Assembly (NCBI GenBank): GCA_019694155.1
Contig: JAIBCN010000056.1
Location: 1 to 64,000, forward strand
DNA length: 64,000 nt
Direction of reading: 5' to 3'
From: Vicinamibacteria bacterium
Lineage (GTDB): Bacteria > Acidobacteriota > Vicinamibacteria > Fen-336 > JAGNNV01
Shown here: in pieces, positions 1 through 64,000 of the stretch
Layout: each line of letters begins with the position of its first letter
Numbering within the stretch: the first letter of the stretch is position 1
Translations under genes and position numbers: made by a program
The notes under the pieces: generated by a model
Told to the model about the DNA's origin: nothing
Databases searched by the model: none
What the model saw: only the letters and a program-made list of their open reading frames with translations

Positions 1-330
1 CATCGGCACCCGGCTGCGGCGACCCGCTCGCGCTTTGCGCGAGCTTTGTCGCCTTGCTTCGGTCGTCGATTCCCGCCGCCTCCACATCGGACTGGCCCGC
101 GCGGTTCCAAGTCGGCCGCTCATCGGCACCCGGCTGCGGCGACCCGCTCGCGCTTTGCGCGAGCTTTGTCGCCTTGCTTCGGTCGTCGATTCCCGCCGCC
201 TCCACATCGGACTGGCCCGCGCGGTTCCAAGTCGGCCGCTCATCGGCGTCCGGCTGCGGCGATGCGCTCGCGCTTCGCGCGAGCTTCTTCGCCTTGCTTC
301 GGTCGTCAATTCCCGCCGCCTTACGTCGGG
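1..330. repeat. 120-bp tandem repeat, about 2.75 copies, running off the left edge
   Basis: Bases 1-120 and 121-240 are identical. A third, diverged copy starts at 241 and stays recognisable to about 330. Each unit carries a perfect 8-bp stem, GCTCGCGC / GCGCGAGC, with a 3-nt loop (26-44, 146-164, 266-284). In the third copy the loop changes from TTT to TTC while the stem is kept. The array probably continues to the left of the window. Open reading frames across it are repetitive, low-complexity and overlapping in several frames, so I do not call a gene. From 331 to 467 I see nothing recognisable. Confidence 0.9.
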
Positions 331-467
331 TTCGCGCGATCGGGTGGGGAACGCCGGCATCAGAAGGAGCCTCAGGCCTTCGGGCGAGAGCTATGGAGGA
401 GCGCCTCAGCCCTTCCTGGGTGCCTGTGACAGGTGCTGGAATCCGGGGCGCGTTGGTCCCTGTCGGG

Positions 468-3140
468 CTACTCTTCGGCGAGGGCCCGCATCGGTGAAAT
501 ACGGGTCGCGCGGTAGGTGGGGACGAGGCAGGCGGCGATCGCGATCGCGCCGAGGAGAATCGCGGTGAGCGCGAGGGTCTCTCCATGAAAGCCCGGGACC
601 CCGAAGAGCGACGCCTGCATGGCGCGTCCGGCCCACCACGATCCCAGAACGCCAAGAGTCATCCCCGCCGAGAGCAAACGCAGCGCCAGCGTGACGAATT
701 CCCTCGAGACCTGGCTCGGGCGCGCTCCCAGCGCCAGCCGGACACCGATCTCCCGCTGGCGCTGGGAGACCGCGTAACTCAACAGACCATAGGTGCCGAT
801 CGCGGTCAGGAGGACGGCGACGCTCGCGAAGAGGCCCGCCATCAACGCGGGCAGGCGTTGCGCCGCGAGGCTCGTGGCGACGCGGTGCTCCATGGCCCGC
901 ACGTCGCTGAGCGCCACTTCGGGGTCGACGCCGTGAACCACCTGCTGCAACGTCGCGCTGAACGAGTCGGGAGCGGTCTGCGTCCTCACGACCACGAAGA
1001 GGTCGTTGTTGATCGGGCCTTGTCCGTACGGGAAGTAGACGGCGCCCTGCTGCGCGCTCTCGCTGAGCGTGGCCTGCTTAGCGGCGCCCACGACGCCCAC
1101 GACCGTGAATGCCTCGGTGGCGGGACCGATCTCCGAGCCTGAGAAGAGGCGCCGGCCGACCGCACCACCTTCGGGCCAGTAGCGTCGCGCGAAGTCGTCA
1201 TCCACGACGCACACCCGCATGGGGCCGGCCGTGTCCGCGGCGTCGAGGAATCGGCCTTCGCGCAACACGAAGCCGAGAGCCGCGAAGTAGTCGCCACCCA
1301 CCCCGTACGAATAGTGGCCCTGCAGGGACGCGCCGGGAGGCGGGACGTAACCTTCGACGCGCACCGCGCTCTTGCCGCTCCATCCGTCGAGCGGGATATG
1401 GGTGGCGACACCCACCGAACGAACGCCGGGCTGCCGTTGAAGCTCGTCCAGCACTCGTTCCGCGAATCCAACTCGCGCGGTCCTGCTTGGATAGCCCTTC
1501 GTGGTCATCACCGCGAGTCCGCTCAGGACCCCGTCCGGCTCGAAGCCCGGCGCCACCGCCATCACGCGATGGAGACTGATGGTCAGCAGTCCCGCTCCGG
1601 AGAGGAGGACGAAGGCCAGGGCCACCTGCGCCACGAGCAGTATCTGACGCAGATGCTGGGCGGAGCGACGGGTGGTGCTGCCGCGCGACTCCGTGCCGAG
1701 TGCCATGGCGCCGTGGCCCCGGAGGCTGTACCACGCGAGGGGCAGGCCCATCGCCGCGCCCATGAGAACGGCGGCGACGAGAGCCGCCACGACGACCCGG
1801 ATGTCGAGGGTGACTCGCGCGCCGAGTGGCATTCGGCTCGCGGCGAGATCCGGCAGCACACTCAGCGCGGAGGCGGCGAGAGCAAGCCCCAGCACGGCGC
1901 CCGTCAAGGTCACAAGAGTGGTCTCGGTCAGCGCGTCGGCCACGATGTGGCGGCGGCTCGCTCCGATCACGTGGCGCAAAGCGAGTTCCCGGGCACGCGC
2001 GGTCGCGCGGATGAGGAAGAGGTTCGCGACGTTGAAGCATCCGATCATCAGCAGGAACACCGCGCCTGCCTGCAGCAGGAGCAGCGTCGGCCGGATGGAC
2101 GCGACGTGATCGGCATGCAGAGGGACGATCCGTGAGCGAAAACCGACCGCGGCCATCATCGCGGTCTGTGGATCATCCGCGCCCACCGCGGCGTTGTGGG
2201 CGTCGATCTGCGCCTGGGCGTCCGCCAGGGACGCGGAAGGAGCGAGTCTCGCGATCATCTGTCGGGCGCCCCCTCCCGAATGACGCCGTGACGCAGCGCG
2301 CTCGGCGGGACTCGAGGACAACGGGAAGAAGAGGCGCGCGCTCGACGAGAGAAAGCTGAAGTCGGGAGGAAGCAGGCCCACGACCGTCATGTCGAGGCCG
2401 TCCACCCGGAGGCGGCGCCCGAGAACATCCGGATCGGCGTCCATGCGCTGCCGCCAGAAGGCATCGGTGAGGATGACCACGCGATCGGTCGCGTACGTCG
2501 TTTCGGCCTCCGTGAAGGCGCGCCCGAGGATGGGGCCCCGTCCCAGCGTCTCGAAGAACTCGGGCGAGACGCGCAGCACATCCTCACGCTCCGTCCCGCT
2601 CGGCCCGCTCACCACCGCGGTATCGCCCCGGTAGGCGGCCAGGGAAACGAGGGCGGGGATTCGCCCGCGGCGCTCGTAGTAGTTCGGGAGCGAGCAACCG
2701 TCGTCCGGCACGCCGGCCTTCGGGTACGCGTTGAAGATCCGGACCAGCCGGTCGGGGTCGGGAAAGGGCAAGGGCCGGACCAGCACGCCGTCGATGGTGG
2801 CGAAGATCGCGAGGTTCGACGCCAGACACAGGCTGAGCGTCGCGAGCACGGCGAAAGTGAAGCCGGGCGTCCTGCGAAACCGGCGAGCCGCCTGGCGCAG
2901 ATCGCGGCCGAGTTCGTCGAAGGGACGCAGCCCGCGCGCCTCGCGACAGTCATCCTTGACCGTGTCGAGTGCGCCGAGTTCCAGGCGCGCCCGCCGCCCC
3001 GCTTCGGTTGCGGACAGGCCCGAGCGCATCAGCTCCTCGGTGCGCAGATCGAGGTGAAGTCGGAGTTCCTCGTGCAGATCCTGCTCGAAGCCGGGACGCC
3101 GCAAGAGTGCTCGCAGGCCGAGGCGCAGCCGCGCCCACAT
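468..3140 (-). CDS. ADOP-family ABC transporter permease (orphan MacB/FtsX type)
   Basis: An 890-residue inner-membrane permease of the 'Acidobacterial duplicated orphan permease' type. The first ~75 residues are the soluble permease prefix typical of this family (FEQDLHEELRLHLDLRTEEL). Next come a transmembrane segment at about 95-115, a MacB-like periplasmic core, and two FtsX-like four-helix permease blocks (about 370-480 and 770-885); the last contains YAVSQRQREIGVRLALGA. No ABC ATPase gene is adjacent, which fits the 'orphan' label. It starts 1 nt after the padR stop codon, so the two are surely cotranscribed. By analogy with MacB it could drive export or mechanotransmission, but the substrate is unknown. 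Confidence 0.9.
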   Translation of the reverse strand: MWARLRLGLRALLRRPGFEQDLHEELRLHLDLRTEELMRSGLSATEAGRRARLELGALDTVKDDCREARGLRPFDELGRDLRQAARRFRRTPGFTFAVLATLSLCLASNLAIFATIDGVLVRPLPFPDPDRLVRIFNAYPKAGVPDDGCSLPNYYERRGRIPALVSLAAYRGDTAVVSGPSGTEREDVLRVSPEFFETLGRGPILGRAFTEAETTYATDRVVILTDAFWRQRMDADPDVLGRRLRVDGLDMTVVGLLPPDFSFLSSSARLFFPLSSSPAERAASRRHSGGGARQMIARLAPSASLADAQAQIDAHNAAVGADDPQTAMMAAVGFRSRIVPLHADHVASIRPTLLLLQAGAVFLLMIGCFNVANLFLIRATARARELALRHVIGASRRHIVADALTETTLVTLTGAVLGLALAASALSVLPDLAASRMPLGARVTLDIRVVVAALVAAVLMGAAMGLPLAWYSLRGHGAMALGTESRGSTTRRSAQHLRQILLVAQVALAFVLLSGAGLLTISLHRVMAVAPGFEPDGVLSGLAVMTTKGYPSRTARVGFAERVLDELQRQPGVRSVGVATHIPLDGWSGKSAVRVEGYVPPPGASLQGHYSYGVGGDYFAALGFVLREGRFLDAADTAGPMRVCVVDDDFARRYWPEGGAVGRRLFSGSEIGPATEAFTVVGVVGAAKQATLSESAQQGAVYFPYGQGPINNDLFVVVRTQTAPDSFSATLQQVVHGVDPEVALSDVRAMEHRVATSLAAQRLPALMAGLFASVAVLLTAIGTYGLLSYAVSQRQREIGVRLALGARPSQVSREFVTLALRLLSAGMTLGVLGSWWAGRAMQASLFGVPGFHGETLALTAILLGAIAIAACLVPTYRATRISPMRALAEE

Positions 3141-3141
3141 C

Positions 3142-3483
3142 TCAGAAATCCTCCGCGGTGGTCTCGAGCGCCGCCGAGATGGCGGTCGCGAGGCGGTTCC
3201 ATCCCGCCGTCTCTTCCTTGAGGCGGCGGCGTCCCGCGGAGGTGACGGTGTAGAACTTTGCGCGCCGGTTGTTGTCGCTCTGCCCCCACTCGGATTCGAT
3301 CAGGCCCTGCTGCTCGAGCCGGTAGAGCGCGGGATAGAGCGAGCCCTGGGGAATGTCGAGGGCGTCGCCCGAGATCTGACGAATGCGCAGCAACACCCCG
3401 TAGCCGTGGAGCGGTCTCAGAGAGACCGCCTTGAGGATCAGCATGTCCAGGGTGCCCGGCAGCAGGTCGGCGTTCTCACTCAT
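3142..3483 (-). CDS. PadR-family transcriptional regulator
   Basis: A 113-residue winged-helix protein with the PadR N-terminal domain: LLPGTLDMLILKAVSL, then LHGYGVLLRI and QGSLYPALYRLEQQGLI. The C-terminal part (YYTVTSAGRRRL-like, here FYTVTSAGRRRL) is the usual wing and helix. It is the first gene of a two-gene unit with the ADOP permease, a pairing common in Acidobacteriota. An inverted repeat just upstream (3511-3539) is a good candidate for its own operator, so autorepression is likely. The effector is unknown. Confidence 0.93.
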   Translation of the reverse strand: MSENADLLPGTLDMLILKAVSLRPLHGYGVLLRIRQISGDALDIPQGSLYPALYRLEQQGLIESEWGQSDNNRRAKFYTVTSAGRRRLKEETAGWNRLATAISAALETTAEDF

Positions 3484-3510
3484 GGGGATCCACGCTCCTC
3501 TCCTAGCGCG

Positions 3511-3546
3511 ACTAGGAGTCTCGCGCTGTCTCTCCTAGTTTGTCAA
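3511..3546 (-). promoter_or_regulatory. padR promoter with PadR-type operator
   Basis: On the minus strand TTGACA (3546-3541) is a consensus -35 box. Immediately after it comes a perfect inverted repeat ACTAGGAG-N13-CTCCTAGT (3539-3511). A further CTCCTAG/CTAGGAG pair with a 5-nt spacer covers 3500-3518, so three half-sites sit on one face of the promoter. The placement between -35 and the start of transcription suggests repression of padR-ADOP by PadR. The -10 box itself is weak. Operator assignment is inference from symmetry and position. Confidence 0.6.
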
Positions 3547-3573
3547 GGAGAGACGTAACGATGGCACGATATC

Positions 3574-3626
3574 GACGGTAATTGTCATTCAGGCCACTGT
3601 CCGCTTTGGACCGCCGCGCCTACACT
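3574..3626 (+). promoter_or_regulatory. Regulatory box A, shared with 7809-7862
   Basis: The 28-nt segment 3574-3601 matches 7809-7836 at 25 of 28 positions (core AATTGTCATT, then GGCCACTGTC). In both places a TACACT -10-like hexamer follows 19-20 nt later (3621-3626 here). No good -35 hexamer is present, which fits activation by an AraC-type protein. Here it precedes the PLP enzyme operon; the other copy precedes the CocE-type hydrolase and overlaps the start of the FtrA-like regulator. The two TGTC elements could be direct-repeat half-sites. Confidence 0.6.
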
Positions 3627-3666
3627 CCTGACCCGGGCGACACACCTTCAATCGATGGGAGAACGC

Positions 3667-4824
3667 ATGACCGCATCACAGACCGGTTCGACATCCTGGC
3701 GGCAGGAGTGGTTTCCGATTCATGGCGCCGCCTACCTCAACACGGCGGCCCAGTCGGCCATGCCGCGCGTCTCGCATGACGCGGTTCAGATCGCCCTCGA
3801 CGCCAAGCGCTATCCGCACCATCAGAGCGACGCGGTGTGGTTCGATCTGACCGATCGCCTGCGCCGGTCGCTGTCGAGCCTGATCCAAGCCGCGCCCGAC
3901 GAGATCGCGCTCGCCACCGGCGCCACCACCGGTCTGCAGGTGATGGCTCACGGACTCGCGTGGGCGCCCGGCGACGAGATCCTCACCGCCGAGGGGGAGT
4001 TTCCGATTCAGTACAGCACCTGGAAGCCCCTGGAGGCGCGCGAGGGAGTGGCCCTGAAGATCGCCGCGCCGCGGGGGCGCTTCGTGACGGCGGACGATCT
4101 CATTGCGGCGATGACACCCAGGACGCGGGTGGTGTCGGTCAGCCACGTGCGGTTCGACGACGGATCGCTGCTCGACGCCGCCCGCGTCGCCGCCGCTTGT
4201 CGTGAGCGCGGTGCGACGTTCGTGCTCGACGTGACTCAATCGTGTGGCGCGCTGCCCCTTGATGTCCGCGAGCTGGGGGCCGACTTCCTGGTGTGCGCCG
4301 GCTACAAGTGGCTTCTGAGCCCTTACGGCACCGGTTTCCTCTGGGCGAACCGCGAGGCCATGCGGGCTCTTCGCCCCGGCCCGTTCTATTGGATGGGCCA
4401 GGACGTCCATGCCTTCGCCAGCCTGAACATGGTCGATCCCGCGCCGGCCCAGGGCGCTCGGCGATTCGACGTGCCGGAGGCGGCGAGCCGCTTCAATCTC
4501 AATCTGACGGCCATGGAGGCGTCCGTGGCCTTCGTCAACCGCGTGAGTCCCGAGGTCGTGCGCGAGAACAATGCGCGGCTGATCGCCTATCTGTTCGACC
4601 ATCTGCCCGACGGACTCACGCCGGCGAGCCCCGTCGACCCGGCGCAACGCGGCCCCTACGGTTGCTTCGTCGCGCCGACCCGGGAACGGACCGTGGCTCT
4701 GCACCAGAAGTTGCGGCAGGCGAATGTGTTCGTGAGCCTGCGCAATGGCAGGATCCGGGTGTCGCCGCATCTGTTCAATTCGGAACGGGACATCGACCGG
4801 CTCATCAGCGTGGCGGCGGCCTGA
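3667..4824 (+). CDS. Class V aminotransferase-fold PLP-dependent enzyme
   Basis: About 385 residues with fold-type I class V features: SHVRFDDGSLLD and LDVTQSCGALPLDV in the cofactor-binding region, and the PLP lysine in FLVCAGYKWLLSPYGTGFLW. The family includes cysteine desulfurases, isopenicillin-N epimerase-like proteins and kynureninase-like enzymes; I cannot assign a substrate. An in-frame ATG lies at 3655, but GGGAGAA just before 3667 is a good ribosome-binding site, so I use 3667. It is first in an operon with RidA, a dienelactone hydrolase and DinB. RidA removes enamine/imine products released by PLP enzymes, which suggests this enzyme is a lyase or makes a reactive imine. Confidence 0.85.
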   Translation: MTASQTGSTSWRQEWFPIHGAAYLNTAAQSAMPRVSHDAVQIALDAKRYPHHQSDAVWFDLTDRLRRSLSSLIQAAPDEIALATGATTGLQVMAHGLAWAPGDEILTAEGEFPIQYSTWKPLEAREGVALKIAAPRGRFVTADDLIAAMTPRTRVVSVSHVRFDDGSLLDAARVAAACRERGATFVLDVTQSCGALPLDVRELGADFLVCAGYKWLLSPYGTGFLWANREAMRALRPGPFYWMGQDVHAFASLNMVDPAPAQGARRFDVPEAASRFNLNLTAMEASVAFVNRVSPEVVRENNARLIAYLFDHLPDGLTPASPVDPAQRGPYGCFVAPTRERTVALHQKLRQANVFVSLRNGRIRVSPHLFNSERDIDRLISVAAA

Positions 4825-4872
4825 CGCCGTCGCCCGAGAGCCTCAATTGAAAGTGTCAAAAAAGGAGTCGCC

Positions 4873-5367
4873 GTGACCACCCCCTACGATCGTCTCAAGG
4901 CGCTCAAGATCACCCTTCCCGACGCGCCGCCGCCCGTGGTGGCCGGATACGTTCCCGTGTTCGCGCCGTTCGTGCGGACCGGGAATCACATCTATCTCTC
5001 TGGGCGCCTCGCCAAGCGGGACGGTGAGATATGGGTGGGCAAACTCGGCGACGGCGTGACCGCGGCGGAAGGGAAGCAGGCCGCGCGGGGCATCGCCATT
5101 GAGTTGATCGCAACCCTGCACGCCGCCCTTGGGGACCTCGAGCACGTGCAGCGCCTCGTGCGCCTGCTGGTGTTCGTGAACAGCACGGAGCGATTCACGG
5201 AGCCCCATGTCGTCGCCAATGGCGCGTCGGAGCTGTTCGTGGAAGTGCTCGGCGACCGCGGCGTTCACGCCCGCAGCGCGGTCGGCGTCGCCCAGACGCC
5301 GTTTGGCGCCTGCGTCGAGATCGAGTTGATTGCAGAAGTCACGGGTTCCGTCGCGCACCATGCCTGA
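4873..5367 (+). CDS. RidA-family enamine/imine deaminase
   Basis: A 164-residue YjgF/YER057c/UK114-family protein. Visible family features are YLSGRLAKRDGE near residue 40, GKQAARGIAIELIATLHAALGDL, and the C-terminal active-site region ARSAVGVAQTPFGACVEIE, with the substrate-binding Arg and the conserved Glu retained. Known RidA proteins hydrolyse reactive 2-iminobutyrate/2-aminoacrylate-type products of PLP enzymes. The start is GTG with a strong AAAGGAG 5 nt upstream. It is longer than E. coli RidA because of its N-terminus, as in other RidA subfamilies. It lies 48 bp after the PLP enzyme and overlaps the next gene by 8 bp. Confidence 0.9.
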   Translation: MTTPYDRLKALKITLPDAPPPVVAGYVPVFAPFVRTGNHIYLSGRLAKRDGEIWVGKLGDGVTAAEGKQAARGIAIELIATLHAALGDLEHVQRLVRLLVFVNSTERFTEPHVVANGASELFVEVLGDRGVHARSAVGVAQTPFGACVEIELIAEVTGSVAHHA

Positions 5368-6178
5368 ACGGAGCCTGGCCGACGACGATCGTCTCGAGGA
5401 CTTCGCTCACCGCGCGATTACTTTCGAAGGCGTCACGAAGACCGTTCATGTCGCGGGCGCCGGGCCCGCGGTGATCGTCATGACGGAGATGCCGGGGATC
5501 AGTCCCCAGGTGGCGCGGTTCAGTCGATGGGTGCGCGACGCCGGGTTCACCGTCTACATGCCGTCACTGTTCGGGCGTGACGGTGCGGTTGCCACAGCCG
5601 ACGAAGGCGCCGAGGTGTTTCGACGCGCCTGCGTGAGTGCGGAATTCCGTGCCCTGGCCGCGAATGAGTCGAGCCCGGTCACGGTCTGGCTGCGCGCCCT
5701 GGCGAGGCTGGCGCACGTCGAGTGCGGCGGCCCGGGCGTCGGCGCGATCGGGATGTGCTTCACCGGGAACTTCGCCCTGACCATGATGCTCGAACCGGCG
5801 ATGCTGGCTCCCGTCCTCGCTCAGCCGACGCTCCCTCTCGGGGATCCCGCCGGACTCGAGATCGCGCCCGATGAACTCAGAGCGGTTCGCGACCGGCTCG
5901 ACCGGGAAGATCTCACTGTGCTCGGGTATCGGTTCGCGGGAGACACTTTCTGCACGGCGCAGCGATTCGCCGCCTACGCCGAGGCCCTGGGCAGCCGGTT
6001 CGTCGCCCGGGTGCTTCCGGATAGCGCCGCGAATCCCGACGTGCCGCCGTTCTTCGCCCGGCATGTGAGGAGCCCGCACAGCGTGGTGACCGTCCACCTG
6101 ATCGATGAAGCCGGCCAGCCGACGATCGCCGCTCGCGATGAAATCCTGGCCTTCTTCGCGCGACGCCTGGGAAGGTAG
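5360..6178 (+). CDS. Dienelactone hydrolase family protein
   Basis: A 272-residue alpha/beta hydrolase of the dienelactone hydrolase family. A Cys-Asp-His triad can be placed at Cys133 (GVGAIGMCFTGNFAL), Asp195 (YRFAGDTF) and His240 (RSPHSVVTV). Dienelactone hydrolases open lactone rings in aromatic degradation, but many family members act on other esters. A longer frame from TTG at 5330 exists. I prefer ATG 5360, which overlaps the RidA stop codon by 8 nt and indicates translational coupling. Confidence 0.88.
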   Translation: MPERSLADDDRLEDFAHRAITFEGVTKTVHVAGAGPAVIVMTEMPGISPQVARFSRWVRDAGFTVYMPSLFGRDGAVATADEGAEVFRRACVSAEFRALAANESSPVTVWLRALARLAHVECGGPGVGAIGMCFTGNFALTMMLEPAMLAPVLAQPTLPLGDPAGLEIAPDELRAVRDRLDREDLTVLGYRFAGDTFCTAQRFAAYAEALGSRFVARVLPDSAANPDVPPFFARHVRSPHSVVTVHLIDEAGQPTIAARDEILAFFARRLGR

Positions 6179-6215
6179 TCCGTCGCGTCTCTCGAGAATG
6201 GAGAATGGAGAACGT

Positions 6216-6761
6216 ATGGAATCGTTGAACTTCGCATACGGCGACGCCCGCATGCTCCTGGCGCGAACCCCGGCCACGATTCGGGCGCTCGTCGACGGCC
6301 TTCCCGACCACTGGCTGGACGCAGACGAAGGCCCTGGCACCTGGAGCCCGCGCCGAGTGGTCGGCCACCTGATCCTCTGTGACCGGAGGAACTGGATGCC
6401 GCGCCTCGAGTGGATCCTGCAACACGGGGCGGCGCGCCCCTTCGAGCCGTTCAACCAGGCCGAGGTTTACGAAGCGGGCGCCGGAATCGGTGCGCTCCTC
6501 ACCGAATTCGAATCCCTCCGCGCCGCGAACCTCGCGAGACTCGAGGCGAAGAGGCTCGCCGCCGCCGATTTCGACCGGTCGGGACTGCATCCGACTCTGG
6601 GTCTGGTGACCCTCCGACAACTCGTCGCCACCTGGGCCGTCCACGATTCCGATCACCTCGTCCAGATCTCACGGGTGATCGCGAAGCGCTATACGCACGA
6701 TGTCGGCCCGTGGCGGGCGTTCCTCAACGTCCTGGGAGATCGGCCGCGGCGGGCCGATTGA
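6216..6761 (+). CDS. DinB-family protein (putative metal-dependent enzyme)
   Basis: A 181-residue DinB/YfiT four-helix-bundle protein. The likely metal ligands are the His of RRVVGHLILCDRRNW (about residue 51) and the HxxxH of WAVHDSDHLVQISRVI near residue 147. Family members act as thiol-dependent S-transferases or are of unknown activity. GGAG at 6207-6210 selects ATG 6216 over the in-frame ATG at 6198. It is the last gene of the PLP/RidA/DLH operon, 37 bp after the hydrolase, and converges with the FtrA-like gene. Confidence 0.88.
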   Translation: MESLNFAYGDARMLLARTPATIRALVDGLPDHWLDADEGPGTWSPRRVVGHLILCDRRNWMPRLEWILQHGAARPFEPFNQAEVYEAGAGIGALLTEFESLRAANLARLEAKRLAAADFDRSGLHPTLGLVTLRQLVATWAVHDSDHLVQISRVIAKRYTHDVGPWRAFLNVLGDRPRRAD

Positions 6762-6803
6762 GCCTCGATGGATCGTGGCCGGCCGCGGGCTTTCCGCGCT
6801 GTG

Positions 6804-7823
6804 CTACTTCCGTCCTCGAGCTCCCCTGCGGTGGAATCGGCCGCGGTACGCGCTGGGGCTTACCTTGACTCCGACCCGAAAGTGGTGCCTGAACACTGCA
6901 GCGGATCCGAACCCGGACTCCTGCGCGACCTCTTCGATGGAGAGCGTTGTGGTTTCGAGGAGGTCTTTCGCGCGCCGCAGGCGGAGGCCGGTGATCCATT
7001 GGAGAGGGCTCGCGCCCGTCGTGGCGGTGAAGCGACGCGAGAGCGTCCGCTTGCTCGTGTGGGCCGCGCGGGCGAGGTCGGCCACGGTGATCGGGCCTTG
7101 CAACCTTCCCTGCGCCCAGTGCAGCAGCTTCGACAGCCAGGGGTGCGCGGCTTCGCCAATCGGTTTGTCGATGAACTGCGCCTGACCTCCCTCGCGATGC
7201 GGCGGGACGACGGCACGGCGCGCGACCGCGTTCGCGGCGATCGCGCCGAAATCCTTGCGAATGATGTGCAGGCACAAGTCGATGCCGGCCGCGCTGCCCG
7301 CGGAGGTGAGGATGTCGCCTTCGTCGAGGTAGAGCACGTCGGGTTCGACGCGCACCAGGGGGAAGGCCTTCCTCATCGCGTCCACGAAGCTCCAGTGCGT
7401 GGTGGCGCGCCGGCCGTTCAGGAGGCCCGTGGCGGCCAGGACGAAGGATCCCACGCAAAGCGAAACCAGGCGTGCGCCACGTTCGTGGGCCCGGATGAGC
7501 GCACGCACGAGCTCCGGCGGCGGCGGAGCGATCGGCTTCGGCCACCCCGGAATGACGATGGTGTCGGCGTGCTGCAGGTCGCGAAGACCGTGGGTCGGCT
7601 GGACGGTGATGCCGCCGATCGCGCGAACCGGGCGCTTGTTCAGGCCGCACACCGAGAACTCGTACCACGGGCTCATCTCCGGACGGGGGAGCCCGAACAT
7701 CTCCACCACGATCCCGAACTCGAAGGTGCACAGACCCTCGTAAGCCAGGACGACGACGCGGTGCGGCGCAGGCGAGCGGTTGAGGGTTCCGGCGCGTGGC
7801 ACGATCTTGACGATAATTGTCAT
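6804..7823 (-). CDS. FtrA/GlxA-type AraC-family transcriptional regulator
   Basis: About 339 residues. The N-terminal DJ-1/PfpI-like domain (RVVVLAYEGLCTFEFGIVVEMFGL to about residue 190, with ARLVSLCVGSFVLAATGLL carrying the nucleophile-elbow Cys) is probably a ligand sensor. The C-terminal AraC DNA-binding domain follows (ITVADLARAAHTSKRTLSRRF and LSIEEVAQESGFGSAAVFRHHF, about 230-325). The overall layout matches FtrA. Start uncertain: ATG 7823 lies inside the shared regulatory box, and on the minus strand TTGACA-N17-TATCGT (7838-7810) would start transcription downstream of it, so GTG 7802 is a serious alternative. It is divergent from the CocE hydrolase. Confidence 0.88.
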   Translation of the reverse strand: MTIIVKIVPRAGTLNRSPAPHRVVVLAYEGLCTFEFGIVVEMFGLPRPEMSPWYEFSVCGLNKRPVRAIGGITVQPTHGLRDLQHADTIVIPGWPKPIAPPPPELVRALIRAHERGARLVSLCVGSFVLAATGLLNGRRATTHWSFVDAMRKAFPLVRVEPDVLYLDEGDILTSAGSAAGIDLCLHIIRKDFGAIAANAVARRAVVPPHREGGQAQFIDKPIGEAAHPWLSKLLHWAQGRLQGPITVADLARAAHTSKRTLSRRFTATTGASPLQWITGLRLRRAKDLLETTTLSIEEVAQESGFGSAAVFRHHFRVGVKVSPSAYRGRFHRRGARGRK

Positions 7824-7862
7824 TTGGGCCACTGTCAACGAGCGAGGCGGGCGGTCTACACT
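7809..7862 (+). promoter_or_regulatory. Regulatory box B and CocE promoter, overlapping the ftrA-like start
   Basis: Bases 7809-7836 repeat box A (3574-3601) at 25 of 28 positions, and TACACT (7857-7862) follows 20 nt later as a plausible -10 for the CocE-type gene at 7883. On the opposite strand the same bases hold TTGACA-N17-TATCGT (7838 down to 7810), a plausible sigma-70 promoter for the regulator gene. A protein bound to the box would occlude that promoter, so activation rightwards and autorepression leftwards is a simple model. Confidence 0.6.
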
Positions 7863-7882
7863 CTGCCGCAGGAGACCGAGAG

Positions 7883-9796
7883 ATGATCGCCACCACCTCC
7901 AGCGTGTTGCCCGCGTCGTTCATGACCGCCGCGCGCTCATGGCGCGACCGGACGCTCGCGTTTGCGTTCAGGACAGGGCGCTTCACGTGGGTCCCGGCCC
8001 TCTTGGCGCTCGGGATGCTCATGGCCGCGCGCACGAGCCCTTTCCAGCCGGCCGCGCGCGAATACGAGAGGCGTGAACTCACGATACCGATGCGCGACGG
8101 CGTTCGGCTCTTCGCGGTGGCCCTGGCGCCCCGGGGGGCGACGCGGCCGCTGCCCATCCTGCTCGTCCGGACGCCCTTCGACGCGGCTCGCGAGTTCAAG
8201 ACGGCCGAACTGCCTCTTCCACTCCGTGAACTCGGCGAAGACGGCTACATTTTCGTCACCCAGGATGTCCGCGGCCGTGGGGCGTCCCAGGGCGAATTCG
8301 TCACGACCCGCCCGCGGGCGGATCCGAAGGACCCCAAGGGCGTCGACGAGAGCACGGATGCCTGGGACACCATCGAATGGCTGGTCCGAAACGTGCCGGG
8401 GAACAACGGCAGGGTGGGAGTGACCGGCATGTCGTATCGCGGCTGGCTCGCGGCGATGGCCGGCGTGAATCCTCATCCCGCCCTCAAGGCGATCTCCCCT
8501 CAGGCGCCCATGAGCGACACCTGGCTCGGCGACGACTTCTTCCATCAGGGCGCGTTCCGACAGACCCAGGCCGTCCCCTACGCCGCCTATATCGAAGGGA
8601 CGAATGGACTGAACATCCCCGACTACGACCAGTACCAGTTCTATCTGCGGCTCGGGACGCTCGACTCCATCGGCAAGACGACGGGCGTCGCCACGCGGCC
8701 TTCGTGGATGGGCTTCCGGGCGCACCCCGCGCGCGATGACTACTGGAAGGCGCGGGCAATGCATGAGGTGCTGACCCGGGCCGATGTGCCCATCCTGTTC
8801 GTGGGCGGCTTCTGGGATGAGGAGGACATCCTGGGTCCGCAGATCGGCTATCGCACGGTGGAGCGTCAGGACGGCCGGAACTGGAATCGCATCGTCCTGG
8901 GGCCGTGGGCGCATCGCGGCTGGTCGCTGCCGGGAGGGGATTCGCTCGGACCGCTGCGATTCGGCAGCGGGACCGCGGATCACTTCCGCAAGGCGATCGA
9001 GCGGCCATGGTTTGCCTACTATCTCCACGACAAGGGCGACGGCCGGTTTCCCGAGGCGTGGGCCTTCGAGAGCGGCTCCAATCAGTGGCGCACCTTCGAT
9101 GCGTGGCCGCCGAAGGCGGTTTCCCGGCGAAACCTCTACCTGCGTGAGGACGGAGTCCTCTCGTTCGATCCGCCGGCGGCCGCGGCCGATGGCAGCGAGT
9201 CCTTCGACGCCTATCCCTCGGACCCCGCACATCCCGTGCCCTACACGCCCCGTCCCGACGACGGCAATGGTTTCGCGAGCTGGATGCTCCAGGACCAGCG
9301 CTTCGTGGATGGCCGCCCCGACGTCGCCACCTGGGTGTCCGCGCCCCTTACCGAGGATCTAACGATCGCCGGAGATGTCACCGCCCGCCTCTTCGCGTCG
9401 ACCAGCGGGAGCGATGCCGACTGGGTGGTGAAGCTGATCGACGTCTTCCCGGAAGATGTGCCCGATCGTCCCTCCATGGGCGGATATCAGTTGATGGTCA
9501 ACGCCGACATCATGCGCGGGCGCTACTGGAAGGGGTTCGATCGCGCCGAGCCGATCCCGCCGAACACCGTGGTGTCGTTTACCGTGGACCTTCATCAGCA
9601 GCTCTACCGCTTCTTGAAGGGGCACCGCCTGATGGTCCAGGTGCAGAGCACCTGGTTCCCCCTCTACGACCGCAACCCACAACGCTTCATTGCCAACATC
9701 TTCGATGCCACGCCGGGCGACTTCCGCGCCGCCGAACATCGCATCTGGCGGTCGCCCGGATACCCCTCGCATGTCGAGGTGCCGGTTCTGCCCTGA
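7883..9796 (+). CDS. CocE/NonD-family serine hydrolase (X-Pro dipeptidyl-peptidase-like)
   Basis: A 637-residue hydrolase. An N-terminal hydrophobic segment (about 34-50) suggests export or membrane anchoring. The alpha/beta-hydrolase domain has Ser184 (GVTGMSYRGW), Asp312 (GGFWDEED) and His344 (GPWAHRGW). The C-terminal jelly-roll domain (about 400-637) has the family signatures DVTARLFASTSGSDADWVVKLIDVFPED and HRLMVQVQSTWFP. The family includes cocaine esterase, glutaryl-7-ACA acylase and X-prolyl dipeptidyl peptidases, so an amide, ester or peptide substrate is possible. ATG 7883 is chosen because AGGAGA lies 7 nt upstream. It shares its promoter box with the PLP operon. Confidence 0.9.
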   Translation: MIATTSSVLPASFMTAARSWRDRTLAFAFRTGRFTWVPALLALGMLMAARTSPFQPAAREYERRELTIPMRDGVRLFAVALAPRGATRPLPILLVRTPFDAAREFKTAELPLPLRELGEDGYIFVTQDVRGRGASQGEFVTTRPRADPKDPKGVDESTDAWDTIEWLVRNVPGNNGRVGVTGMSYRGWLAAMAGVNPHPALKAISPQAPMSDTWLGDDFFHQGAFRQTQAVPYAAYIEGTNGLNIPDYDQYQFYLRLGTLDSIGKTTGVATRPSWMGFRAHPARDDYWKARAMHEVLTRADVPILFVGGFWDEEDILGPQIGYRTVERQDGRNWNRIVLGPWAHRGWSLPGGDSLGPLRFGSGTADHFRKAIERPWFAYYLHDKGDGRFPEAWAFESGSNQWRTFDAWPPKAVSRRNLYLREDGVLSFDPPAAAADGSESFDAYPSDPAHPVPYTPRPDDGNGFASWMLQDQRFVDGRPDVATWVSAPLTEDLTIAGDVTARLFASTSGSDADWVVKLIDVFPEDVPDRPSMGGYQLMVNADIMRGRYWKGFDRAEPIPPNTVVSFTVDLHQQLYRFLKGHRLMVQVQSTWFPLYDRNPQRFIANIFDATPGDFRAAEHRIWRSPGYPSHVEVPVLP

Positions 9797-9921
9797 CCAC
9801 GTCGGCCCGAGGCGCCGAACTCGTCCTGATCTCCGGCTAACCCGGACCCGGCGCGAACGTCCAAGGGTGCAAGGAGACGGCTGCTTCCGCCTCGTGACGA
9901 GGGGAGAGCCGTGAGACGAAC

Positions 9922-12420
9922 ATGCTCGATAGGATCCGGCGGCTCGGGGACGCGGCGCTCGAGGACCTTCGTTACGCCCTCCGCGGGCTTGGGCGTTCTC
10001 CCGGCTTCACCGCGACGGTGGTGACGACTCTCGGCCTCGGGATGGGGGCCAATCTCGCGATGTTCGATGTCGTGGACCGCCTGATGTTCCGTCCCCTGGC
10101 CTATCTGAAATCGCCGGGCGAGGTCCATCGCTTCTACCTGCAGTGGCAGAGCCGCGGGGCCACGGTCACGGGAACGTCGGGGCCCTACGCCCGCCTCGTC
10201 GATTTCCAGAAATGGACCACGTCCTTCGAGCGTTTCGCGGGCTTCTCCGAACGTGAACTCGCGGTCGGGGTAGGCGAGGCCACCCGTGATCGGCGCATCG
10301 CCGCGGTGAGCGCCTCGTACTTCGACTTCTTCGATGCGCGGCCGGCCCTGGGGCGCTTCTTCGTCGCGAGCGAAGACACCACGCCGAAGGGCGCCGATGT
10401 GGTGGTGCTGTCGGATGCGTTCTGGAAGTCGGAATTCGGCGGGGCTGACGTTCTCGGCGCCCGCCTGCGGGTCGGCAATATCGACGCGTCGATCATAGGG
10501 GTGGCGCCTTCGGGCTTCGACGGCGTCAACGACGCGGTCCCTCCCGTCGCCTATGTGCCGATCACCACCTTCGCCGGGAGCACGGGGACGAACGACGCGA
10601 TGACCTACTACTCGTCTTACAAGTGGGGTTTCATGCACATCATGGCGCGCCGCAGACCAGGAGTGACGCTCGACGCGGCGACGGCGGACGCGACGCAGGC
10701 GTTCCGGCAGAGCTGGGCCGCCGCGGGGCCCGACAACCCGCTCAAGGACGCGGCCGATGTCGCGCGCCCGCGCGTCGTCCTGTCATCCCTCCGGCCGGGG
10801 AATGGACCCGATCCCGCCATCGAAACGCGCACCGCCTTCTGGATCCTGATCGTGTCGGCGATCGTGCTGCTCATCGCGGGCGCGAACGTCGCGAACCTGA
10901 TGCTCGCGCGCACCCTCGATCGCCACCGCGAAACCGCGGTCCGGCTCGCTCTGGGCGTCAGCCGGCAGCGCCTTGTCGTTCAGGGGGTCGTCGAAAACCT
11001 CCTGCTCGCGGCGTTCGGCGGCGCGGCCGCTCTCCTCGTGGCTCGCACGGGCGGTGTGCTCGTCCAGGGCGTGCTGATGAGAACGCCGATCTCGTCGACA
11101 ACGCTGCTCCCCGACCCCCGCGTCCTGATCGCGGCGCTGGGCCTTACGGTCGTCGCCGGCGTCCTTCTGGGGGTCGTGCCCGGAGCGCTCATCGACAAGG
11201 GCGACATCTCCCGGACTCTAAGAGGTGGGGCCCGCGCGGGCCGGCCGGCGGATTCGCGCCTGCGCTCCGGCCTTCTGATCGCGCAGGCAGCACTCTCCGT
11301 GATCCTGCTCGTGGGCGCCACGCTTTTCGTGCGCAGTCTCGCGGCCGTGAGCACGATGCGGATGGGCTATGACGTCGACCGGGTCCTTCACGTGAGCCGC
11401 GTCATTCGCGGCCCCCGGCCGGACGAGGACGCGCTTAAAGCCCTCCACGAAACACTGATGACGACCGCGAGGTCGCTTCCCGGGGTGGAATCGGCCGCCT
11501 GGGTGAGCAGCGCGCCCTTCATCAGCACGTCGAACACCGACCTCTTCGTTGAAGGCGTCGAATCCACGCGCGCCCTCGGCACGTTCACCTATCAGGCGAC
11601 GACGTCCGACTATTTCAAGACCATGGGCACGCGGATCCTGCGCGGACGCGGGATCACGGACGAGGATCGCAAGGACGCGCCGAACGTGGCGGTGGTGAGC
11701 GAAAGCATGGCCAGGGTCCTCTGGCCAGGGCGCGATGCTATCGGGCAATGCATGCGCGTCTTCGCCGAGAGCGCGCCCTGCGCCACCGTGGTGGGCGTCG
11801 CCGAGGACATGGTCCAGCGCGAGATAGCGGGACCGGAGCGATACCACTACTACATGCCGATCGACCAGTTCACCCGCACCTCGGGCAACGGCATGCTCCT
11901 GCGTCTCACGGGCGATCCGGGACGGGAAGCGGAGTCGATCCGGAAGGCCCTGCAGCGGGTGATTCCCGGCGATTCGTACGTGGTGACACGCCCTCTCCGT
12001 GGGATCGTCGAGGACGCGACGCGCTCCTGGCGGGTGGGCGCCACGATGTTCACGGCTTTCGGCTTCCTCGCCCTCGCCGTAGCGGCCGTCGGGCTCTACG
12101 GCGCGATCAGCTATCGCGTGAACGGGCAGGCGGGGGAGATGGGCGTGCGGGTGGCCTTGGGTGCGCAACGCCGCGACCTGATGCGCCTGATCGTCGGCCA
12201 CGCGGCGCGGATCGGCGCGAGCGGCGTGGTGGTGGGAAGTGCTGTCGCCCTCGCGGCAAGCCGCTGGATCCAGCCCCTTCTTTTCCGGCAGTCGGCGATC
12301 GACCCGATGGTCTACGCCGCGGTTGGGATCGCGATGGTGGCGGTGGCGGTCGCGGCCAGCGCCCTGCCGGCGCTGCGGGCGGCGAAGGCGGATCCGAACA
12401 CCGTGCTCCGGGCCGAGTAG
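9922..12420 (+). CDS. ADOP-family ABC transporter permease (no prefix domain)
   Basis: An 832-residue orphan permease of the MacB/FtsX type. It starts directly at the first permease block (LEDLRYALRGLGRSPGFTATVV) and lacks the ~75-residue N-terminal prefix found in the copy at 468-3140. A MacB-like periplasmic domain follows, then FtsX-like membrane blocks near 310-420 and 705-830 (NGQAGEMGVRVALGAQRRDL). No ATPase gene is nearby and no PadR gene is attached. The last 109 bp overlap the 3' end of the convergent NADAR gene. Confidence 0.9.
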   Translation: MLDRIRRLGDAALEDLRYALRGLGRSPGFTATVVTTLGLGMGANLAMFDVVDRLMFRPLAYLKSPGEVHRFYLQWQSRGATVTGTSGPYARLVDFQKWTTSFERFAGFSERELAVGVGEATRDRRIAAVSASYFDFFDARPALGRFFVASEDTTPKGADVVVLSDAFWKSEFGGADVLGARLRVGNIDASIIGVAPSGFDGVNDAVPPVAYVPITTFAGSTGTNDAMTYYSSYKWGFMHIMARRRPGVTLDAATADATQAFRQSWAAAGPDNPLKDAADVARPRVVLSSLRPGNGPDPAIETRTAFWILIVSAIVLLIAGANVANLMLARTLDRHRETAVRLALGVSRQRLVVQGVVENLLLAAFGGAAALLVARTGGVLVQGVLMRTPISSTTLLPDPRVLIAALGLTVVAGVLLGVVPGALIDKGDISRTLRGGARAGRPADSRLRSGLLIAQAALSVILLVGATLFVRSLAAVSTMRMGYDVDRVLHVSRVIRGPRPDEDALKALHETLMTTARSLPGVESAAWVSSAPFISTSNTDLFVEGVESTRALGTFTYQATTSDYFKTMGTRILRGRGITDEDRKDAPNVAVVSESMARVLWPGRDAIGQCMRVFAESAPCATVVGVAEDMVQREIAGPERYHYYMPIDQFTRTSGNGMLLRLTGDPGREAESIRKALQRVIPGDSYVVTRPLRGIVEDATRSWRVGATMFTAFGFLALAVAAVGLYGAISYRVNGQAGEMGVRVALGAQRRDLMRLIVGHAARIGASGVVVGSAVALAASRWIQPLLFRQSAIDPMVYAAVGIAMVAVAVAASALPALRAAKADPNTVLRAE

Positions 12421-13106
12421 GCGGACGCAGGCGGAGAGGAAGGCTCCCGAGTCCTCAGTCGGTCCCGGATCTCCGTGAGGATCTCGAAATAGCGCCAGGC
12501 CGCCGGCGCGTTCGGCTCCTGGTGATGGTCGGGTCTGAGGACGAGGTCGCCGGTTGAGAGCAGGACTTCCTTCACTCGCGGGTTCTGCTTCACCTTCTCC
12601 CAGGTGGCCGCGACGATGAGGCGGTAGTGTTCGCCCGGCGCGGTCGGGCGATATTCCATCCGCCTTCCCTCGAAGGTCACCCAGGTAATGCCCATCCTCG
12701 CCATGTTCTCTTCGGCGAGCGTGCCCGCCGCCTTGGCCTCGAACGCCGTCATCTGAGCAACCTCGGCCCGTGTGTGCGCCCATTTGAGGCCCGGGAAAGT
12801 CGATCGCGGATCCTTCGCGTCCTCGGGGAACAGCATCATCTGCCAGAAACCTTCGAGGCTCGCGTAGCGCGTCCCGCGAAACGTGAACGGCGTGGGGGCG
12901 AAGTTGGACAGGAGTCCGAGTTCGTGCCGCTTGGAGAGAATCACCTCGCCGGGCCCGGCCTCCTGCGGCAGAATCTCCCAGTCGGGCGCGCCCGCACGGG
13001 AAACGGGAGCCCACCAGTGAGCCGGGAAACCGGGGTGTGGAGCGCCCGCGTCCTGGGCGGTCGTAAAGCCGAACGCCACGAGGCTCAAGGGCAGCACGAG
13101 GTTCAT
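12312..13106 (-). CDS. NADAR-domain protein with a predicted export signal
   Basis: 264 residues as written. The NADAR (YbiA-type) domain covers about 45-225: ILSKRHELGLLSNFAPTPF, a Y-x-S-x-E-x-F-x-Q segment (YASLEGFWQMM), and KEVLLSTGDLVL. NADAR proteins are N-glycosidases acting on riboflavin-pathway intermediates or on ADP-ribosylated guanine. The N-terminus (MNLVLPLSLVAFGFTTAQDA) reads as a signal peptide, which is odd for a family expected to act in the cytoplasm. The final ~36 residues come from sequence antisense to the ADOP gene and look unlike the family, so an ancestral stop near 12420 may have been lost. Confidence 0.78.
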   Translation of the reverse strand: MNLVLPLSLVAFGFTTAQDAGAPHPGFPAHWWAPVSRAGAPDWEILPQEAGPGEVILSKRHELGLLSNFAPTPFTFRGTRYASLEGFWQMMLFPEDAKDPRSTFPGLKWAHTRAEVAQMTAFEAKAAGTLAEENMARMGITWVTFEGRRMEYRPTAPGEHYRLIVAATWEKVKQNPRVKEVLLSTGDLVLRPDHHQEPNAPAAWRYFEILTEIRDRLRTREPSSPPASAYSARSTVFGSAFAARSAGRALAATATATIAIPTAA

Positions 13107-13185
13107 TCGGCCGCGAGTCTAGTCATCTTCGCAGCCTCCCCAAATGCCCCTTTGATGGCTGTGATCGCGCATAAGATCCACGACC

Positions 13186-16100
13186 ATGAAGACCTTCACC
13201 GCGCCCGCCCGGCGGGCTCTGCTTGTCCTCTCTTTGTCAGCCGTGGCACCGGGAGCGATCGCGCAGCCGACCCAGCCCTTCGTGCGCGATCCGAAGATCG
13301 CGGTCGACGAGGAATACACGAAGAAGATCAAGGAGTACACGACGCTCCCCGTCTTCCTGTCGCCGCTCGTCGACTATCTCCCCGCCTCGAAGAATGTCCC
13401 GACGCCGAAGTCGGTGATCGGGGACATCGCGGGCGCGCCCGGCAAGCTGCCCTATGCCGAGGAGGTCTACCAGTACATGCGCCTGCTCGAGAAGGCGAGC
13501 CCGCGTGTGAAGGTCTTCAGCATCGGGAAGACCGAAGAGGGGCGGGAGATGATCGCCGTCGCCATTGCCTCGGAGGCGCTCATCGCGAAGCTCGACGAAA
13601 ACGGCGCGAAGCTCGCGAGCCTCGCCGACCCGCGGACGCTCGGCATGGACGACGCGAAAGCCGAGCCCCTCATCAACACCGCGACGCCCATCTACTACAT
13701 CACTGGCACCATTCACTCGCCGGAAACGGGTTCGCCCACCGCTCTCATGGAACTGGCCTACCGGCTCGCGGTGGACGATCACGAGTACATCAAGGCGATT
13801 CGCAACAACCTGATCACACTCATCACCCCCGTGGTCGAGGTGGATGGTCGCAACAAGATGGTCGACGTCTACAGGTGGCATCTCGCGCATCCGGGTCAGA
13901 ACTGGCCGGGCCTCGTGTACTGGGGCAAGTACGTGGCCCATGACAACAACCGCGACGCCATGGGCGTCACCTTGAAGCTCACCGAGAACATCATCAACGC
14001 CTACATGAAGTGGCATCCGCAGGTCCTTCACGACCTCCACGAGTCGGTGCCGTATCTTTACGACAACACCATCGGCGACGGCCCCTACAACGCTTGGATC
14101 GATCCCATCCTCGCGGACGAGTGGCAGATGATCGGCTGGAACAACGTCTCCGAGATGACGAAGTTCGGCATGCCCGGCGTCTTCGCGCACGGCAACTTCG
14201 ACACCTGGTCGCCGGGCTACCTGATGTTCGTGGCCGCCATGCACAACGGCATCAGCCGCCTCTACGAGACCTTCGGCAACGCCGGCGCCGACACCGTCGA
14301 GCGGACGCTCCAGCCGAACGACTACGCGCGCACCTGGTACAAACAGAACCCGCCGCTCGCGAAGGCCATGTGGTCGCAGCGGAACAACAACAACTATCAG
14401 CAGACGGGCCTGCTCACGTCGCTCCACTACTTCGCGGCGAACAACCGTCTCTTCCTTCGGAACTTCTACACGAAGAGCAAGCGCGCCATCCTCAAGGCGA
14501 AGACCGAAGGTCCGGCGGCCTACGTCCTGCCCGCCGACGACCCGCGCCAGGGCGCGCAGGCCGACCTGCTTCGCACCCTGCAGAAGCAGGGCGTCGAGAT
14601 CTCGCGCGCGACCGCGGAGTTCACCGTGACCCTTCCCGCGAAGAAGGCCGCGGCGCGCGAAGGCAACGGCGCCGCCGGCGCGGAAGGCAAGGCTCCCGAG
14701 CCGCCGAAGCCCACGACCCGCACGTTCCCCGCGGGCTCGTACATCGTCCGCATGGATCAGCCCTACAGCCGCATCGCCGATGCGCTGCTTGATTATCAGT
14801 ACTGGAGCCCGAACGATCCACAGAAGACGCCCTATGACGACACAGGATGGACGTTCCCCGAGCTCTTCAATGTCCAGGCGACGCGCGTGGTCGACACGAA
14901 GGTGCTCGATGCTCCGGTCACCAGGGTCTCCGGCGAAGTTCGGGCCAAGGGCGGCGTCACCGACACGGGCTCCGTCTTCCTGGTGAATCACAACGCGGAT
15001 ATCGCGCTCGCGACGCTTCGCTACAAGTTCAAGGACGGCGCCTTCGAAGCCGCCGAGGAGCCCTTCGAGGCGGCCGGCCGGAAGTTCGCCCGCGGTTCGT
15101 TCATCGTGAAGAACGTCGACGCCGCGGCTATCCAAACGGCCGCAGCCGACCTTGGCCTCCAGGTCAGCGCCGTCGCCGCCGCGCCCTCGGTGAAGACGCA
15201 TCCCGTCCGCGCTCCGCGAGTGGCGATCCTTCACACCTGGGCCACCACGCAGACCGAAGGCTGGTGGCGCCAGGCCTTCGATCTCGCGCAGATTCCCTTC
15301 AGCTACATCAGCACCCAGCAGGTGGCCGCAGACGCCAGCCTCAACGCGAAGTACGACGTGATCCTCTTCCCGCCCGTGGGCCGCGGCACGGAAGCGATCG
15401 TGAACGGCATGCCCATGTGGGGGAACCCTCTTCCCTGGAAGAGGACCCCCGAGACTCCGAACCTGGGTTCGGAGGATCAGACCGACGACATGCGGCCGGG
15501 TCTCGGGTGGACGGGCGTCCAGCACCTTCAGGACTTCGTGCGCAACGGCGGGCTGCTCATCACCACCATGGACACTGCCGAGTTCGCGGCCGGAACCGGC
15601 TTCACGCCCGGCCTGTCGGTGGCGGCGAGGCAGCGGTTGAAGATCGTGGGAAGCGTCGTGCGCTCGAAGATGGTGGATGGCGCGAGTCCCATCGCGTACG
15701 GCTTCACCGACAACCTCGCCATCTGGTGCGACAACGGTCCGATATTCAACGTGTCGAACATGTTCGGCGGCCGTGGCGGCCGGCGCCTGGGACCGGATGA
15801 CGGCGGGAATCGCCCCACCGGCCGCGGTCAGGCCGACGACCGCGACACGCCGCAGGGACGGACCGACGTGGAGCCGCCGGTGGATCCGAAGGTCGAAGCC
15901 TGGCAGGCGGTGCCCGTGACCGACGAGCAGCTGCGCAACGGGATCAATGTGATACCGCCGGGCGCGCGTCCGCGGGTCATCCTGCGCTACGCCGACAACA
16001 AAGATCTCCTGGTCTCGGGTCTCGTGGAGAATGGCTCGGAGATCGCCCAGCATCCGGCGGTGGTGGACGTGCCCCTCGACAAGGGCCACGTCGTCGTGTT

Positions 16101-16212
16101 CTCGAACAACCCGATCTGGCGCGGCGAGACCAAGGGGAGCTACTTCCTGGTCTTCAACGCCATGATGAATTTCGACCGTCTCGACGCGGGAAGGAAACTC
16201 GACCCGCGCTGA
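13186..16212 (+). CDS. Secreted M14-family zinc carboxypeptidase, large
   Basis: 1008 residues. The signal peptide ends near residue 26 (APGAIAQ). The peptidase M14 domain spans about 80-400: the zinc pair H177-x-x-E180 (GTIHSPETGSP), the Asn-Arg substrate-binding pair in HDNNRDAMG, and the third His region LHDLHES (His282/His285). The other ~600 residues include a Gly/Arg-rich stretch (FGGRGGRRLGPDDGG) at about 865 and a possible flavodoxin-like/glutamine-amidotransferase-like fold (PRVAILHTWATT onward), as in other large M14 proteins of Acidobacteriota and Gemmatimonadota. Likely role: extracellular or periplasmic peptide degradation. Confidence 0.9.
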   Translation: MKTFTAPARRALLVLSLSAVAPGAIAQPTQPFVRDPKIAVDEEYTKKIKEYTTLPVFLSPLVDYLPASKNVPTPKSVIGDIAGAPGKLPYAEEVYQYMRLLEKASPRVKVFSIGKTEEGREMIAVAIASEALIAKLDENGAKLASLADPRTLGMDDAKAEPLINTATPIYYITGTIHSPETGSPTALMELAYRLAVDDHEYIKAIRNNLITLITPVVEVDGRNKMVDVYRWHLAHPGQNWPGLVYWGKYVAHDNNRDAMGVTLKLTENIINAYMKWHPQVLHDLHESVPYLYDNTIGDGPYNAWIDPILADEWQMIGWNNVSEMTKFGMPGVFAHGNFDTWSPGYLMFVAAMHNGISRLYETFGNAGADTVERTLQPNDYARTWYKQNPPLAKAMWSQRNNNNYQQTGLLTSLHYFAANNRLFLRNFYTKSKRAILKAKTEGPAAYVLPADDPRQGAQADLLRTLQKQGVEISRATAEFTVTLPAKKAAAREGNGAAGAEGKAPEPPKPTTRTFPAGSYIVRMDQPYSRIADALLDYQYWSPNDPQKTPYDDTGWTFPELFNVQATRVVDTKVLDAPVTRVSGEVRAKGGVTDTGSVFLVNHNADIALATLRYKFKDGAFEAAEEPFEAAGRKFARGSFIVKNVDAAAIQTAAADLGLQVSAVAAAPSVKTHPVRAPRVAILHTWATTQTEGWWRQAFDLAQIPFSYISTQQVAADASLNAKYDVILFPPVGRGTEAIVNGMPMWGNPLPWKRTPETPNLGSEDQTDDMRPGLGWTGVQHLQDFVRNGGLLITTMDTAEFAAGTGFTPGLSVAARQRLKIVGSVVRSKMVDGASPIAYGFTDNLAIWCDNGPIFNVSNMFGGRGGRRLGPDDGGNRPTGRGQADDRDTPQGRTDVEPPVDPKVEAWQAVPVTDEQLRNGINVIPPGARPRVILRYADNKDLLVSGLVENGSEIAQHPAVVDVPLDKGHVVVFSNNPIWRGETKGSYFLVFNAMMNFDRLDAGRKLDPR

Positions 16213-16248
16213 GAGCCTGACGTCTCGTCGATCCGCCGATCCGCGCTT

Positions 16249-16824
16249 CTAGAAGCCGAAGCGCTGGCCGGCGCCCGCGAGCGTCGCCACGCCGAGGATC
16301 GCGAAGATCGCGGCCGCGATGCGGTGGACGACCTTGACTGGCATGCGGTGCGCGATCCGGTCGCCGAGGAGTACGGCCGGCACGTTCGCGATCATCATGC
16401 CGAGGGTCGTGCCCGCCACCACCGAGAAGAACGAGTGGTACTGCGCGGCGAGCGCCACGGTGGCGATCTGCGTCTTGTCGCCCATCTCCGCCATGAAGAA
16501 AGCGACGAGGGTGGTCCCGAAAACGCCGAATCTGGCGATCTTCGCGTCCTTATCGTCGAACTCGTCGGGGATGAGCGTCCACACCGCCATGCCGATGAAG
16601 GAAATCCCGAGGACCCAGCGGAGCACCTCGGGACCGAGCAGGGAAGTGATCCACGACCCGAGGGCGCCCGCGAAGCCGTGATTCGCCAGGGTCGCGGCGA
16701 GGATCCCGACGATGATCGGGACGGGCTTTCGGAACTTCGCGGCCAGGATGAACGCGAGCAGCTGTGTCTTGTCGCCGATCTCCGCGAGAGCGACGACGCC
16801 GGTCGATACCAGGAAGGCTTCCAA
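16249..16824 (-). CDS. TMEM165/GDT1 (UPF0016) family cation transporter
   Basis: 191 residues from TTG 16824 (FLVSTGVVALAEIGDKTQLL). About six membrane helices are visible, and the two hallmark E-x-G-D-K-T repeats are present: ALAEIGDKTQ near the N-terminus and FMAEMGDKTQ in the second half. Bacterial members export Mn2+ or related divalent cations. The open frame extends upstream to 16944, but that part is Arg/Pro-rich and lies inside the ROK gene, and homologues typically start M-E-A-F-L-V, so TTG 16824 is preferred. It follows the ROK stop codon by 7 bp and is presumably cotranscribed. Confidence 0.88.
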   Translation of the reverse strand: MEAFLVSTGVVALAEIGDKTQLLAFILAAKFRKPVPIIVGILAATLANHGFAGALGSWITSLLGPEVLRWVLGISFIGMAVWTLIPDEFDDKDAKIARFGVFGTTLVAFFMAEMGDKTQIATVALAAQYHSFFSVVAGTTLGMMIANVPAVLLGDRIAHRMPVKVVHRIAAAIFAILGVATLAGAGQRFGF

Positions 16825-16831
16825 GGGTCGC

Positions 16832-17653
16832 CTAGGCGGACGCCAGGCGGATCGCGCCGAGCGCGGCCACGCGGGCCCCGGTGCGGACCTGGTAGAGGCG
16901 GCAGGCCTCGAACATCTCCGGAATGCTGTGCCGGGCCGCGGCATCGCGGGCCGCGTCCCAGTAGCCGGGGAGGCCGAGCGCGCCGCCGCCTACGGCGAGG
17001 CGCGAGGGATTCAGAAGGTTGATGACCGCGGCCAGGCCGAGACCGAGGGCGAAGCCGCCTTTGCCAATGGTCTCGAGGATCGAAGCGTCGCCTGCAGCGG
17101 CGCGGCGCGCGAGTTCCTCGGAGGACATCCCGACGCTCGCTGCGGTGAACGAACCGCCGGCGAGTTCATCCAGCCGCTTCACCCCGCCGTCGACGAAGAT
17201 CGGCAGGTAGCCGAGCTCGCCCGCCCATCCGCTGGCTCCCAGCAGGGTCCGTCCTTCCGTCACGAAAGCTGCGCCGATCGCTGTCCCCGCCATGACCACG
17301 CCCGCGGTGGCGCCGGGGGAGAGGTCGTGCATCTCCTCCGCGAGGGCGGCCTTCACGTCGTTCGCGACGACGACTCGTGCTCCCAGGTCCGCAAGGGCGT
17401 CTTTGGGGCTCCAGCCCGCGAACTTCGGAAGCACGTCGCACGCGGTGATGCGTCCGTCGAGATCGACGAGGCCGGGAACGGCGAGGCCGATGCCCGTGGG
17501 AGGGGCTTCGAGGCGGGAGGCGAAGGCACGCAGGCGCTGTTCGAGGGCCGCGGGCTCGAGATCCGGGCCGGTCTCCGATCGTTCCTCGTGCTCCCCGCAA
17601 AGAAGCAGAGCCTTCGTGCCGCCGAGGTCGACGCCGATGGTCGGAAGGGCCAT
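16832..17653 (-). CDS. ROK-family sugar kinase-like protein
   Basis: 273 residues of the ROK/hexokinase ATPase fold: the phosphate-1 loop IGVDLGGTKALLL at residue 6, catalytic-region ARVVVANDVKAALAEE with the ND pair, phosphate-2 AGVVMAGTAIGAAFV and adenosine-loop LAVGGGALGLP. The usual zinc-binding cluster C-x-C-G-x-x-G-C after GELG is absent (GWAGELGYLPIFVDGG), so this is a zinc-less ROK protein. Sugar specificity cannot be read from the sequence. There is no N-terminal helix-turn-helix, so it is a kinase rather than a ROK repressor. Confidence 0.85.
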   Translation of the reverse strand: MALPTIGVDLGGTKALLLCGEHEERSETGPDLEPAALEQRLRAFASRLEAPPTGIGLAVPGLVDLDGRITACDVLPKFAGWSPKDALADLGARVVVANDVKAALAEEMHDLSPGATAGVVMAGTAIGAAFVTEGRTLLGASGWAGELGYLPIFVDGGVKRLDELAGGSFTAASVGMSSEELARRAAAGDASILETIGKGGFALGLGLAAVINLLNPSRLAVGGGALGLPGYWDAARDAAARHSIPEMFEACRLYQVRTGARVAALGAIRLASA

Positions 17654-17689
17654 GGGCTGTGGACTCTACCCATGTTCGTCGAGTGGCGG

Positions 17690-17738
17690 TTGACAGGGGA
17701 GAGGTTGTCGCTGTAATTTACCGTTAGGTTAATTAACC
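17690..17738 (+). promoter_or_regulatory. Sigma-70-type promoter with palindromic ArsR-type operator
   Basis: TTGACA (17690-17695), 16-nt spacer, TGTAAT (17712-17717, five of six consensus bases). A perfect 12-bp palindrome GGTTAATTAACC (17727-17738) sits over the expected transcription start, preceded by a related TTACCGTTAGG. The AT-rich palindrome stands out in this GC-rich context. It most likely binds the ArsR-family product of the first gene and represses the whole operon 17753-21211. Confidence 0.75.
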
Positions 17739-17752
17739 AGAAGGTGTCTCGC

Positions 17753-18097
17753 ATGCCCGCCGATCCCCTCAGCACAACGTTCGCCGCCCTGGCCGATCCC
17801 ACGCGACGCGCCATCCTCTCCCGTCTGGCTCTCGGTGAAACCTCGGTCGCCGAGCTCGCGAAGCCCTTCGACATCAGCGCGCCCGCGGTGACCAAGCACC
17901 TGAAGGTCCTTCAGCGGGCCGGCCTCATCACCCAGACGCGGCAGGCGCAGTTCCGGCCCTGCCGAATCAACCCGAAGCCGCTTCGCGACGTCGCCCACTG
18001 GGTGGAGGACTACCGCCAGATGTGGGAGCAGAGGCTCGATCGGCTGGAAGACTATCTGCAGCAGCTTCAGGCGAAGCAGGGTCGCACAAAGAAATAG
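17753..18097 (+). CDS. ArsR/SmtB-family winged-helix repressor
   Basis: 114 residues with the compact ArsR fold: TTFAALADPTRRAILSRLA, the recognition helix ISAPAVTKHLKVLQRAGLI, and the wing QTRQAQFRPCRINPKPL. The metal-binding ELCVCD-type motif is absent (TSVAELAKPFDIS), placing it in the non-metal subgroup that usually pairs with SRPBCC/AHSA1 genes, as here. GTG 17744 is also in frame; ATG 17753 is preferred, with AAGG 8 nt upstream. It probably represses its own operon through the palindrome at 17727-17738. Confidence 0.92.
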   Translation: MPADPLSTTFAALADPTRRAILSRLALGETSVAELAKPFDISAPAVTKHLKVLQRAGLITQTRQAQFRPCRINPKPLRDVAHWVEDYRQMWEQRLDRLEDYLQQLQAKQGRTKK

Positions 18098-18141
18098 AGC
18101 CTCGAAGCGAGGCCGTCAAGGAACGAGAACAAGGAGTCCCC

Positions 18142-19719
18142 ATGCCCGCAACCCCTGCCGCCGATCGAGAGATCATCACCGAGCGTCTCATCAATGCCCC
18201 TCGCGATCTGGTCTTCTCCGCATGGACCGATCCCGAGCACGTCGCGAAGTGGTGGGGGCCGGACGGCTTCACCAACACCATCCACGAGATGGATGTGCGG
18301 CCGGGCGGAGTCTGGCGCTTCGTCATGCACGGCCCGGATGGAACCGACTACCAGAATCTGATCGTCTTCGCGGAGATCGTGAAGCCCGAGCGGATCGTCT
18401 ACGACCACGTGTCGACGCCGAAGTTCCGCAACACCGTGACGTTCGTCGAAGAAGGCGGAAAGACGCGGGTCACCATGCGCGCCGTCTTCGAGGACAAGGC
18501 GGCCTTCGAGATGGCGGTGAAGACGTTCAAGGCGGCCGAAGGCGGGAAGCAGACCCTCGGCCGGCTCGCGAACTTCGTTGAAGGTCCCGGCCCCGCCGCT
18601 CCATCCGCGACCGACCAACCGTTCGTGATCACGCGCAGGTTCTCCGCTCCCCGCGCCCTTGTCTTCAAGGCCTGGAGCGACCCCGCTCACTTCTCTCAGT
18701 GGTGGGGACCCGCGGGGAGCGTGGTGAAGGTTCTAAGGATGGACTTTCGGCCGGGCGGTGTCGTGCTCTACTCCTGGGCGTACCCAGGCCAGGCGAGCGA
18801 GTGGGCTCGGTTCGTGTTCGGGCGGATCGTGCCCGAGCGGAGCATCGAGTTCGTGAACTCGTTCACCAATGAAGCGGGTGAGCCCGTCCGCGCCGGATTC
18901 TCGGCGGACTGGCCCATGGAGGTGCGGTATACCGTGACCTTCGAGGAGGAGGGAGACGGAACGATCATGACCCTCCGCGGCGGCGCGGTCAGGCCGAGCG
19001 AAGCCGAGCGGGCGATGTTCGCCTCCATCGCGGCCTCGATGGAGGAGGGCTTCGGCGCGACCTTCGCGGCTCTCGAGGCGCATCTGGCGGGAAGGGCCCG
19101 CGGTGAGAATGCCGCTCGGCGCAAGATCGTCCTCTTCATGCACGCGAGTCTCGACGGCTTCGTCGCGGGGCCGAGGGGTGAGATGGACTGGATCCACGTC
19201 GACGAAGAAATCTTCGAGTACGCGGGCGCGCGCATCAAAGAGGGGGACACCGCGCTCTACGGGCGGGTGACCTGGGAAATGATGGAGGCGTACTGGCCGA
19301 CCGCGGCGGATCAGCCGAACCCAAGCAAACACGACGTCGAGCATTCGCGCTGGTACAACCGGGTCAACAAGGTCGTGCTCTCTCGAACCATGGAGGGCGT
19401 GTCCCGCCCGAACACCCGATTCATCGGGAGCAACCTGGCCGCCGAGATCCAGGCCCTGAAGGCGACGCCCGGAAAGGACATCCTCATCTTCGGCAGCCCC
19501 GGCGCCGCGCACTCCCTGATGGCGGAAGACCTGATCGACGGCTACTGGATCTTCGTGAACCCCCTTCTTCTCGGCGCCGGTGTGCGGTTGTTCGACGAGC
19601 TGCAGGCAAAGCAGCAACTGCGCCTTCTGGAGAGCCGTCCGCTTGCTTCCGGCGTCGTCTGTCTCCACTACGAGCGGCGGCGTGACTCCTCGATCCCCGG
19701 CGTGGGTGTGGCAGACTAG
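18142..19719 (+). CDS. AHSA1-AHSA1-RibD_C three-domain fusion protein
   Basis: 525 residues. SRPBCC/AHSA1 domain 1 covers about 8-148 (INAPRDLVFSAWTDPEHVAKWWGP) and domain 2 about 155-322 (FSAPRALVFKAWSDPAHFSQWWGP). A RibD C-terminal/dihydrofolate-reductase-like domain covers about 332-512: IVLFMHASLDGFVAG, GDTALYGRVTWEMM and DILIFGSPGAAHSL. ArsR, SRPBCC and RibD_C genes often occur as separate neighbours; here three domains are one chain. Substrates are unknown; the first two domains are hydrophobic-ligand pockets and the third is an NADPH-type reductase fold. ATG 18142 has AAGGAG 7 nt upstream. Confidence 0.9.
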   Translation: MPATPAADREIITERLINAPRDLVFSAWTDPEHVAKWWGPDGFTNTIHEMDVRPGGVWRFVMHGPDGTDYQNLIVFAEIVKPERIVYDHVSTPKFRNTVTFVEEGGKTRVTMRAVFEDKAAFEMAVKTFKAAEGGKQTLGRLANFVEGPGPAAPSATDQPFVITRRFSAPRALVFKAWSDPAHFSQWWGPAGSVVKVLRMDFRPGGVVLYSWAYPGQASEWARFVFGRIVPERSIEFVNSFTNEAGEPVRAGFSADWPMEVRYTVTFEEEGDGTIMTLRGGAVRPSEAERAMFASIAASMEEGFGATFAALEAHLAGRARGENAARRKIVLFMHASLDGFVAGPRGEMDWIHVDEEIFEYAGARIKEGDTALYGRVTWEMMEAYWPTAADQPNPSKHDVEHSRWYNRVNKVVLSRTMEGVSRPNTRFIGSNLAAEIQALKATPGKDILIFGSPGAAHSLMAEDLIDGYWIFVNPLLLGAGVRLFDELQAKQQLRLLESRPLASGVVCLHYERRRDSSIPGVGVAD

Positions 19720-19742
19720 GTTCAACGAGAAGGAGTCCGCTC

Positions 19743-20957
19743 ATGGTCAACACCTCCCGCAGGCAGGCCAGTCGAAAGACGCCTGCGAAACCCCGGTCGA
19801 AGAAGAAGCCTGCCGGCGTGTCCGCCCGCGGCGTGGTCGTCCTCGTGGCAACCCGGAAGGGCGCCTGGCTCTATCACGGCGATCCCGCCCGCAAGACGTG
19901 GCGCCCGAGTGGACCGCACTTCCTCGGCCACATCGTCCATCACATGGTTCTCGATCCCCGGGACGGGCGCACATTGCTCGCGGCTGCGAAGACCGGGCAC
20001 CTCGGCCCCACCATCTTCCGCTCGACCGACTTCGGCCGCACCTGGAAGGAAGCCCTGAAGCCGCCCGCATTCGCGAAGCCCCCGGATGGCGCGAGCGTGG
20101 CCGCGCGTTCGGTCGATCACACCTTCTGGCTCACCCCCGCCCACGGCAGCGAGCCCAACGTCTGGTATGCGGGCACGTCGCCGCAGGGTCTGTTCCGCTC
20201 CGAAGACGGAGGCGTCACATGGGAGCCCTTCTCGATCATCAACGACGACGCGAAGTACCGCGAGTGGATGGGCGCGCAGCAGGACGGCACGCCGGACGGG
20301 CCGAAGATGCATTCCATCATCGTCGATCCCCGCGACCCGAAGCATCTCTACTTCGGCATGTCGAGCGGGGGAGTCCATGAGACCAGGGACGGCGGCCGGA
20401 CCTTTGCGCCTCTCATTGGCGGCATGGAGGTCGTCGAGGGCTTCGACAAGTCGGTCATCACCTATCACGATCCCCACTGCGTGGTGATGTGCCCGAGCAA
20501 CCCCGACCGCCTCTATCAGCAGAATCACTGCGGCATCTATCGGCTCGATCGCCCCTCGACCACCTGGGAGAGGATCGGCCGGGCCATGCCCGCGAAGATC
20601 GGGGATATCGGCTTCCCGATCGTGGCGCATCCCTACGACGCGAGCACCGCCTGGGTGTTCCCGATGGACGGCGCGTCCGTATGGCCGCGGACGTCGCCGG
20701 GAGGCCGGCCCGCCGCCTACGTGACCAGGAACGCCGGGAAGAGCTGGAAGCGACTCGACAACGGTCTTCCCGCCAGGGATGCCTGGTGGACGGTGAAGCG
20801 TCAGGCCATGGCCTCGGACATGCGCGATCCTGTCGGCCTGTACCTTGGGACCACGAGCGGCCAGGTCTGGATGAGCCGGGACGAAGGGGAGAAGTGGTCC
20901 TGTCTCGCGAGCCACCTTCCCGAGATCTACGCCGTCGAAACCGCCCTCCTGCGATGA
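19743..20957 (+). CDS. BNR/sialidase-like beta-propeller protein
   Basis: 404 residues. After a basic N-terminus (RKTPAKPRSKKKPAG) comes a repeat domain with several Asp-box motifs: FRSTDFGRTWKEA, FRSEDGGVTWEPF, HETRDGGRTFAPL, VTRNAGKSWKRL and SRDEGEKWSCL, giving a propeller of about six or seven blades. There is no signal peptide, so it is probably cytoplasmic, unlike classic sialidases. AAGGAG lies 7 nt before the ATG. It overlaps the downstream MoaD-like gene by ATGA, which implies tightly coupled synthesis. The biochemical role is unknown. Confidence 0.85.
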   Translation: MVNTSRRQASRKTPAKPRSKKKPAGVSARGVVVLVATRKGAWLYHGDPARKTWRPSGPHFLGHIVHHMVLDPRDGRTLLAAAKTGHLGPTIFRSTDFGRTWKEALKPPAFAKPPDGASVAARSVDHTFWLTPAHGSEPNVWYAGTSPQGLFRSEDGGVTWEPFSIINDDAKYREWMGAQQDGTPDGPKMHSIIVDPRDPKHLYFGMSSGGVHETRDGGRTFAPLIGGMEVVEGFDKSVITYHDPHCVVMCPSNPDRLYQQNHCGIYRLDRPSTTWERIGRAMPAKIGDIGFPIVAHPYDASTAWVFPMDGASVWPRTSPGGRPAAYVTRNAGKSWKRLDNGLPARDAWWTVKRQAMASDMRDPVGLYLGTTSGQVWMSRDEGEKWSCLASHLPEIYAVETALLR

Positions 20958-21211
20958 AGGTCCTGATCCCCAGTCCGCTCCTCTCGTACACGAGGACGAA
21001 CCGGGTGGAGGCCGAAGGGGCCACCATGGCGGCGTTGCTGCTGGACCTTGATCGACAGTTCCCCGGCCTGCGATTCCGGGTGATCGACGAACAGGACCGC
21101 ATGCGGCCCCACATGCGTTTCTTCGTGAACGGGAAGCAGGTCTACGACCTCGGCCTTGAACTTCGCCCCGACGATTCGGTTCACATCGTTCAGGCCCTGA
21201 GCGGGGGTTAG
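20954..21211 (+). CDS. MoaD/ThiS-family ubiquitin-like protein
   Basis: An 85-residue beta-grasp protein: MKVLIPSPLLSYT at the N-terminus, LLLDLDRQFPGLRFRVID in the middle, FFVNGKQV, and the C-terminus DDSVHIVQALSGG with the terminal Gly-Gly expected for adenylation and thiocarboxylation by a MoeB/ThiF-type enzyme. It starts within the stop codon of the BNR gene (ATGA). MoaD donates sulfur to molybdopterin; here no other cofactor genes are adjacent, although modABC lie 2 kb away on the other strand. A sulfur-carrier role related to the BNR partner is possible. Confidence 0.88.
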   Translation: MKVLIPSPLLSYTRTNRVEAEGATMAALLLDLDRQFPGLRFRVIDEQDRMRPHMRFFVNGKQVYDLGLELRPDDSVHIVQALSGG

Positions 21212-21224
21212 CCCGAAACAAGAA

Positions 21225-21248
21225 GGGCGCTCGATCGCTCGAGCGCCC
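21225..21248 (-). terminator. Hairpin between convergent genes, minus-strand terminator
   Basis: A perfect 10-bp stem GGGCGCTCGA / TCGAGCGCCC with a 4-nt loop. Read on the minus strand it is followed by TTCTTGTTT, so it should terminate the S10 peptidase transcript. It may also stop plus-strand reading from the MoaD-like gene, but no T-run follows on that side. Confidence 0.75.
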
Positions 21249-21273
21249 GCCACGACTCCAGCCCGGCGTGCGG

Positions 21274-22836
21274 CTACTGCCGGGGCTTCGCCTTCCGCGG
21301 GTAGTCCTTGGCGCCTTCGAGGGCCCAGGAGATGAAGCTGCGGAGGTCGTCGTTGGCGTTCTTCAGGTCGGGCTTGCGCAGGTACATCATGTGGCCGCTC
21401 TCGTACCACGCGAAGCGGTAGCGGTCCTTGAACTCGCCGCCGGGCTGGAGATGGTGGACGGTGTACATGGCGTTGAAGTAGTCGCAGGCCGCGTCGTAGT
21501 AGCCGCCGGTCACCATGAGCTTGAGGTAGGGGTTGTCCCGCATCGCGGTGCGGAGCATCTCGCCTACGCTCACGTTGTCGTCCTGCGCCCACGGGCGGAC
21601 GTTGCCCCAGATGTTGTACTGGATGTCCGGGTTGTACTTGAGCTCGGAGCGGAGGTACTTGTTGATGGCCGCGCCGAAAGGCCCGTTCCAGTCCGCGAGC
21701 TCCGGCGAATACTCGGGGCGCTCGCCCGCCGCGTCCTTGTCGATGCCGATGTAGCGGGTATCGAGCCGGCCCACGGTGTAGCGCTGATCGCGGAGCATCT
21801 CCTTCCAGTGGCGGGCGAAGTCGATGCGGAGGTTCGCCTGGAGCACGTATTCCTTGCTGAGGCCGGTGAAGCGCGCGATCTTCGCCGCGACGGCGTCGCG
21901 CTCGGCGGCGGAGAGCTGATCACCCTTGCCGAGGGCGACGAGCAACTCGTTCATCGCGAAGTTCTCGGCCTCCGCGAGCACCGCCTTGAGGGGCTTGCTC
22001 TGAAGGTCGGCGGGAAGCTGCTTGTGGTACCAGGCGGTCGCGGTCTTGGTGGGAATGCCGGTGGCGAAGTTGATCTCGGGACCACGGTCGACATCGAGTT
22101 CGGTTGCGGAGACGAGGATCACTCCGTTGATGTACATCTGGAAACGCTGCTGGACGGAGGCCACGAGGCCCGACGCACGGGTGGTGCCGTAGCTCTCGCC
22201 GATGATGAACTTGGGCGAGGTCCAGCGGTCCTTCTTGTTCACGTAGGTGAGGATGAAGTCGCCGACCGACTGGATGTCCGCCATCTTGCCGTGGAACTTG
22301 TGCAGGTCTTCGCCCTCGACCATGCGGCTGAAGCCGGTGCCGATGGGGTCGAGGTAGACGATGTCGGCCACGTCGAGGATGGATTGGGGATTGTCCTCGA
22401 TGCCCGCGGGCGGCTTCTGCTGAAACCCGTCGTCGTCATAGGTGACGCGGCGCGGCCCGGTGAAGCCCATGTGCATCCACACCGACGCGGTGCCGGGGCC
22501 GCCGTTGAACGAGATGATGAGAGGGCGCTGAGAGACGTCGGTGACGCCGTTCTTCGTGTAGCCCACGTAGAACATCTTCGCCACCACCTTGCCGTCGTCG
22601 CGGATGGGAATCCAGCCGGCTTCGGTGGTGTAGGAGACCGTCTTCCCGTTGAACGTCCCCGTGTGCTGGGAGATGGAAGGCTCGGCGGGAAGGAGGTCGG
22701 CCTCCTTGCCGGCCTTGGCGCCGCCCGCGGGTGCTGCGGGAGGGGCGCCGGGCCGGGCGCCCTGGGCGAAGGCGGTGGCGGAACCGCTCAAAAAGAGCGC
22801 GGCGGCGATAGAGAGCAGAATGCGGCTCGACTTCAT
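21274..22836 (-). CDS. Secreted S10-family serine carboxypeptidase
   Basis: 520 residues. The signal peptide ends near residue 25 (SGSATAFAQG), followed by a Pro/Ala/Gly-rich linker. The peptidase S10 domain has FNGGPGTASVWMHMG forming the oxyanion region, the nucleophile in IIGESYGTTRASG, the Asp region GGYYDAACDYFNAMY and the His region WYESGHMMYLRKPDL. It would remove C-terminal residues from peptides outside the cytoplasm, complementing the M14 peptidase at 13186. The ORF is open upstream to 23172, but the signal peptide fixes ATG 22836, with AAGGAG about 13 nt upstream. Confidence 0.92.
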   Translation of the reverse strand: MKSSRILLSIAAALFLSGSATAFAQGARPGAPPAAPAGGAKAGKEADLLPAEPSISQHTGTFNGKTVSYTTEAGWIPIRDDGKVVAKMFYVGYTKNGVTDVSQRPLIISFNGGPGTASVWMHMGFTGPRRVTYDDDGFQQKPPAGIEDNPQSILDVADIVYLDPIGTGFSRMVEGEDLHKFHGKMADIQSVGDFILTYVNKKDRWTSPKFIIGESYGTTRASGLVASVQQRFQMYINGVILVSATELDVDRGPEINFATGIPTKTATAWYHKQLPADLQSKPLKAVLAEAENFAMNELLVALGKGDQLSAAERDAVAAKIARFTGLSKEYVLQANLRIDFARHWKEMLRDQRYTVGRLDTRYIGIDKDAAGERPEYSPELADWNGPFGAAINKYLRSELKYNPDIQYNIWGNVRPWAQDDNVSVGEMLRTAMRDNPYLKLMVTGGYYDAACDYFNAMYTVHHLQPGGEFKDRYRFAWYESGHMMYLRKPDLKNANDDLRSFISWALEGAKDYPRKAKPRQ

Positions 22837-22945
22837 GGGCGTTGAGGACTCCTTCTGAGGTGGGAATGCGGTGCCAAGGCCCCGCGCAGGTGCGGCCCCC
22901 CGGTCCGGAGCCGTTTCGAAACGTGCAGGTAGCATACTCGCCGCC

Positions 22946-23308
22946 ATGAGGGAGGCCGAGGCTCGATCCGATCGCTGGGTATGGCTGGGCATCGTCCTCG
23001 GGCTCGCGCTCGAGGCCGCCTCGCTCTTCTCTTTCGGTTCGTATACGCGAGGTCGTGCGGAGGCCGCATGCTCCGCTTTGGGGGGGCGGGTGGAGCGCCT
23101 GGAGAGCGGAGGCCGCTTCGCCCTCGTTCCCGGCCGCGCGTTCTGCGTACAGGCCGACGGCCGGCGAGTCACGGCGGAGCTTTGGGGTGGATGGACCTGG
23201 CTGGTTCGCCTGGCCGCGCTCGTCTGGGTGCTCGCGGCGGGGTTTGCTCCTATCGCGTGGCTGGGCCGGCGACATCTCGCGGCACCAGATGAACCGCGGG
23301 AGCTTTGA
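22946..23308 (+). CDS. Small two-helix membrane protein, unknown function
   Basis: 120 residues with predicted membrane helices at about 12-32 (WVWLGIVLGLALEAASLFSF) and about 85-107 (WLVRLAALVWVLAAGFAPIAWL). The central loop has two cysteines (EAACSALGG and GRAFCVQADG) that could pair outside the membrane. I do not recognise the family. Its last 59 bp overlap the 3' end of modC on the other strand. Confidence 0.6.
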   Translation: MREAEARSDRWVWLGIVLGLALEAASLFSFGSYTRGRAEAACSALGGRVERLESGGRFALVPGRAFCVQADGRRVTAELWGGWTWLVRLAALVWVLAAGFAPIAWLGRRHLAAPDEPREL

Positions 23309-24326
23309 CCATCGCGCTCACCTTCGAACCCGGGGCGAGATTCAATTCCCGTAGCGCGGCGCGGGTGATGAAGGCCGCGAGTGCGAAGCCGCAGTCGATG
23401 TCGACGCGGACGAGAGCGCCCTCGGCCTGGATGGACGTGACGGAGCCGGCGATTCGATTTCGGGCGCTCGTGGGGGCGGGGCCCGTCTCGAGGATCACCT
23501 CGTCGGCGCGGATGCAGGCGAAGACGTCGCTCACTTCGGTTCCCGGGTCCATGGCCATGAGGGTGGTTCCGGACGCGTCCAGGGTCGCGAGGCCCTCGTT
23601 GCGGGAGACGATGCGCGCCGGAACCACGGCTTCGACGCCCACCACGCGGGCCGCCTCGATGGACGCGGGTCGCGAGAACACATCGGCGATTGGGCCCTGC
23701 TGCAGGACTCGTCCCTCCGCGAGCAGGGCTACGTCATCGCCCAGGGCAAGCGCCTCCGCGCGGTCGTGGGTGACGAGAACCGTGGGCAGCGATACGGCCC
23801 TCAGGAAGCGCGCGAGATCGCGGCGCAGCGCCTCGCGGGCCGCGGCATCGAGAGCGGAGAGGGGCTCGTCCAGGAGGAGGACGTCGGGTCTCGCGGCGAC
23901 GGCGCGTGCCAGGGCCACGCGCTGCTTCTGACCCCCGGACAACTCGTGGGGAAACCGCGCGGCGAGGTCGGCGATGCCCATGAGGATCAGCATCTTGGGC
24001 ACGCGGGTAGGCCGATCCGGCGCCGGCACCCCGAAGCCCGCGTTGTCGAGGACGTTCAGGTGAGGGAAGAGCGCCGGTTCCTGCGTCACGTAACCGACCC
24101 GGCGCTTCTGGGGCGGGACATTCGTCCTCGCTGCGCCGTCGAACCAGGTGGCGGCTCCGAAATCGATCCGCCCGCGGTCGGGACGATCGAGGCCGGCGAT
24201 CATCCGCAGCAGCGTGGTCTTGCCCGAACCCGAGGGCCCGTAAAGGACGGTGATGCCCGCGGTCTTCAGATCGAGTTCGAAGCGCAGCGACGGCCCGCCG
24301 GGAAACGCTTTCCAGACGTCGATCAT
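23250..24326 (-). CDS. modC: Molybdate ABC transporter ATP-binding protein
   Basis: 358 residues. Walker A is YGPSGSGKTTLLRMIAG at about 30, then LSGGQKQRVALARAVA (signature), VLLLDEPLSALDA (Walker B) and the switch His in VLVTHDRAEAL. The C-terminal part (about 290-350, NRIAGSVTSIQAEGALVRVDI) is a TOBE/Mop-like domain that senses molybdate in ModC proteins. It powers uptake through ModB of molybdate, or tungstate, bound by ModA. The start overlaps the modB stop by 4 nt. The last 59 bp overlap a plus-strand gene. Confidence 0.93.
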   Translation of the reverse strand: MIDVWKAFPGGPSLRFELDLKTAGITVLYGPSGSGKTTLLRMIAGLDRPDRGRIDFGAATWFDGAARTNVPPQKRRVGYVTQEPALFPHLNVLDNAGFGVPAPDRPTRVPKMLILMGIADLAARFPHELSGGQKQRVALARAVAARPDVLLLDEPLSALDAAAREALRRDLARFLRAVSLPTVLVTHDRAEALALGDDVALLAEGRVLQQGPIADVFSRPASIEAARVVGVEAVVPARIVSRNEGLATLDASGTTLMAMDPGTEVSDVFACIRADEVILETGPAPTSARNRIAGSVTSIQAEGALVRVDIDCGFALAAFITRAALRELNLAPGSKVSAMVKAPAVHLVPRDVAGPATR

Positions 24327-25000
24327 CGGCGCCTCGCTCCTTGAAGGACGAGGCCGCCAAGCAGGTGGGAAGTGGCGGCGAGAATCACGAGCGCCAGGCC
24401 CACGAGCACCGCGGACGTGCGGAAAGCGGAGGCATAGTCGAGGGCCTGCACGCTGTCGTAGATGGCGATCGACGCGGTGCGGGTGACCCCCGGAATGTTG
24501 CCTCCCACCATCAGGACCACGCCGAACTCGCCGAGGGTATGAGCGAAGCTCAGGATCACGCCCGCCAGCACCCCGCGCCGCGAGAGGGGCAGGATCACGC
24601 GGAAGAACGTGCCGAGGGAGGAAGCACCCAGGCAGAAGGCCGCTTCGCGCAGGCGGATGTCGACGCCCGCGAAGGCGGTGGCGAAGGGCTGGACCGCGAA
24701 GGGCAGGCTGTAGAGGATGGAGGCGAGCAGCAGGCCCTCGAACGTGAACACCAGAGTATGGCCCGTCATCTGTTCGATGGTCCGCCCGAGCGGCGAGCGC
24801 GGGCCGAGGGCCAGCAGGACGCAGAAGCCGAGGACGGTGGGAGGCAGCACCAGAGGCAGCGCCACCACGGGTTCGACGAGCGCTCGAAGCCGTGACCGGG
24901 TGAAAGCGAGCCAGTAGCCGAGGGGAACGCCGAGGATGAGCAGGCAGAAGGACGTCGCCGATGCGAGAAGGAGGCTGACGCGAAGGGCCTGGAGGTCCAC
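24323..25000 (-). CDS. modB: Molybdate ABC transporter permease
   Basis: 225 residues with about five or six membrane helices. The EAA coupling motif is in the second half (REAAFCLGASSLGTFFRVILPLSR), followed by GVILSFAHTLGEFGVVLMVGGNIPG, a segment highly typical of ModB. The start is GTG, 6 bp after the modA stop codon, and the end overlaps modC by 4 bp, so modABC is one transcript. Confidence 0.94.
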   Translation of the reverse strand: MDLQALRVSLLLASATSFCLLILGVPLGYWLAFTRSRLRALVEPVVALPLVLPPTVLGFCVLLALGPRSPLGRTIEQMTGHTLVFTFEGLLLASILYSLPFAVQPFATAFAGVDIRLREAAFCLGASSLGTFFRVILPLSRRGVLAGVILSFAHTLGEFGVVLMVGGNIPGVTRTASIAIYDSVQALDYASAFRTSAVLVGLALVILAATSHLLGGLVLQGARRR

Positions 25001-25006
25001 CTCGGC

Positions 25007-25771
25007 CTATCTGCTCGGAAGGCCGAAGCCGTACCGGCTCAGCACCGCTCTCCCCGCATCCCCGGTGAGGTACGCCTGGAATGCACGGGCCGTCTCGAGG
25101 GCGGGGGTTCTCTTGAGAACGACGCCCGCCTGATCGAGGGGCGGGTGGGTATCGGCGGGGATCTCCGCGAAGGCGAGGCGCGAGGCTCCCGATCTGACCA
25201 GGGACAGCGCGACGATTCCGGCTTGAGCGGCGCCCGCGTCCACGAACTGCGCGGCCTGCGACACGCTGTCACCGAGAACGAGTTTCGCGGCCACGAGGTC
25301 GCGGATGCGCCAGGTCTGCAAGGCGGCTTCCGCCGCGCGTCCATACGGCGCGTGCGCCGGATTGGCGATGGCGATCCTTCGAATGGCCGGGCTCTTCAGA
25401 AGCTCGCTGAAACCCTTCGGGTCGAGGCCCGAGTCCTTGCTGACCACGAGGGCCAGGCGGCCAACCGCGTAGGGGAAGGGAGACTCCGAGAGGCCCTCGG
25501 CGGCCAGGCGGCGCGCGTACTCGGAGTCAGCGGAAAGAAAGACGTCGAAGGGCGCTCCTTCGCGGATCTGCGCGAAGAAATTCCCGGAAGATCCGTAGGC
25601 GGCTTCCACGCGCGCCGTGGGATTCGCGGCGCGAAAGCCAACGAGGATCTCATCGAGGGCGAAGCGCAGATCGGACGCCGCGGCGATCCGCAGGGGCGCA
25701 GAGACGCGGGCCGTGGCGGCCGGCCCGGGGGGCTGGGCCACGAGGAGAACGAGCAGAAGGAAGAGTCTCAT
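25007..25771 (-). CDS. modA: Molybdate-binding periplasmic protein
   Basis: 254 residues. Signal peptide at 1-21 (LFLLLVLLVAQPPGPAATA). The type II binding-protein domain shows PLRIAAASDLRFALDEI, AAYGSSGNFFAQIREGAPFDVFLSAD and LGDSVSQAAQFVDAGAAQAGIVALS, matching ModA, with the oxyanion-binding Ser residues in AASDL and SSGN. The frame is open far upstream on this strand, but only ATG 25771 gives a sensible signal peptide. First gene of modABC, divergent from the P-type ATPase (82 bp apart). I saw no molybdenum-cofactor riboswitch or clear ModE site there. Confidence 0.93.
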   Translation of the reverse strand: MRLFLLLVLLVAQPPGPAATARVSAPLRIAAASDLRFALDEILVGFRAANPTARVEAAYGSSGNFFAQIREGAPFDVFLSADSEYARRLAAEGLSESPFPYAVGRLALVVSKDSGLDPKGFSELLKSPAIRRIAIANPAHAPYGRAAEAALQTWRIRDLVAAKLVLGDSVSQAAQFVDAGAAQAGIVALSLVRSGASRLAFAEIPADTHPPLDQAGVVLKRTPALETARAFQAYLTGDAGRAVLSRYGFGLPSR

Positions 25772-25853
25772 GCGCGGCGTAAGTCTCGCAGATGTGACCG
25801 GCGCGCCTCGTGCGCCTATCATCGCCTCCTCCCCGGCTTCTGCCGGGGCGGCC

Positions 25854-28406
25854 ATGGCGAACCAGACCCCGTCGCCGACGTCGATCCGCGGTCTCAGCGA
25901 AGCGGAAGCGCAGGCGAGACTCGCCGCCGAAGGCTTCAACGAACTGCCGAGGGCGGACCGACGGACGCCCTTCCGGATCGTAGCCGAGGTTCTGCGCGAG
26001 CCCATGCTCGCCCTGCTCCTCGTGGCGGGCGGGGTGTACTTCCTCCTCGGCGACCTTCGCGAGGCGCTGATCCTCATCGCCTTCGCGAGCCTGTCCGTCG
26101 CCATCACCGTGGTGCAGGAGTCTCGGACCGAGAGAGTGCTCGAAGCTCTCCGCGACCTCACGAGTCCGAGGGCCCTCGTCATCCGCGACGGCGAGGAGCG
26201 GCGCATCGCCGGACGGGAAGTCGTGCGCGGCGACTTCATCGTCCTGGCCGAAGGGGATCGCGTGCCGGCCGACGCCCGGATCGTCCAGGGCCACGACATC
26301 CAGGCGGACGAATCGCTGCTCACCGGCGAATCGGTGCCCGTGCGCAAGGTGGCGGGAGCCGCGAGCCCCGCGCGGGCTCCGCGCCCCGGCGGCGACGATC
26401 AACCCTTCGTGTACTCGGGCTCGCTTCTGGTGCGGGGCAGAGGTATCGCCGAGGTGACCGCCATCGGAGCGGCAAGCGAGATCGGCAGGATCGGACAGAG
26501 CCTCAGGGCCGTCGACCTCGAGCCGCCTCGGCTCCAAGCCCAGACCCGGCGCATGGTGCGGGTGTTCGGGATGGTGGGAGGAGGCGTGAGCCTGCTCGCG
26601 GTCTTCCTCTACGGCGCCCTTCGCGGCGGCTGGCTCGACGCTGTCCTCGCGGGTATCGCGCTTGGCATGTCGATGCTGCCCGAGGAATTTCCCGTGGTCC
26701 TAACCGTCTTCATGGCCATGGGTGCGTGGCGCATCTCCCAGGCCAGGGTCCTGACCCGGCGGGCCGCGGCCATCGAGACCCTGGGCTCGGCGACCGTGCT
26801 TTGCACGGACAAGACGGGCACCCTCACTCAGAACCGCATGACCATCGCCGAGCTTCGACTGATGAGCGGCCACATCTTCCGTCCGTCCGAGACGGCCGCT
26901 CCCGCCATGCCCGAACGGTTCCACGCCCTCGCGGAGTTCGGCGTCCTGAGCAGCGCGCGGCAACCGACGGACCCGATGGAGAAGGCCTTTCACGCTCTGC
27001 GGACGGAGCGCCTGCCCCATCTGAATCACGGCGCCGACTGGACGCTCGCGAAGGAGTACGGGTTGCGAAACGACCTGCTCGCCATGACTCACGTCTGGAC
27101 GCGACCGGGGGCCGAGCGGGTGATAGCCGCCAAGGGGGCGCCGGAAGCGGTGGCGGAGCTGTGTCACCTGCAAGGCGCACAACGCGCGGCCCTGAACGAA
27201 GCGGTCGACGAGGTGGCGGCGAAGGGCATGCGCGTGCTGGCGGTGGCCCGGGGATCCCTCAAGGGAACGGCGCTGCCCGAATCGCAGCACGACTTCGACT
27301 TCGAGCTTCTCGGCCTCGTGGGCCTCGCCGATCCCCTGAGGCCGGGCGTCCCGGGCGCGGTGGCGGCGTGCCGGTCCGCGGGCATCAAGGTGGTCATGAT
27401 CACGGGCGACTATCCGGCGACGGCGAGGGCCATCGCGTCGGAGGCCGGCCTCGAGGTCCGGGACATCCTCTCCGGCGACGAAATCGCCGTCCTGGGCGAC
27501 GCGGACATGGCGGCGCGGGTCCTCACAGTGTCGGTCTTCGCGCGCACGATGCCGGAGCAGAAGCTGCGCATCGTCGGAGCCCTGAAGGCGAACGGGGAGA
27601 TCGTGGCCATGACCGGCGACGGGGTCAACGACGCACCTTCGCTCAAGGCCGCCCACATCGGAATCGCCATGGGAGGCCGCGGCACCGACGTGGCGCGCGA
27701 GGCCTCTTCGATCGTCCTGCTCGATGACGACTTCGGTTCGATCGTCAAAGCGGTGCAGCTCGGACGGCGCATCTACGACAACCTGAAGAAGGCCATGGGC
27801 TTCATCTTCGCGGTGCACGTCCCCATCGCAGGTCTCGCGCTCCTGCCCCTGTCTTTCGGCCTGCCCATTCTCTTCGGCCCTGTGCATATCGCCCTTCTGG
27901 AGATGGTCATCGATCCCGTGTGCTCTCTCGTGTTCGAGGCGGAACGCGACGAGGAGGACATCATGCGGCGAAAGCCCCGCGATCCGGGCGCACCCATGTT
28001 CGGCGCCTCGCTCATCGTCTGGAGTCTGCTTCAGGGAGTGGCAGCCTTCGTTCTGGTCGCGGGCATCTACGTCACGGCCCTGAATCACGGCATGCCGGCG
28101 GCGGAAGTGCGCGCCCTGACCTTCTTCTCCCTTGTGCTGAACATCGTCGCGCTCATCTTCGTAAACCGGTCCTTCTCCGCCTCGGTCGTGGCGGCGGTGG
28201 CGCGCCCCAACCGCGCTCTGCTGATCGTCCTGCTGGCGGTGGCTTTCATGCTGTCGATCACTCTGGTGTGGCCGTGGGCCACGTCTCTCCTTCGCTTCGG
28301 GCCGCTGCACCCAAACGACCTGGCCGCTTCCCTGGGCGCAGGAGCGCTGCTGCTGCTGGGGCTCGAAGCCGCCAAGCCGCTCTGGCGAAGGTTCCACGGG
28401 GCCTGA
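25854..28406 (+). CDS. P-type cation-transporting ATPase, atypical ion site
   Basis: 850 residues. Actuator motif DESLLTGESVPVRK (about 155), phosphorylation Asp319 in LCTDKTGTLTQNRM, nucleotide-domain KGAPEAV, and hinge MTGDGVNDAPSLKAAHIGIAMG. Ten membrane helices are likely. The overall layout is P2-like, but the M4 signature is LPEEFPVVLT, not the PEGLP of Ca2+ pumps, and M6 reads LLEMVIDPVCSLVFEAE instead of the NLVTDGxPA type. The transported ion therefore cannot be assumed to be Ca2+; it may belong to a functionally uncharacterised prokaryotic P-type family. ATG 25854 is used. No metal-binding N-terminal domain is present. Confidence 0.9.
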   Translation: MANQTPSPTSIRGLSEAEAQARLAAEGFNELPRADRRTPFRIVAEVLREPMLALLLVAGGVYFLLGDLREALILIAFASLSVAITVVQESRTERVLEALRDLTSPRALVIRDGEERRIAGREVVRGDFIVLAEGDRVPADARIVQGHDIQADESLLTGESVPVRKVAGAASPARAPRPGGDDQPFVYSGSLLVRGRGIAEVTAIGAASEIGRIGQSLRAVDLEPPRLQAQTRRMVRVFGMVGGGVSLLAVFLYGALRGGWLDAVLAGIALGMSMLPEEFPVVLTVFMAMGAWRISQARVLTRRAAAIETLGSATVLCTDKTGTLTQNRMTIAELRLMSGHIFRPSETAAPAMPERFHALAEFGVLSSARQPTDPMEKAFHALRTERLPHLNHGADWTLAKEYGLRNDLLAMTHVWTRPGAERVIAAKGAPEAVAELCHLQGAQRAALNEAVDEVAAKGMRVLAVARGSLKGTALPESQHDFDFELLGLVGLADPLRPGVPGAVAACRSAGIKVVMITGDYPATARAIASEAGLEVRDILSGDEIAVLGDADMAARVLTVSVFARTMPEQKLRIVGALKANGEIVAMTGDGVNDAPSLKAAHIGIAMGGRGTDVAREASSIVLLDDDFGSIVKAVQLGRRIYDNLKKAMGFIFAVHVPIAGLALLPLSFGLPILFGPVHIALLEMVIDPVCSLVFEAERDEEDIMRRKPRDPGAPMFGASLIVWSLLQGVAAFVLVAGIYVTALNHGMPAAEVRALTFFSLVLNIVALIFVNRSFSASVVAAVARPNRALLIVLLAVAFMLSITLVWPWATSLLRFGPLHPNDLAASLGAGALLLLGLEAAKPLWRRFHGA

Positions 28407-28423
28407 GAGGGTTATCGTCGGGC

Positions 28424-29809
28424 ATGATCACCGCCCTCCTCCTCGCCGGAGCCCTCGCCTCCGGAGACGAAGGCGTCCGCGCCGCCCGCGAGGAGTTCAA
28501 TGCGGCCATCGCGCGCCGCGATGCCGTCGCCATCGGCCGGCTCCTGGCCCCCGGCTACCACATCGTCACGGGGCGGAGCGATCAATCGCACGGCGCCCGC
28601 GTCGAGGCCGAGAGATGGGCCGCGCGCTTCGCTTCCGACCCCGCGGTCGCGTATCGAAGGAGTCCCCGCGAGGTCCGGGTGAACGAGGCGTGGGGCCTCG
28701 CCGAGGAGACGGGCGACTGGACGGGGAGCTTCACTTCCGGATCGAGCCGCGGCCGGGCCGCCGGCGTCTATGCCGCCAAGTGGCAGCGGGCGCTCGACGG
28801 GCGATGGCTGATCCAAAGCGAAGTGTTCACTACGATGTCCTGTGAGGGGCCGGCCGCCGCCTGCCCGCCCCCGGATCCGATCGAAGAAGTCAAAGCGGGG
28901 AGCGCCGGGCGGCTCGCTCACCCCGCGCAGAAGCTGAAGATCACCGTTCTTTCCACGATGCTCACGAGCGGCCAGGGCGTCGGCGAGTGGGGCTTCGCCG
29001 CTCTCGTCGAAGCCGACGGAAAGCGCTGGCTGATCGACACGGGCGCGCGCGCGGAAACCGTCCTGAGAAACGCGACCGAACTGGGCATCGAGCTCTCCGA
29101 CATCACCGATGTCGTCCTGACCCACAATCATGCGGACCACACAGGAGGCCTGCTCACTCTTCGGCGCGAACTGGCCGTGCGCAATCCGAAGGCGCTGTCG
29201 AGAGCGCACGTGGGAGCGGGGATCTTCGAGCCCCGGCTCCAGCCGGACGGCAAGGACGCGAATGGGCTGAGGCCCCTCGTGGCCGCCTACGAAGCCTCGG
29301 GTGGGGTCTTCGTCGTGCACGACGGGGCGGAAGAACTCTCGCCCGGCGTTTGGTTCACGGGCCCCGTGCCCCGCGTGCATTCCGAGCGCAACTGGAGCGG
29401 CTCGCTCAAGGTGCGGACGGGCGGCGGTCTTGCCGAGGACACGGTGGCGGAGGATTCGGCGATCGTGATCGAGACGGGACAGGGTCTCGTGATCGTCACC
29501 GGATGCGGCCATGCGGGCATCGTGAACATCGTCGATCACGCCCGGAAGACGGTGGGCGGCGCTTCCGTGCACGCGGTGATCGGCGGCCTCCATCTCTTCC
29601 CGGCCAGCGACGAGCAACTGGCCTGGACGGCCGCGCGGCTGCGGGAAGCGGGCCTCGTCCATCTTCTGGGCGCTCATTGCACGGGCATCGAGGCGGTGTT
29701 CCGCCTGCGCGATCTCGCGAACCTCTCCAGGCGCACCGCGGTGGTGGCGGCGGTGGGAGCTTCTTTCACTCTCGGCCCGGGGATCGATCCGCTCGCTCTC
29801 GCGCGTTGA
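28424..29809 (+). CDS. NTF2-like/metallo-beta-lactamase fusion protein
   Basis: 461 residues. A short hydrophobic N-terminus is followed by a SnoaL/DUF4440-type NTF2-like domain (about 15-135: REEFNAAIARRDAVAIGRLLAPGYHIV to KWQRALDGRWLIQSEVF). A metallo-beta-lactamase domain (about 165-455) has the zinc motif LTHNHADHTGG, GCGHAGIVNIV and VIGGLHLF, the arrangement seen in archaeal and bacterial DHPPP-synthase-like MBL proteins. The two domains are normally separate. Substrate unknown. It follows the P-type ATPase by 17 bp. Confidence 0.87.
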   Translation: MITALLLAGALASGDEGVRAAREEFNAAIARRDAVAIGRLLAPGYHIVTGRSDQSHGARVEAERWAARFASDPAVAYRRSPREVRVNEAWGLAEETGDWTGSFTSGSSRGRAAGVYAAKWQRALDGRWLIQSEVFTTMSCEGPAAACPPPDPIEEVKAGSAGRLAHPAQKLKITVLSTMLTSGQGVGEWGFAALVEADGKRWLIDTGARAETVLRNATELGIELSDITDVVLTHNHADHTGGLLTLRRELAVRNPKALSRAHVGAGIFEPRLQPDGKDANGLRPLVAAYEASGGVFVVHDGAEELSPGVWFTGPVPRVHSERNWSGSLKVRTGGGLAEDTVAEDSAIVIETGQGLVIVTGCGHAGIVNIVDHARKTVGGASVHAVIGGLHLFPASDEQLAWTAARLREAGLVHLLGAHCTGIEAVFRLRDLANLSRRTAVVAAVGASFTLGPGIDPLALAR

Positions 29810-29846
29810 GGCCCGCGCGCGATCGGTCGACTATGGTTCCGCCCGA

Positions 29847-31010
29847 ATGATCCGCCGCCCGTGGGCCCGCGCCCTCTTCCTCCGACTCGCCGCGTTGTCG
29901 ATCGGGGCGATCCTCGCCTTCGCCGTGGCGGAAACCGGAGCAAGGCTTCTGGAGAGCCGCCGGGCGCGGGAGAGGCCGGGTTCGCCGCGCCTCGCCCTGT
30001 TCGATCCCAATCCGCACGGCACGGGCTCGTACCGGCTGAAGCCGAACCTCCGCCTCACCGCGGAAGTGGAGGGGCGGACCGTGGCGGTGGAGACCAACTC
30101 CCACGGCATGCGCTGGCGGGAAACCGCGGTCGAGAAACCGAAGGGAACCAGGCGAATCGCCATCCTCGGCGACTCCTTCGCGTTCGGCTGCTGGTCGAGC
30201 ACGATGGAGAAGAGCTTCGCGGGCGTCATGGAGCAGGGCCTCGGGCCCGGTGTCGAGGTCCTGAACTTCGGCGTCGGGGGTTATGGATTCGAGGACGAAC
30301 TGCTCCTGTTGCGGGAGGAAGTCCTGAAGTTCGCGCCCGACGAGATCGTGATCGCGAGCTTCAATGGCAACGACATCCGCGACTCGTTCCTCGACACCAC
30401 GCGCTACGTGGTGAGAGACGGCGCCGCCGAACTCGCGGACGACGCGCTCGAAGCCCGGGTGCCTGCGCCCTATCGCACGGCCGCCTACGTGAATCCCCAG
30501 CCCGTGCCGCCCCCAGGACTGCTTGGGATCTTGTGGCATTCGGCCCTCGCGCGCCTCGTCCTCCGCGCCACCGACCGCGATCCTCCGTATCTCAACTACG
30601 AGGTGTCGCGGCGGTTCACGTCCTACTCGTTCTGGTCTCAGTCCCCCTACCCCGACGTGGCCCGCCAGGCGGTCGACCACTCGCTCGGCCTGCTCGATGA
30701 GATGCGCCGCCTCGCCGAGGAGCGCGGACCCCGGCTCTCGCTCGTCGCCATCCCTACCGCCGAACAGGTTTACGCGATCCACCCTGCCGGTCCCGGCTTC
30801 GACATCTCCCTGCCCCAGGCGTATCTCGGCAAGTGGGCGGGGGAGAGGAGCGTCCCTTTTCTCGACCTCCTGCCCGTCCTTCGCGAGGCGGCGAGGGCGA
30901 GCGGCCGAAGGCCCTACCTGCGCTTCGACGTCCATTTCAACGACCTCGGACACCGGATCGCGGGAGAAGCGATGGCGAGCTGGGCGCGGTCGCGCCCCGC
31001 GCCCCGCTAG
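29847..31010 (+). CDS. Membrane-anchored SGNH/GDSL-type hydrolase
   Basis: 387 residues with an N-terminal anchor helix at about 9-30. The SGNH blocks are visible: nucleophile ILGDSFAFGCW near residue 111, Gly block NFGVGGYGFEDE, Asn block FNGNDIRDSF, and the C-terminal Asp/His block DVHFNDLGHRIAGEAM. Related proteins deacylate or acylate extracellular polysaccharides and lipids. It lies 37 bp downstream of the MBL fusion on the same strand. Confidence 0.87.
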   Translation: MIRRPWARALFLRLAALSIGAILAFAVAETGARLLESRRARERPGSPRLALFDPNPHGTGSYRLKPNLRLTAEVEGRTVAVETNSHGMRWRETAVEKPKGTRRIAILGDSFAFGCWSSTMEKSFAGVMEQGLGPGVEVLNFGVGGYGFEDELLLLREEVLKFAPDEIVIASFNGNDIRDSFLDTTRYVVRDGAAELADDALEARVPAPYRTAAYVNPQPVPPPGLLGILWHSALARLVLRATDRDPPYLNYEVSRRFTSYSFWSQSPYPDVARQAVDHSLGLLDEMRRLAEERGPRLSLVAIPTAEQVYAIHPAGPGFDISLPQAYLGKWAGERSVPFLDLLPVLREAARASGRRPYLRFDVHFNDLGHRIAGEAMASWARSRPAPR

Positions 31011-31034
31011 GGTCCGCGCGCGGCCTCGCCGGGA

Positions 31035-32291
31035 TCAGCAGGCGCGGGCGCGTCCGAGGAGCACGCCGCGCTCACGCGTGTTGCGGGTGAGGGCAGCCGC
31101 CCGCTCGAACTCGGCTCGCGCCTCGTCGCGGCGGCCGAGCTTCTCGAGCAGGTCGCCTCTCACCGCGGGCACGAGGTGATAGCCGCGAAGCTGCGGCTCG
31201 TCCACCAGCGCGTCCACGAGCGAAAGCCCCGCGGCCGGCCCTTCCGCCATTCCCAGGGCCACCGCGCGATTCAGCTCGACCACGGGCGACGGCGCGACCG
31301 CGGAGAGCGCTCCATAAAGCGCCGCGATGCGCGGCCAGTCGGTGTCGCTCGCCTCGCGCGCGCGCGCGTGGCAGGCGGCGATGGCGGCTTGAAGGGCATA
31401 AGGGCCGAGCGCGCCTCCCAGCTGCTCCGCGCGGTCGAGGGCGGCGAGGCCGCGGTGAATGAGGAGAGGATCCCAGCGGGCCCGGTTCTGATCGAGCAGC
31501 AGGATGGGCTCGCCCGAAGGGCCGGTGCGCGCGCGGGCGCGGGAGGCCTGGATCTCCATGAGAGCCACGAGGCCGTGGACCTCGGGTTCCCCGGGAGCGA
31601 GTCCGGCGAGGATCCGTCCGAGGCGCAGGGCCTCTTCGCACAACGCGGGGCGCATCCAGTCAGCTCCCGCGGTCGCCGAATAGCCCTCGTTGAAGATGAG
31701 GTAGATCACCTCGAGCACGGAGGCGAGGCGCGGGGCGAGTTCGGGCCCGCGCGGGACCTCGAAGGGGACCCGCGCCTCGCCGAGCGTCTTCTTGGCGCGA
31801 ACGATGCGCTGGGCGATCGTGGATTCAGGGGTCAGAAACGCGCGGGCGATCTCGTCGGTGGTCAGGCCGCCGAGCAGCCGCAGGGTGAGAGCGACCCGCG
31901 CGTCGGCCAACAGAACGGGATGGCACGAGGTGAAGATCAGCCGGAGCAGATCGTCGCCCACATGGTCGTCCGCCGCCGATTCCATGTCTTGAGCCGCGGT
32001 TTCCTGGAGCGCCTCGAGCTCGCGGGCGATCTCGGCGTGCTTTCGGTCCAGCATCTTCGCCCGGCGGAGGTGATCGAGGGCCCGCCGTTTGGCCGCGGTC
32101 ATGAGCCAGGCGCCGGGATTGTCGGGGATTCCCGTCTCGGGCCATCGCTCCAGGGCGAGAACGAGCGCGTCCTGGGCGAGCTCCTCGGCCCGGCCCACGT
32201 CGCGCACGATCCGCGCGAGGCCGCCGATGATCTTCGCGGATTCCATCCGCCACAAAGCGTCGATGGTGCGGTGAATGTCCGGCCCGGTCAT
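31035..32291 (-). CDS. ECF42-type RNA polymerase sigma factor with TPR-like extension
   Basis: 418 residues. Region 2 covers about 10-80 (RDVGRAEELAQDALVLALERWPETG, AWLMTAAKRRALDHLRR), and region 4 about 115-175 (LTLRLLGGLTTDEIARAFLTPESTIAQRIVRAKK). The long C-terminal extension (about 185-418) has helical, TPR-like repeats, ending in AEFERAAALTRNTRERGVLLGRA. This is the architecture of ECF42 sigma factors, which are encoded beside DGPF/YCII proteins and have no classical anti-sigma factor. It is the last gene of a five-gene operon that holds two YCII genes. Confidence 0.93.
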   Translation of the reverse strand: MTGPDIHRTIDALWRMESAKIIGGLARIVRDVGRAEELAQDALVLALERWPETGIPDNPGAWLMTAAKRRALDHLRRAKMLDRKHAEIARELEALQETAAQDMESAADDHVGDDLLRLIFTSCHPVLLADARVALTLRLLGGLTTDEIARAFLTPESTIAQRIVRAKKTLGEARVPFEVPRGPELAPRLASVLEVIYLIFNEGYSATAGADWMRPALCEEALRLGRILAGLAPGEPEVHGLVALMEIQASRARARTGPSGEPILLLDQNRARWDPLLIHRGLAALDRAEQLGGALGPYALQAAIAACHARAREASDTDWPRIAALYGALSAVAPSPVVELNRAVALGMAEGPAAGLSLVDALVDEPQLRGYHLVPAVRGDLLEKLGRRDEARAEFERAAALTRNTRERGVLLGRARAC

Positions 32292-32303
32292 GGGCCGGAC
32301 ATT

Positions 32304-32840
32304 CTAGGAGGCCTGGCGTTCCGAGATCTCCTTCAGACTCGCGAGACCCTTCTCGAAGTCCTTGCCCACCATGCTGTCCATGCTCATGAACAGCCCCATG
32401 ACCTTCATGGGAAAGGCCTGGGGCCCGGTCATGGCCCATTCGACGCGGGTGGAGGGCCCCTCGGGGACGAGAGTGAACTCGGCCTGGTTGTGGGCCTCGA
32501 AGGGCTTGAGGAAGTCGAGCTGGATCACGAGGCGCGAGGGAGGGACCGACTCGCGGACCTCCATCCGGCCCGATCCCACTTTCGGGTTGCCTTCCCACGC
32601 GTAGGCCGCGCCCTTGCCGCTCGGAGCGCCGCTGTGAGTTCGCTTGAGGCCCGGATCGAGCTTCTCCCAGGGCGACCACTCGGCCCAGCGGTGAAAGTCG
32701 TCGAGGTGCTGAAAGATCCTCTCGGGCGGCGCGTTCATCACCGCCTGTCGCTGCACCCGGAAGGTGTCGGGGCGCGAGGCGGCGGCGATGAGAACAACGA
32801 CGAGCAGAAGCACGAACGCGGCAAGAACGGTCAGAAGCAT
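32304..32840 (-). CDS. Membrane-anchored SRPBCC-family protein
   Basis: 178 residues. One N-terminal membrane helix (about 3-20) is followed by an SRPBCC/polyketide-cyclase-like domain: RQAVMNAPPERIFQHLDDFHRWAEWSPWEKLDPGLKR, ending with MVGKDFEKGLASLKEISE. SRPBCC proteins bind hydrophobic ligands. It lies 12 bp upstream of the sigma factor in the same operon. Confidence 0.88.
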   Translation of the reverse strand: MLLTVLAAFVLLLVVVLIAAASRPDTFRVQRQAVMNAPPERIFQHLDDFHRWAEWSPWEKLDPGLKRTHSGAPSGKGAAYAWEGNPKVGSGRMEVRESVPPSRLVIQLDFLKPFEAHNQAEFTLVPEGPSTRVEWAMTGPQAFPMKVMGLFMSMDSMVGKDFEKGLASLKEISERQAS

Positions 32841-32881
32841 GGCTGTCTCTCCTGGAGGTAGGGAAATGGAAAGGCGTGTGG

Positions 32882-33625
32882 TCAGGCGGGAGGAGGCGTT
32901 TCACTCAAGGGTCTTATATCGAGCTCGACTTCGGGGAAGAGGCTGCCGAAGCGGGTCGTCCACTCGATGATGTCCGCCATGGTGTCGAAACGAAGCATCG
33001 AGAAACCCGCGATGAGTTCCTTCGATTCCGCGAAGGGCCCGTCGAGGGTCGTGCGCCGGCCGGACGCGAACTTGAGCCGTACGGAGCGAGCGCTGGGCTC
33101 GAGGGACTCCATCGAAATGAGCGCGTCCTTGGCGGCCATCTCCGCCTTGAGGGCGGCGAGCGCCCTCAGAGTCTTCGGCGATGATGGGGACCCGGCCTCG
33201 GACGCCTGGTCTCCCTTGTGCAGAATCAGGAAGCGCGTGGGCATGTCCCCCGGAGGTTTCGGGCAAAGGCCCAGATCCCAGGGTTCGCAGACCGGACCGA
33301 CCTCGATCTCGACGTCGCGATCGAGAGCCTGACCGAGCCGCCTCGCCCACTCGATCGCTTCGTCCATCGAGCGGGCCTTGATGAGAGCGAAGCCCGAGAG
33401 GAGCTGATCGGAGCCGCCGAAGGGCCCGTGGGTCAGGGTGTGGGCGCCGTTCGCGAAGTGGAGGCGGATCCGGTGACGGCTCGCTTTGAGGCCCTCGCCC
33501 CCGAGGAAGACGCCGGCCGCGACACCTTCCTCGATCAGCCGTCCGATTCCCTCGATCAGCGCCGGAGGCGGCGGAAGGCCGGCCTCGTCGTTGGCGCTGG
33601 AGCGGTGCATGGCCATGAATCGCAT
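32882..33625 (-). CDS. Tandem YCII/DGPF-domain protein
   Basis: 247 residues built from two YCII-related domains (about 1-115 and 125-245). Each carries the diagnostic DGPF-like segment: LTHGPFGGSDQLLSGFALI in the first (with HGPF) and TTLDGPFAESKELIAGFSML in the second. Each is followed by a DEAIEWA or ADIIEWT helix. Single-domain versions are the standard neighbours of ECF42 sigma factors; here two are fused. The catalytic role of YCII proteins in this setting is not established. Confidence 0.9.
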   Translation of the reverse strand: MRFMAMHRSSANDEAGLPPPPALIEGIGRLIEEGVAAGVFLGGEGLKASRHRIRLHFANGAHTLTHGPFGGSDQLLSGFALIKARSMDEAIEWARRLGQALDRDVEIEVGPVCEPWDLGLCPKPPGDMPTRFLILHKGDQASEAGSPSSPKTLRALAALKAEMAAKDALISMESLEPSARSVRLKFASGRRTTLDGPFAESKELIAGFSMLRFDTMADIIEWTTRFGSLFPEVELDIRPLSETPPPA

Positions 33626-33635
33626 GAGCGCTGCT

Positions 33636-34091
33636 CTACCTCTTCGCCCGCCCGAACAGGGCCATCACGATGGAACCGAGGGCCCAGCCCACGAGCGTGC
33701 CGAGCGTGGTCCCGATGAGGATGTGGGACAGGGCGTGAGCCAGGGGACTCGCGTCCCTCGCGAAGGGGGGCCTGAACTCAACGACGTCATAGATGTTCGG
33801 CATGCCCATCACGGCGAGGGCGATTCCGATCGCCGCGATGCCGTTCGCGATAAGCCCCTGGTTGAAGATGAGGGGGATCAGGTGACGGTAGCTGCCGAAG
33901 CCGCTCGGCCTCACGCGCACGCCGTAGTACACGATGCCCGCGAATCCAACCGCGGTCATCGAGGCGAACCTGACCACCGAGTCGGGCTGGCCGGTGATCG
34001 ACAGGACCAGGCGCAGAAGGCCGACCACCGTGAGCGCGATCAGGAACGGAATCTGGAAGCGGATGTACTCCGAGTAGGGCTTGCCGAACAT
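33636..34091 (-). CDS. Four-helix integral membrane protein, unknown function
   Basis: 151 residues with about four predicted membrane helices: near 13-33 (FQIPFLIALTVVGLLRLVL), 42-60, 78-97 (NQGLIANGIAAIGIALAVMG) and 122-146 (ILIGTTLGTLVGWALGSIVMALF). I do not recognise a named family. It sits between the two YCII genes in the ECF42 operon, so it may belong to the same response. Confidence 0.82.
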   Translation of the reverse strand: MFGKPYSEYIRFQIPFLIALTVVGLLRLVLSITGQPDSVVRFASMTAVGFAGIVYYGVRVRPSGFGSYRHLIPLIFNQGLIANGIAAIGIALAVMGMPNIYDVVEFRPPFARDASPLAHALSHILIGTTLGTLVGWALGSIVMALFGRAKR

Positions 34092-34109
34092 GTCTTCTCC
34101 TCGGTTCTG

Positions 34110-34550
34110 TTATTTCTTCGCCTGGGCCTGCCGGCGGGCGGTCTCCGCGCGGAGACGCTCTTCCTGCTCGCGCAGCTCCGGGGTGAGCGCGGCTCCGAAG
34201 TCCTCCGGATCGAAGACGCGCCGGATCTCGATCTCCGAATCGACGGGCATCGGGTTGGGGCACCGCTTCACCCACTCGATCGCTTCCTCCATCGACTTCA
34301 CCTGCCAGAGCCAGAAGCCGGAGACCAGTTCCTTGGTTTCGGAGAAGGGACCGTCGACAACGGTCCGCGTCTTGCCCGAGAAGCGGACGCGCGCGCCCTT
34401 CGAACTCGGGTGCAGTCCCTCGCCCGCGAGCATGATCCCCGCTTTCACGAGTTCTTCGTTGAATCTGCCCATCTCGGCGAACATCTCCTCGCCCGGCATC
34501 TCGCCGGCTTCGCTCTGTTTGGTGGCCTTGACCAGTACCATCACTCGCAT
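34110..34550 (-). CDS. YCII/DGPF-domain protein
   Basis: 146 residues, a single YCII-related domain: MRVMVLVKATKQSEAG, LMLAGEGLHPSS-type segment (here IMLAGEGLHPSSKGARV), DGPFSETKELVSGFWLW and MEEAIEWVKRCPNP, with a charged C-terminal tail. It is the first gene of the ECF42 operon. The frame is open upstream to 34691, but ATG 34550 matches the conserved N-terminus. A candidate ECF-type promoter lies at 34630-34658. Confidence 0.92.
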   Translation of the reverse strand: MRVMVLVKATKQSEAGEMPGEEMFAEMGRFNEELVKAGIMLAGEGLHPSSKGARVRFSGKTRTVVDGPFSETKELVSGFWLWQVKSMEEAIEWVKRCPNPMPVDSEIEIRRVFDPEDFGAALTPELREQEERLRAETARRQAQAKK

Positions 34551-34629
34551 GTCTCTTACCTCTGAAGTGCTTGCTTTGAGAGCGTTTGGCCCCCGATCGG
34601 GATTGACCGGCCGGGCCTGCTCTATCCAC

Positions 34630-34658
34630 ACGACGAAGCAGGGGGCCGCGGATCGACA
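34630..34658 (-). promoter_or_regulatory. Candidate ECF42-type promoter
   Basis: On the minus strand TGTCGA (34658-34653), a 17-nt spacer, then CGTCGT (34635-34630). This agrees with the -35 TGTCGA and -10 CGA/TC-type motif that I recall being reported for ECF42 sigma factors in Streptomyces. It lies about 80 bp before the first YCII gene, so the sigma factor probably controls its own operon. Confidence 0.5.
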
Positions 34659-34755
34659 TGGGCGGCGGAAAATTTCCACGAAGTATTTCACGGCCGGAGC
34701 CGAAGCCCTCGCGGCATAGAATCGTTTTTCTCCAAGGACCCTCGAGACAAGCGAC

Positions 34756-35670
34756 GTGAATCACCCCATCGCGCCGCGCCTGAACGCCGCCCTCGCCCCC
34801 CTGACCACGTTCGGCATCGGTGGGCCGGCGGACCTCCTGGTCGATGCCGCCTGCCCCGAGGACGTGATCGCCGTGTGCGGCCGCTTCCGGGCGGAAGGAA
34901 CGCCCGTGACGTTCCTGGGCGGGGGATCGAACGTCCTCGTGTCGGATAGGGGCGTGCGCGGCGCCGTCGTGAGACTGCACGGCGGACGCATCTCGCTTCA
35001 GGGGCCGGACGTGGTGCGCGTGGATGCGGGCGTCACCGTGAACGGCTTCGTGCGCTGGTGCATCGCCCACGGCCTCGGCGGTTTCGAAGCCTGGGCGGGC
35101 ACGCCGGGGACGCTTGGAGGGGCGGTCTACGGAAACGCGCACTTTCAGGGCCGGCTCCTGTCGGAGGTGGTGACTCGGGCCGGCCTTCTGAGCCGATCGG
35201 GCGAGTTGCTCGAGGAGCCCGTGGAACGGCTCGGCTTCGCCTATGACGTGAGCCGTCTGCAGACGACGGGGGAGGCCCTTTTGTGGGTGGAGATCCGCGT
35301 CCATCAAGACGACCCCGCGGTCCTGCGACGGACGGCGAAGGAGTCGCTGACCTTCCGGAAGCGCACCCAGCCTCTCGCGCAACCAAGCGCCGGATGCATC
35401 TTCCAGAACCCCGAGGCCGAGCGGCCTCTCCTTCCCGAGGGCGTGCCGTGCTCGGCGGGCGCGCTCATCGACCGCGTGGGCCTCAAGGGCGAGCGCCGCG
35501 GGGGAGCGCGGATCTCGCCGGTGCACGCGAACTTCTTCGTCAATGAAGGCGGGGCCACGGCGCGGGATGTGTCGGGCCTGATCGACGAGGCGCGGCGGCG
35601 GGTGAGAGAAACGTTCGGCATCGGGCTGCGCGAGGAGATCGTGAGGCTCGGGGATTTTTCGGGGACATAA
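34756..35670 (+). CDS. murB: UDP-N-acetylenolpyruvoylglucosamine reductase
   Basis: 304 residues, MurB reducing UDP-GlcNAc-enolpyruvate to UDP-MurNAc with NADPH and FAD. The FAD domain shows LTTFGIGGPADLLVDA, FLGGGSNVLVSDRGVRGAVVRL and GTPGTLGGAVYGNA. The catalytic loop reads PSAGCIFQNP: Cys214 takes the place of the usual proton-donating Ser. Later come RVGLKGERRGGARISPVHANFFVN and the C-terminal Glu region EEIVRLGDF. The YAF-type insert of type I enzymes is absent. The start is GTG with only a weak ribosome-binding site. murA follows after 13 bp. Confidence 0.93.
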   Translation: MNHPIAPRLNAALAPLTTFGIGGPADLLVDAACPEDVIAVCGRFRAEGTPVTFLGGGSNVLVSDRGVRGAVVRLHGGRISLQGPDVVRVDAGVTVNGFVRWCIAHGLGGFEAWAGTPGTLGGAVYGNAHFQGRLLSEVVTRAGLLSRSGELLEEPVERLGFAYDVSRLQTTGEALLWVEIRVHQDDPAVLRRTAKESLTFRKRTQPLAQPSAGCIFQNPEAERPLLPEGVPCSAGALIDRVGLKGERRGGARISPVHANFFVNEGGATARDVSGLIDEARRRVRETFGIGLREEIVRLGDFSGT

Positions 35671-35683
35671 AGAGAGTGAAGCG

Positions 35684-36934
35684 ATGACAACACTGGTGGT
35701 GACGGGCGGCAAGCCGCTCAACGGCCGCGTGCGCGTGGGCGGGAACAAGAACGCCGCACTGCCCGTGATCGCCGCCTGCCTGCTCACGGACGAAGAGTGC
35801 GTCCTGGAGAACGTGCCGCGCATCCGCGACGTCGAGGTGATGGGGGAGCTGCTGCGCCAGCTCGGGGCGAGTGTCGCCTGGGAAGGCGCTTCGACCCTGC
35901 GTATCCGCGCCGAGACCATCTCCTCCACCGAGCCCCGGGCCGACCTCGTGGCGAGACTGCGCGGTTCGGTTCTCCTCCTCGGTCCGCTGCTCGCGCGCAA
36001 GGGAGAGGCCATCCTGGGCGCGCCCGGCGGCGACTTCCCGTCGCGGCGGAACCTGAACCAGCACCACGCGGCGCTCCGCGCCCTGGGCGCCCGGCCCCGC
36101 GAGGCGGGCGGGTTCGAATCGCCCGAGGGGCTCAAAGCGGCGTCCTTCTACATGCTGGAGGCTTCGGTCACCGCGACGGAGACCGCTCTCCTCGCGGCCG
36201 CCCTCGCGCGGGGCACCACACAGATCCGCCACGCGGCCTGCGAGCCCCACGTGAGCGAGCTCGCGCGGTTTCTCTCCAAGATGGGAGCGGACGTGTCGGG
36301 CATCGGCTCGCCGACCCTGAGCATCACCGGGGTGACGAAGCTCCGCGGCATCACCCACCGGATCTCCGGCGACTTCGTGGAAGCGGGGAGCTTCGCAGTG
36401 GTGGGGGCGATGACCCGCGGCCACGTCCTCGTCCAGGGCGCCTCGGAGATCGACCTCGAACCCGTGGTGGCCGTGCTCCGGCAGTTCGGCCTCAACTGCA
36501 GGACGAACGGCGACGAACTCGAGGTGCGGCCGAGCCAGTTGCGCGCCGCGCATCGCGTGACCACCGGGCTCTGGCCCGGCTTCCCGAGCGACATGGTGAG
36601 CCTCGTGACCGTGCTCGCCACCCAGGCCTCGGGGGCCACCCTGATCCACGACTGGCTCTACGAGCTGCGGCTCTTCGCGCTCGACCAGCTCTCCGGCATG
36701 GGCGCCGACCTTTTCTTGTGCGACCCGCATCGCATCCTCATCAACGGGCCGCGCATGCTCAAGGGACGCTCGCTCGACAGCCGCGACATCCGCTCGGGCA
36801 TGGCCCTCATCGCCGCCGCTCTGGCAGCGGACGGGGTGAGCCGGATCGCGCCTCTGGAGACGGTGGAGCGGGGCTACGAGGGCCTCGTCGAGCGCCTGAA
36901 GTCTCTCGGCGCCTCCGTTGAAACCGAGGCCTGA
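35684..36934 (+). CDS. murA: UDP-N-acetylglucosamine 1-carboxyvinyltransferase (Asp-type)
   Basis: 416 residues, the first committed step of peptidoglycan synthesis: transfer of enolpyruvate from PEP to UDP-GlcNAc. Substrate residues are conserved: Lys/Asn in GGNKNAALP, Arg in VARLRGSVLL, Asp in FPSDMVSLV and Arg in VERGYEGL. In the catalytic loop the normal Cys (GGC) is Asp117 (GAPGGDFPSRRNLNQ). An Asp at this position in mycobacterial and chlamydial MurA gives natural fosfomycin insensitivity. The loop after it is also unusual, so a divergent MurA paralogue cannot be excluded. It pairs with murB. Confidence 0.9.
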   Translation: MTTLVVTGGKPLNGRVRVGGNKNAALPVIAACLLTDEECVLENVPRIRDVEVMGELLRQLGASVAWEGASTLRIRAETISSTEPRADLVARLRGSVLLLGPLLARKGEAILGAPGGDFPSRRNLNQHHAALRALGARPREAGGFESPEGLKAASFYMLEASVTATETALLAAALARGTTQIRHAACEPHVSELARFLSKMGADVSGIGSPTLSITGVTKLRGITHRISGDFVEAGSFAVVGAMTRGHVLVQGASEIDLEPVVAVLRQFGLNCRTNGDELEVRPSQLRAAHRVTTGLWPGFPSDMVSLVTVLATQASGATLIHDWLYELRLFALDQLSGMGADLFLCDPHRILINGPRMLKGRSLDSRDIRSGMALIAAALAADGVSRIAPLETVERGYEGLVERLKSLGASVETEA

Positions 36935-36994
36935 ACGGACGCGCAACCTCCTCGGTGCCGGGCAGCGAACTTCGATAGAGTACCCAGCCGAACC

Positions 36995-37357
36995 ATGCCA
37001 CGACTGATCGCCGCACCCACGCAGATCGAAGCCGCCGGACAGCCTCCGAAGATCATCCGCGAATACATCGGCCGGGTGAACTCCGGGACCTCGGCGGCGA
37101 GCGTCGCTCATATGAAGTCTCCTTCCGGCTGGAGCGAGCCGAAGCAGACCCCTCAGTTCGACGAGTACACCGTCGTCCTCGCGGGGATGCTTCGGGTGGA
37201 GCACGAGGGCGGGACCATCGACGTGAACGCGGGCCAGGCGGTCATCGCGGAGCGCGGCGAGTGGGTGCGGTACTCCTCACCCGGGAAGGACGGCGCCGAG
37301 TACATCGCGGTCTGCCTTCCCGCGTTCAGCCCGGACACCGTTCATCGCCACTCCTGA
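36995..37357 (+). CDS. Small cupin-fold protein
   Basis: 120 residues with one cupin barrel: FDEYTVVLAGMLRVEHEGGTIDVNAGQAVIAERGEWVRYSS. The first cupin motif usually has two His; here only E (FDEYTVVL) is clear, so metal binding is uncertain. It lies 60 bp after murA and 31 bp before the amidase gene, within a cell-wall cluster. Its function there is unknown. Confidence 0.85.
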   Translation: MPRLIAAPTQIEAAGQPPKIIREYIGRVNSGTSAASVAHMKSPSGWSEPKQTPQFDEYTVVLAGMLRVEHEGGTIDVNAGQAVIAERGEWVRYSSPGKDGAEYIAVCLPAFSPDTVHRHS

Positions 37358-37388
37358 TCGCCCGAAAGAGTCACGAGCGCCCGCTTCG

Positions 37389-38888
37389 ATGTTGAACGCT
37401 CGACTCGCCCTGCTCCTCGCCGCGGCGGGCGCGTTCGTGCCCGGTCCCGCGGGCGCCGCGGACGAAGTGGTGGTGCTGTCGGGCGGCGGCGGCCACAAGA
37501 CGGTGGTCCTCGTGATCGACGGTCCCAAGGGCCCGGAGATCGCCCTCGAGGAGGCGGCGAAGGGCCTCGATGTGTCCTTCTCGCGGCAGGGCCGCGACGC
37601 CAAGGTGACGCTCAAGTCGGGAGGGCGTGAGGTCACTCTCGAAAACGGCAAGAGCCTGTTCAGCGTGGGCGGGCAGCTGAAGGCGATGGCGGCGCCGGTT
37701 CGGGTCGTGGGTGAGCGGACCTACGTCTCGCCCCCGTCGGCGGCGACCGTGCTCGGAGCGGCGCTGGGCCAGCCCGCCGCGTACCGTGCGGCCTATCGGG
37801 CCCTGGTGATCGGCGCCTACGAAGCGCCCAGGCTCAGGATCACCAACGTGGTCAACGCCGCCACCATCGAAAGCACGGTCGAACTGAGCAAGCCCGTTCC
37901 CTACGACGTGCGCAAGGAACCGAACCGCGTGGTGGTCACCTTCCAGGCCGACGTCATGGAAACGGACTTCATCGCCGAAGCCCTGCCCGGGCGGATCGTG
38001 GGTTCGGTCCGGTTCGAGAGAGCGACCCCGCCGCGCCTGATCTTCGATCTCGGCGAGCGGTTCGCTTCGGTGAAGACCTCCGAGCGCGACTCGCAGCACG
38101 TGGGCCTCGTCTTCGACGTGTCGCCCACCGCGGGAGCGACGCCCGCGGCTGGCGGTGCGGCGGCGACGCCTCTGCCCCGACCCTCGGTGGCGCCGGTAAC
38201 CGGCTTCCGCAGGCCCATCGTCCTCGTGATCGATCCCGGCCATGGCGGCGAAGACGGCGGCGCCCAGGGCCCGGGAGGGCGCTTCGAGAAGGACCTGACC
38301 CTGGCCCTGGCGAGGCGCCTGCGCGCAGCGGCCGTGGATTCGCTCTCGATTCAGGCCTTTCTCACCCGCGACGGAGACACCGAGGTGCCCCTCGACGAAC
38401 GGGCGGCCATCGCGAACAACTTCAACGCCGACATCTTCATCTCCCTGCACGCGAACGGCTCGCGCTTCGCCTCGGCCGCGGGCACCGAGGTGTTCTTCCT
38501 CTCCTACACGGCCGCCGACGATGAGGCCCGCCGGGTGGCCATGCAGGAAGGCGCGATCCTGGAGAAGGCGCCCACGAACGACAAGGACGTGGGCCTCATC
38601 CTCTGGGACATGGCCCAGGCCGCCCAGCTGGACGCCTCGTCGAAGCTCGCGGGTAACCTGTACGGCGAGATCGCGCAGGCCGCCCTGTCGCGGTCCCGCG
38701 GCGTCAAGCAGGCGCCCTTCCGCGTCCTCGTCGGCGCCACCATGCCCGCGGCCCTCGTCGAGGTCGGCTTCATCACCAATCCCGAGGAGGAGAAACTCCT
38801 CTTCTCCGAGGCGCACCAGGTGCGGCTCGTCAACGCGCTCGTCCAGGGCCTCGGCCGCTTCATCGCCGCCCTCCGCGCCAATCCGTGA
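37389..38888 (+). CDS. AMIN-domain N-acetylmuramoyl-L-alanine amidase
   Basis: 499 residues. Signal peptide at 1-23 (AAAGAFVPGPAGAADE). An AMIN-type domain covers about 137-240 (RLRITNVVNAATIESTVEL), then an Ala/Pro linker. The amidase_3 domain (about 277-495) has zinc ligands in VIDPGHGGEDGG (His285), the Glu in RFEKDLTLALARRL, the His in FISLHANGS, and the catalytic Glu in ALVEVGFITNPEEE. It cleaves the amide between MurNAc and the stem peptide, as AmiA/B/C do in cell separation; AMIN usually targets the septum. The stop codon overlaps the GerMN gene by 4 bp. Confidence 0.93.
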   Translation: MLNARLALLLAAAGAFVPGPAGAADEVVVLSGGGGHKTVVLVIDGPKGPEIALEEAAKGLDVSFSRQGRDAKVTLKSGGREVTLENGKSLFSVGGQLKAMAAPVRVVGERTYVSPPSAATVLGAALGQPAAYRAAYRALVIGAYEAPRLRITNVVNAATIESTVELSKPVPYDVRKEPNRVVVTFQADVMETDFIAEALPGRIVGSVRFERATPPRLIFDLGERFASVKTSERDSQHVGLVFDVSPTAGATPAAGGAAATPLPRPSVAPVTGFRRPIVLVIDPGHGGEDGGAQGPGGRFEKDLTLALARRLRAAAVDSLSIQAFLTRDGDTEVPLDERAAIANNFNADIFISLHANGSRFASAAGTEVFFLSYTAADDEARRVAMQEGAILEKAPTNDKDVGLILWDMAQAAQLDASSKLAGNLYGEIAQAALSRSRGVKQAPFRVLVGATMPAALVEVGFITNPEEEKLLFSEAHQVRLVNALVQGLGRFIAALRANP

Positions 38889-39691
38889 GAGTTCGCCGCA
38901 TCGTGGCCGACTCCCAGACGCCGCCGCCTCGCGGTTTCCCGCGATGGGCCTGGTGGACTCTCTTCCTCGCCACGTTCACCTTCGTCGTCCCTTTGACATC
39001 GCCCTGGTGGTCGACCGTCCTGCGCGGTGAGATCCCGGGCGCCGAAGAGGAGGGCGACGCTCCCGCCTCCGGCGCCGCCGCGGGCTCCACGCCGGAGCCG
39101 GTGGTCCCGGGTTCCATGCTCAAGGTGGTGCTCCACACCCGCCTTGCCGGAAAGCCCGGGCTCGGCACGCTCGAGAGGGAAGTGCCCTATGTGCGGGGCG
39201 TGATTCCGCAGATCCGCGCCGCGGTCTCCGAACTCGCGGTCGCGTCGGCGGAGGCCGCGGCACTCCTCCCCGCGGGCACCCGCGTGCTCGACGTGGCCTA
39301 CACCCAGGGCGGCACCGTGTACATCGACTTCTCTCCCGAACTCGATACCGGCCGAGGCCTGGGGACGGAAGAAGAGACGATCCTCATCCAGGGCATCGTC
39401 AACACCATCACGGACAACTTCACCGCGGTTCGCCGCGTGGTGATCCTCGTCGACGGCAAAATCCCGACGCCCCTCCACTTCGACCTCAGCCGGCCGCTCC
39501 GGCGCGAGGAGCCGTTCTTCGAGTCCGCCGAGGACGCCGAACCCCAGGCGAGCCCATCCGTCGCTCCCACGCTGCCCCCCGGCCCCGCCGCCGCCGCGCC
39601 TTCATCGGCTCCGCCCGCAAAACCCGTCGCCACTCCGGCGCCAGCAAAGCCCCCATCCTCTTCAACACAAGGACAAGACCCGCTGTCATGA
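38885..39691 (+). CDS. GerMN-domain membrane protein
   Basis: 268 residues. One membrane helix at about 23-42 (WWTLFLATFTFVVPLTSPWW), then a GerMN domain at about 75-195: GTRVLDVAYTQGGTVYIDFSPEL and GTEEETILIQGIVNTITDNFTAVRRVVILVDGK. The C-terminal ~60 residues are low-complexity Ala/Pro/Ser. GerMN domains occur in sporulation and cell-wall-associated proteins and often sit beside amidase_3 genes, as here. The start is GTG, overlapping the amidase stop codon (GTGA). Confidence 0.9.
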   Translation: MRVRRIVADSQTPPPRGFPRWAWWTLFLATFTFVVPLTSPWWSTVLRGEIPGAEEEGDAPASGAAAGSTPEPVVPGSMLKVVLHTRLAGKPGLGTLEREVPYVRGVIPQIRAAVSELAVASAEAAALLPAGTRVLDVAYTQGGTVYIDFSPELDTGRGLGTEEETILIQGIVNTITDNFTAVRRVVILVDGKIPTPLHFDLSRPLRREEPFFESAEDAEPQASPSVAPTLPPGPAAAAPSSAPPAKPVATPAPAKPPSSSTQGQDPLS

Positions 39692-40854
39692 ACCGGTCCA
39701 CATCCGACAAGGCCGCCCGCTTCACCGAATCCGTCATTCGCGAGATGACCCGTCTCGCCAACGCCCATGGCGCGGTGAACCTCTCCCAGGGCTTTCCCGA
39801 CTTCGCCGCCCCCGAGGAACTGAAGGAAGCGGCCATGCACGCGATCGCCGCGAACATCAACCAGTACGCTGTGACCTGGGGCGCCCCCAACCTGCGCCGG
39901 GCCATCGCGGAAAAGTTCGAGCGCTGCTATGGCATCCCCGTCGACGCGGACAAGGAGGTCACGGTGTGCTGCGGCGGCACCGAGGCCATGGTCGCGTCCA
40001 TGATGGCGCTCCTCAACCCGGGCGACGAGGTGGTGACCTTCGAGCCCTTCTACGAGAACTACGGGCCGGACGCGATTCTCGCGGGGGCGGTGCCGAAGTT
40101 CGTCACCCTGCGCACACCCGACTGGTCGTTCGATCCCGGCGAACTCCGCGCGGCCTTCTCCCACAAGACCCGGGCGATCATCATGAACTCGCCGCACAAC
40201 CCGACCGGCAAGGTCTTCACGCGCGAGGAGCTGAACCTGATCGCCGCGCTGTGCCAGGAGTTCGACGTAGTCGCGGTGACGGACGAGATCTACGAGCACA
40301 TCCTCTACGACGGCCACGAGCACATCCCGATGGCGACCCTGCCCGGCATGAAGGACCGGACCATCACCATCAACAGCATGAGCAAGACCTACAGCGTCAC
40401 CGGGTGGCGGGTGGGCTGGACCATCGCGCCCGAGTGGATCACAGGAGCGATCCGCAAGGTTCATGACTTCCTGACCGTGGGCGCGGCCGCCCCGCTGCAG
40501 GACGCGGGCGCTATCGCCCTCGCCCTGCCGCACTCGTACTACGTCGACCTCGCCGCCAAGTACACCGAACGCCGCACCCGCATGCTCGGCATCCTCGACG
40601 CCTGCGGCTTCACCGTCTACAAGCCGGGCGGCGCGTACTACACGATCGTCGACACCCGCCCCCTCGGCTGGTCGCACGACGTCGAGTTCGCGAAGTACCT
40701 CGTCAAGGAGATCGGGGTGGCCGTGGTTCCGGGCTCGTCGTTCTATCAGGACCCGGAGAAGGGGCGAACGCAGATCCGCTTCGCGTTCTCGAAGAAGATG
40801 GATACCTTCGACGAAGCCGAGCGCCGCCTCTCCAAACTCCGCCCGAAGCAGTAA
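39688..40854 (+). CDS. Class I/II PLP-dependent aminotransferase
   Basis: 388 residues of fold type I: LSQGFPDFAAPEELKEA, QYAVTWGAPNLRRAIAEKF, NSPHNPTGKVF (cofactor Asn), VTDEIYEHILYDG (Asp, Tyr) and the PLP lysine in NSMSKTYSVTGWRVGW. The closest recognisable relatives are kynurenine/aspartate/methionine aminotransferases. It starts inside the GerMN stop codon (ATGA) as the last gene of the murB-murA-cupin-amidase-GerMN run. The exact amino acid is not readable from the sequence. Confidence 0.92.
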   Translation: MNRSTSDKAARFTESVIREMTRLANAHGAVNLSQGFPDFAAPEELKEAAMHAIAANINQYAVTWGAPNLRRAIAEKFERCYGIPVDADKEVTVCCGGTEAMVASMMALLNPGDEVVTFEPFYENYGPDAILAGAVPKFVTLRTPDWSFDPGELRAAFSHKTRAIIMNSPHNPTGKVFTREELNLIAALCQEFDVVAVTDEIYEHILYDGHEHIPMATLPGMKDRTITINSMSKTYSVTGWRVGWTIAPEWITGAIRKVHDFLTVGAAAPLQDAGAIALALPHSYYVDLAAKYTERRTRMLGILDACGFTVYKPGGAYYTIVDTRPLGWSHDVEFAKYLVKEIGVAVVPGSSFYQDPEKGRTQIRFAFSKKMDTFDEAERRLSKLRPKQ

Positions 40855-40918
40855 ACAAGAGACGCCCCCCACGCGCCGCCCCCTACGCGCCCGCCCCTAC
40901 CAAGCCCGTTGGACCTCT

Positions 40919-40967
40919 CGTCATTGCGAGGGCCCCGTCCGTTTCGTACCGGCCCGAAGCAACCCCA
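40919..40967 (+). repeat. Dispersed 'GTCATTGCGAG...GAAGCAA' repeat, copy 1
   Basis: Starts CGTCATTGCGAGGGCCC, has CCGTCCGT in the middle and ends GGCCCGAAGCAACCCCA. It matches 41134-41181 and, reversed, 58185-58232 and 58316-58365. Its end sequences are those of a repeat seen widely in bacterial genomes (GTCATTGCGAG ... GAAGCAATC). Confidence 0.8.
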
Positions 40968-41133
40968 CCCCCGCGAGAGTCCGTTGACACCTCGCGAACG
41001 ACCTCCCGCACGACCCTCACGCCCGGCGCGTGAGAGGTGGGCGTGGACGTGAGCGTGACACGTGCGCCTCGGCCCGCGCCGTTCCGCCGCTCCGTGCCGG
41101 CCACCTACCGGCCCGCTCGGACCGACCCGGCCC

Positions 41134-41181
41134 CGTCATTGCGAGGGCCCCGTCCGTCTCGCGGGGCCCGAAGCAATCCCA
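41134..41181 (+). repeat. Dispersed 'GTCATTGCGAG...GAAGCAA' repeat, copy 2
   Basis: CGTCATTGCGAGGGCCC followed by CGTCCGT, then CCCGAAGCAATCCCA. It differs from copy 1 mainly in the short central segment, as expected for a REP-like family with conserved ends and a variable loop. Confidence 0.8.
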
Positions 41182-41479
41182 CGGCCGCCCTGCTCAAGGC
41201 CCAAGCACCTGCTTGCCCCGAAATACCGTTTGTCTCGTGCGGCCAAAAGGAGTGTAATCCTCACGTGGATGGAAACTCGCCTGGACACCTGAGCCCACCT
41301 TGGCTGCTCCGCACTCGCTACCCTAAGAGAACTAGAGAGCGAATCTATTCCATTCGCTCGACTCGATCGGCGGGGCGACAAGGCGTGACGACCCAGCACC
41401 TTGAGACCGCGCCTTCAAGGTCGCGTTGCCGACTTAGGTCGCGGGACCCGCGACCTACTCCGGGCTACGTAGTGCTACC

Positions 41480-41496
41480 TAATCAGTGTTCTACGA
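41480..41496 (+). other. Left junction of the array (attC/attI remnant)
   Basis: TAATCAGTGTTCTACGA resembles the 3' end of the attC sites (CAACGCAGTGTTATGCG). The bases after the cut, GTTCTACGA, match the reverse complement of the cassette-1 attC arm, TCGCAGAAC, at 8 of 9 positions, so this is where cassette 1 begins. The matching 5' arm is not recognisable upstream. Confidence 0.6.
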
Positions 41497-41525
41497 ACGC
41501 TCCGAGTCAAGGTTGAACTGCTCCG

Positions 41526-42110
41526 GTGACTAAAGGGGCGTTCGCGGTATTGCTCGGCTGGCTCGGCGCAGCGAGCGTACCTGCGCCGATGACTCCACAA
41601 GGCCCCGCTGCGGAAGAGCCCGCCGTGGTCGCGGCAGTCGCACCCGCCTATCCCGACGTAGCTTGGCAAGCCCGTGTCACTGGTCGATACGCGGTGGAGG
41701 TTGTTGTGGCGCCTTCCGGCGCTCCAATGAGAGTGGAAGCGAAGGACACGCCGCGTATCCTGCGAGACGCGATCGAGCGTGCAGCGTTGGCCTGGCGCTT
41801 TGCCTCATCTGCGGTTCCGGAGCGTCGAGTGGCCTTGGTGTTCACCTTCACGCTCGTGCAGGCAACCAGCGAGTCGGACATTCAAGCAGTGATCTTCAAT
41901 CCTCCGTTCGCGGTAGAAGTCCGCAGAAGGATGCCAGTGCCAAGCATCAATAGGGATCCGAAGTCCGAGATCAAGAAAGGTCCCGGAAAGGGGCCCGCGT
42001 CGCAGAACAATGCGTTGGAACGGACGAGGCGAGAAGGAGTGCCCGCTTCGCGGGCAGGCGTTCTTAGCTCGCCTCGCCGCTCAACGCAGTGTTATGCGGG
42101 CGAAGCATGA
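41526..42110 (+). CDS. Cassette 1: secreted TonB C-terminal-like protein
   Basis: 194 residues. The N-terminus looks like a signal peptide (AFAVLLGWLGAASVPAP). A TonB_C-like region at about 40-115 reads AYPDVAWQARVTGRYAVEVVVAPSGAP and AIERAALAWRFASSAVPERRVALVF, the pattern of TonB/energy-transducer C-terminal domains but without the membrane anchor and proline-rich linker. The start is GTG 41526. The reading frame runs through the whole attC (42001-42098) and stops at 42110 in an ATGA overlap with the cassette-2 gene, so the last ~35 residues are attC-derived. Confidence 0.75.
   Translation: MTKGAFAVLLGWLGAASVPAPMTPQGPAAEEPAVVAAVAPAYPDVAWQARVTGRYAVEVVVAPSGAPMRVEAKDTPRILRDAIERAALAWRFASSAVPERRVALVFTFTLVQATSESDIQAVIFNPPFAVEVRRRMPVPSINRDPKSEIKKGPGKGPASQNNALERTRREGVPASRAGVLSSPRRSTQCYAGEA
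42001..42098 (+). other. attC site 1
   Basis: Arms CGCAGAAC / GTTATGCG and inner arms TGCGTTG / CAACGCA separated by short unpaired spacers (AA, GT). The stem continues with CGAGGCGAG / CTCGCCTCG, with extra unpaired G and A on the 5' side. Central loop stem CCCGCTTCGCGGG. 98 nt. Cassette boundary at 42091/42092. Confidence 0.92.
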
Positions 42111-42343
42111 GCCGCGCCGCGAGGTGGATCATCGCTCTGTGCGTGTTCAGCACGGGAGTTGCTCTTCTGTACCCGGCCTTCATCCACTATTGGGCAGCCG
42201 GCGGGCCACCTACTCCAGAGCCAGCCAAGACGTGGCACGCGAGCATGGGCAACATCTTTGTGGCGGCGGCGCTAGCATGTTGGGCCATGGCTGGATGGGG
42301 CCTCTGGATCACTCGGAGCAGGCGAAGCAATGAACGTCGGTAG
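42107..42343 (+). CDS. Cassette 2: small two-helix membrane protein
   Basis: 78 residues. Membrane helices at about 7-25 (WIIALCVFSTGVALLYPAF) and 47-67 (MGNIFVAAALACWAMAGWGLW), joined by a Pro-rich loop (GGPPTPEPAKTW). ATG 42107 overlaps the stop codon of the cassette-1 frame (ATGA) just past the attC junction. No family recognised. The rest of the cassette, 42344-42533, holds no supportable gene. Confidence 0.65.
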   Translation: MSRAARWIIALCVFSTGVALLYPAFIHYWAAGGPPTPEPAKTWHASMGNIFVAAALACWAMAGWGLWITRSRRSNERR

Positions 42344-42533
42344 TAAGCCCCATGGCCGCAGAACGCCGGCAGGATGGTGCAGCTTGGAACCCTGCCTGTG
42401 ATTGATGCTTTGTTGGAGGCTTTGGGCTCAGCCTGGGACTTCGTGCTTGAGCGCCTTTGGCGAGCCGATCACGGTGGGAAAAGCCTTGAAGGGGAGCCGA
42501 AACCGGACTCCGATGGGAAGCCCAAAGATGCAG

Positions 42534-42609
42534 CCGCATAACAATGCGTTGAAGCGGACGAGCAGCCGCCTTTCGTTGCCTGCTCGCCGCTTAACGCAGT
42601 GTTGTACGG
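42534..42609 (+). other. attC site 2
   Basis: Arms CCGCATAAC / GTTGTACGG. The stem TGCGTT-AAGCGG-CGAGCAG is fully paired with the 3' side except for two extra unpaired bases (G and A), a textbook attC pattern. 76 nt. The 5' arm CCGCATAAC is the exact complement of the start of its own cassette (42091-42099). Confidence 0.93.
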
Positions 42610-42673
42610 GCGCTGGGATGATCACCGAAGGGGACGCTATTCAACCGGACCGTTGGCTGGAGACATTTCTCGG

Positions 42674-43438
42674 ATGACTCTGCTTGCATTTGTCACCCTC
42701 GGGCGCAACGGAGGCCCGGTGGACGCCCAAAGACTCGCGACGTCACTGCGTGAACGTTGGCGTCTGAAGGTCGACATGCGGGAAGGAGAACAGCAGGGCG
42801 ATCCGGGCGTTCTGGTCTTCGACCTCATGGGGTCCATGGCTACAGTAAGCCACATGCCAGGGCCGATTCCTTGGTCGGACCTGGCCGGACCGGCCGCTGC
42901 GGCCTGGCATTGGAAGGAGGCTACCGAGGTATTGGAGGCTCACAAGAGCCACCTGCTCGTGGGCCTGCTCCGTGATGACGGCTTACCGCCGCTCAAGCGG
43001 GCAATCATGCTCACGCTCCTTACGGCGAGCGTCATCGAGTGCGCATCTGACTGTACCGGTGTGTATTGGGGTAGCGGAACGGCGGTGACCCCTGCGGAGC
43101 GATTCGCGAGATCAGCGCAGCTGATGACGCCGGAGGAGTTGCCCCTGTTCTCGTGGATAGAGTTTCGCGTCTTCCAAGGGGAGGAGCCTGAAACCTGGTG
43201 CGTATTTACCACGGGCATGAAGGCGCTCGGGCACCTCGAAATCGAGGTACGCGATTCACGAGTGGGTGCCTCGGAGCTTGTCGATCGTGTCTATGGCATC
43301 GCGCACTATTTGACTCAGGCCGGGCCAGTTCTAAAGGACGGCGACACCGTCGGTGATAGCGACGAAGAGCGGATCCGTGTCCGGCACACTCCTTCTGCGT
43401 GGGACCGTGAGGGACCTGTGCTTAGGTTGGAAGTGTGA
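42674..43438 (+). CDS. Cassette 3: DUF4261-family protein
   Basis: 254 residues. Resembles DUF4261 proteins: LLAFVTLGRNGGPVD at the start, WHWKEATEVLEAHKSHLLVGLL, TASVIECASDCTGVYWGSGTAV, LPLFSWIEFRVF and TTGMKALGHLEIEVRDS. Predicted cytoplasmic. DUF4261 members are often linked to suppressor-of-fused-like and polymorphic toxin/immunity contexts, but no function is established. ATG 42674 is the best start; the frame is open back to the attC. Confidence 0.8.
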   Translation: MTLLAFVTLGRNGGPVDAQRLATSLRERWRLKVDMREGEQQGDPGVLVFDLMGSMATVSHMPGPIPWSDLAGPAAAAWHWKEATEVLEAHKSHLLVGLLRDDGLPPLKRAIMLTLLTASVIECASDCTGVYWGSGTAVTPAERFARSAQLMTPEELPLFSWIEFRVFQGEEPETWCVFTTGMKALGHLEIEVRDSRVGASELVDRVYGIAHYLTQAGPVLKDGDTVGDSDEERIRVRHTPSAWDREGPVLRLEV

Positions 43439-43474
43439 GCGGACGACTCATTGAGCGGGGTGGGTCGTGGGCGC

Positions 43475-43572
43475 CGTACAACAAAGGGTTGGAACGGACA
43501 AGGCGAGTTGGTGTGCCCGCTTCGCGGGCAGTCGTTAGAGTCTCGCCTTGCCGCTCAACCCAGTGTTCTGCG
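43475..43572 (+). other. attC site 3
   Basis: Arms CGTACAAC / GTTCTGCG, inner arms GGGTTG / CAACCC, then CAAGGCGAG / CTCGCCTTG. Same internal sequence family as attC 1 and 6, including the CCCGCTTCGCGGG central stem. Its 5' arm CCGTACAAC is the exact complement of the cassette-3 start (42601-42609). Confidence 0.92.
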
Positions 43573-43594
43573 GGCGTCGAGGTTCCGGCGAATC

Positions 43595-44029
43595 GTGTCT
43601 AGGCCCGTCCGATTGGCCTTCACAAATCTCGCGGCGGCGGTGGTTCTCAGTTGCGGAGAAGTGCCTCCTCCGGCGCCGGCTACGAAGGGGCCACCACTTG
43701 CTTGCACAGACCCGGCTCCACCGCCCGTGCCCATATTGAGTCGCCCCACCGATCCCTCTGATTGCCTGAGCCTCGCGAACCGCGAGGGCGGCGTGAGTGT
43801 TGTACTTGGGATCACCCGTGGTGGGAGAGCCAAGTCCGTAGCCGTTCTTATCGATCTCTGCCTGTCTCCCGATGGCAAGGTGCCTCCGCAGGTGACGCTC
43901 TCGGAAGGGGAGAAGGCCTGCATCCTTGAACGTGTTGCCACTTGGCGTTTCGCGGCTTTCGACACCTGCGCTTCGCAATCCGCGAACCTGACTATCCCTG
44001 GGACGCGATTTCCCTGTGGGGCTCGGTAG
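43595..44029 (+). CDS. Cassette 4: lipoprotein with TonB-C-like domain
   Basis: 144 residues from GTG 43595. The N-terminus is a lipoprotein signal (LAFTNLAAAVVLSCGE) with lipobox VLSC, followed by a Pro-rich spacer. The C-terminal domain (about 55-144) has GGVSVVLGITRGGRAKSVAVLID and EKACILERVATWRFAAFDTC, a TonB/AgmX-like pattern close to cassette 1 in layout. The upstream part of the open frame lies in attC 3. Confidence 0.72.
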   Translation: MSRPVRLAFTNLAAAVVLSCGEVPPPAPATKGPPLACTDPAPPPVPILSRPTDPSDCLSLANREGGVSVVLGITRGGRAKSVAVLIDLCLSPDGKVPPQVTLSEGEKACILERVATWRFAAFDTCASQSANLTIPGTRFPCGAR

Positions 44030-44060
44030 GATGCGTCGGGGAATGGTGTCCAACATCCAG

Positions 44061-44139
44061 CCGCAGAACAAAGAATTGGAGCGGACGAGGTCTACGCAGA
44101 CGGCCGAGGGCCCTCGCCGCTCAATTCAGTGTTAGCCGG
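44061..44139 (+). other. attC site 4
   Basis: Arms CCGCAGAAC / GTTAGCCGG, inner arms GAATTG / CAATTC, then GAGCGGACGAGG against CCTCGCCGCTC with one extra A. 79 nt, short-loop type like attC 8. Its 5' arm is the exact complement of the cassette-4 start (43565-43573). Confidence 0.92.
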
Positions 44140-44161
44140 ATATTCGAGGAGCTAGGCGTCG

Positions 44162-44512
44162 TTGAAGCTCTTTCCAAGCTGCGGCGAAAACCTCCCGCGC
44201 CCAGGGTGCTGCGATTGGCCGGTCCCTCTCTCTGACGCGTTGGCAATGGCCGGACTCATCGTGGTGTTCACGGCGCTCGGAATCGCATTCCGTCGGAGCA
44301 ACCGTGCCTGGCTTGTGCGGCTTGGGAGCTGTTTCCTGGGCCTGGCGGCTCTCGAACTGATCACCTTGAACCACGCGGGGCGGAACTGGGGGATCTTCCA
44401 GTGTGTTGGTGAACGGGCTGAGTACTATGATCGGGACTTCGTTTCCATGGTATGCATCGTCATGGGGATCGCCGCCGCAAGAGCAGCACACATGTTGGGG
44501 CGAAGGGGTTGA
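44162..44512 (+). CDS. Cassette 5: small membrane protein
   Basis: 116 residues from TTG 44162, which has GAGGAG about 10 nt upstream. Membrane helices at about 27-45 (ALAMAGLIVVFTALGIAF), 52-70 (LVRLGSCFLGLAALELITL) and 94-110 (MVCIVMGIAAARAAHML). Two Cys near the N-terminus (CGENLPRPGCC). ATG 44246 would be a shorter alternative start. No family recognised. Confidence 0.62.
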   Translation: MKLFPSCGENLPRPGCCDWPVPLSDALAMAGLIVVFTALGIAFRRSNRAWLVRLGSCFLGLAALELITLNHAGRNWGIFQCVGERAEYYDRDFVSMVCIVMGIAAARAAHMLGRRG

Positions 44513-44520
44513 ACCTCCAA

Positions 44521-44636
44521 CCGGCTAACAAGGGCTTGCACCAGACAAAGGCCGCGAGGTGTGCCCCCGCAGCCGTACTCTCGCGGGGGCAGTCGTTGAA
44601 GGCGGCCTTTGCAGGTGAAGCCCGGTGTTATCCCGG
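44521..44636 (+). other. attC site 5
   Basis: Arms CCGGCTAAC / GTTATCCCGG; inner arms GGGCTT / AAGCCC, then AAAGGCCGC / GCGGCCTTT, and a long GC-rich central stem (GCCCCCGC / GCGGGGGC). 116 nt, the long type shared with attC 7. Its 5' arm is the exact complement of the cassette-5 start (44131-44139). Confidence 0.9.
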
Positions 44637-44645
44637 CCTGATGGC

Positions 44646-45086
44646 ATGAAGCTACGGCAGAGAATAGGCGCCCTCGTTCTTGGGGTGGTCGTCGTGTTCG
44701 GCGGCTGGCTCGTCAAGGACAACTGGTGGCCCTCGGGCTCAGACAATGTGAATCGAGTCACGGACGGTACGCCGCTGAAGGCGATAATCGTTTGCACAAT
44801 GGAGAACGAAGTCTTGTGGCGCATCGTCGCGCCGGCAAACACCTCTCTGCTTGGTGCGATCGCCTATGGCTCCGTCCCACCAGGTTTCCTGCAAGAAGTA
44901 CCACCTGGGGGAATGCCGCCTCGAGACTTTCTGCCAGAGGAAACTCTCCAAGTGCGCAATCTGAGCGCTACCGAGGAGATGGGAATCACAGGAGTTGCCA
45001 CAGGTGTGCGCAAGCTTCGCTCCGTAGCTCAGTGGGGTGGCAGGCGTCGCCCGGCGCCCCTAGATTGCCGACCGGAGGACTCCTAG
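44646..45086 (+). CDS. Cassette 6: membrane-anchored protein, unknown
   Basis: 146 residues from ATG 44646. One N-terminal membrane helix at about 7-24 (IGALVLGVVVVFGGWLV), then an exported domain (VTDGTPLKAIIVCTMENEVLWRIVAPANTSLLGAIAYGSVPPGF). No known family recognised; the soluble part looks folded rather than repetitive. The last residues become Arg/Pro-rich shortly before the attC. Confidence 0.68.
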   Translation: MKLRQRIGALVLGVVVVFGGWLVKDNWWPSGSDNVNRVTDGTPLKAIIVCTMENEVLWRIVAPANTSLLGAIAYGSVPPGFLQEVPPGGMPPRDFLPEETLQVRNLSATEEMGITGVATGVRKLRSVAQWGGRRRPAPLDCRPEDS

Positions 45087-45106
45087 TCGTGAGGCCTCGG
45101 AAGCGG

Positions 45107-45206
45107 CGGGATAACAATGCGTTGGAACGGACAAGGCGAGGTGGTGCGCCCGCTTCGCGGGCAGTCGTTGGAGTCTCGCCTTGCCGCTCAACGCAGTGTT
45201 GTACAG
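45107..45206 (+). other. attC site 6
   Basis: Arms CGGGATAAC / GTTGTACAG, inner TGCGTTG / CAACGCA, then CAAGGCGAG / CTCGCCTTG with extra unpaired bases; central CCCGCTTCGCGGG. 100 nt, nearly identical to attC 1 and 3 inside. Its 5' arm complements the cassette-6 start (44627-44635) exactly. Confidence 0.93.
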
Positions 45207-45252
45207 GCAATTGTGCACGCGAGGCGTTGGCAGCGGCGGTGCAAGAGTTCCA

Positions 45253-46185
45253 ATGAAGGGGGCTACCGAGACAGACTTTCGGAGTCGAATGCCAGGAGCG
45301 GGCAAGGCGTTCGTGTTGGTAACGACTGGGGCTGTCCCCCTTGCCGAAGAAGCAAAGGTCGCACACAGCGCGCTGGCGAATGCCATCGATAGGGTAGGCG
45401 GGTATCTGCTTGAAGACGGCGTCCCTGGTGCGCTGCCGACTGGCTTCGCAGACCTGATGCAGCGGCGCGAGGCCGGGGCGCTTTGGGAGCAGGCGTGCCC
45501 AGTGCCAAGGGGACGAGCACGGTCGAGGCAATTCATGAAGTTGCCCGTCAGCATGATGGTTTACCAAGGCTTTCCATGCTGGTTTGCTGGCGGAAGGTCA
45601 TACACTCTGGATCTCTTCAACCCCGGCAACGAGCTTGGGCTTTCGAGCGGGGGTGGAGAGCGAGCGTGGGCGGTGGTCGTCTGGCCTCATACGCAGGGTG
45701 GGTTTTCGGCGGTCCGCGAGGAGAGGCGAATGGTCATCTCCGCGCCGGATCCTCTTTCTGAGAAAGTGGTTCAGCCAGCCCCCGAGGATCCGCCAAGACG
45801 CGGAGGCCTGGGCCTCTTCGCGGACCTTGTGGGGGCGGTTGCGACCGCTATCGATGCCGACTTTGGCCTAGCTGGAACAGGCTTGGCTCAACTCGCGATT
45901 CAGTCACGGGCCGAACCAGGGTCCGTTGGCGCGCTCAGCGACTGGGTACTGCCATTCATGCTTCTTCGGCGAGAGCGTGAGCTACCAGGGGTGCGTCTAC
46001 TCGCGGCCGATAAGGACGTTGAAATGACGAACAGCGAGGGATGGTGGCAAGTTGTTTGGGAGTCTGAGAAGCACCGCCTGATTTGGGCAGCGCTCCGGCA
46101 CCGGCAAGAAGGATTTCCGGACGGCGCGCCAACCGCCATAACGGCATTAGCCCGGAGCCTAGGCCGGAGGTCGTTCCTAGCCTGA
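45253..46185 (+). CDS. Cassette 7, first gene: unknown 310-residue protein
   Basis: 310 residues from ATG 45253, predicted cytoplasmic and mixed alpha/beta: AFVLVTTGAVPLAEEAKVAHSALANAIDRVGGYLLEDG, ERAWAVVVWPHTQGGFSAV, LGLFADLVGAVATAIDADFGLAG and VLPFMLLRRERELPGVRLLAADKDVEMTNSEGWW. I recognise no domain. It is one of the largest cassette genes and shares its cassette with the zinc-finger gene at 46250; no attC separates them. Confidence 0.72.
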   Translation: MKGATETDFRSRMPGAGKAFVLVTTGAVPLAEEAKVAHSALANAIDRVGGYLLEDGVPGALPTGFADLMQRREAGALWEQACPVPRGRARSRQFMKLPVSMMVYQGFPCWFAGGRSYTLDLFNPGNELGLSSGGGERAWAVVVWPHTQGGFSAVREERRMVISAPDPLSEKVVQPAPEDPPRRGGLGLFADLVGAVATAIDADFGLAGTGLAQLAIQSRAEPGSVGALSDWVLPFMLLRRERELPGVRLLAADKDVEMTNSEGWWQVVWESEKHRLIWAALRHRQEGFPDGAPTAITALARSLGRRSFLA

Positions 46186-46249
46186 ATTGTAGAGAGGTGA
46201 CGAACACACGGGGTGTGACCAGAGAAGGCTGGCGCGGCGTTCCGGAGCG

Positions 46250-46642
46250 ATGGAAACAGGAGAGTGCATTGGGACCTCGCCGCTCCAGCCGGTTGGGCGA
46301 GTCCCTCGCGCCGCTATTTGCGAGGATGCAGATGGCGAAATCCTGCTCCTGTTTTGCGATGCGGCATGGGGTTCCCTTGCGTGCGTGACGCAGAAGTCGG
46401 TTCAACACGCGAAAGCCCGCGTGGCGCGGATGTACCCGGGCTCCTCGAAGCACTGGCGAAATGCCAGAGTGACCAAAGCCCGTGCGGCGCAGTATCTTCA
46501 GCCTGTGTGGGCAAGACACCGCTGCCTTTTCTGCCTCAGGACGCCTCTTGAGCACGAGGCCTCGGTGTTCAGCAAAGGGCGCGGCCGAATCTGTGGAACG
46601 TGCGTGGCAGAATTCGCTCAGGATCTGAGCGAGGCGTCGTGA
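46250..46642 (+). CDS. Cassette 7, second gene: ClpX-type zinc-finger protein
   Basis: 130 residues from ATG 46250. Residues about 92-123 (CLFCLRTPLEHEASVFSKGR, then ICGTCVAEF) match the C4 zinc-binding domain found at the N-terminus of ClpX, with both C-x-x-C pairs intact. The first ~85 residues (ICEDADGEILLLFCDAAWGSL) are unfamiliar. In other proteins this zinc finger mediates dimerisation and substrate or adaptor recognition, so a proteolysis adaptor is conceivable. Confidence 0.72.
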   Translation: METGECIGTSPLQPVGRVPRAAICEDADGEILLLFCDAAWGSLACVTQKSVQHAKARVARMYPGSSKHWRNARVTKARAAQYLQPVWARHRCLFCLRTPLEHEASVFSKGRGRICGTCVAEFAQDLSEAS

Positions 46643-46653
46643 ACAATCGGCGG

Positions 46654-46768
46654 CTGTACAACAACGGGTTGCAACCGACAAGGTCCGCAAGGAGTGGCCC
46701 CTCCGCCTTCCGCTCGTGGGGCCAGTCGTTGAGGGCGGCCCTTGCGGCTGAACCCGGGTGTTGGGCAG
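46654..46768 (+). other. attC site 7
   Basis: Arms CTGTACAAC / GTTGGGCAG, inner GGGTTG / AACCCG region, then CAAGGTCCGC / GCGGCCCTTG with unpaired bases, and a long central stem (TGGCCCC / GGGGCCA). 115 nt. Its 5' arm complements the cassette-7 start (45198-45206) exactly. Confidence 0.9.
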
Positions 46769-46788
46769 CCGATCGGTGTGGGTCGAGT

Positions 46789-47799
46789 ATGCGCACCGTC
46801 GCCTGGAAGGCGGCGGCCTACCTAGCTCTCTGGGCGACGCTCTACTCCGAGGCACGAGCCCACGAGTTGGCGTCGATGGGCGCGGGCGCCCTTGTTTCGA
46901 CCACTCAGGCATCAACGCCGAGAGCGCCAACCACTCCCACTCCCTGCTCGGCCGAAACGCTGAAGATCGCGAGCGACGCAGCGAAGGCAATCAGTGCCGC
47001 TGCATTTGGCAAGGTGGACAAAGCTGCTGAGCCACTTTGGAAGATCGGACGCTGTGCGTATCCGGCCCTCCCCGCGCTGTTCCTCGCAACTCGCCGGGAA
47101 CAGGCCTTGGAGGATGTCTGGACTATGAGAGAGGGGCGCGGCATCGACGCAGGGGGGGCAACTCTCGGTGTTCTGCGGCAGTCAGGTGAACTTGGGCTCC
47201 CCGCTATGCGTGTTGCGCTCTCGAGGGGCGGAGCGCTCGAGCAACTCATCGTCCTTGAATTCATCTCGGACGGCAGGCAGGACCTCGCGGCATCGCTGCT
47301 GCCGGAGCTGACAAGCGTTGCTACCACGACCATCGTCGCATCGGCGGAGGGCCGCGACGACTTGAACCAGCGAGGCCTGGCCGCGGAATTGCTCGGGGCT
47401 GCAGGTGCGCGAGGCATTCCGTTCTTGATTCAAGTCCTAAAGGTGCGCACGAGCGCCGACGGCAGGGAGAGTGCCATGGTTGCCTTGGCTGGGCTTGGGC
47501 CACTAGCCGCGGAAGCCGTTCCCGCCCTAATAGAGGAACTGGATTATGAGGTTCATCGGGTCGACCCTCGGGCCGAGCCAATTGCCGTGCAGACATACGC
47601 ATGGGCCCTTGGGGCGATTGGCCCGTCGGCGAGGGCTGCTCTCCCCGCCCTCTACGACGCGCTGAAGCTGAGCGATGAAAGCCTTTTTCAGCAGGGCGTC
47701 AAGGATGCCATTTCAAAGATCGAGGGCCGCACGGCGCCTTTTCCCTCTCCAAAGCCGATCGAGGCTGGCGGGGCGGCCATTCGCAATCGATGGAGTTGA
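46789..47799 (+). CDS. Cassette 8, first gene: exported HEAT-repeat protein
   Basis: 336 residues from ATG 46789. Signal peptide at about 1-24 (AAAYLALWATLYSEARA). Alpha-helical repeats of HEAT/PBS-lyase type follow: LGVLRQSGELGLPAMRVAL, RGLAAELLGAAGARGIPFLIQVL, AMVALAGLGPLAAEAVPALIEEL and YAWALGAIGPSARAALPALYDAL. HEAT repeats usually mediate protein-protein contacts. A periplasmic scaffold or adaptor is likely; the partner is unknown. Confidence 0.78.
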   Translation: MRTVAWKAAAYLALWATLYSEARAHELASMGAGALVSTTQASTPRAPTTPTPCSAETLKIASDAAKAISAAAFGKVDKAAEPLWKIGRCAYPALPALFLATRREQALEDVWTMREGRGIDAGGATLGVLRQSGELGLPAMRVALSRGGALEQLIVLEFISDGRQDLAASLLPELTSVATTTIVASAEGRDDLNQRGLAAELLGAAGARGIPFLIQVLKVRTSADGRESAMVALAGLGPLAAEAVPALIEELDYEVHRVDPRAEPIAVQTYAWALGAIGPSARAALPALYDALKLSDESLFQQGVKDAISKIEGRTAPFPSPKPIEAGGAAIRNRWS

Positions 47800-47826
47800 C
47801 CGGGTTGAAAGCATGAGCGCGCTGCG

Positions 47827-48156
47827 ATGGAGGCGGCAGTGACAGCGGAGCCTCTCCGAGTGGAGGGTTCATTCGGGGCTAGGTTTGTAGCCGAGGCCCA
47901 GCGTTTGGGAGTGCCGCTCTCAGCCGCGCAGGCCGAGCGCTTGAGTAGGGGCACAAAGGGGCAGATCATGCTGGCGGTGGAGAAGAAGCTCCCGTCGCTC
48001 AACCCAGAGATCCTGCGTTTGCTCAGTCGGCGTGGCCCAGAGGCACTCGCCAGGGAGCTATCGAGTCGGAGCAGGACCGAGGGTGGACTCCTGGCAACCG
48101 CCGGAGAGGTGGTTGACGTTGCGTATGCGGTAGACATTTTGGGGGCGGTTTTGTAG
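47827..48156 (+). CDS. Cassette 8, second gene: small unknown protein
   Basis: 109 residues, mostly helical and charged: GSFGARFVAEAQRLGVPLSAAQAERLSRGTKGQIMLAV, then PEILRLLSRRGPEALARELSSRS and a hydrophobic C-terminus (VVDVAYAVDILGAVL). No domain recognised. It follows the HEAT gene by 27 bp with no attC between, so the two probably travelled together. Confidence 0.6.
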   Translation: MEAAVTAEPLRVEGSFGARFVAEAQRLGVPLSAAQAERLSRGTKGQIMLAVEKKLPSLNPEILRLLSRRGPEALARELSSRSRTEGGLLATAGEVVDVAYAVDILGAVL

Positions 48157-48185
48157 GGGCTCGATGCGTCGTGAACAACAACCGG

Positions 48186-48264
48186 CTGCACAACAAGGAA
48201 TTGGAGCGGACGTGGTCCTCGCAGACGGACTGGGGCCCACGCCGCTCAATTCAGTGTTAGAACC
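48186..48264 (+). other. attC site 8
   Basis: Arms CTGCACAAC / GTTAGAACC, inner GAATTG / CAATTC, then GAGCGGACGTGG against CCACGCCGCTC with one extra A. Close to attC 4 inside. The 5' arm complements the cassette-8 start (46760-46771) at 11 of 12 positions. 79 nt. Confidence 0.9.
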
Positions 48265-48313
48265 ACGCAGCCCCGATCGCCGCGTTCGATAAGGACAATC
48301 TGCTAGGCCGCTG

Positions 48314-48691
48314 ATGAACTTTCTGTTCTTACTCTTCCCGGCCGTCGCCCAAACAGTCATCTACGGGTCGTACGTCGAGGGGCCCATCCCGCAGGGGCTG
48401 ATCCTTGTGGGCTGCCTCTTGCCTTTCTACGTGCCGTCCACTCTTCACTTTTGCAGAGTTCCACTTTTTGCACATGAGAGGCATCACCGAATATGGCTCT
48501 TCAGCATGATCTGGTTCGGAATCCTCGCTGTTGGGGCAGAACTTCTCCTCGCCTTCGGAAGCCCCAAGACGACCGTGCATGGCCCAGTAGCCCTTCGAAT
48601 GGTCATGCACTCGGGATGGTATGGATTTGTTCAGCTGGCCCGAAGCTATCGGGACTGGGACTCCGAGTGGCGGCGTCTAACAATGCAGTGA
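48314..48691 (+). CDS. Cassette 9: small membrane protein
   Basis: 125 residues. Membrane helices at about 2-20 (NFLFLLFPAVAQTVIYGSY), 27-44 (GLILVGCLLPFYVPSTL) and 58-78 (LFSMIWFGILAVGAELLLAF), then a soluble tail with Trp/Arg (WRRLTMQ). No family recognised. The stop codon lies inside the attC 9 5' arm, a usual arrangement in cassettes. Confidence 0.68.
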   Translation: MNFLFLLFPAVAQTVIYGSYVEGPIPQGLILVGCLLPFYVPSTLHFCRVPLFAHERHHRIWLFSMIWFGILAVGAELLLAFGSPKTTVHGPVALRMVMHSGWYGFVQLARSYRDWDSEWRRLTMQ

Positions 48692-48740
48692 ACCTGACGA
48701 AGTCCTCCCAGACGGACCGTGGCGTTCGCAGGTTATGAGC
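48673..48740 (+). other. attC-like site 9 (degenerate)
   Basis: 5' side GCGTCTAACAATGCAGTGAAC, 3' side GTTCGCAGGTTATGAGC. Arms pair only partly (TAAC / GTTA), but the AACAATGC / GGTTATG context and spacing fit. The cassette-9 ends agree at 7 of 9 positions (48256-48264 against this 5' arm). 68 nt. Confidence 0.65.
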
Positions 48741-49121
48741 AGTTTCGACGGGCCTGCGACGGGCGGAAGCCTACGCCCGTGCCGGGCAGTCTGCGGAGGC
48801 GACGCCTCAATCAGAATGGAATGGACCGCGTGTCGGGCGCTGAGGTTGGTTTTGCCCTCGTTGGCTGAAGTTGCCAAACTCAGAACGGAGCTGGACGGAG
48901 TCGCTGTCACCTTGGATCGACAGAAACCCGATAGGGCGGGATTGCGCTCAAGAGGACAGGAGGCCTTCCATCGAGTGGCGAGTGTCCGCGCACGGGGCGT
49001 AGAACAACCCGACGCAACCGACGAGGGTGCTCGGGATGCGTCCGGCCTTCGGCGGACGCATCATTCATTAGGGCCCCTCGCGGCTGATCGCGAGTGTCCT
49101 ACGGGCTTGGCGGCGGCCTGA
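48735..49121 (+). CDS. Cassette 10: doubtful 128-residue reading frame
   Basis: Begins with ATG 3 nt after the cassette junction (48732/48733) and runs through attC 10, stopping at 49121. The translation is Arg/Ala/Gly-rich with no visible domain or hydrophobic core (GLRSRGQEAFHRVASVRARG), and no ribosome-binding site is evident. It may be a non-coding or decayed cassette; kept with low confidence because cassettes usually carry one gene. Confidence 0.3.
   Translation: MSSFDGPATGGSLRPCRAVCGGDASIRMEWTACRALRLVLPSLAEVAKLRTELDGVAVTLDRQKPDRAGLRSRGQEAFHRVASVRARGVEQPDATDEGARDASGLRRTHHSLGPLAADRECPTGLAAA
48998..49103 (+). other. attC-like site 10 (degenerate, right end)
   Basis: 5' side CGTAGAACAACCCGACG, then CGACGAGGG; 3' side CCCCTCGCGG, then GTGTCCTACG. 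Outer arms CGTAGAAC / GTCCTACG pair at most positions, and the central region has TGCGTCCG / CGGACGCA. The core reads GTC instead of GTT, so it may no longer be active. Last attC-like site seen. Confidence 0.65.
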
Positions 49122-49130
49122 AGGGTCAGC

Positions 49131-49763
49131 ATGGGTATCGGATTTGTCCTGTTGATCTGGATCGCTCTGTTCAGCTGCGCGGGCGTTCCAGTGGCCGGGG
49201 CCCTGGCGTGGTGGAGTTGGCGCAATAGTCGCCACGGTGCGCTACCTTGGAAGGCGCGGGCTCTCGTCGCCGGTGCTCTGCCGTATGCGCTCATCGCGGT
49301 CGGGCTTGCCTGGTTCATTGGTTACGCCATCATCGCAGGGTCACTTGGCATGGATCCCGGGCTCGGCGACAGCTGGTCTGTTCCCCTGACGAATGGCTAC
49401 TTCTTCTGCATGATCGACGTGCCCGACAAGGGCTATCTCATGAAGGATGGCTGCAGCGGCTCTCCACCGGTTGACGGCATCACACGGCTTGCCCAGTGCG
49501 GCAACTTCGTGACTGGCTCCAACGGCTCGGCCACTTTTCTCTTCGACACCGCCCGCGATGTCCTGGTCGCGAACCCCAGCCAGGCGGTGATCGACAAGGA
49601 GTGCGGCCCTTCGATACAGTTGCAAGCCGCTAACGAGTTCTATGGAGCGCGCCGGTCCGGCTGGCTGGATCTCGGTGCCCTCGCGGTGCTCCTTGGCTTG
49701 GTGACCTCAATTTCCGTCTTCTGGCACGGGCGCTTCATCCGTGAGCGTAAGGTTGTGGCATGA
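49131..49763 (+). CDS. Membrane protein with large central loop, unknown
   Basis: 210 residues. Helices at about 3-26 (GFVLLIWIALFSCAGVPVAGALAWW), 44-66 (LVAGALPYALIAVGLAWFIGYAI) and 183-200 (LGALAVLLGLVTSISVFW). Between them is an extracytoplasmic loop of about 110 residues with several Cys (FFCMID, DGCSGS, AQCGNF, KECGPS). No family recognised. It lies 35 bp after the last attC-like site and has cassette-like composition, so it may be an eleventh cassette whose own attC has decayed. Confidence 0.7.
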   Translation: MGIGFVLLIWIALFSCAGVPVAGALAWWSWRNSRHGALPWKARALVAGALPYALIAVGLAWFIGYAIIAGSLGMDPGLGDSWSVPLTNGYFFCMIDVPDKGYLMKDGCSGSPPVDGITRLAQCGNFVTGSNGSATFLFDTARDVLVANPSQAVIDKECGPSIQLQAANEFYGARRSGWLDLGALAVLLGLVTSISVFWHGRFIRERKVVA

Positions 49764-49801
49764 GCCAGGCTTGGGTGGACTGACATGAGGCGCATCGGCC
49801 G

Positions 49802-50263
49802 ATGAACATCTGGGGCTCGGATGGCTTTGTGGCCAATCACTTGAGCCTGCTCGTGCTTTGCGTCGCCTTGTCCGGGAGCTCAATCGTCGTCTATCTGAGA
49901 CGGCGGGCTCTCCGGTGGGAGGAGGAAGGCCTTTGCCCTCGTTGTGGTTCAACCATGACTGAAGACCCGTCGGCGGAGGGGGGGCAAGTCTGTGCGAGAT
50001 GCTCTTCAGCGGAGAGGACCGGAGCGATCGTGGTGTTCTGGCTCCTCCTGGCGGGCTCTCTGGCCATGGGGATGCTCCTGGTCGGCATCGTTGTGGACAG
50101 GGCGTCGGATAGCCGCCCAACCTCGTGGGGCGCCCTGATTCCATTTGTCGTGGTGGAGCTTTACCTGGTTCAAGGCACGGTTGCGGCTTACGGCTCGGGC
50201 CAGGTAAGCGCGAGGAAGAGAGGGAGGCGGCCCGACCGGCCCGCATTTCCAATGGCCACATGA
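49802..50263 (+). CDS. Zinc-ribbon membrane protein, unknown
   Basis: 153 residues. Helices at about 14-32 (LSLLVLCVALSGSSIVVYL), 76-100 (GAIVVFWLLLAGSLAMGMLLVGIVV) and 109-130 (WGALIPFVVVELYLVQGTVAAY). Between the first two is a four-Cys ribbon, CPRCGS ... CARCSS, on the cytoplasmic or periplasmic side. No named family recognised. It follows the 49131 gene by 38 bp, same strand. Confidence 0.7.
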   Translation: MNIWGSDGFVANHLSLLVLCVALSGSSIVVYLRRRALRWEEEGLCPRCGSTMTEDPSAEGGQVCARCSSAERTGAIVVFWLLLAGSLAMGMLLVGIVVDRASDSRPTSWGALIPFVVVELYLVQGTVAAYGSGQVSARKRGRRPDRPAFPMAT

Positions 50264-50559
50264 CGCCGAGGCCTCGGAGGACCCAGACAGCCGACCACGC
50301 CTCTGGCGCGCCATTTCTGCGCCGGGTCGTCGGTGTACCTGAGAAGTTCGAGGAGGGCCGATACCCCTTCACTATCCGCGCTTTCTCGCGGGGCATAGAC
50401 CTCACGTTCCCAACCAACGTCACCTTCTTCGTTGGGGAGAACGGCAGCGGCAAGTCGACGCTCAACGCCCCGGGACGATTCTTCAAGCATCTCTTCGAGG
50501 ATGAAACTGGCGTTGATCCTGGCGCGGGCGATCCGGACCCGGCCGGCGGTCTGAAGTGA
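50260..50559 (+). pseudogene. Internally deleted AAA-type ATPase remnant
   Basis: The 99-residue frame starts like small bacterial AAA/ABC-like ATPases (GAPFLRRVVGVPEKFEEGRYPFTIRAF, then VTFFVGENGSGKSTL with an intact Walker A). Immediately after GKSTL it continues NAPGRFFKHLFEDE, resembling the C-terminal end of the same protein family (…RFLRHLFED). The signature, Walker B and switch regions are missing, so about 150 residues appear deleted in frame. It overlaps the phospholipase D start by GTGA. Almost certainly non-functional as an ATPase. Confidence 0.7.
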
Positions 50560-51947
50560 GCCGGCGAGACGTCGCGTCCCATCAAACGACTCACATCCCG
50601 TTCGTTGCCACGGGGGCCTATCCCGTGCGCACGGGCAATCGGGTCCGCCCGCTCGTCGATGGCGAGCCCGCATTCCGCCGTGTGTGCGCGGCCATCGACC
50701 AGGCCCAGGCGCGGGTGTGGGTCGCCGTCACGTTTCTGTGGGCCGACTTTCAGATGCCCGACGGGCGCGGTTCGTTCTTCGAGGTGCTCACGCGGGCGCG
50801 CCGCCGTGGACTGGACGTCCGGGTGATCTTCTGGCGGCCGGACGAGGCGAGCGCGGAACTGCGGACCAACGCGTTTTGGGGGTCTCCTGAGCACAGGGCG
50901 CTACTGAAGCAAGAGGCGTCTGACGTCAGCATTCGCTGGGACCGCGCCCAGGCTGGGTTCTGTCAACACCAGAAGTTCTGGGTCCTGGACGCCGGGCTGG
51001 ACGCGGGCTGTGCCTTCGTGGGCGGCATCAATCTCAATCCGCATTCGGTGGTCGCACCCGGACACCGTGGGGCGGAGCAGAATCACGACATCTACGTCGA
51101 GGTCAGCGGGCCGGCGGTGACCGACATCCACCACAACTTCGTGCAACGCTGGAACGAGGCCAGCGAACGGCAGGAGACGGATGGCAGGTGGGGGCCTGAT
51201 GCTGATCGCGATCTCGGCTTTCCGACCGAAGTCGCGGCGGCCCGCGGGTCGGCGGTTGTCCAGCTTCAGCGGACGATCCAGGCCGGGCGCTACACCGACA
51301 CTCACCCCGTTCCCGGCGGGGCGCCGTTCGCGATCGCCGGGGGAGAGTTCTCGAATCGCGACCAGTACATCCAGGCGATCCGCGCGGCGCGCGAGTGCAT
51401 CTATCTCGAGAACCAGGCGATCAGTGTTCAACCCATCCTGGATGAACTCGTCGGCGCGATCGGGCGCGGGGTGGCGGTTGTCCTGGTGGCGCCGCCGACC
51501 GCGAGCAGCACCGACCAGCCTGCGGATGGACGTACGGGGCTCTTCCGTGACGAACGACGCGCGCTGGCGCGTTCGCCGCTTTTCACCCTGGCGGGACTGG
51601 CCGGGCTCGATCTCAATGGCTCACGGCAGCCCGTGCATGTGCATTCCAAGCTCATGATCGTCGATGATGTCTGGGCGACGGTGGGCTCCTGCAACCTCCA
51701 TCGATATTCGATGGATGGCAACAGTGAACTCAACGTCGCCTTCACCGATGCGATGGCCGTGCGTTCATTGCGGTGCGAGCTTCTGGCCGAGCATCTCGGG
51801 CGGGACACGTCCACGCTCGATGGCGGCTCGGCGCTCCGCGTGTTTCGCGCCGTGGCTCAGGAGAACGCGGCTCGTCGGGACCGTGGAGATTCCAATTGGG
51901 AGGGCCTGGCCCACGCCCTGGACCCTCTTCAGTACTGGCCGCTCTGA
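50556..51947 (+). CDS. Phospholipase D-family protein
   Basis: 463 residues with two HKD motifs: H138-x-K in GFCQHQKFWVLDAG and H363-x-K in VHVHSKLMIVDDVWATVGSCN. Supporting segments are VWVAVTFLWADFQMPDGRG, GAEQNHDIYVEVSGPAVTDIHHNFVQRWN and YIQAIRAARECIYLENQAIS. No signal peptide. PLD enzymes hydrolyse or transfer phosphatidyl groups (phospholipase D, cardiolipin synthase), and some act as nucleases. GTG start inside the stop codon of the ATPase remnant. The 3' end overlaps the convergent amidase gene by 19 bp. Confidence 0.9.
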   Translation: MSRRDVASHQTTHIPFVATGAYPVRTGNRVRPLVDGEPAFRRVCAAIDQAQARVWVAVTFLWADFQMPDGRGSFFEVLTRARRRGLDVRVIFWRPDEASAELRTNAFWGSPEHRALLKQEASDVSIRWDRAQAGFCQHQKFWVLDAGLDAGCAFVGGINLNPHSVVAPGHRGAEQNHDIYVEVSGPAVTDIHHNFVQRWNEASERQETDGRWGPDADRDLGFPTEVAAARGSAVVQLQRTIQAGRYTDTHPVPGGAPFAIAGGEFSNRDQYIQAIRAARECIYLENQAISVQPILDELVGAIGRGVAVVLVAPPTASSTDQPADGRTGLFRDERRALARSPLFTLAGLAGLDLNGSRQPVHVHSKLMIVDDVWATVGSCNLHRYSMDGNSELNVAFTDAMAVRSLRCELLAEHLGRDTSTLDGGSALRVFRAVAQENAARRDRGDSNWEGLAHALDPLQYWPL

Positions 51948-53800
51948 CCCTCTCGCTCCGCGAAGAGAGGCGGCCGCTTCGTGTGCCACGGCGTCTCTCG
52001 CTCGAAGGCGAGGCCGGCGTCGAGGAGGGTCGCTTCATCGTCGAGGCGGCCGGTCAGCATGATGTTCTGCGGCATCTCGATCCCTGCCTCTGACTTCACG
52101 AAGCCGGCGGGCAGGACGAGGGCGGGGTGGCCGGTGAGGTTCGTCATGTTGACGCTGTCCGACGATGGAGGAGCGAGGAAGGCGTCGATGCGTTCGAATA
52201 GCTGCTCGAGCGCTCCGATCATCAGCGTGCGCACGCGCTGCGCGCGAATGTAGTCCACCGCGGGTATGAAGCGCGAGGCGCGGAGCTGGCTCGAGCGGTC
52301 GTTCGGGCCCTGGCCTTCGAGCTCGTCCACGGCGCCGCTGCGGGTGATCTCATCGAACATGGCGCCGGCTTCCGCGTTGTGGATGGCGTACAGCGCGGCG
52401 GCGGGGAACGGAGGCAGGGTGACGGGGACGATCTCGAATCCCAGCTTTCGATAGACCTCGACCGCGGCCTCGAACACGGGCCGGGTGAGGGCGAAGGCGG
52501 CGCGCTCCTTCTCGCTTGCCGTTGAAGGAACGTCGAACAGTTCGGACTCCACGACTCCGATGCGGAGCCGCCTGGCATTCCGTGCGCCTGACGGCGTCCA
52601 GGCGAAGGGGGTTGCCGTGACGCTGCCATCGAGACCGTCGGGCCCGTGAATGGCCTGCAGCACCGCCCCGCTGTCCTCCACCGACCGGGCGATCACGCCG
52701 GCTTTGTCAAGAGTCCAGCGAAGGGTCATCACGCCGTGCCGGCTGACGCGGCCGTAGGTCGGGCGCAGGCCCACGACGCCGCAGGTGCTCGCGGGGGAGA
52801 CGATCGAGCCGCCCGTTTCAGTGCCGAGGGCGAAAGGCACCAGGCCCGCCGCCACCGCGGCGGCCGGGCCCGCCGAGGAGCCGCTCGCGCCCGTGGTTGG
52901 GTCCCAGGGGTTCTTCGTCTTCCGTCCCTTGATGCCCTCGGCCGTGCCGGAAAGCGGCCGCCCGTTCTGGAACTGCGCTTCGCCCGACCACGCATCGCCG
53001 ATGGCGAGTTCGCCGGTCGAGAGCTTGGCGGTGAGGCAGGCGCCCGCGGCCTTGAGCCTGCCGATCGCGGTCGCGTCCGTAGTGGGAATGGGGCGATTGC
53101 GGTACGGCCGGGCGCCCCACAGGGTGCGGATGCCCGCCGAGTCGAAGAGGTCCTTGGCCCCATAGGGGATTCCGTGGAGGGGGCCTTTCGCGCTTCCCGC
53201 GCGTCGTTCCGCGTCCGCGCGCTTCGCCTCGGTGAGAGAGCGTTCGTCCGCCAGGGTCACCACGCAGGAGAGCGCCGCATCGTGGCGCTGGAGGCGATCC
53301 AGAGAGAGCTTCACCAGATCCTCGCTCGAAAGCGCGCCCGAATCGAGCCAGGCGCGCAGGGTGGAGACCGAGGCGAAGGCGATGTCGAGGCCGGCCTTCG
53401 GCGGGGCCGGTTTTGCCGCCAGGTTCGGCCCACGAGACGCGGGCGGGGTGTTGGTTTTCGGTAGGGCCCGCGCCGGCCGCGTCCGCCGAGGGTTGAAGGA
53501 GAACGCCGGCTCGACCCCGGTGGGGACATCGATGCCCCTCAAGGTCTCGATGTGCGTGCGGTATCGGGTGACGAGCGGGGCCGCCTTGGAGAGCGCCTCG
53601 TCCGTCTGCCGCATTCCGGCCACGGTCTGCGCGGTGCGCAGGGTCGGGACGTCGATGCCCGTGGCGGCCGCGGGGGGTGCCTGGGGTGCGGGAGACGGTG
53701 CTTCAGGTGCGGCGGCGAGGGCGGGTGCGGCGAGCGCGGCGACTCCGGCTCCAATGAACCCGCGTCTCGACGCGCGCTTCGTATCCATGCTCTTCTTCAT
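51929..53800 (-). CDS. Exported amidase-signature-family hydrolase
   Basis: 623 residues. Tat-like signal (KRASRRGFIGAGVAALAAPALA) with the twin arginine, then a Pro/Ala-rich linker. The amidase-signature domain (about 175-615) has the Ser-Ser-Lys triad: Lys in HGIPYGAKDLFDSAG, cis-Ser in GASGSSAGPAAAVAAG and the nucleophile in LGTETGGSIVSPAS. It hydrolyses amide bonds; the substrate is unknown, and Tat-exported members are often found in Acidobacteriota-type genomes. ATG 53800 is preceded by GGGGGAAA. It is divergent from a cupin gene 73 bp away. Confidence 0.9.
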   Translation of the reverse strand: MKKSMDTKRASRRGFIGAGVAALAAPALAAAPEAPSPAPQAPPAAATGIDVPTLRTAQTVAGMRQTDEALSKAAPLVTRYRTHIETLRGIDVPTGVEPAFSFNPRRTRPARALPKTNTPPASRGPNLAAKPAPPKAGLDIAFASVSTLRAWLDSGALSSEDLVKLSLDRLQRHDAALSCVVTLADERSLTEAKRADAERRAGSAKGPLHGIPYGAKDLFDSAGIRTLWGARPYRNRPIPTTDATAIGRLKAAGACLTAKLSTGELAIGDAWSGEAQFQNGRPLSGTAEGIKGRKTKNPWDPTTGASGSSAGPAAAVAAGLVPFALGTETGGSIVSPASTCGVVGLRPTYGRVSRHGVMTLRWTLDKAGVIARSVEDSGAVLQAIHGPDGLDGSVTATPFAWTPSGARNARRLRIGVVESELFDVPSTASEKERAAFALTRPVFEAAVEVYRKLGFEIVPVTLPPFPAAALYAIHNAEAGAMFDEITRSGAVDELEGQGPNDRSSQLRASRFIPAVDYIRAQRVRTLMIGALEQLFERIDAFLAPPSSDSVNMTNLTGHPALVLPAGFVKSEAGIEMPQNIMLTGRLDDEATLLDAGLAFERETPWHTKRPPLFAEREGQSGQY

Positions 53801-53873
53801 CGATTTCCCCCGGTGCCGCGCGTCCTTCGAGGACCGCAGCGTCGAATTGTGGCATCCTGCGCGCGCAGAAACC

Positions 53874-54215
53874 ATGCTCGTCTTCGACATCGACGCGGTG
53901 CGCCGGGCCCTCGAGGCCATGGACTCGAGCTGGAAGGAGTTCATGCGGGTGGAGACGATGTCGGCCGGCGTCTACCGGCTCAAGGCGGGGGAGCTCGATC
54001 GTCAGAAGCCGCACACCGAGGACGAGATCTATTTCGTCACGAAGGGCCGCGCGAAGTTCGCGGCCGGCGAGAACGTCCAGGACGTGAGCGCGGGCAGCAT
54101 CATCTACGTCGAGGCGGGGCGCGACCATCGCTTCATCGAGATAGCGGAGGACCTGGAGGCGCTCGTGATCTTCACCCCGGCCGAAGGTTCGGCGGCGGCG
54201 GCGCCCTCGCGGTAG
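53874..54215 (+). CDS. Cupin-2-domain protein
   Basis: 113 residues with the cupin barrel motifs KPHTEDEIYFVTKGRAKFAAGE (motif 1 with one His and Glu) and AGSIIYVEAGRDHRFIEI (motif 2 with His), consistent with a metal-binding cupin. Cytoplasmic. It lies 9 bp upstream of msrB and may be cotranscribed. The function is not readable from sequence. Confidence 0.87.
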   Translation: MLVFDIDAVRRALEAMDSSWKEFMRVETMSAGVYRLKAGELDRQKPHTEDEIYFVTKGRAKFAAGENVQDVSAGSIIYVEAGRDHRFIEIAEDLEALVIFTPAEGSAAAAPSR

Positions 54216-54224
54216 TCTGCCTTC

Positions 54225-54650
54225 ATGGCTGACGACAAGAAAATCACCCGGACCCCGGAAGAGTGGGCGAAGCTGCTCACGCCCCAGCAGTATCACGTGG
54301 CCCGGGAGAAGGGCACCGAGCGCGCCTTCACCGGCGCTTACTGGGACAATCACGACAAGGGCATGTATCGCTGCATCGGGTGCGGCGCGCCGCTCTTCGA
54401 CGCGAACGACAAGTTCGATTCAGGCACGGGATGGCCGAGCTTCACGAAGCCGGTGGAGACCGCCAGCGTGGAGACCGAGACGGACCGGAAGTTCATGATG
54501 ACGCGAACCGAGGTCCACTGCGCGAAGTGCGACACGCACCTTGGACACCTCTTCCCGGACGGGCCGAAGGCGGCGGGCGGGATGCGTTACTGCATCAACT
54601 CCGCCTCGCTCGCGTTCGAGCCGGAGAAGGACGGGAGTAGTCGCGGCTAG
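54225..54650 (+). CDS. msrB: Peptide-methionine (R)-S-oxide reductase
   Basis: 141 residues, MsrB reducing methionine-R-sulfoxide in proteins. Two zinc Cys pairs ([11 protein letters not shown] and [14 protein letters not shown]), [14 protein letters not shown], and the catalytic Cys123 in [13 protein letters not shown] are all conserved. The resolving Cys is not obvious at the usual position ([20 protein letters not shown]), so recycling may rely on direct thioredoxin attack. The stop codon overlaps the end of the convergent DUF2378-like gene by 4 bp. Confidence 0.95.
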
Positions 54651-55255
54651 ATCGCGATCGGCCGCCGGATGGCCGAGGTGTGGGTCATCGATGGCGGCGA
54701 CAGGATCGCGTCCCAGACGACATTCCACTCACAGAAGGGGTGGCCCTTCTCGGTGCAGGCGGTCTTGGTGACCACGAGTCCCTGGGCGTTCACCAGTTGG
54801 AGGGAGCGCTTGAGGAAGCCGGTGGCGCGGGCGCACCGCACGTCGGACCCGCGAATGGCTTCGTAGCGAACTCTGACCTTGCCGTCACCCACGAGGTTCG
54901 CGTCGACCGCACCCTCATCCATGAACTGACCCCACGCCCGTTCGGCCGCTCTCAGGAAGTCGAGCGGGGTCGGCCGGGCGATAAGGGCTTTGTGGACCCC
55001 GTTGAGGCCAAAGAATGCGTTATGGGCGCCCGAGCGCTCGTAGAACGTCTCGTCGCCCGCGAAATGCTGCCGGGCCTTGCGGGCCAGCGACTCGAGCTCT
55101 TCGACCGGGTAGAAGGCCGAGGCCAGCACCAGGCCCTCGCACCGCTTCTTGAGATCGGGCTCGAGGGTGGCGATGAACTCCTTCAGGCGCGCGGACCCGT
55201 ACTCGGCCTCCAGGAAGGCGAGAAACGACGATATGGATGTGCCCTTGATCCTCAC
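54647..55255 (-). CDS. DUF2378/TIGR02265-like protein
   Basis: 202 residues from GTG 55255. It resembles the DUF2378 family best known from Myxococcota: [44 protein letters not shown] segment (here [19 protein letters not shown]), [34 protein letters not shown], and a C-terminal [15 protein letters not shown] reminiscent of 4-vinyl-reductase/V4R-type cysteine motifs. It could be a small-molecule sensor, but nothing shows the ligand. The open frame extends to 55549; the family N-terminus fits GTG 55255. Confidence 0.72.
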
Positions 55256-55349
55256 GGACGAATGTCCTCGTTCTCTGTATAGACGGACGGGCGGCTGACT
55301 TCTACGAAGGGGTTTGGGAAGGCGGGATGATAAGCCTTCTGCCGCCCAT

Positions 55350-56282
55350 CTAAAAGGAGCCTCGGGCCTGCCGCTCGGACGGGAGCAGGACGGCATACAG
55401 GAAGGCGTTCGCCGGTGTGGGCACCCCGGCCTCCCGTCCCAACCGCACGATCGCCCCCGTTTGCGCTTCGAGCTCCGAAGGCCGCCCTTCGAGGAGGTCG
55501 CGCTGCATGGAGGCGGTCGCGTCCTCGGGCAGCTTGTCGGTGAAGCCAAGAGTTCGGTCCACGGCCTGAGGGCTGAGGTTCACGCCGCGCGCCCGGGCGA
55601 GATTCGCGACTTCGGTCATGGCGGCGGCCAGGAGGGCCCGGGTTTCCTTCACCGGGCGCCAGACGCCGGCCGGCTTGCGCGTCGCGGCGCCCACCGCGGA
55701 GAAGGGAGCGATGAAGAGGAACTTCTCCCAAAGCGCCACCGCTATGTCCGCCGAGACCGCGGCGGACACGCCGATGCACCCGGCGAAGGCGCCGCGCAGG
55801 GCTTCCGCGCGGGCCGAGGCGCCGCCCGCCCATTCCCCGAACTCCACCCTGGCCGACACCCCCGCATGCCGGATGTGGCCGGGTGATTCCACGTAGCTCA
55901 TGATCCGGCACACCCCCGCGAGGACGCGCTCGCGGCCGCAGACCCGGGCCGCCTCATCGGGGGCTTCGACGCCGTTTTGCAGCGTGAGAACGGCGCCCGC
56001 GCTTCCGAGCAGGGGAGGAAGCTGAACCGCGGCCTCCGCGACCTGCCAGGTCTTCACGGCGAGGAGGACCACGTCCACCGGGCCGATGCTCGCGGGATCG
56101 TCGGTCGCCCGCGCCGCCGGAATCTCGAAATCTCCGTCGATGCTCGAGACGCGCAGGCCGCGTTCGCGAATGGCCGAAAGATGGGCTCCCCTCGCCACGA
56201 AGGTCACGTCATGCCCGGCCTGGGCCAGCCGGCCCCCGAAGTAGGCCCCGACCCCGCCCGACCCGATCACCGCGAATTTCAT
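55350..56282 (-). CDS. Ketopantoate reductase (ApbA/PanE) family protein
   Basis: 310 residues. N-terminal NADPH-binding Rossmann motif FAVIGSGGVGAYFGGRLA; VVLLAVKTWQ with the conserved Lys; LTLQNGVEAPDE. The C-terminal domain has ALWEKFLFIAPFSAVGAAT with the catalytic Lys, and SMQRDLLEGRPSELEAQTGAIVRLGREAGVPTPANAFLY with the family Glu. PanE makes pantoate for coenzyme A; the FLFIAP subgroup may act on other 2-keto acids, so no symbol is given. It is divergent from the ABC exporter 60 bp away. Confidence 0.9.
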   Translation of the reverse strand: MKFAVIGSGGVGAYFGGRLAQAGHDVTFVARGAHLSAIRERGLRVSSIDGDFEIPAARATDDPASIGPVDVVLLAVKTWQVAEAAVQLPPLLGSAGAVLTLQNGVEAPDEAARVCGRERVLAGVCRIMSYVESPGHIRHAGVSARVEFGEWAGGASARAEALRGAFAGCIGVSAAVSADIAVALWEKFLFIAPFSAVGAATRKPAGVWRPVKETRALLAAAMTEVANLARARGVNLSPQAVDRTLGFTDKLPEDATASMQRDLLEGRPSELEAQTGAIVRLGREAGVPTPANAFLYAVLLPSERQARGSF

Positions 56283-56342
56283 GATCGAAGGCTACGACAG
56301 ACCAGGGGCCGGTCGGGCTCGCGACGGTACAATCGCCGGACT

Positions 56343-58115
56343 TTGCAGATCCTCTGGACGTACCTGAAGCCTCACCGGGCGATCGTGGCTTTCGCCCTCC
56401 TCCTCGCCGCGATCAACCAGATCTTCTCTCTCCTCGATCCGCTGATCTTCCGTCACGTGATCGACGAGTACGCGACCAAGTACGCGGAGCTCGACCGGGG
56501 CTCGTTCTTCCGCGGCGTCCTCACCCTGCTCGCGGCCGCGGTGGGCGTCGCCTTCGTCTCGCGCGTGGCCAAGAACTTTCAGGACTACTTCATCAACGTG
56601 GTGACGCAGCGGGTGGGCGCCGCCATCTACGCGGATGGCGTGAAGCATTCGCTGAACCTGCCCTACCAGCTCTTCGAGGACCAGCGCAGCGGCGAGACGC
56701 TGGGGGTCCTGCAGAAGGTCCGCACCGACGTGGAGAAGCTCATCTCCACCGCGGTCAACATCCTCTACCAGACGCTCATCGGCGTGGTCTTCGTGATGAT
56801 CTACGCCCTCTCCGTCTACTGGATCATCGCGCCCGTCTATTTCCTCACCATCCCCATCCTCGCGGGCCTGGTGTCCATGCTGTCGAAGAAGATCAAGGTG
56901 GTGCAGAAGGAGATCGTGGCGGAGACCACGGCTCTCGCGGGCTCGACCACGGAGTCTCTTCGCAACATCGAGCTCGTGAAGAGCCTGGGCCTCGCCACCC
57001 AGGAGATCTCGCGCCTGAACTCGACCACCGGGAAGATCCTCGTGCTCGAGCTCAAGAAGGTGCGCTACCTGCGGAGCCTCTCGTTCATCCAGGGGACGGT
57101 GGTGAACGCCCTGCGGACGAGCATCCTTTTCCTGATGCTCTACCTCATCTACGCGCGCGCCATCACCGTCGGGCAGTTCTTCGCTTTGTGGATCTACTCG
57201 TTCTTCATCTTCGGTCCGCTGCAGGAACTCGGGAACGTGATCACGGCCTACCGCGACGCCGAGGTCTCGCTCGGCCGGTTCAAGGCGCTCATGGAGCAGC
57301 CGGGCGAGCCCGCTCCGGCGAACCCGGTGCCGCCCTTCGTCCTCGATCGTCTGGAGTTCGAGAAGGTGGGCTTCACGCATCTGACCGGCGCCTCCCCGGC
57401 CCTGTCCGAGGTCTCCTTCGGCCTGTCCAAGGGCAAGACCATCGCCTTCGTCGGCCCGTCGGGCGCTGGGAAGACCACGCTCGTCAAGCTCCTCGTCGGC
57501 CTCTATCGGCCGGAAACCGGCCGCATCGTTTACAACGGCAATGACGGGAAAGACGTGGATCTCTCCCACCTGCGTTCGCAGATCGGCTTCGTGACCCAGG
57601 AGACCCAGCTCTTCTCGGGCACCATCCGCGAGAATCTGCAGTTCGTCCGGCCGGACGCGACGGATGCGGAGTGCCTCGACGCCCTCAAGCGCGCCGCCTG
57701 CGACTCGCTCCTCGCCCGGGCGGAAAAGGGCCTGGACACGGTGATCGGTGAAGGCGGCGTGAAGGTGTCGGGTGGGGAACGCCAGCGTCTGTCGATCGCG
57801 CGCGCCCTGTTGCGGCGTCCCCGGCTCCTGGTGTTCGATGAGGCGACCTCGTCGCTCGACTCGATCACCGAGGAAGAGATCACCAGCACCATCCGCGATG
57901 TGGCCACCAACAAGGACGTGATGACGGTGCTGATCGCGCACCGGCTGTCGACCATCATGCACGCGGATACCATCCATGTCCTCGAGCAGGGGCGGATCGT
58001 GGAGTCGGGGGCGCATGAGGAGCTGCTCGCCGTGAAGGGGTTGTACTACGCCTTGTGGCGGCAGCAGGTGGGGGAACGACGGATGCCGGTGGCGGGGAAG
58101 CAGCCGGCGGCGTAG
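56343..58115 (+). CDS. ABC exporter, fused membrane and ATPase domains
   Basis: 590 residues from TTG 56343, which matches the usual exporter length and begins LQILWTYLKPHRAIVAFALLLAAINQIFSLLDPLIFRHVID. Six membrane helices in about 15-300, then an ATPase domain (350-585): Walker A VGPSGAGKTTLVKLL (Lys377), Q-loop VTQETQLFSG, signature VSGGERQRLSIARALL, Walker B LLVFDEATSSLDS and switch His ALIAHRLST-type (LIAHRLST). It acts as a homodimer or with a partner; lipid, peptide or drug export is possible (MsbA-like). Confidence 0.93.
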   Translation: MQILWTYLKPHRAIVAFALLLAAINQIFSLLDPLIFRHVIDEYATKYAELDRGSFFRGVLTLLAAAVGVAFVSRVAKNFQDYFINVVTQRVGAAIYADGVKHSLNLPYQLFEDQRSGETLGVLQKVRTDVEKLISTAVNILYQTLIGVVFVMIYALSVYWIIAPVYFLTIPILAGLVSMLSKKIKVVQKEIVAETTALAGSTTESLRNIELVKSLGLATQEISRLNSTTGKILVLELKKVRYLRSLSFIQGTVVNALRTSILFLMLYLIYARAITVGQFFALWIYSFFIFGPLQELGNVITAYRDAEVSLGRFKALMEQPGEPAPANPVPPFVLDRLEFEKVGFTHLTGASPALSEVSFGLSKGKTIAFVGPSGAGKTTLVKLLVGLYRPETGRIVYNGNDGKDVDLSHLRSQIGFVTQETQLFSGTIRENLQFVRPDATDAECLDALKRAACDSLLARAEKGLDTVIGEGGVKVSGGERQRLSIARALLRRPRLLVFDEATSSLDSITEEEITSTIRDVATNKDVMTVLIAHRLSTIMHADTIHVLEQGRIVESGAHEELLAVKGLYYALWRQQVGERRMPVAGKQPAA

Positions 58116-58184
58116 GGGGCGTTTGTGGGGCTTGCGGGGAGTGCGGGAGGTCGCCGCGGCTTGATCAGGGAGTGACGCGCGGGT

Positions 58185-58232
58185 TGGGTTGCTTCGGGCC
58201 GGGTACGGACGGAGTGGGCCCTCGCAATGACG
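58185..58232 (-). repeat. Dispersed repeat copy 3 (reverse orientation)
   Basis: Reverse complement of the CGTCATTGCGAGGGCCC ... GGCCCGAAGCAACCC family seen at 40919 and 41134. It is part of the first 133-bp duplicated unit. Confidence 0.8.
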
Positions 58233-58315
58233 TTAGGGGGTGGCGGCTGGTGCTTTGCTGGCGGCTTGCACGGGCGGGGTAGGTTGGCGCGGGTGGATCA
58301 CGGAGTGACGCGCGG

Positions 58316-58365
58316 GTTGGGTTGCTTCGGGCTGGGTACGGACGGAGTGGGCCCTCGCAATGACG
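58316..58365 (-). repeat. Dispersed repeat copy 4 (reverse orientation)
   Basis: Second reversed copy, 133 bp after copy 3, with one base change in GGCCCGAAGC (here AGCCCGAAGC). Produced by the local tandem duplication. Confidence 0.8.
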
Positions 58366-58455
58366 TTAGGGGGTGGCGGCTCGTGCTTTGCTGGCGGCTT
58401 GCACGGGCGGGGTAGGGGGGCGGTGCCGGTTGGGGCTGGTCGGGTTGGCGGAGGG

Positions 58456-59457
58456 TTAGGTGGTTGTGGCGGGGAGGTCCCAGTTGGTGTGGGGGGCCTT
58501 GTTTAGGACGAACCACTTCCAGAGGATCTCGCGGTAGGTGCGCGGCTTGATGCCGAGTTCGGCGTACATCGGGCGCAGGATCATGTGCAGCTTGCGCAGG
58601 TTGTAGAAGGGCACGCGCGGGAAGTAGTGGTGCTCGGCGTGGTAGTTCGAATAGACGAACAGGAAGTCCCAGATGCCGGAGGGCTGCATCACCGTGGACC
58701 ACTTGAGGGGGTGCGTGGGGTCGATGCAGTAGTGCTGGCCCAGTCGGTTGATGGTGAAAGCGACGGGGAAGACCAGGAAGTAGGGGAGGAACCACACCCG
58801 GAGCATGGCTCCCAGGCCGCCGAAGTAGTACAAGGCGGCGCCCACCGACAGCTGGATCACGATCGTCGCCATGCGCTCGCGCGCGATGGTGCGTCGCAGG
58901 GCTTCCGGATACGTCTTCACTTCCTGAGCGGCGGCCCGGAAGTAGATGGGCATCAGGGCCGGCGTGCAGTAGAGCAGCTTGAACCAGCGCGCGTTTCGCT
59001 TGGGCGACAGCCAGTGGCGCTTCGGGTCCTCATCGTTGGTGCCAAGGCCGTCGTGATGGTCGAGGTGCCAGCGCGTGAACTGCGAGGCGGAGATGCCGCT
59101 CGTGATCGCGTAGAGCAAGCCCAGGACGCGTTCGGCGGGTGGGTTCGTCTTCTTGAATACCGCGCTGTGCACCACCTCGTGGAGCAAGGTGGTCATGTTG
59201 AAGAAGGTGAAGCCCTGCAGGACGATGAGAGGCGCCGCGATCCACCAGGGCTGGTCCTGGTAGAGGATCACGGAGCACACGGCTACGATGGCGAACTGGC
59301 GGGCCGCATAGGCGAGATGGATCGCCGGGTTCTTCTCCGAGAGGGCCACGAGCTGTTCGCTCGATACCGTCTTGTGGAGAACATCCTTGAACGGCCCGAC
59401 CGCCTTCCAGTAGTGCTTCGATTTCGGGGCGGGGCCGGCAGCTTCGATTGCATCCAT
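58456..59457 (-). CDS. Membrane-bound fatty acid desaturase
   Basis: 333 residues with the three histidine boxes of the di-iron membrane desaturases/hydroxylases: HEVVH at His93, HLDHH at His131 and HAEHH at His273 (NYHAEHHYFP). Four membrane helices surround them. It introduces double bonds or hydroxyls into acyl chains or related lipids; the substrate is not visible. No ferredoxin or electron-donor gene is adjacent. Confidence 0.92.
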   Translation of the reverse strand: MDAIEAAGPAPKSKHYWKAVGPFKDVLHKTVSSEQLVALSEKNPAIHLAYAARQFAIVAVCSVILYQDQPWWIAAPLIVLQGFTFFNMTTLLHEVVHSAVFKKTNPPAERVLGLLYAITSGISASQFTRWHLDHHDGLGTNDEDPKRHWLSPKRNARWFKLLYCTPALMPIYFRAAAQEVKTYPEALRRTIARERMATIVIQLSVGAALYYFGGLGAMLRVWFLPYFLVFPVAFTINRLGQHYCIDPTHPLKWSTVMQPSGIWDFLFVYSNYHAEHHYFPRVPFYNLRKLHMILRPMYAELGIKPRTYREILWKWFVLNKAPHTNWDLPATTT

Positions 59458-59584
59458 CGGAACCGATTTTATCAGCCGGTCCCCTTGGGCCCGTAGCGTG
59501 AGATGCAGGTCCGAGGCGCTAGGCGGTGGGACGTTGCCCGCTGCGCGTAGAAGGTGCGGATGCGCGGCGGAGAGAGGGAAGCGG

Positions 59585-59604
59585 ATCCCGGCTTTCGCCG
59601 GGAT
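59585..59604. repeat. Perfect 8-bp hairpin (dispersed-repeat type)
   Basis: ATCCCGGC-TTTC-GCCGGGAT, sited 34 bp after the NDH-2 stop codon. It has no T-run on either side, so it is a weak terminator at best. The core resembles a palindromic repeat common in many bacterial genomes. Confidence 0.6.
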
Positions 59605-59638
59605 ACGCGGTTGCGCTGAGAGGGCCTGAGCGCAACCG

Positions 59639-60877
59639 CTAGTCTCCAGTGATCAGGCGCGCGCCCCTTCGGTGGGTGATGTAGGAGTAGGCCCAGCCGA
59701 TCAGGACGATGATGCGGTTTCGGAAGCCGATGAGGAAGGCGATGTGGATGCCGAGCCAGGCAAGCCAGGCCAGGCGCCCGGACATCTTCCAGCCGAACAG
59801 GTCGCCCACCGCGGCGCCGCGTCCGATCACCGCGAACGTGCCCTTGTCCACGTATCGAAACGGCGTGGTGGTCCGGCGTTCGATGAGGGCGGCCACGTTG
59901 CGGGCGGCGTGACGTCCCGCCTGCATGGCCGCGGGGCAGACGCCTGGCACCTGAGCGCCGTCCTGCTGGACGGACGCGAGATCCCCGGCTACGAACACGT
60001 GCGGCGCTCCGGGAACCGAGAGGTCGGGGTTCACGGGAACCCTCCCCGCGCGGTCGAGCTTCACGCCGAGTGAGGCCGCGAGGCTCGAGCCCTGCACCCC
60101 CGCCGCCCAGATAACCGTCCGCGTTCCCACGCGGTCCGCTCCGAGGGTGACGCCGCCCTCGTCGATGCCGGTGACGCGGGTTCCGGTCCAGACCTCCACC
60201 CCAAGCCGCTCCAGCTGGGCGCGGGCCGCCGCCGAGAGGTCGGACGGGAAAGGAGGCAGCACCCGGTCGACGCCCTCGACCAGGATGATGCGCGCCGACT
60301 TGGGGTCGATGGTACGGAAGTCGCGAGCGAGGGTGCGGCGCGAGATCTCGGCGAGGGCTCCCGCCATTTCCACCCCGGTGGGGCCGGCGCCGATCACCAC
60401 GAAGGTCATGAAGGCCCGCCGCTTCTCGGGATCGGTCTCCCGCTCCGCGCACTCGTAGGCCACGAAGACGCGTCTTCGGATCTCGAGCGCGTCTTCGATG
60501 GTCTTGAGGCCCGGGGCGCTCGCCGCCCAGTCGTCGTGCCCGAAGTAGGAGTGACTCGCGCCGGTGCCGACGATCAGGTAGTCGAAGGGGATGGGGGCTC
60601 CGTCCGTCTCCACCACGGAGGCGGCGAGGTCGACCCGCCGCGCCTCGGCCAGGAGGACTTTGCAGTTCTTCTGGCTGGAGAGGATGCTCCGGATGGGCGC
60701 CGCAATGTCCGCGGGGTTGAGGGCAGCGGTCGCGACCTGGTACAGCATCGGTTGGAAGACGTGGTGGTTCTTGCGGTCGACGAGGGTCAGGGAGACGGGA
60801 GCGTTCCTGAGGGAGCGGGCGGCATAGAGGCCCGCGAAGCCGCCGCCCAGGATGACCACGCGGGGCGCGGTGCTCAC
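59639..60877 (-). CDS. Type II NADH dehydrogenase-like FAD oxidoreductase
   Basis: 412 residues from GTG 60877. FAD-binding Rossmann motif VVILGGGFAGLYAARSL at residue 7, NHHVFQPMLYQVATAALNP (quinone site region typical of NDH-2), NADH-binding FVVIGAGPTGVEMAGAL at about 165, and FAD motif HVFVAGDLASV at about 300. The C-terminus (WLAWLGIHIAFLIGFRNRIIVLIGWAYSYI) is the membrane-anchoring amphipathic helix of NDH-2. It oxidises NADH with quinone without pumping protons. Start overlaps the upstream gene stop by 4 nt. Confidence 0.93.
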   Translation of the reverse strand: MSTAPRVVILGGGFAGLYAARSLRNAPVSLTLVDRKNHHVFQPMLYQVATAALNPADIAAPIRSILSSQKNCKVLLAEARRVDLAASVVETDGAPIPFDYLIVGTGASHSYFGHDDWAASAPGLKTIEDALEIRRRVFVAYECAERETDPEKRRAFMTFVVIGAGPTGVEMAGALAEISRRTLARDFRTIDPKSARIILVEGVDRVLPPFPSDLSAAARAQLERLGVEVWTGTRVTGIDEGGVTLGADRVGTRTVIWAAGVQGSSLAASLGVKLDRAGRVPVNPDLSVPGAPHVFVAGDLASVQQDGAQVPGVCPAAMQAGRHAARNVAALIERRTTTPFRYVDKGTFAVIGRGAAVGDLFGWKMSGRLAWLAWLGIHIAFLIGFRNRIIVLIGWAYSYITHRRGARLITGD

Positions 60878-62931
60878 CGGGCGGCCCTCAACATCGGAGC
60901 GGCGTCGGCCGGGGGCACGCGAAGGAGGGACATCGGCCTTCGCAGGATGCGGAGCAGGGTCAGTCCGAGAAGCGCCGCCCCGCGGCCGGCAGGCATGCGG
61001 CGGGCGCGCAGCGCGGTCGCGAAGGCGAGCGTGAAGCTCACGCCGAGATTGCAGATGCCGATGGCCGCGACGCCTCCGGCCATGCTCGCCCACGTCCCGG
61101 GTTCGAGGGGGCCGAAGTCCAGGGCCGCCACCGAGAGGGCGAGACTCCCTGTCACCAGAGTCACATGCCTTACCTCGAGAGGCAGGCCGAAGAACCGCCC
61201 GAACTCCGGGGCGAAGGCGAGCCCCGCGCCGAGGACCAGCGCGGCGGCAACGCCGCCCACGTTGCGGGAGAGGAAATCGGCCACCGCGTGAACGCGCTTC
61301 TCTCCGAACCGCACGCGCAGGCCTCCCTGGGACCTGAGAGCGCCCGCCACGTCATAGAACACGAAGGCGTTGTCGATCCAGCTGGCCACCCAGCCGCCGA
61401 TCCACAGGATCACCCCGGTGAACATGGCGAAGGGAATGGTCAGTGAGCCCCACGGGCTCACCGACTCGATCACGTGCGCGGCCTTGTCGGCGGCCAGGAG
61501 GTGCCCTCGGCCGGCGAGGCCGATGGCGGCGTCGAGAAGCAGGGCGGCGGGGATGACCCCGACCAGGTTCCCGACCACGGCGGCGATCTGGGTCCGCAGT
61601 ATGGCGGTCGCGGTGGCCACGAACTCGCCGTCCGCCGCAGAGTCGGGGGTCGGGGAGAGGCGGGCCGAGAGGGCCGAGGCGGTCATGGCCGGCATCTTGG
61701 TGGCGAGCTTCAGGTGCAGGAAGTGCATCGCGGTGAAGCTGCCGCCGTAGTTGAGGGCGCCATAGAGCGCTTCGAAGAACGGAGGCAGACCTTTGGGCCC
61801 GATGTACTTGATGAGGGCGGTCATGGAGACGAAGACGCCGCCCAGGGTCGCGGCGGTCAGGATGTGGCGCAGGTCGTGGTTGCTGCGGGCGATGCCTTCC
61901 TCGCCGGTCTCGCCCGCGCGCTCCACGGTCTTTCTGGCGATGAGGTGGACGCTCTGGGTGATGACACGGCCGGGGCGGCGATCGTCGAGCTCGCCCCGCA
62001 CGAGTTCGACGAGAAGACCCCACACCGCCTCGGCGCGGGCCGCGGACCCGGCCTGCGCGTCGCGGACGACGGCGATGACCCTTGCCAGGCGCTCCATGCG
62101 CGCGAGATAGGCGTTCGCCCGCTCCATCTGGAAGACGAGGTCGACGCTCACACCGCGCGCCTCCACCTGCGAGAGGACGCCGTCCAGGAAGACGCGCGAG
62201 GCGGTCGTGGCCCTGAGGAAAGCGTCGAGGTCGGGAGCGCCTCCGCCTGCCACCGAGGTGGAGAGTCTGCGGGCCTGGTCTTCGAGCAGGACCATGGGAT
62301 GTTGGGCGAGGGGGCCGACGAGGGGCGAACGAACCGAGACCTCGTCGCGGAGCGCGATGGAGGTCGTTCGGTTGGCGAGGAGCCAGACCGCCTCCGCCAT
62401 TTCCTGGACCAGGCCCGCGAGCCGGGACGCAGGGATCGAGGCCCGCAGCCACTCGATGAGAGCCTCCCGTTCGTTCGCGGGAATCCGCTCGAGCCAGACG
62501 TCATCTCCGCGCGATGCGAAGACCTGCTGGAGCGCGCCGGAGAGGGATCCCTCGTTGAGCACCGGCGGCAGCACCGACCGCACCAGGCGGCCCAGGAGCT
62601 CCTGCATGAAGGAAGCCGAGGAAGGGAGGCCCGCTTCGCAGTAGATCCGCAAGGCCGAGCCGCGTGAGAGAACCTCGGCGATAACCGAGCCTCCGGCCTG
62701 CGCCCAGTCCTGGTGCTGGTTCAGCCTCTGCAGGAGGAGGTGGGTGCGCGCTTCAGGAGTGAAGCGGAAGCCGCGTTCCCCGCGGAGATAGCGGGCGAGT
62801 GACCGAAGCCAGTCCATCTGCTCGGGGGCGGAGCGTCCCCGCGTTTCCATGGCGAGCAGGAGGATCGTGTTCAGATCGCGCCGCTTCCCGCCGCGCAGAG
62901 CGATCAACCATCGAGTCAGCGTGTCTTTCAA
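60874..62931 (-). CDS. Gcr-family (COG4389) membrane protein
   Basis: About 685 residues. The N-terminal half is helical and soluble (to ~370), and the second half has about six or seven membrane helices ([61 protein letters not shown]). This matches the family annotated as 'site-specific recombinase Gcr', but no recombinase active site is visible and it is an integral membrane protein, so that name is doubtful. Key invariant-looking segments: [28 protein letters not shown] and [19 protein letters not shown]. Start uncertain: TTG 62931 follows AAAGGGG; the frame is open to 63012. Confidence 0.82.
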
Positions 62932-63087
62932 CAAGTCCCCTTTGCGTGGGATTCTGCCATCAGCGCCGCGACTGAGGGGGGCGTCAGGGCGGATCTGGCA
63001 CGGCTCCTGCACAGGAGATCCTCGACCCCTCGGCCCCGCAATGGTGCGCCAGGCTCTGCGAGGGGCATTGAAAGGAATTTCCCCCGA

Positions 63088-63468
63088 ATGAAGAATCTCA
63101 TCCTCAAGAGCGGCGTGCTCGCGCTCGCCGTTTCCGTCATGGCTCTTCCCACGTTCGCTCAGACCGCGGCCACGAAGACCCCCGCCAAGTCCGAGGCGCC
63201 CAAGGCCGAGGTGAAGAAGGCCGAGCCGTCCAAGTCCGAGGCCCCCAAGGCCGAGACGAAGAAGGCGCCTGTGGCGAAAGAGTTGCTCGATATCAATACC
63301 GCCACACAGGAGCAGCTCGAAGCGCTTCCTTCTGTCGGCAAGGCCTACGCGGAGAAGATCATCGCCGGCCGCCCCTACAAGGCGAAGACCGATCTCACCA
63401 CGCGGAAGATCGTCCCCGGTTCCGTCTACAACAAGATCAAGGGCCAGATCATCGCGAAGCAGTCGTAG
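63088..63468 (+). CDS. Secreted ComEA-like helix-hairpin-helix protein
   Basis: 126 residues. Signal peptide at about 1-24 ([18 protein letters not shown]), then a Lys/Ala/Glu/Pro-rich spacer with the imperfect repeat SEAPKAE-KKAEPSK. The HhH domain covers about 66-126: [33 protein letters not shown], then the second part ([20 protein letters not shown]). ComEA binds DNA in the periplasm during transformation; small homologues have unknown roles. A strong terminator follows at 63493. Confidence 0.9.
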
Positions 63469-63492
63469 TCCCTTCGCTTAGATCGTGAGATC

Positions 63493-63527
63493 GGCCGGGT
63501 CCCCTGGACCCGGCCTGTTTCTTTTTC
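63493..63527 (+). terminator. Rho-independent terminator after the HhH gene
   Basis: Stem GGCCGGGTCC (63493-63502), 3-nt loop CCT, complementary arm 63506-63515, followed by TGTTTCTTTTTC (63516-63527). It is placed 24 bp after the stop codon and also separates the convergent sigma-54 activator. Confidence 0.9.
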
Positions 63528-63543
63528 GATGCCACGCGCCGGA

Positions 63544-63999
63544 TCAGGGCGCCTCGTCCTTCTCGTCGACCCAGGTCAGGCCGAAGCGCTCGGCCATGCG
63601 GTAGAGCGTCCGGCGGTCGATTCCCAGCACCTCGGCCGCGCGCTTCTTGTTGCCCTTCAAGGCCGCGACCACGTGCTGCAGGTAGCGCTTCTCCATTTCG
63701 TCGAGAGTCGGGAGGTCCTCAAACGCTCTCTGCGCGAAGGTGGTCGCGTGGGGCTGCAGATCGCCGGGCAGATCCTCGGCGTCGATCGAACGCCCGGGAG
63801 ACGTCAGCACGAGGCGCTCGATCACGTGCTCGAGCTCCCGGACATTGCCGGGCCAGGCATAGGCCGCGAGCTTCGCCATGGCGCGGGCGGTGACGATGGC
63901 GCGCGTCCCGTCGGCCCGAGGAAACCGGCCGAGGAAGGACTCCACGAGGAGCGGCACGTCGTCCGGCCGCTCGCGCAGCGCGGGAAGCCGGATCTCCAC
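63544..63999 (-). CDS. Sigma-54-dependent activator, C-terminal part (runs off window)
   Basis: Only the last ~151 residues are in the window. RLPALRERPDDVPLLVESFL and AYAWPGNVRELEHVIERLVLTSPG belong to the end of the AAA+ sigma-54 interaction domain. The C-terminus (EMEKRYLQHVVAALKGNKKRAAEVLGIDRRTLYRMAERFGL) is a Fis-type helix-turn-helix. The GAFTGA region and any receiver domain lie beyond the right edge, so it cannot be said whether this is an NtrC-type response regulator. Confidence 0.92.
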   Translation of the reverse strand: MEIRLPALRERPDDVPLLVESFLGRFPRADGTRAIVTARAMAKLAAYAWPGNVRELEHVIERLVLTSPGRSIDAEDLPGDLQPHATTFAQRAFEDLPTLDEMEKRYLQHVVAALKGNKKRAAEVLGIDRRTLYRMAERFGLTWVDEKDEAP

Positions 64000-64000
64000 G

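Follow-up and report, generated by a model that had tools for sequence, protein, structure and literature searches.

What does an array of integron cassettes represent when no integrase gene lies beside it? Such clusters, termed CALINs in IntegronFinder, are no rarer in surveys than complete integrons (2961 CALINs versus 2760 complete integrons; PMC9024848). The question is whether they are dead, arose by off-target insertion or are still being loaded. The same question is raised by a run of ten cassettes in the window, a 64,000-nucleotide stretch of a Vicinamibacteria genome.

attC sites and cassette genes of the array

An earlier note made from the sequence had proposed ten attC sites, and all ten were recovered on the plus strand (Table 1). 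Sites 1 to 8 conformed to the plan of outer AAC/GTT arms, spacers, inner arms and a bottom-strand hairpin, whereas sites 9 and 10 were degenerate. Folding of the individual bottom strands, as the note had suggested, gave z scores of -3.5 to -7.2 for sites 1 to 8, with none of 200 shuffles as stable at any of them. The folds were weaker at site 9 (11 of 200 shuffles as stable) and site 10 (1 of 200; no one canonical hairpin). Since the 3' GTT was altered in these two sites as well, we regard eight of the ten sites as good and two as decayed. The decayed last two attC sites resemble an ageing array, which was counted against loading by an integrase encoded elsewhere.

For sequence searches we built our own attC model (R1) from nine of the ten sites, so that the bit scores of these nine (61 to 99) are circular. 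The left-out site 9 was found by R1 with an E value of 1.5e-4 over 10.8 kb. Further support avoids this circularity. In six additional members of the order (G004, G005, G007, G008, G013 and G014), R1 matched 3' of intI on the strand that also carries intI; among 80 named intI loci, none longer than ~20 kb, it gave 17 sites in 15 loci, all at most ~6 kb from intI. Across 49 R1 matches, in an alignment that is fitted to R1 and in which one row is a window site read on its minus strand, 96.2% of the pair cells were paired versus 80.9% in shuffles, and 10 of 19 pairs showed changes on both sides. Rfam at its gathering cut-offs gave no matches in the window. To the right of site 10, positions 49100 to 52000 contained no additional plus-strand attC-like match, even at E values up to 1 and with filtering disabled.

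The earlier note had allowed for REP-type palindromes between genes, present genome-wide outside cassettes, in which case the feature would not be an integron at all. The window does contain another intergenic repeat (GTCATTGCGAG...), at 40920 and 41135, but the 46 strong matches that R1 gave across the genome (150 of 3592 candidates scored) fell within ten cassette loci. Together with the paired changes in the stems and the sites beside intI in other genomes, this confinement ruled out REP-type palindromes, to which we give practically no credence. The window feature is a genuine integron cassette array.

The note was right that the cassette genes read one way: the longest open reading frame (ORF) lay on the plus strand in nine of the ten cassettes, and in cassette 10 the longest ORF (53 aa) is on the minus strand. 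The note's expectation of mostly undescribed genes agreed with a Pfam scan of 12 cassette ORFs, only two of which had matches above the curated cut-off (DUF4261 and HEAT_PBS).

Table 1. Features of the array and of its insertion site in the window. Bit scores of attC sites are for model R1; z, bottom-strand fold.
Feature	Position	Strand	Details
Lineage-specific insertion between aminotransferase and amidase	40855-51950		Contains head, array and three more ORFs without attC
attI-like head, type C	41315-41490	+	Crossover G^TT 41488-41490; core TAATCAGTGTT 41480-41490
Cassette 1 ORF	41526-42110	+	194 aa, extends through attC 1; TonB_C-like at 22.9 bits, short of the 24.6-bit cut-off
attC site 1	42005-42094	+	99.4 bits (in R1); z -7.2
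Cassette 2 ORF	42089-42343	+	84 aa
attC site 2	42539-42604	+	61.5 bits (in R1); z -6.9
Cassette 3 ORF	42674-43438	+	DUF4261, E 5e-17
attC site 3	43479-43568	+	98.6 bits (in R1); z -6.1
Cassette 4 ORF	43595-44029	+	144 aa, no Pfam match (scanned as longer frame from 43451)
attC site 4	44066-44134	+	69.7 bits (in R1); z -6.1
Cassette 5 ORF	44162-44512	+	116 aa, no Pfam match
attC site 5	44526-44630	+	73.6 bits (in R1); z -5.6
Cassette 6 ORF	44625-45086	+	153 aa, nothing above Pfam cut-off
attC site 6	45112-45201	+	97.8 bits (in R1); z -6.4
Cassette 7 first ORF	45253-46185	+	310 aa; two homologs at E <= 1e-3
Cassette 7 second ORF	46250-46642	+	130 aa
attC site 7	46659-46763	+	78.5 bits (in R1); z -3.5
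Cassette 8 first ORF	46789-47799	+	HEAT_PBS repeats
Cassette 8 second ORF	47827-48156	+	109 aa
attC site 8	48191-48259	+	66.2 bits (in R1); z -6.5
Cassette 9 ORF	48314-48691	+	125 aa, no Pfam match
attC site 9, degenerate	48678-48747	+	20.4 bits (outside R1); z -1.95
attC site 10, degenerate (GTT to GTC)	49002-49099	+	66.1 bits (in R1); z -3.3, no single hairpin

The left end of the array and its chromosomal site

The earlier note had seen no attI, but the array begins with an attI-like head. This head and that of another array of the genome, on contig C80, are both 176 nt long and 62.5% identical without gaps; none of 500 shuffles aligned as well, and the homology stops exactly at the crossover. 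The C80 head is preceded by a C-terminal remnant (last codons) of a deleted intI (HMM E 0.002), and a 28-aa intI remnant (E 0.007) occurs at C205. The 11-nt core TAATCAGTGTT, common to the window head and the site behind the intact intI_A gene on contig C87, has three occurrences in the genome, every one an array head. Over their full length, type C heads show only weak homology to the site beside an intact intI. By its homology and the G^TT at the first cassette, the window head qualifies as a putative attI.

Upstream of the window head no readable intI remnant was detected (85 of 500 shuffles were as good). A promoter scan of six heads found no sigma-70-type promoter in those of the window, C80 and C11, as the note had stated of Pc at this locus; the type B heads (C64, C138 and C205) carry a promoter-like Pc, TTGACC-18-TGTAAT. 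That the window head showed neither a promoter-like site nor a readable intI remnant was likewise counted against service in trans.

The head also bears on the idea that a distant integrase put cassettes into a chance genomic site (attG), with a left edge that is no attI. Off-target insertion of this kind has been put forward as a source of CALINs (PMC8618304), and the genome has two integrases; yet the homology to the C80 head ends at the crossover, the core recurs behind intI_A, and seven of the eight readable left ends in the genome are attI-like, all of which makes this origin very improbable. An attG left edge was rejected for the window array because its head is homologous to the C80 head.

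In the congeners G001 and G002, the homologous flanking stretches end 24 and 31 nt apart. The window site is thus empty in both, and the 11 kb insertion is lineage specific. The C80 site is empty in G001. The array has a G+C content of 62.2% versus 67.8 to 67.9% in its flanks. On five congener stretches the only R1 matches were two weak ones of 14.0 and 12.7 bits, neither lying at the junction on C225, the contig of the window.

Misassembly, by which the array would belong to an intI-linked integron and have been misplaced, might be suspected in a genome of 257 contigs in which the arrays adjoining both intI genes are cut off. However, the window array is internal to a 64,107-nt contig and its flanks are collinear with G001 and G002. 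The arrays on C80, C163 and C176 likewise match congeners on both flanks. We therefore judge misplacement very improbable for the window array. It may apply to two arrays with unreadable left ends, those on C19 and C10. The flanks of C40 lie on separate contigs in congeners.

Integrases and heads elsewhere in the genome

A TIGR02249 search of C225 revealed no intI match, confirming that no integrase gene lies beside the array. The genome itself is not integrase-less, as the genome-wide search proposed in the note revealed two full-length intI genes, encoding IntI_A on C87 and IntI_B on C64 (417 and 413 bits; curated cut-off 265). IntI_A aligns through to IntI4 of V. cholerae, and a common stretch of 126 to 127 nt follows both intI-linked sites. 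With intI solely on C87 and C64, the window array is not a complete integron, in which intI adjoins attI and array; as an attC cluster with no adjacent intI it is a CALIN. For head types C and D the assembly (93.7% complete) contained no cognate integrase, a point counted against service in trans.

In total, the genome contains 49 attC sites in ten arrays, the window array being one. Eight integrase-less arrays have a readable left end, seven with an attI-like head and the eighth with a stump, and the heads fall into four sequence types. Those of C64, C138 and C205 are 79.5 to 84.5% identical over 161 nt without gaps, and the match between the C87 and C163 heads ranked first of 39,814 overlapping windows. 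A joined-head search for heads lacking arrays, or heads in relatives, returned from the genome itself only heads already known and missed that of C163, which was seen by other comparisons; among 17 relatives it found nothing better than E 0.03. The integrase-less arrays of G005, G007 and G008 showed no second copy of the site that lies behind intI in these genomes. This and the missed C163 head were also counted against service in trans.

Remnants of intI suggest a possible, if somewhat doubtful, history in which a complete integron was inserted and its intI deleted, leaving a head and array that are now inert and receive no service in trans. CALINs have been proposed to arise through intI loss (PMC8618304). 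Besides the end of intI surviving at C80, a 67-aa remnant precedes an array on contig C460 of G002; the degenerate final two attC sites of the window would fit as well. Three features argue against inert heads and arrays. First, the length of the heads is conserved, as are blocks within them (32/37 and 44/59 flanking a middle of 34/80). Second, the integrase-less arrays on C138 and C205 have a cassette in common that is 98.3% identical over 229 nt, while their heads are only 81.4% identical, and so the cassette moved after the heads had diverged. Third, the type D heads of C11 and C176 are 96% identical over 188 nt at unrelated loci with nothing in common upstream, and thus were copied without intI. 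The window array has no cassette in common with the other arrays of the genome and so gives no sign of recent activity in trans at this locus.

Probable service in trans and comparison with known systems

On balance, we favor the reading that the window array was probably loaded, and is probably still exchangeable, by IntI_A or IntI_B encoded elsewhere, its attI-like head having been kept. In its favor we count the two intI genes, the homologies among heads, the restriction of the core to heads, the intI remnants at C80 and C205, the cassette common to C138 and C205, the stretch behind both intI-linked sites, the empty sites and the lower G+C of the array. Beyond the observed anatomy of arrays, heads and distant intI genes, this reading supposes attI function and service in trans. 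The window head would work as an attI, and IntI_A could recognize it via the common core. The integrase would act in trans and, in the manner of known integrons, would join the bottom strand of attC to attI at G^TT. More tentatively, the genome might hold a distributed integron, in which the head (~160 to 180 nt, with Pc in one type) would be a self-contained unit that spreads without intI, and two integrases, acting in trans, would fill at least eight separate chromosomal docks from a single pool of cassettes.

Like CALINs in general, the window array consists of tandem attC-bounded cassettes in one orientation with no intI nearby; it differs in its attI-like head, and in being one of eight such readable arrays in a genome with two distant intI genes. 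In Xanthomonas, intI has been lost in many strains at ilvD, CALINs occur at several chromosomal loci, and their mobilization in trans is stated as possible (PMC12444791). These three traits resemble the present case, but the available portion of that paper reports no attI heads at the dispersed CALINs, whereas here four head types recur at separate loci. Archaeal integrons have attI immediately 3' of intI (PMC9668308), and this 3'-side attI with its array is also the arrangement at C87, C64 and in the six relatives; there attI is described beside intI, whereas here an attI-like site is also present without it. Delta-attI-type cassettes of mobile integrons carry a shortened attI away from intI that is reported to be functional with IntI1 (PMC12901181). 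The separation from intI is similar, but there attI ends a cassette, whereas here an attI-like head leads whole arrays at separate loci. Among the matches listed in our literature search, no title concerned attI-headed CALINs at several loci.

Outside class 1, attI-like sites are not detected by IntegronFinder 2, according to the survey cited above (PMC9024848), and this genome supplies such sequences. With four defined head types and two candidate integrases in one cell, it makes testable whether CALINs are dead, off-target or still loaded.

attC sites in the window and across the genome

The genome assembly (5.27 Mb in 257 contigs) was 93.7% complete and 0.5% contaminated, and the window contig, C225, is 64,107 nt long. 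An earlier note had proposed ten attC sites in the window, and the attC plan was indeed recognizable at all ten. Folding of the bottom strands bore this out for sites 1 to 8 (z of -3.5 to -7.2; no equally stable fold in 200 shuffles of each site). Sites 9 and 10 are degenerate, and both have an altered GTT. G+C content was 62.2% in the array versus 67.8 to 67.9% in its flanks. Because nine of the ten window sites went into our attC model, R1, their identity was argued from other evidence. The site left out of R1 scored 20.4 bits with it, and in six genomes of the order R1 matched sites that lie 3' of intI and on its strand. Among 80 named intI loci, R1 gave 17 sites in 15, all at most about 6 kb from intI, and none in the other 65. 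In a covariation alignment of 49 rows, including one minus-strand copy of a window site, 96.2% of cells at attC pairs were paired, and 0 of 500 shuffles reached as high.

A genome search with R1 yielded at least 46 strong sites on ten contigs (C225, C19, C10, C163, C205, C138, C11, C176, C40, and C80), a lower bound given that 150 of 3592 candidates were scored. C204 had one weak match (E 0.13). With weaker sites included, the genome holds at least 49 sites and 47 bounded cassettes, in 43 of which the longest ORF lies on the array strand. Two of the 12 window cassette ORFs scanned matched a Pfam family over cut-off (DUF4261 and HEAT_PBS). The 310-aa protein of cassette 7 had at least two homologs at E ≤ 1e-3 (48% and 40% identical; 7996 candidates scored, database of 5.8 billion). 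By eye, cassette 11 of locus L044 and cassette 1 of locus L046 encode a HicA-like and a RidA-like protein, respectively. At seven of the eight integrase-less arrays (C225, C163, C138, C11, C176, C40, and C80), the closest ORF on the left with 150 aa or more runs in array direction, the exception being C205.

Integrases and attI-like heads

An integrase is lacking from the array contigs, none of which has a TIGR02249 match, but the genome carries two full-length genes, intI_A and intI_B; the remaining nine rows of the profile search of this genome fell under the cut-off of 265. The two proteins are 56% identical (182/327), and the alignment of IntI_A runs through to Vibrio cholerae IntI4. At both genes the array side is 3'. 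Since C87 and C64 end with the same 126 to 127 nt past the crossover, the arrays linked to the two genes are cut off in the present assembly. Two arrays, C19 and C10, have unreadable left ends. C10 starts within an attC, and the first stretch of C19 looks by eye like an IS30-type transposase end; these two contigs may hold what is missing from the intI-linked arrays.

Integrase genes, heads, and other features (C, contigs; L, extracted loci; G, relatives' genomes)
Feature	Position	Details
intI_A	C87:29664-30602	TIGR02249, 417 bits
intI_B	C64:298-1236	TIGR02249, 413 bits
Window attC-plan sites (ten)	42005-49099	all + strand
Type A head	C163	80% to site behind intI_A over 61-64 nt
Type B heads	C138, C205	161 nt gapless to site behind intI_B, 84.5% and 79.5%
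Type C heads	window (predicted, 41315-41490), C80	176 nt each; 62.5% ungapped; 0/500 shuffles as good
Type D heads	C11, C176	96% over 188 nt
Intergenic repeat GTCATTGCGAG...GAAGCAATCCC	window 40920, 41135 (+); 27078, 58221, 58354 (-)	
Insertion beyond last window attC	49131-51947	two ORFs, phospholipase D-like gene; no attC
IS30-type transposase end (by eye)	L051 9135-9238 (C40); L044 1-325 (C19)	103 nt common, 98% identical
intI C-terminal remnant before attC array	L164 1486-1713 (G002:C460)	67 aa, E 7e-34
intI C-terminal remnant before attC array	L174 about 7416-7505 (G003:C86)	18 aa, E 0.34, plus nucleotide match

The sequence before the first cassette was compared among the eight arrays whose left end can be read; seven of them have a recognizable head. 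The eighth, C40, is a stump with the first 11 to 18 nt of type B only, followed by an IS30-like piece also seen in C19; this piece stands between the stump and the first cassette. The window, for which an attI had been denied, has a type C head homologous to that of C80, with a core, TAATCAGTGTT, common with the IntI_A site. Type C heads are conserved at their ends (32/37 and 44/59) and not in the middle (34/80). The match of C163 to the intI_A site scored 37 versus 17 for the next-best place among 39,814 overlapping windows.

We call the heads attI-like, judging from intI remnants, conserved blocks, and cores common with intI-linked sites. About 30 codons resembling the IntI end (50 to 54%) precede the C80 head (HMM E 0.002 among 9051 frames). 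The C138 and C205 heads begin within the stretch that corresponds to the last 20 codons of intI_B at C64 and, by eye, run in frame to the same stop; the C205 remnant gave a tblastn match of 64% over 28 aa (E 0.007). Type B heads retain a promoter-like TTGACC-18-TGTAAT, in which all 12 hexamer positions are invariant and 10 of the 18 positions in the spacer vary. The genome contains TAATCAGTGTT in three places (C80, C87, and the window) and its pattern read backwards in one. Similar cores lie 3' of intI in two relatives, G004 (CTACTAAGTGTT) and G007 (CTATTCAGTGTT); the core there in G008, AACTGTTC, differs, and none could be made out in the stretch 3' of intI in G005. No intI remnant was readable before the window head (85 of 500 shuffles as good), nor was a promoter-like site found in it, in agreement with the reported lack of a Pc.

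In the genomes of two relatives, at L167 (G002:C207) and L169 (G005:C127), intI is broken at about residue 280 to 290 by adjacent opposite-strand tyrosine-recombinase genes, an arrangement that resembles a RIT element. The intergenic repeat precedes the head, in array orientation, at six of the eight integrase-less arrays (C225, C163, C205, C138, C40, and C80) and not at C11 and C176; it is also present before intI_A. The arrays of C163, C19, C10, and C176 have opposite-orientation copies on their right side.

Lineage-specific arrays and putative loading in trans

Two congeners, G001 and G002 (75% and 78% complete), were available for comparison. The homologous sides of the window locus are 24 nt (G001) and 31 nt (G002) apart versus 11.1 kb here, and at the C80 locus G001 has 100 nt versus 5.8 kb here, including an upstream ORF. 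Other genes replace the array at the C163 locus in G002 and the C176 locus in G001. With 150 of 2210 candidates scored, R1 gave zero sites in G001; its 12 sites in G002 all lie on contigs other than C79. The four comparable loci are therefore lineage-specific; C40 was uninformative, and C205, C138, and C11 fell outside the comparison. The genes beyond the last window attC are possibly older cassettes with decayed attC sites.

C138 and C205 share a 229-nt cassette body at 98.3% identity, which is second in C138 and, in C205, first and adjoining the head. The heads themselves are 81.4% identical, and intI is absent up to the same codon in both. The cassette was thus transferred once the heads had already diverged, most simply by an integrase encoded elsewhere. 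The cassette (L048 and L047) has no ORF of more than 38 aa and may be an ORF-less cassette. The two type D heads occupy unrelated loci that show no upstream homology, so their copying did not carry intI along. From the shared cassette and the type D heads, we infer that heads without intI would be loaded in trans by integrases elsewhere; mobilization of CALINs, attC clusters with no intI nearby, in trans has been held possible in passages of two studies (PMC9668308; PMC12444791). Trans loading might extend to the window array, whose head has the same core as the IntI_A site; this is the ground for the extension. Its weak points are that the distal attC sites are decayed, that no cassette common to the window and another array was found, that the assembly has no integrase cognate to head types C and D, and that reuse of the intI site at integrase-less arrays was not found in G005, G007, and G008.

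One account (PMC8618304) ascribes CALINs to off-target insertion, intI loss, or rearrangement, and a passage in another (PMC9024848) states that attI sites outside class 1 are missed by IntegronFinder 2. As read from its sequence, the window array is a CALIN like those known, yet with a predicted attI-like head of its own. No study describing several integrase-less arrays with attI heads in a single genome appeared among the matches listed in a literature search. CALINs are already well known; the novelty, among those matches, would be the presence of attI-like heads on several integrase-less arrays of one genome.
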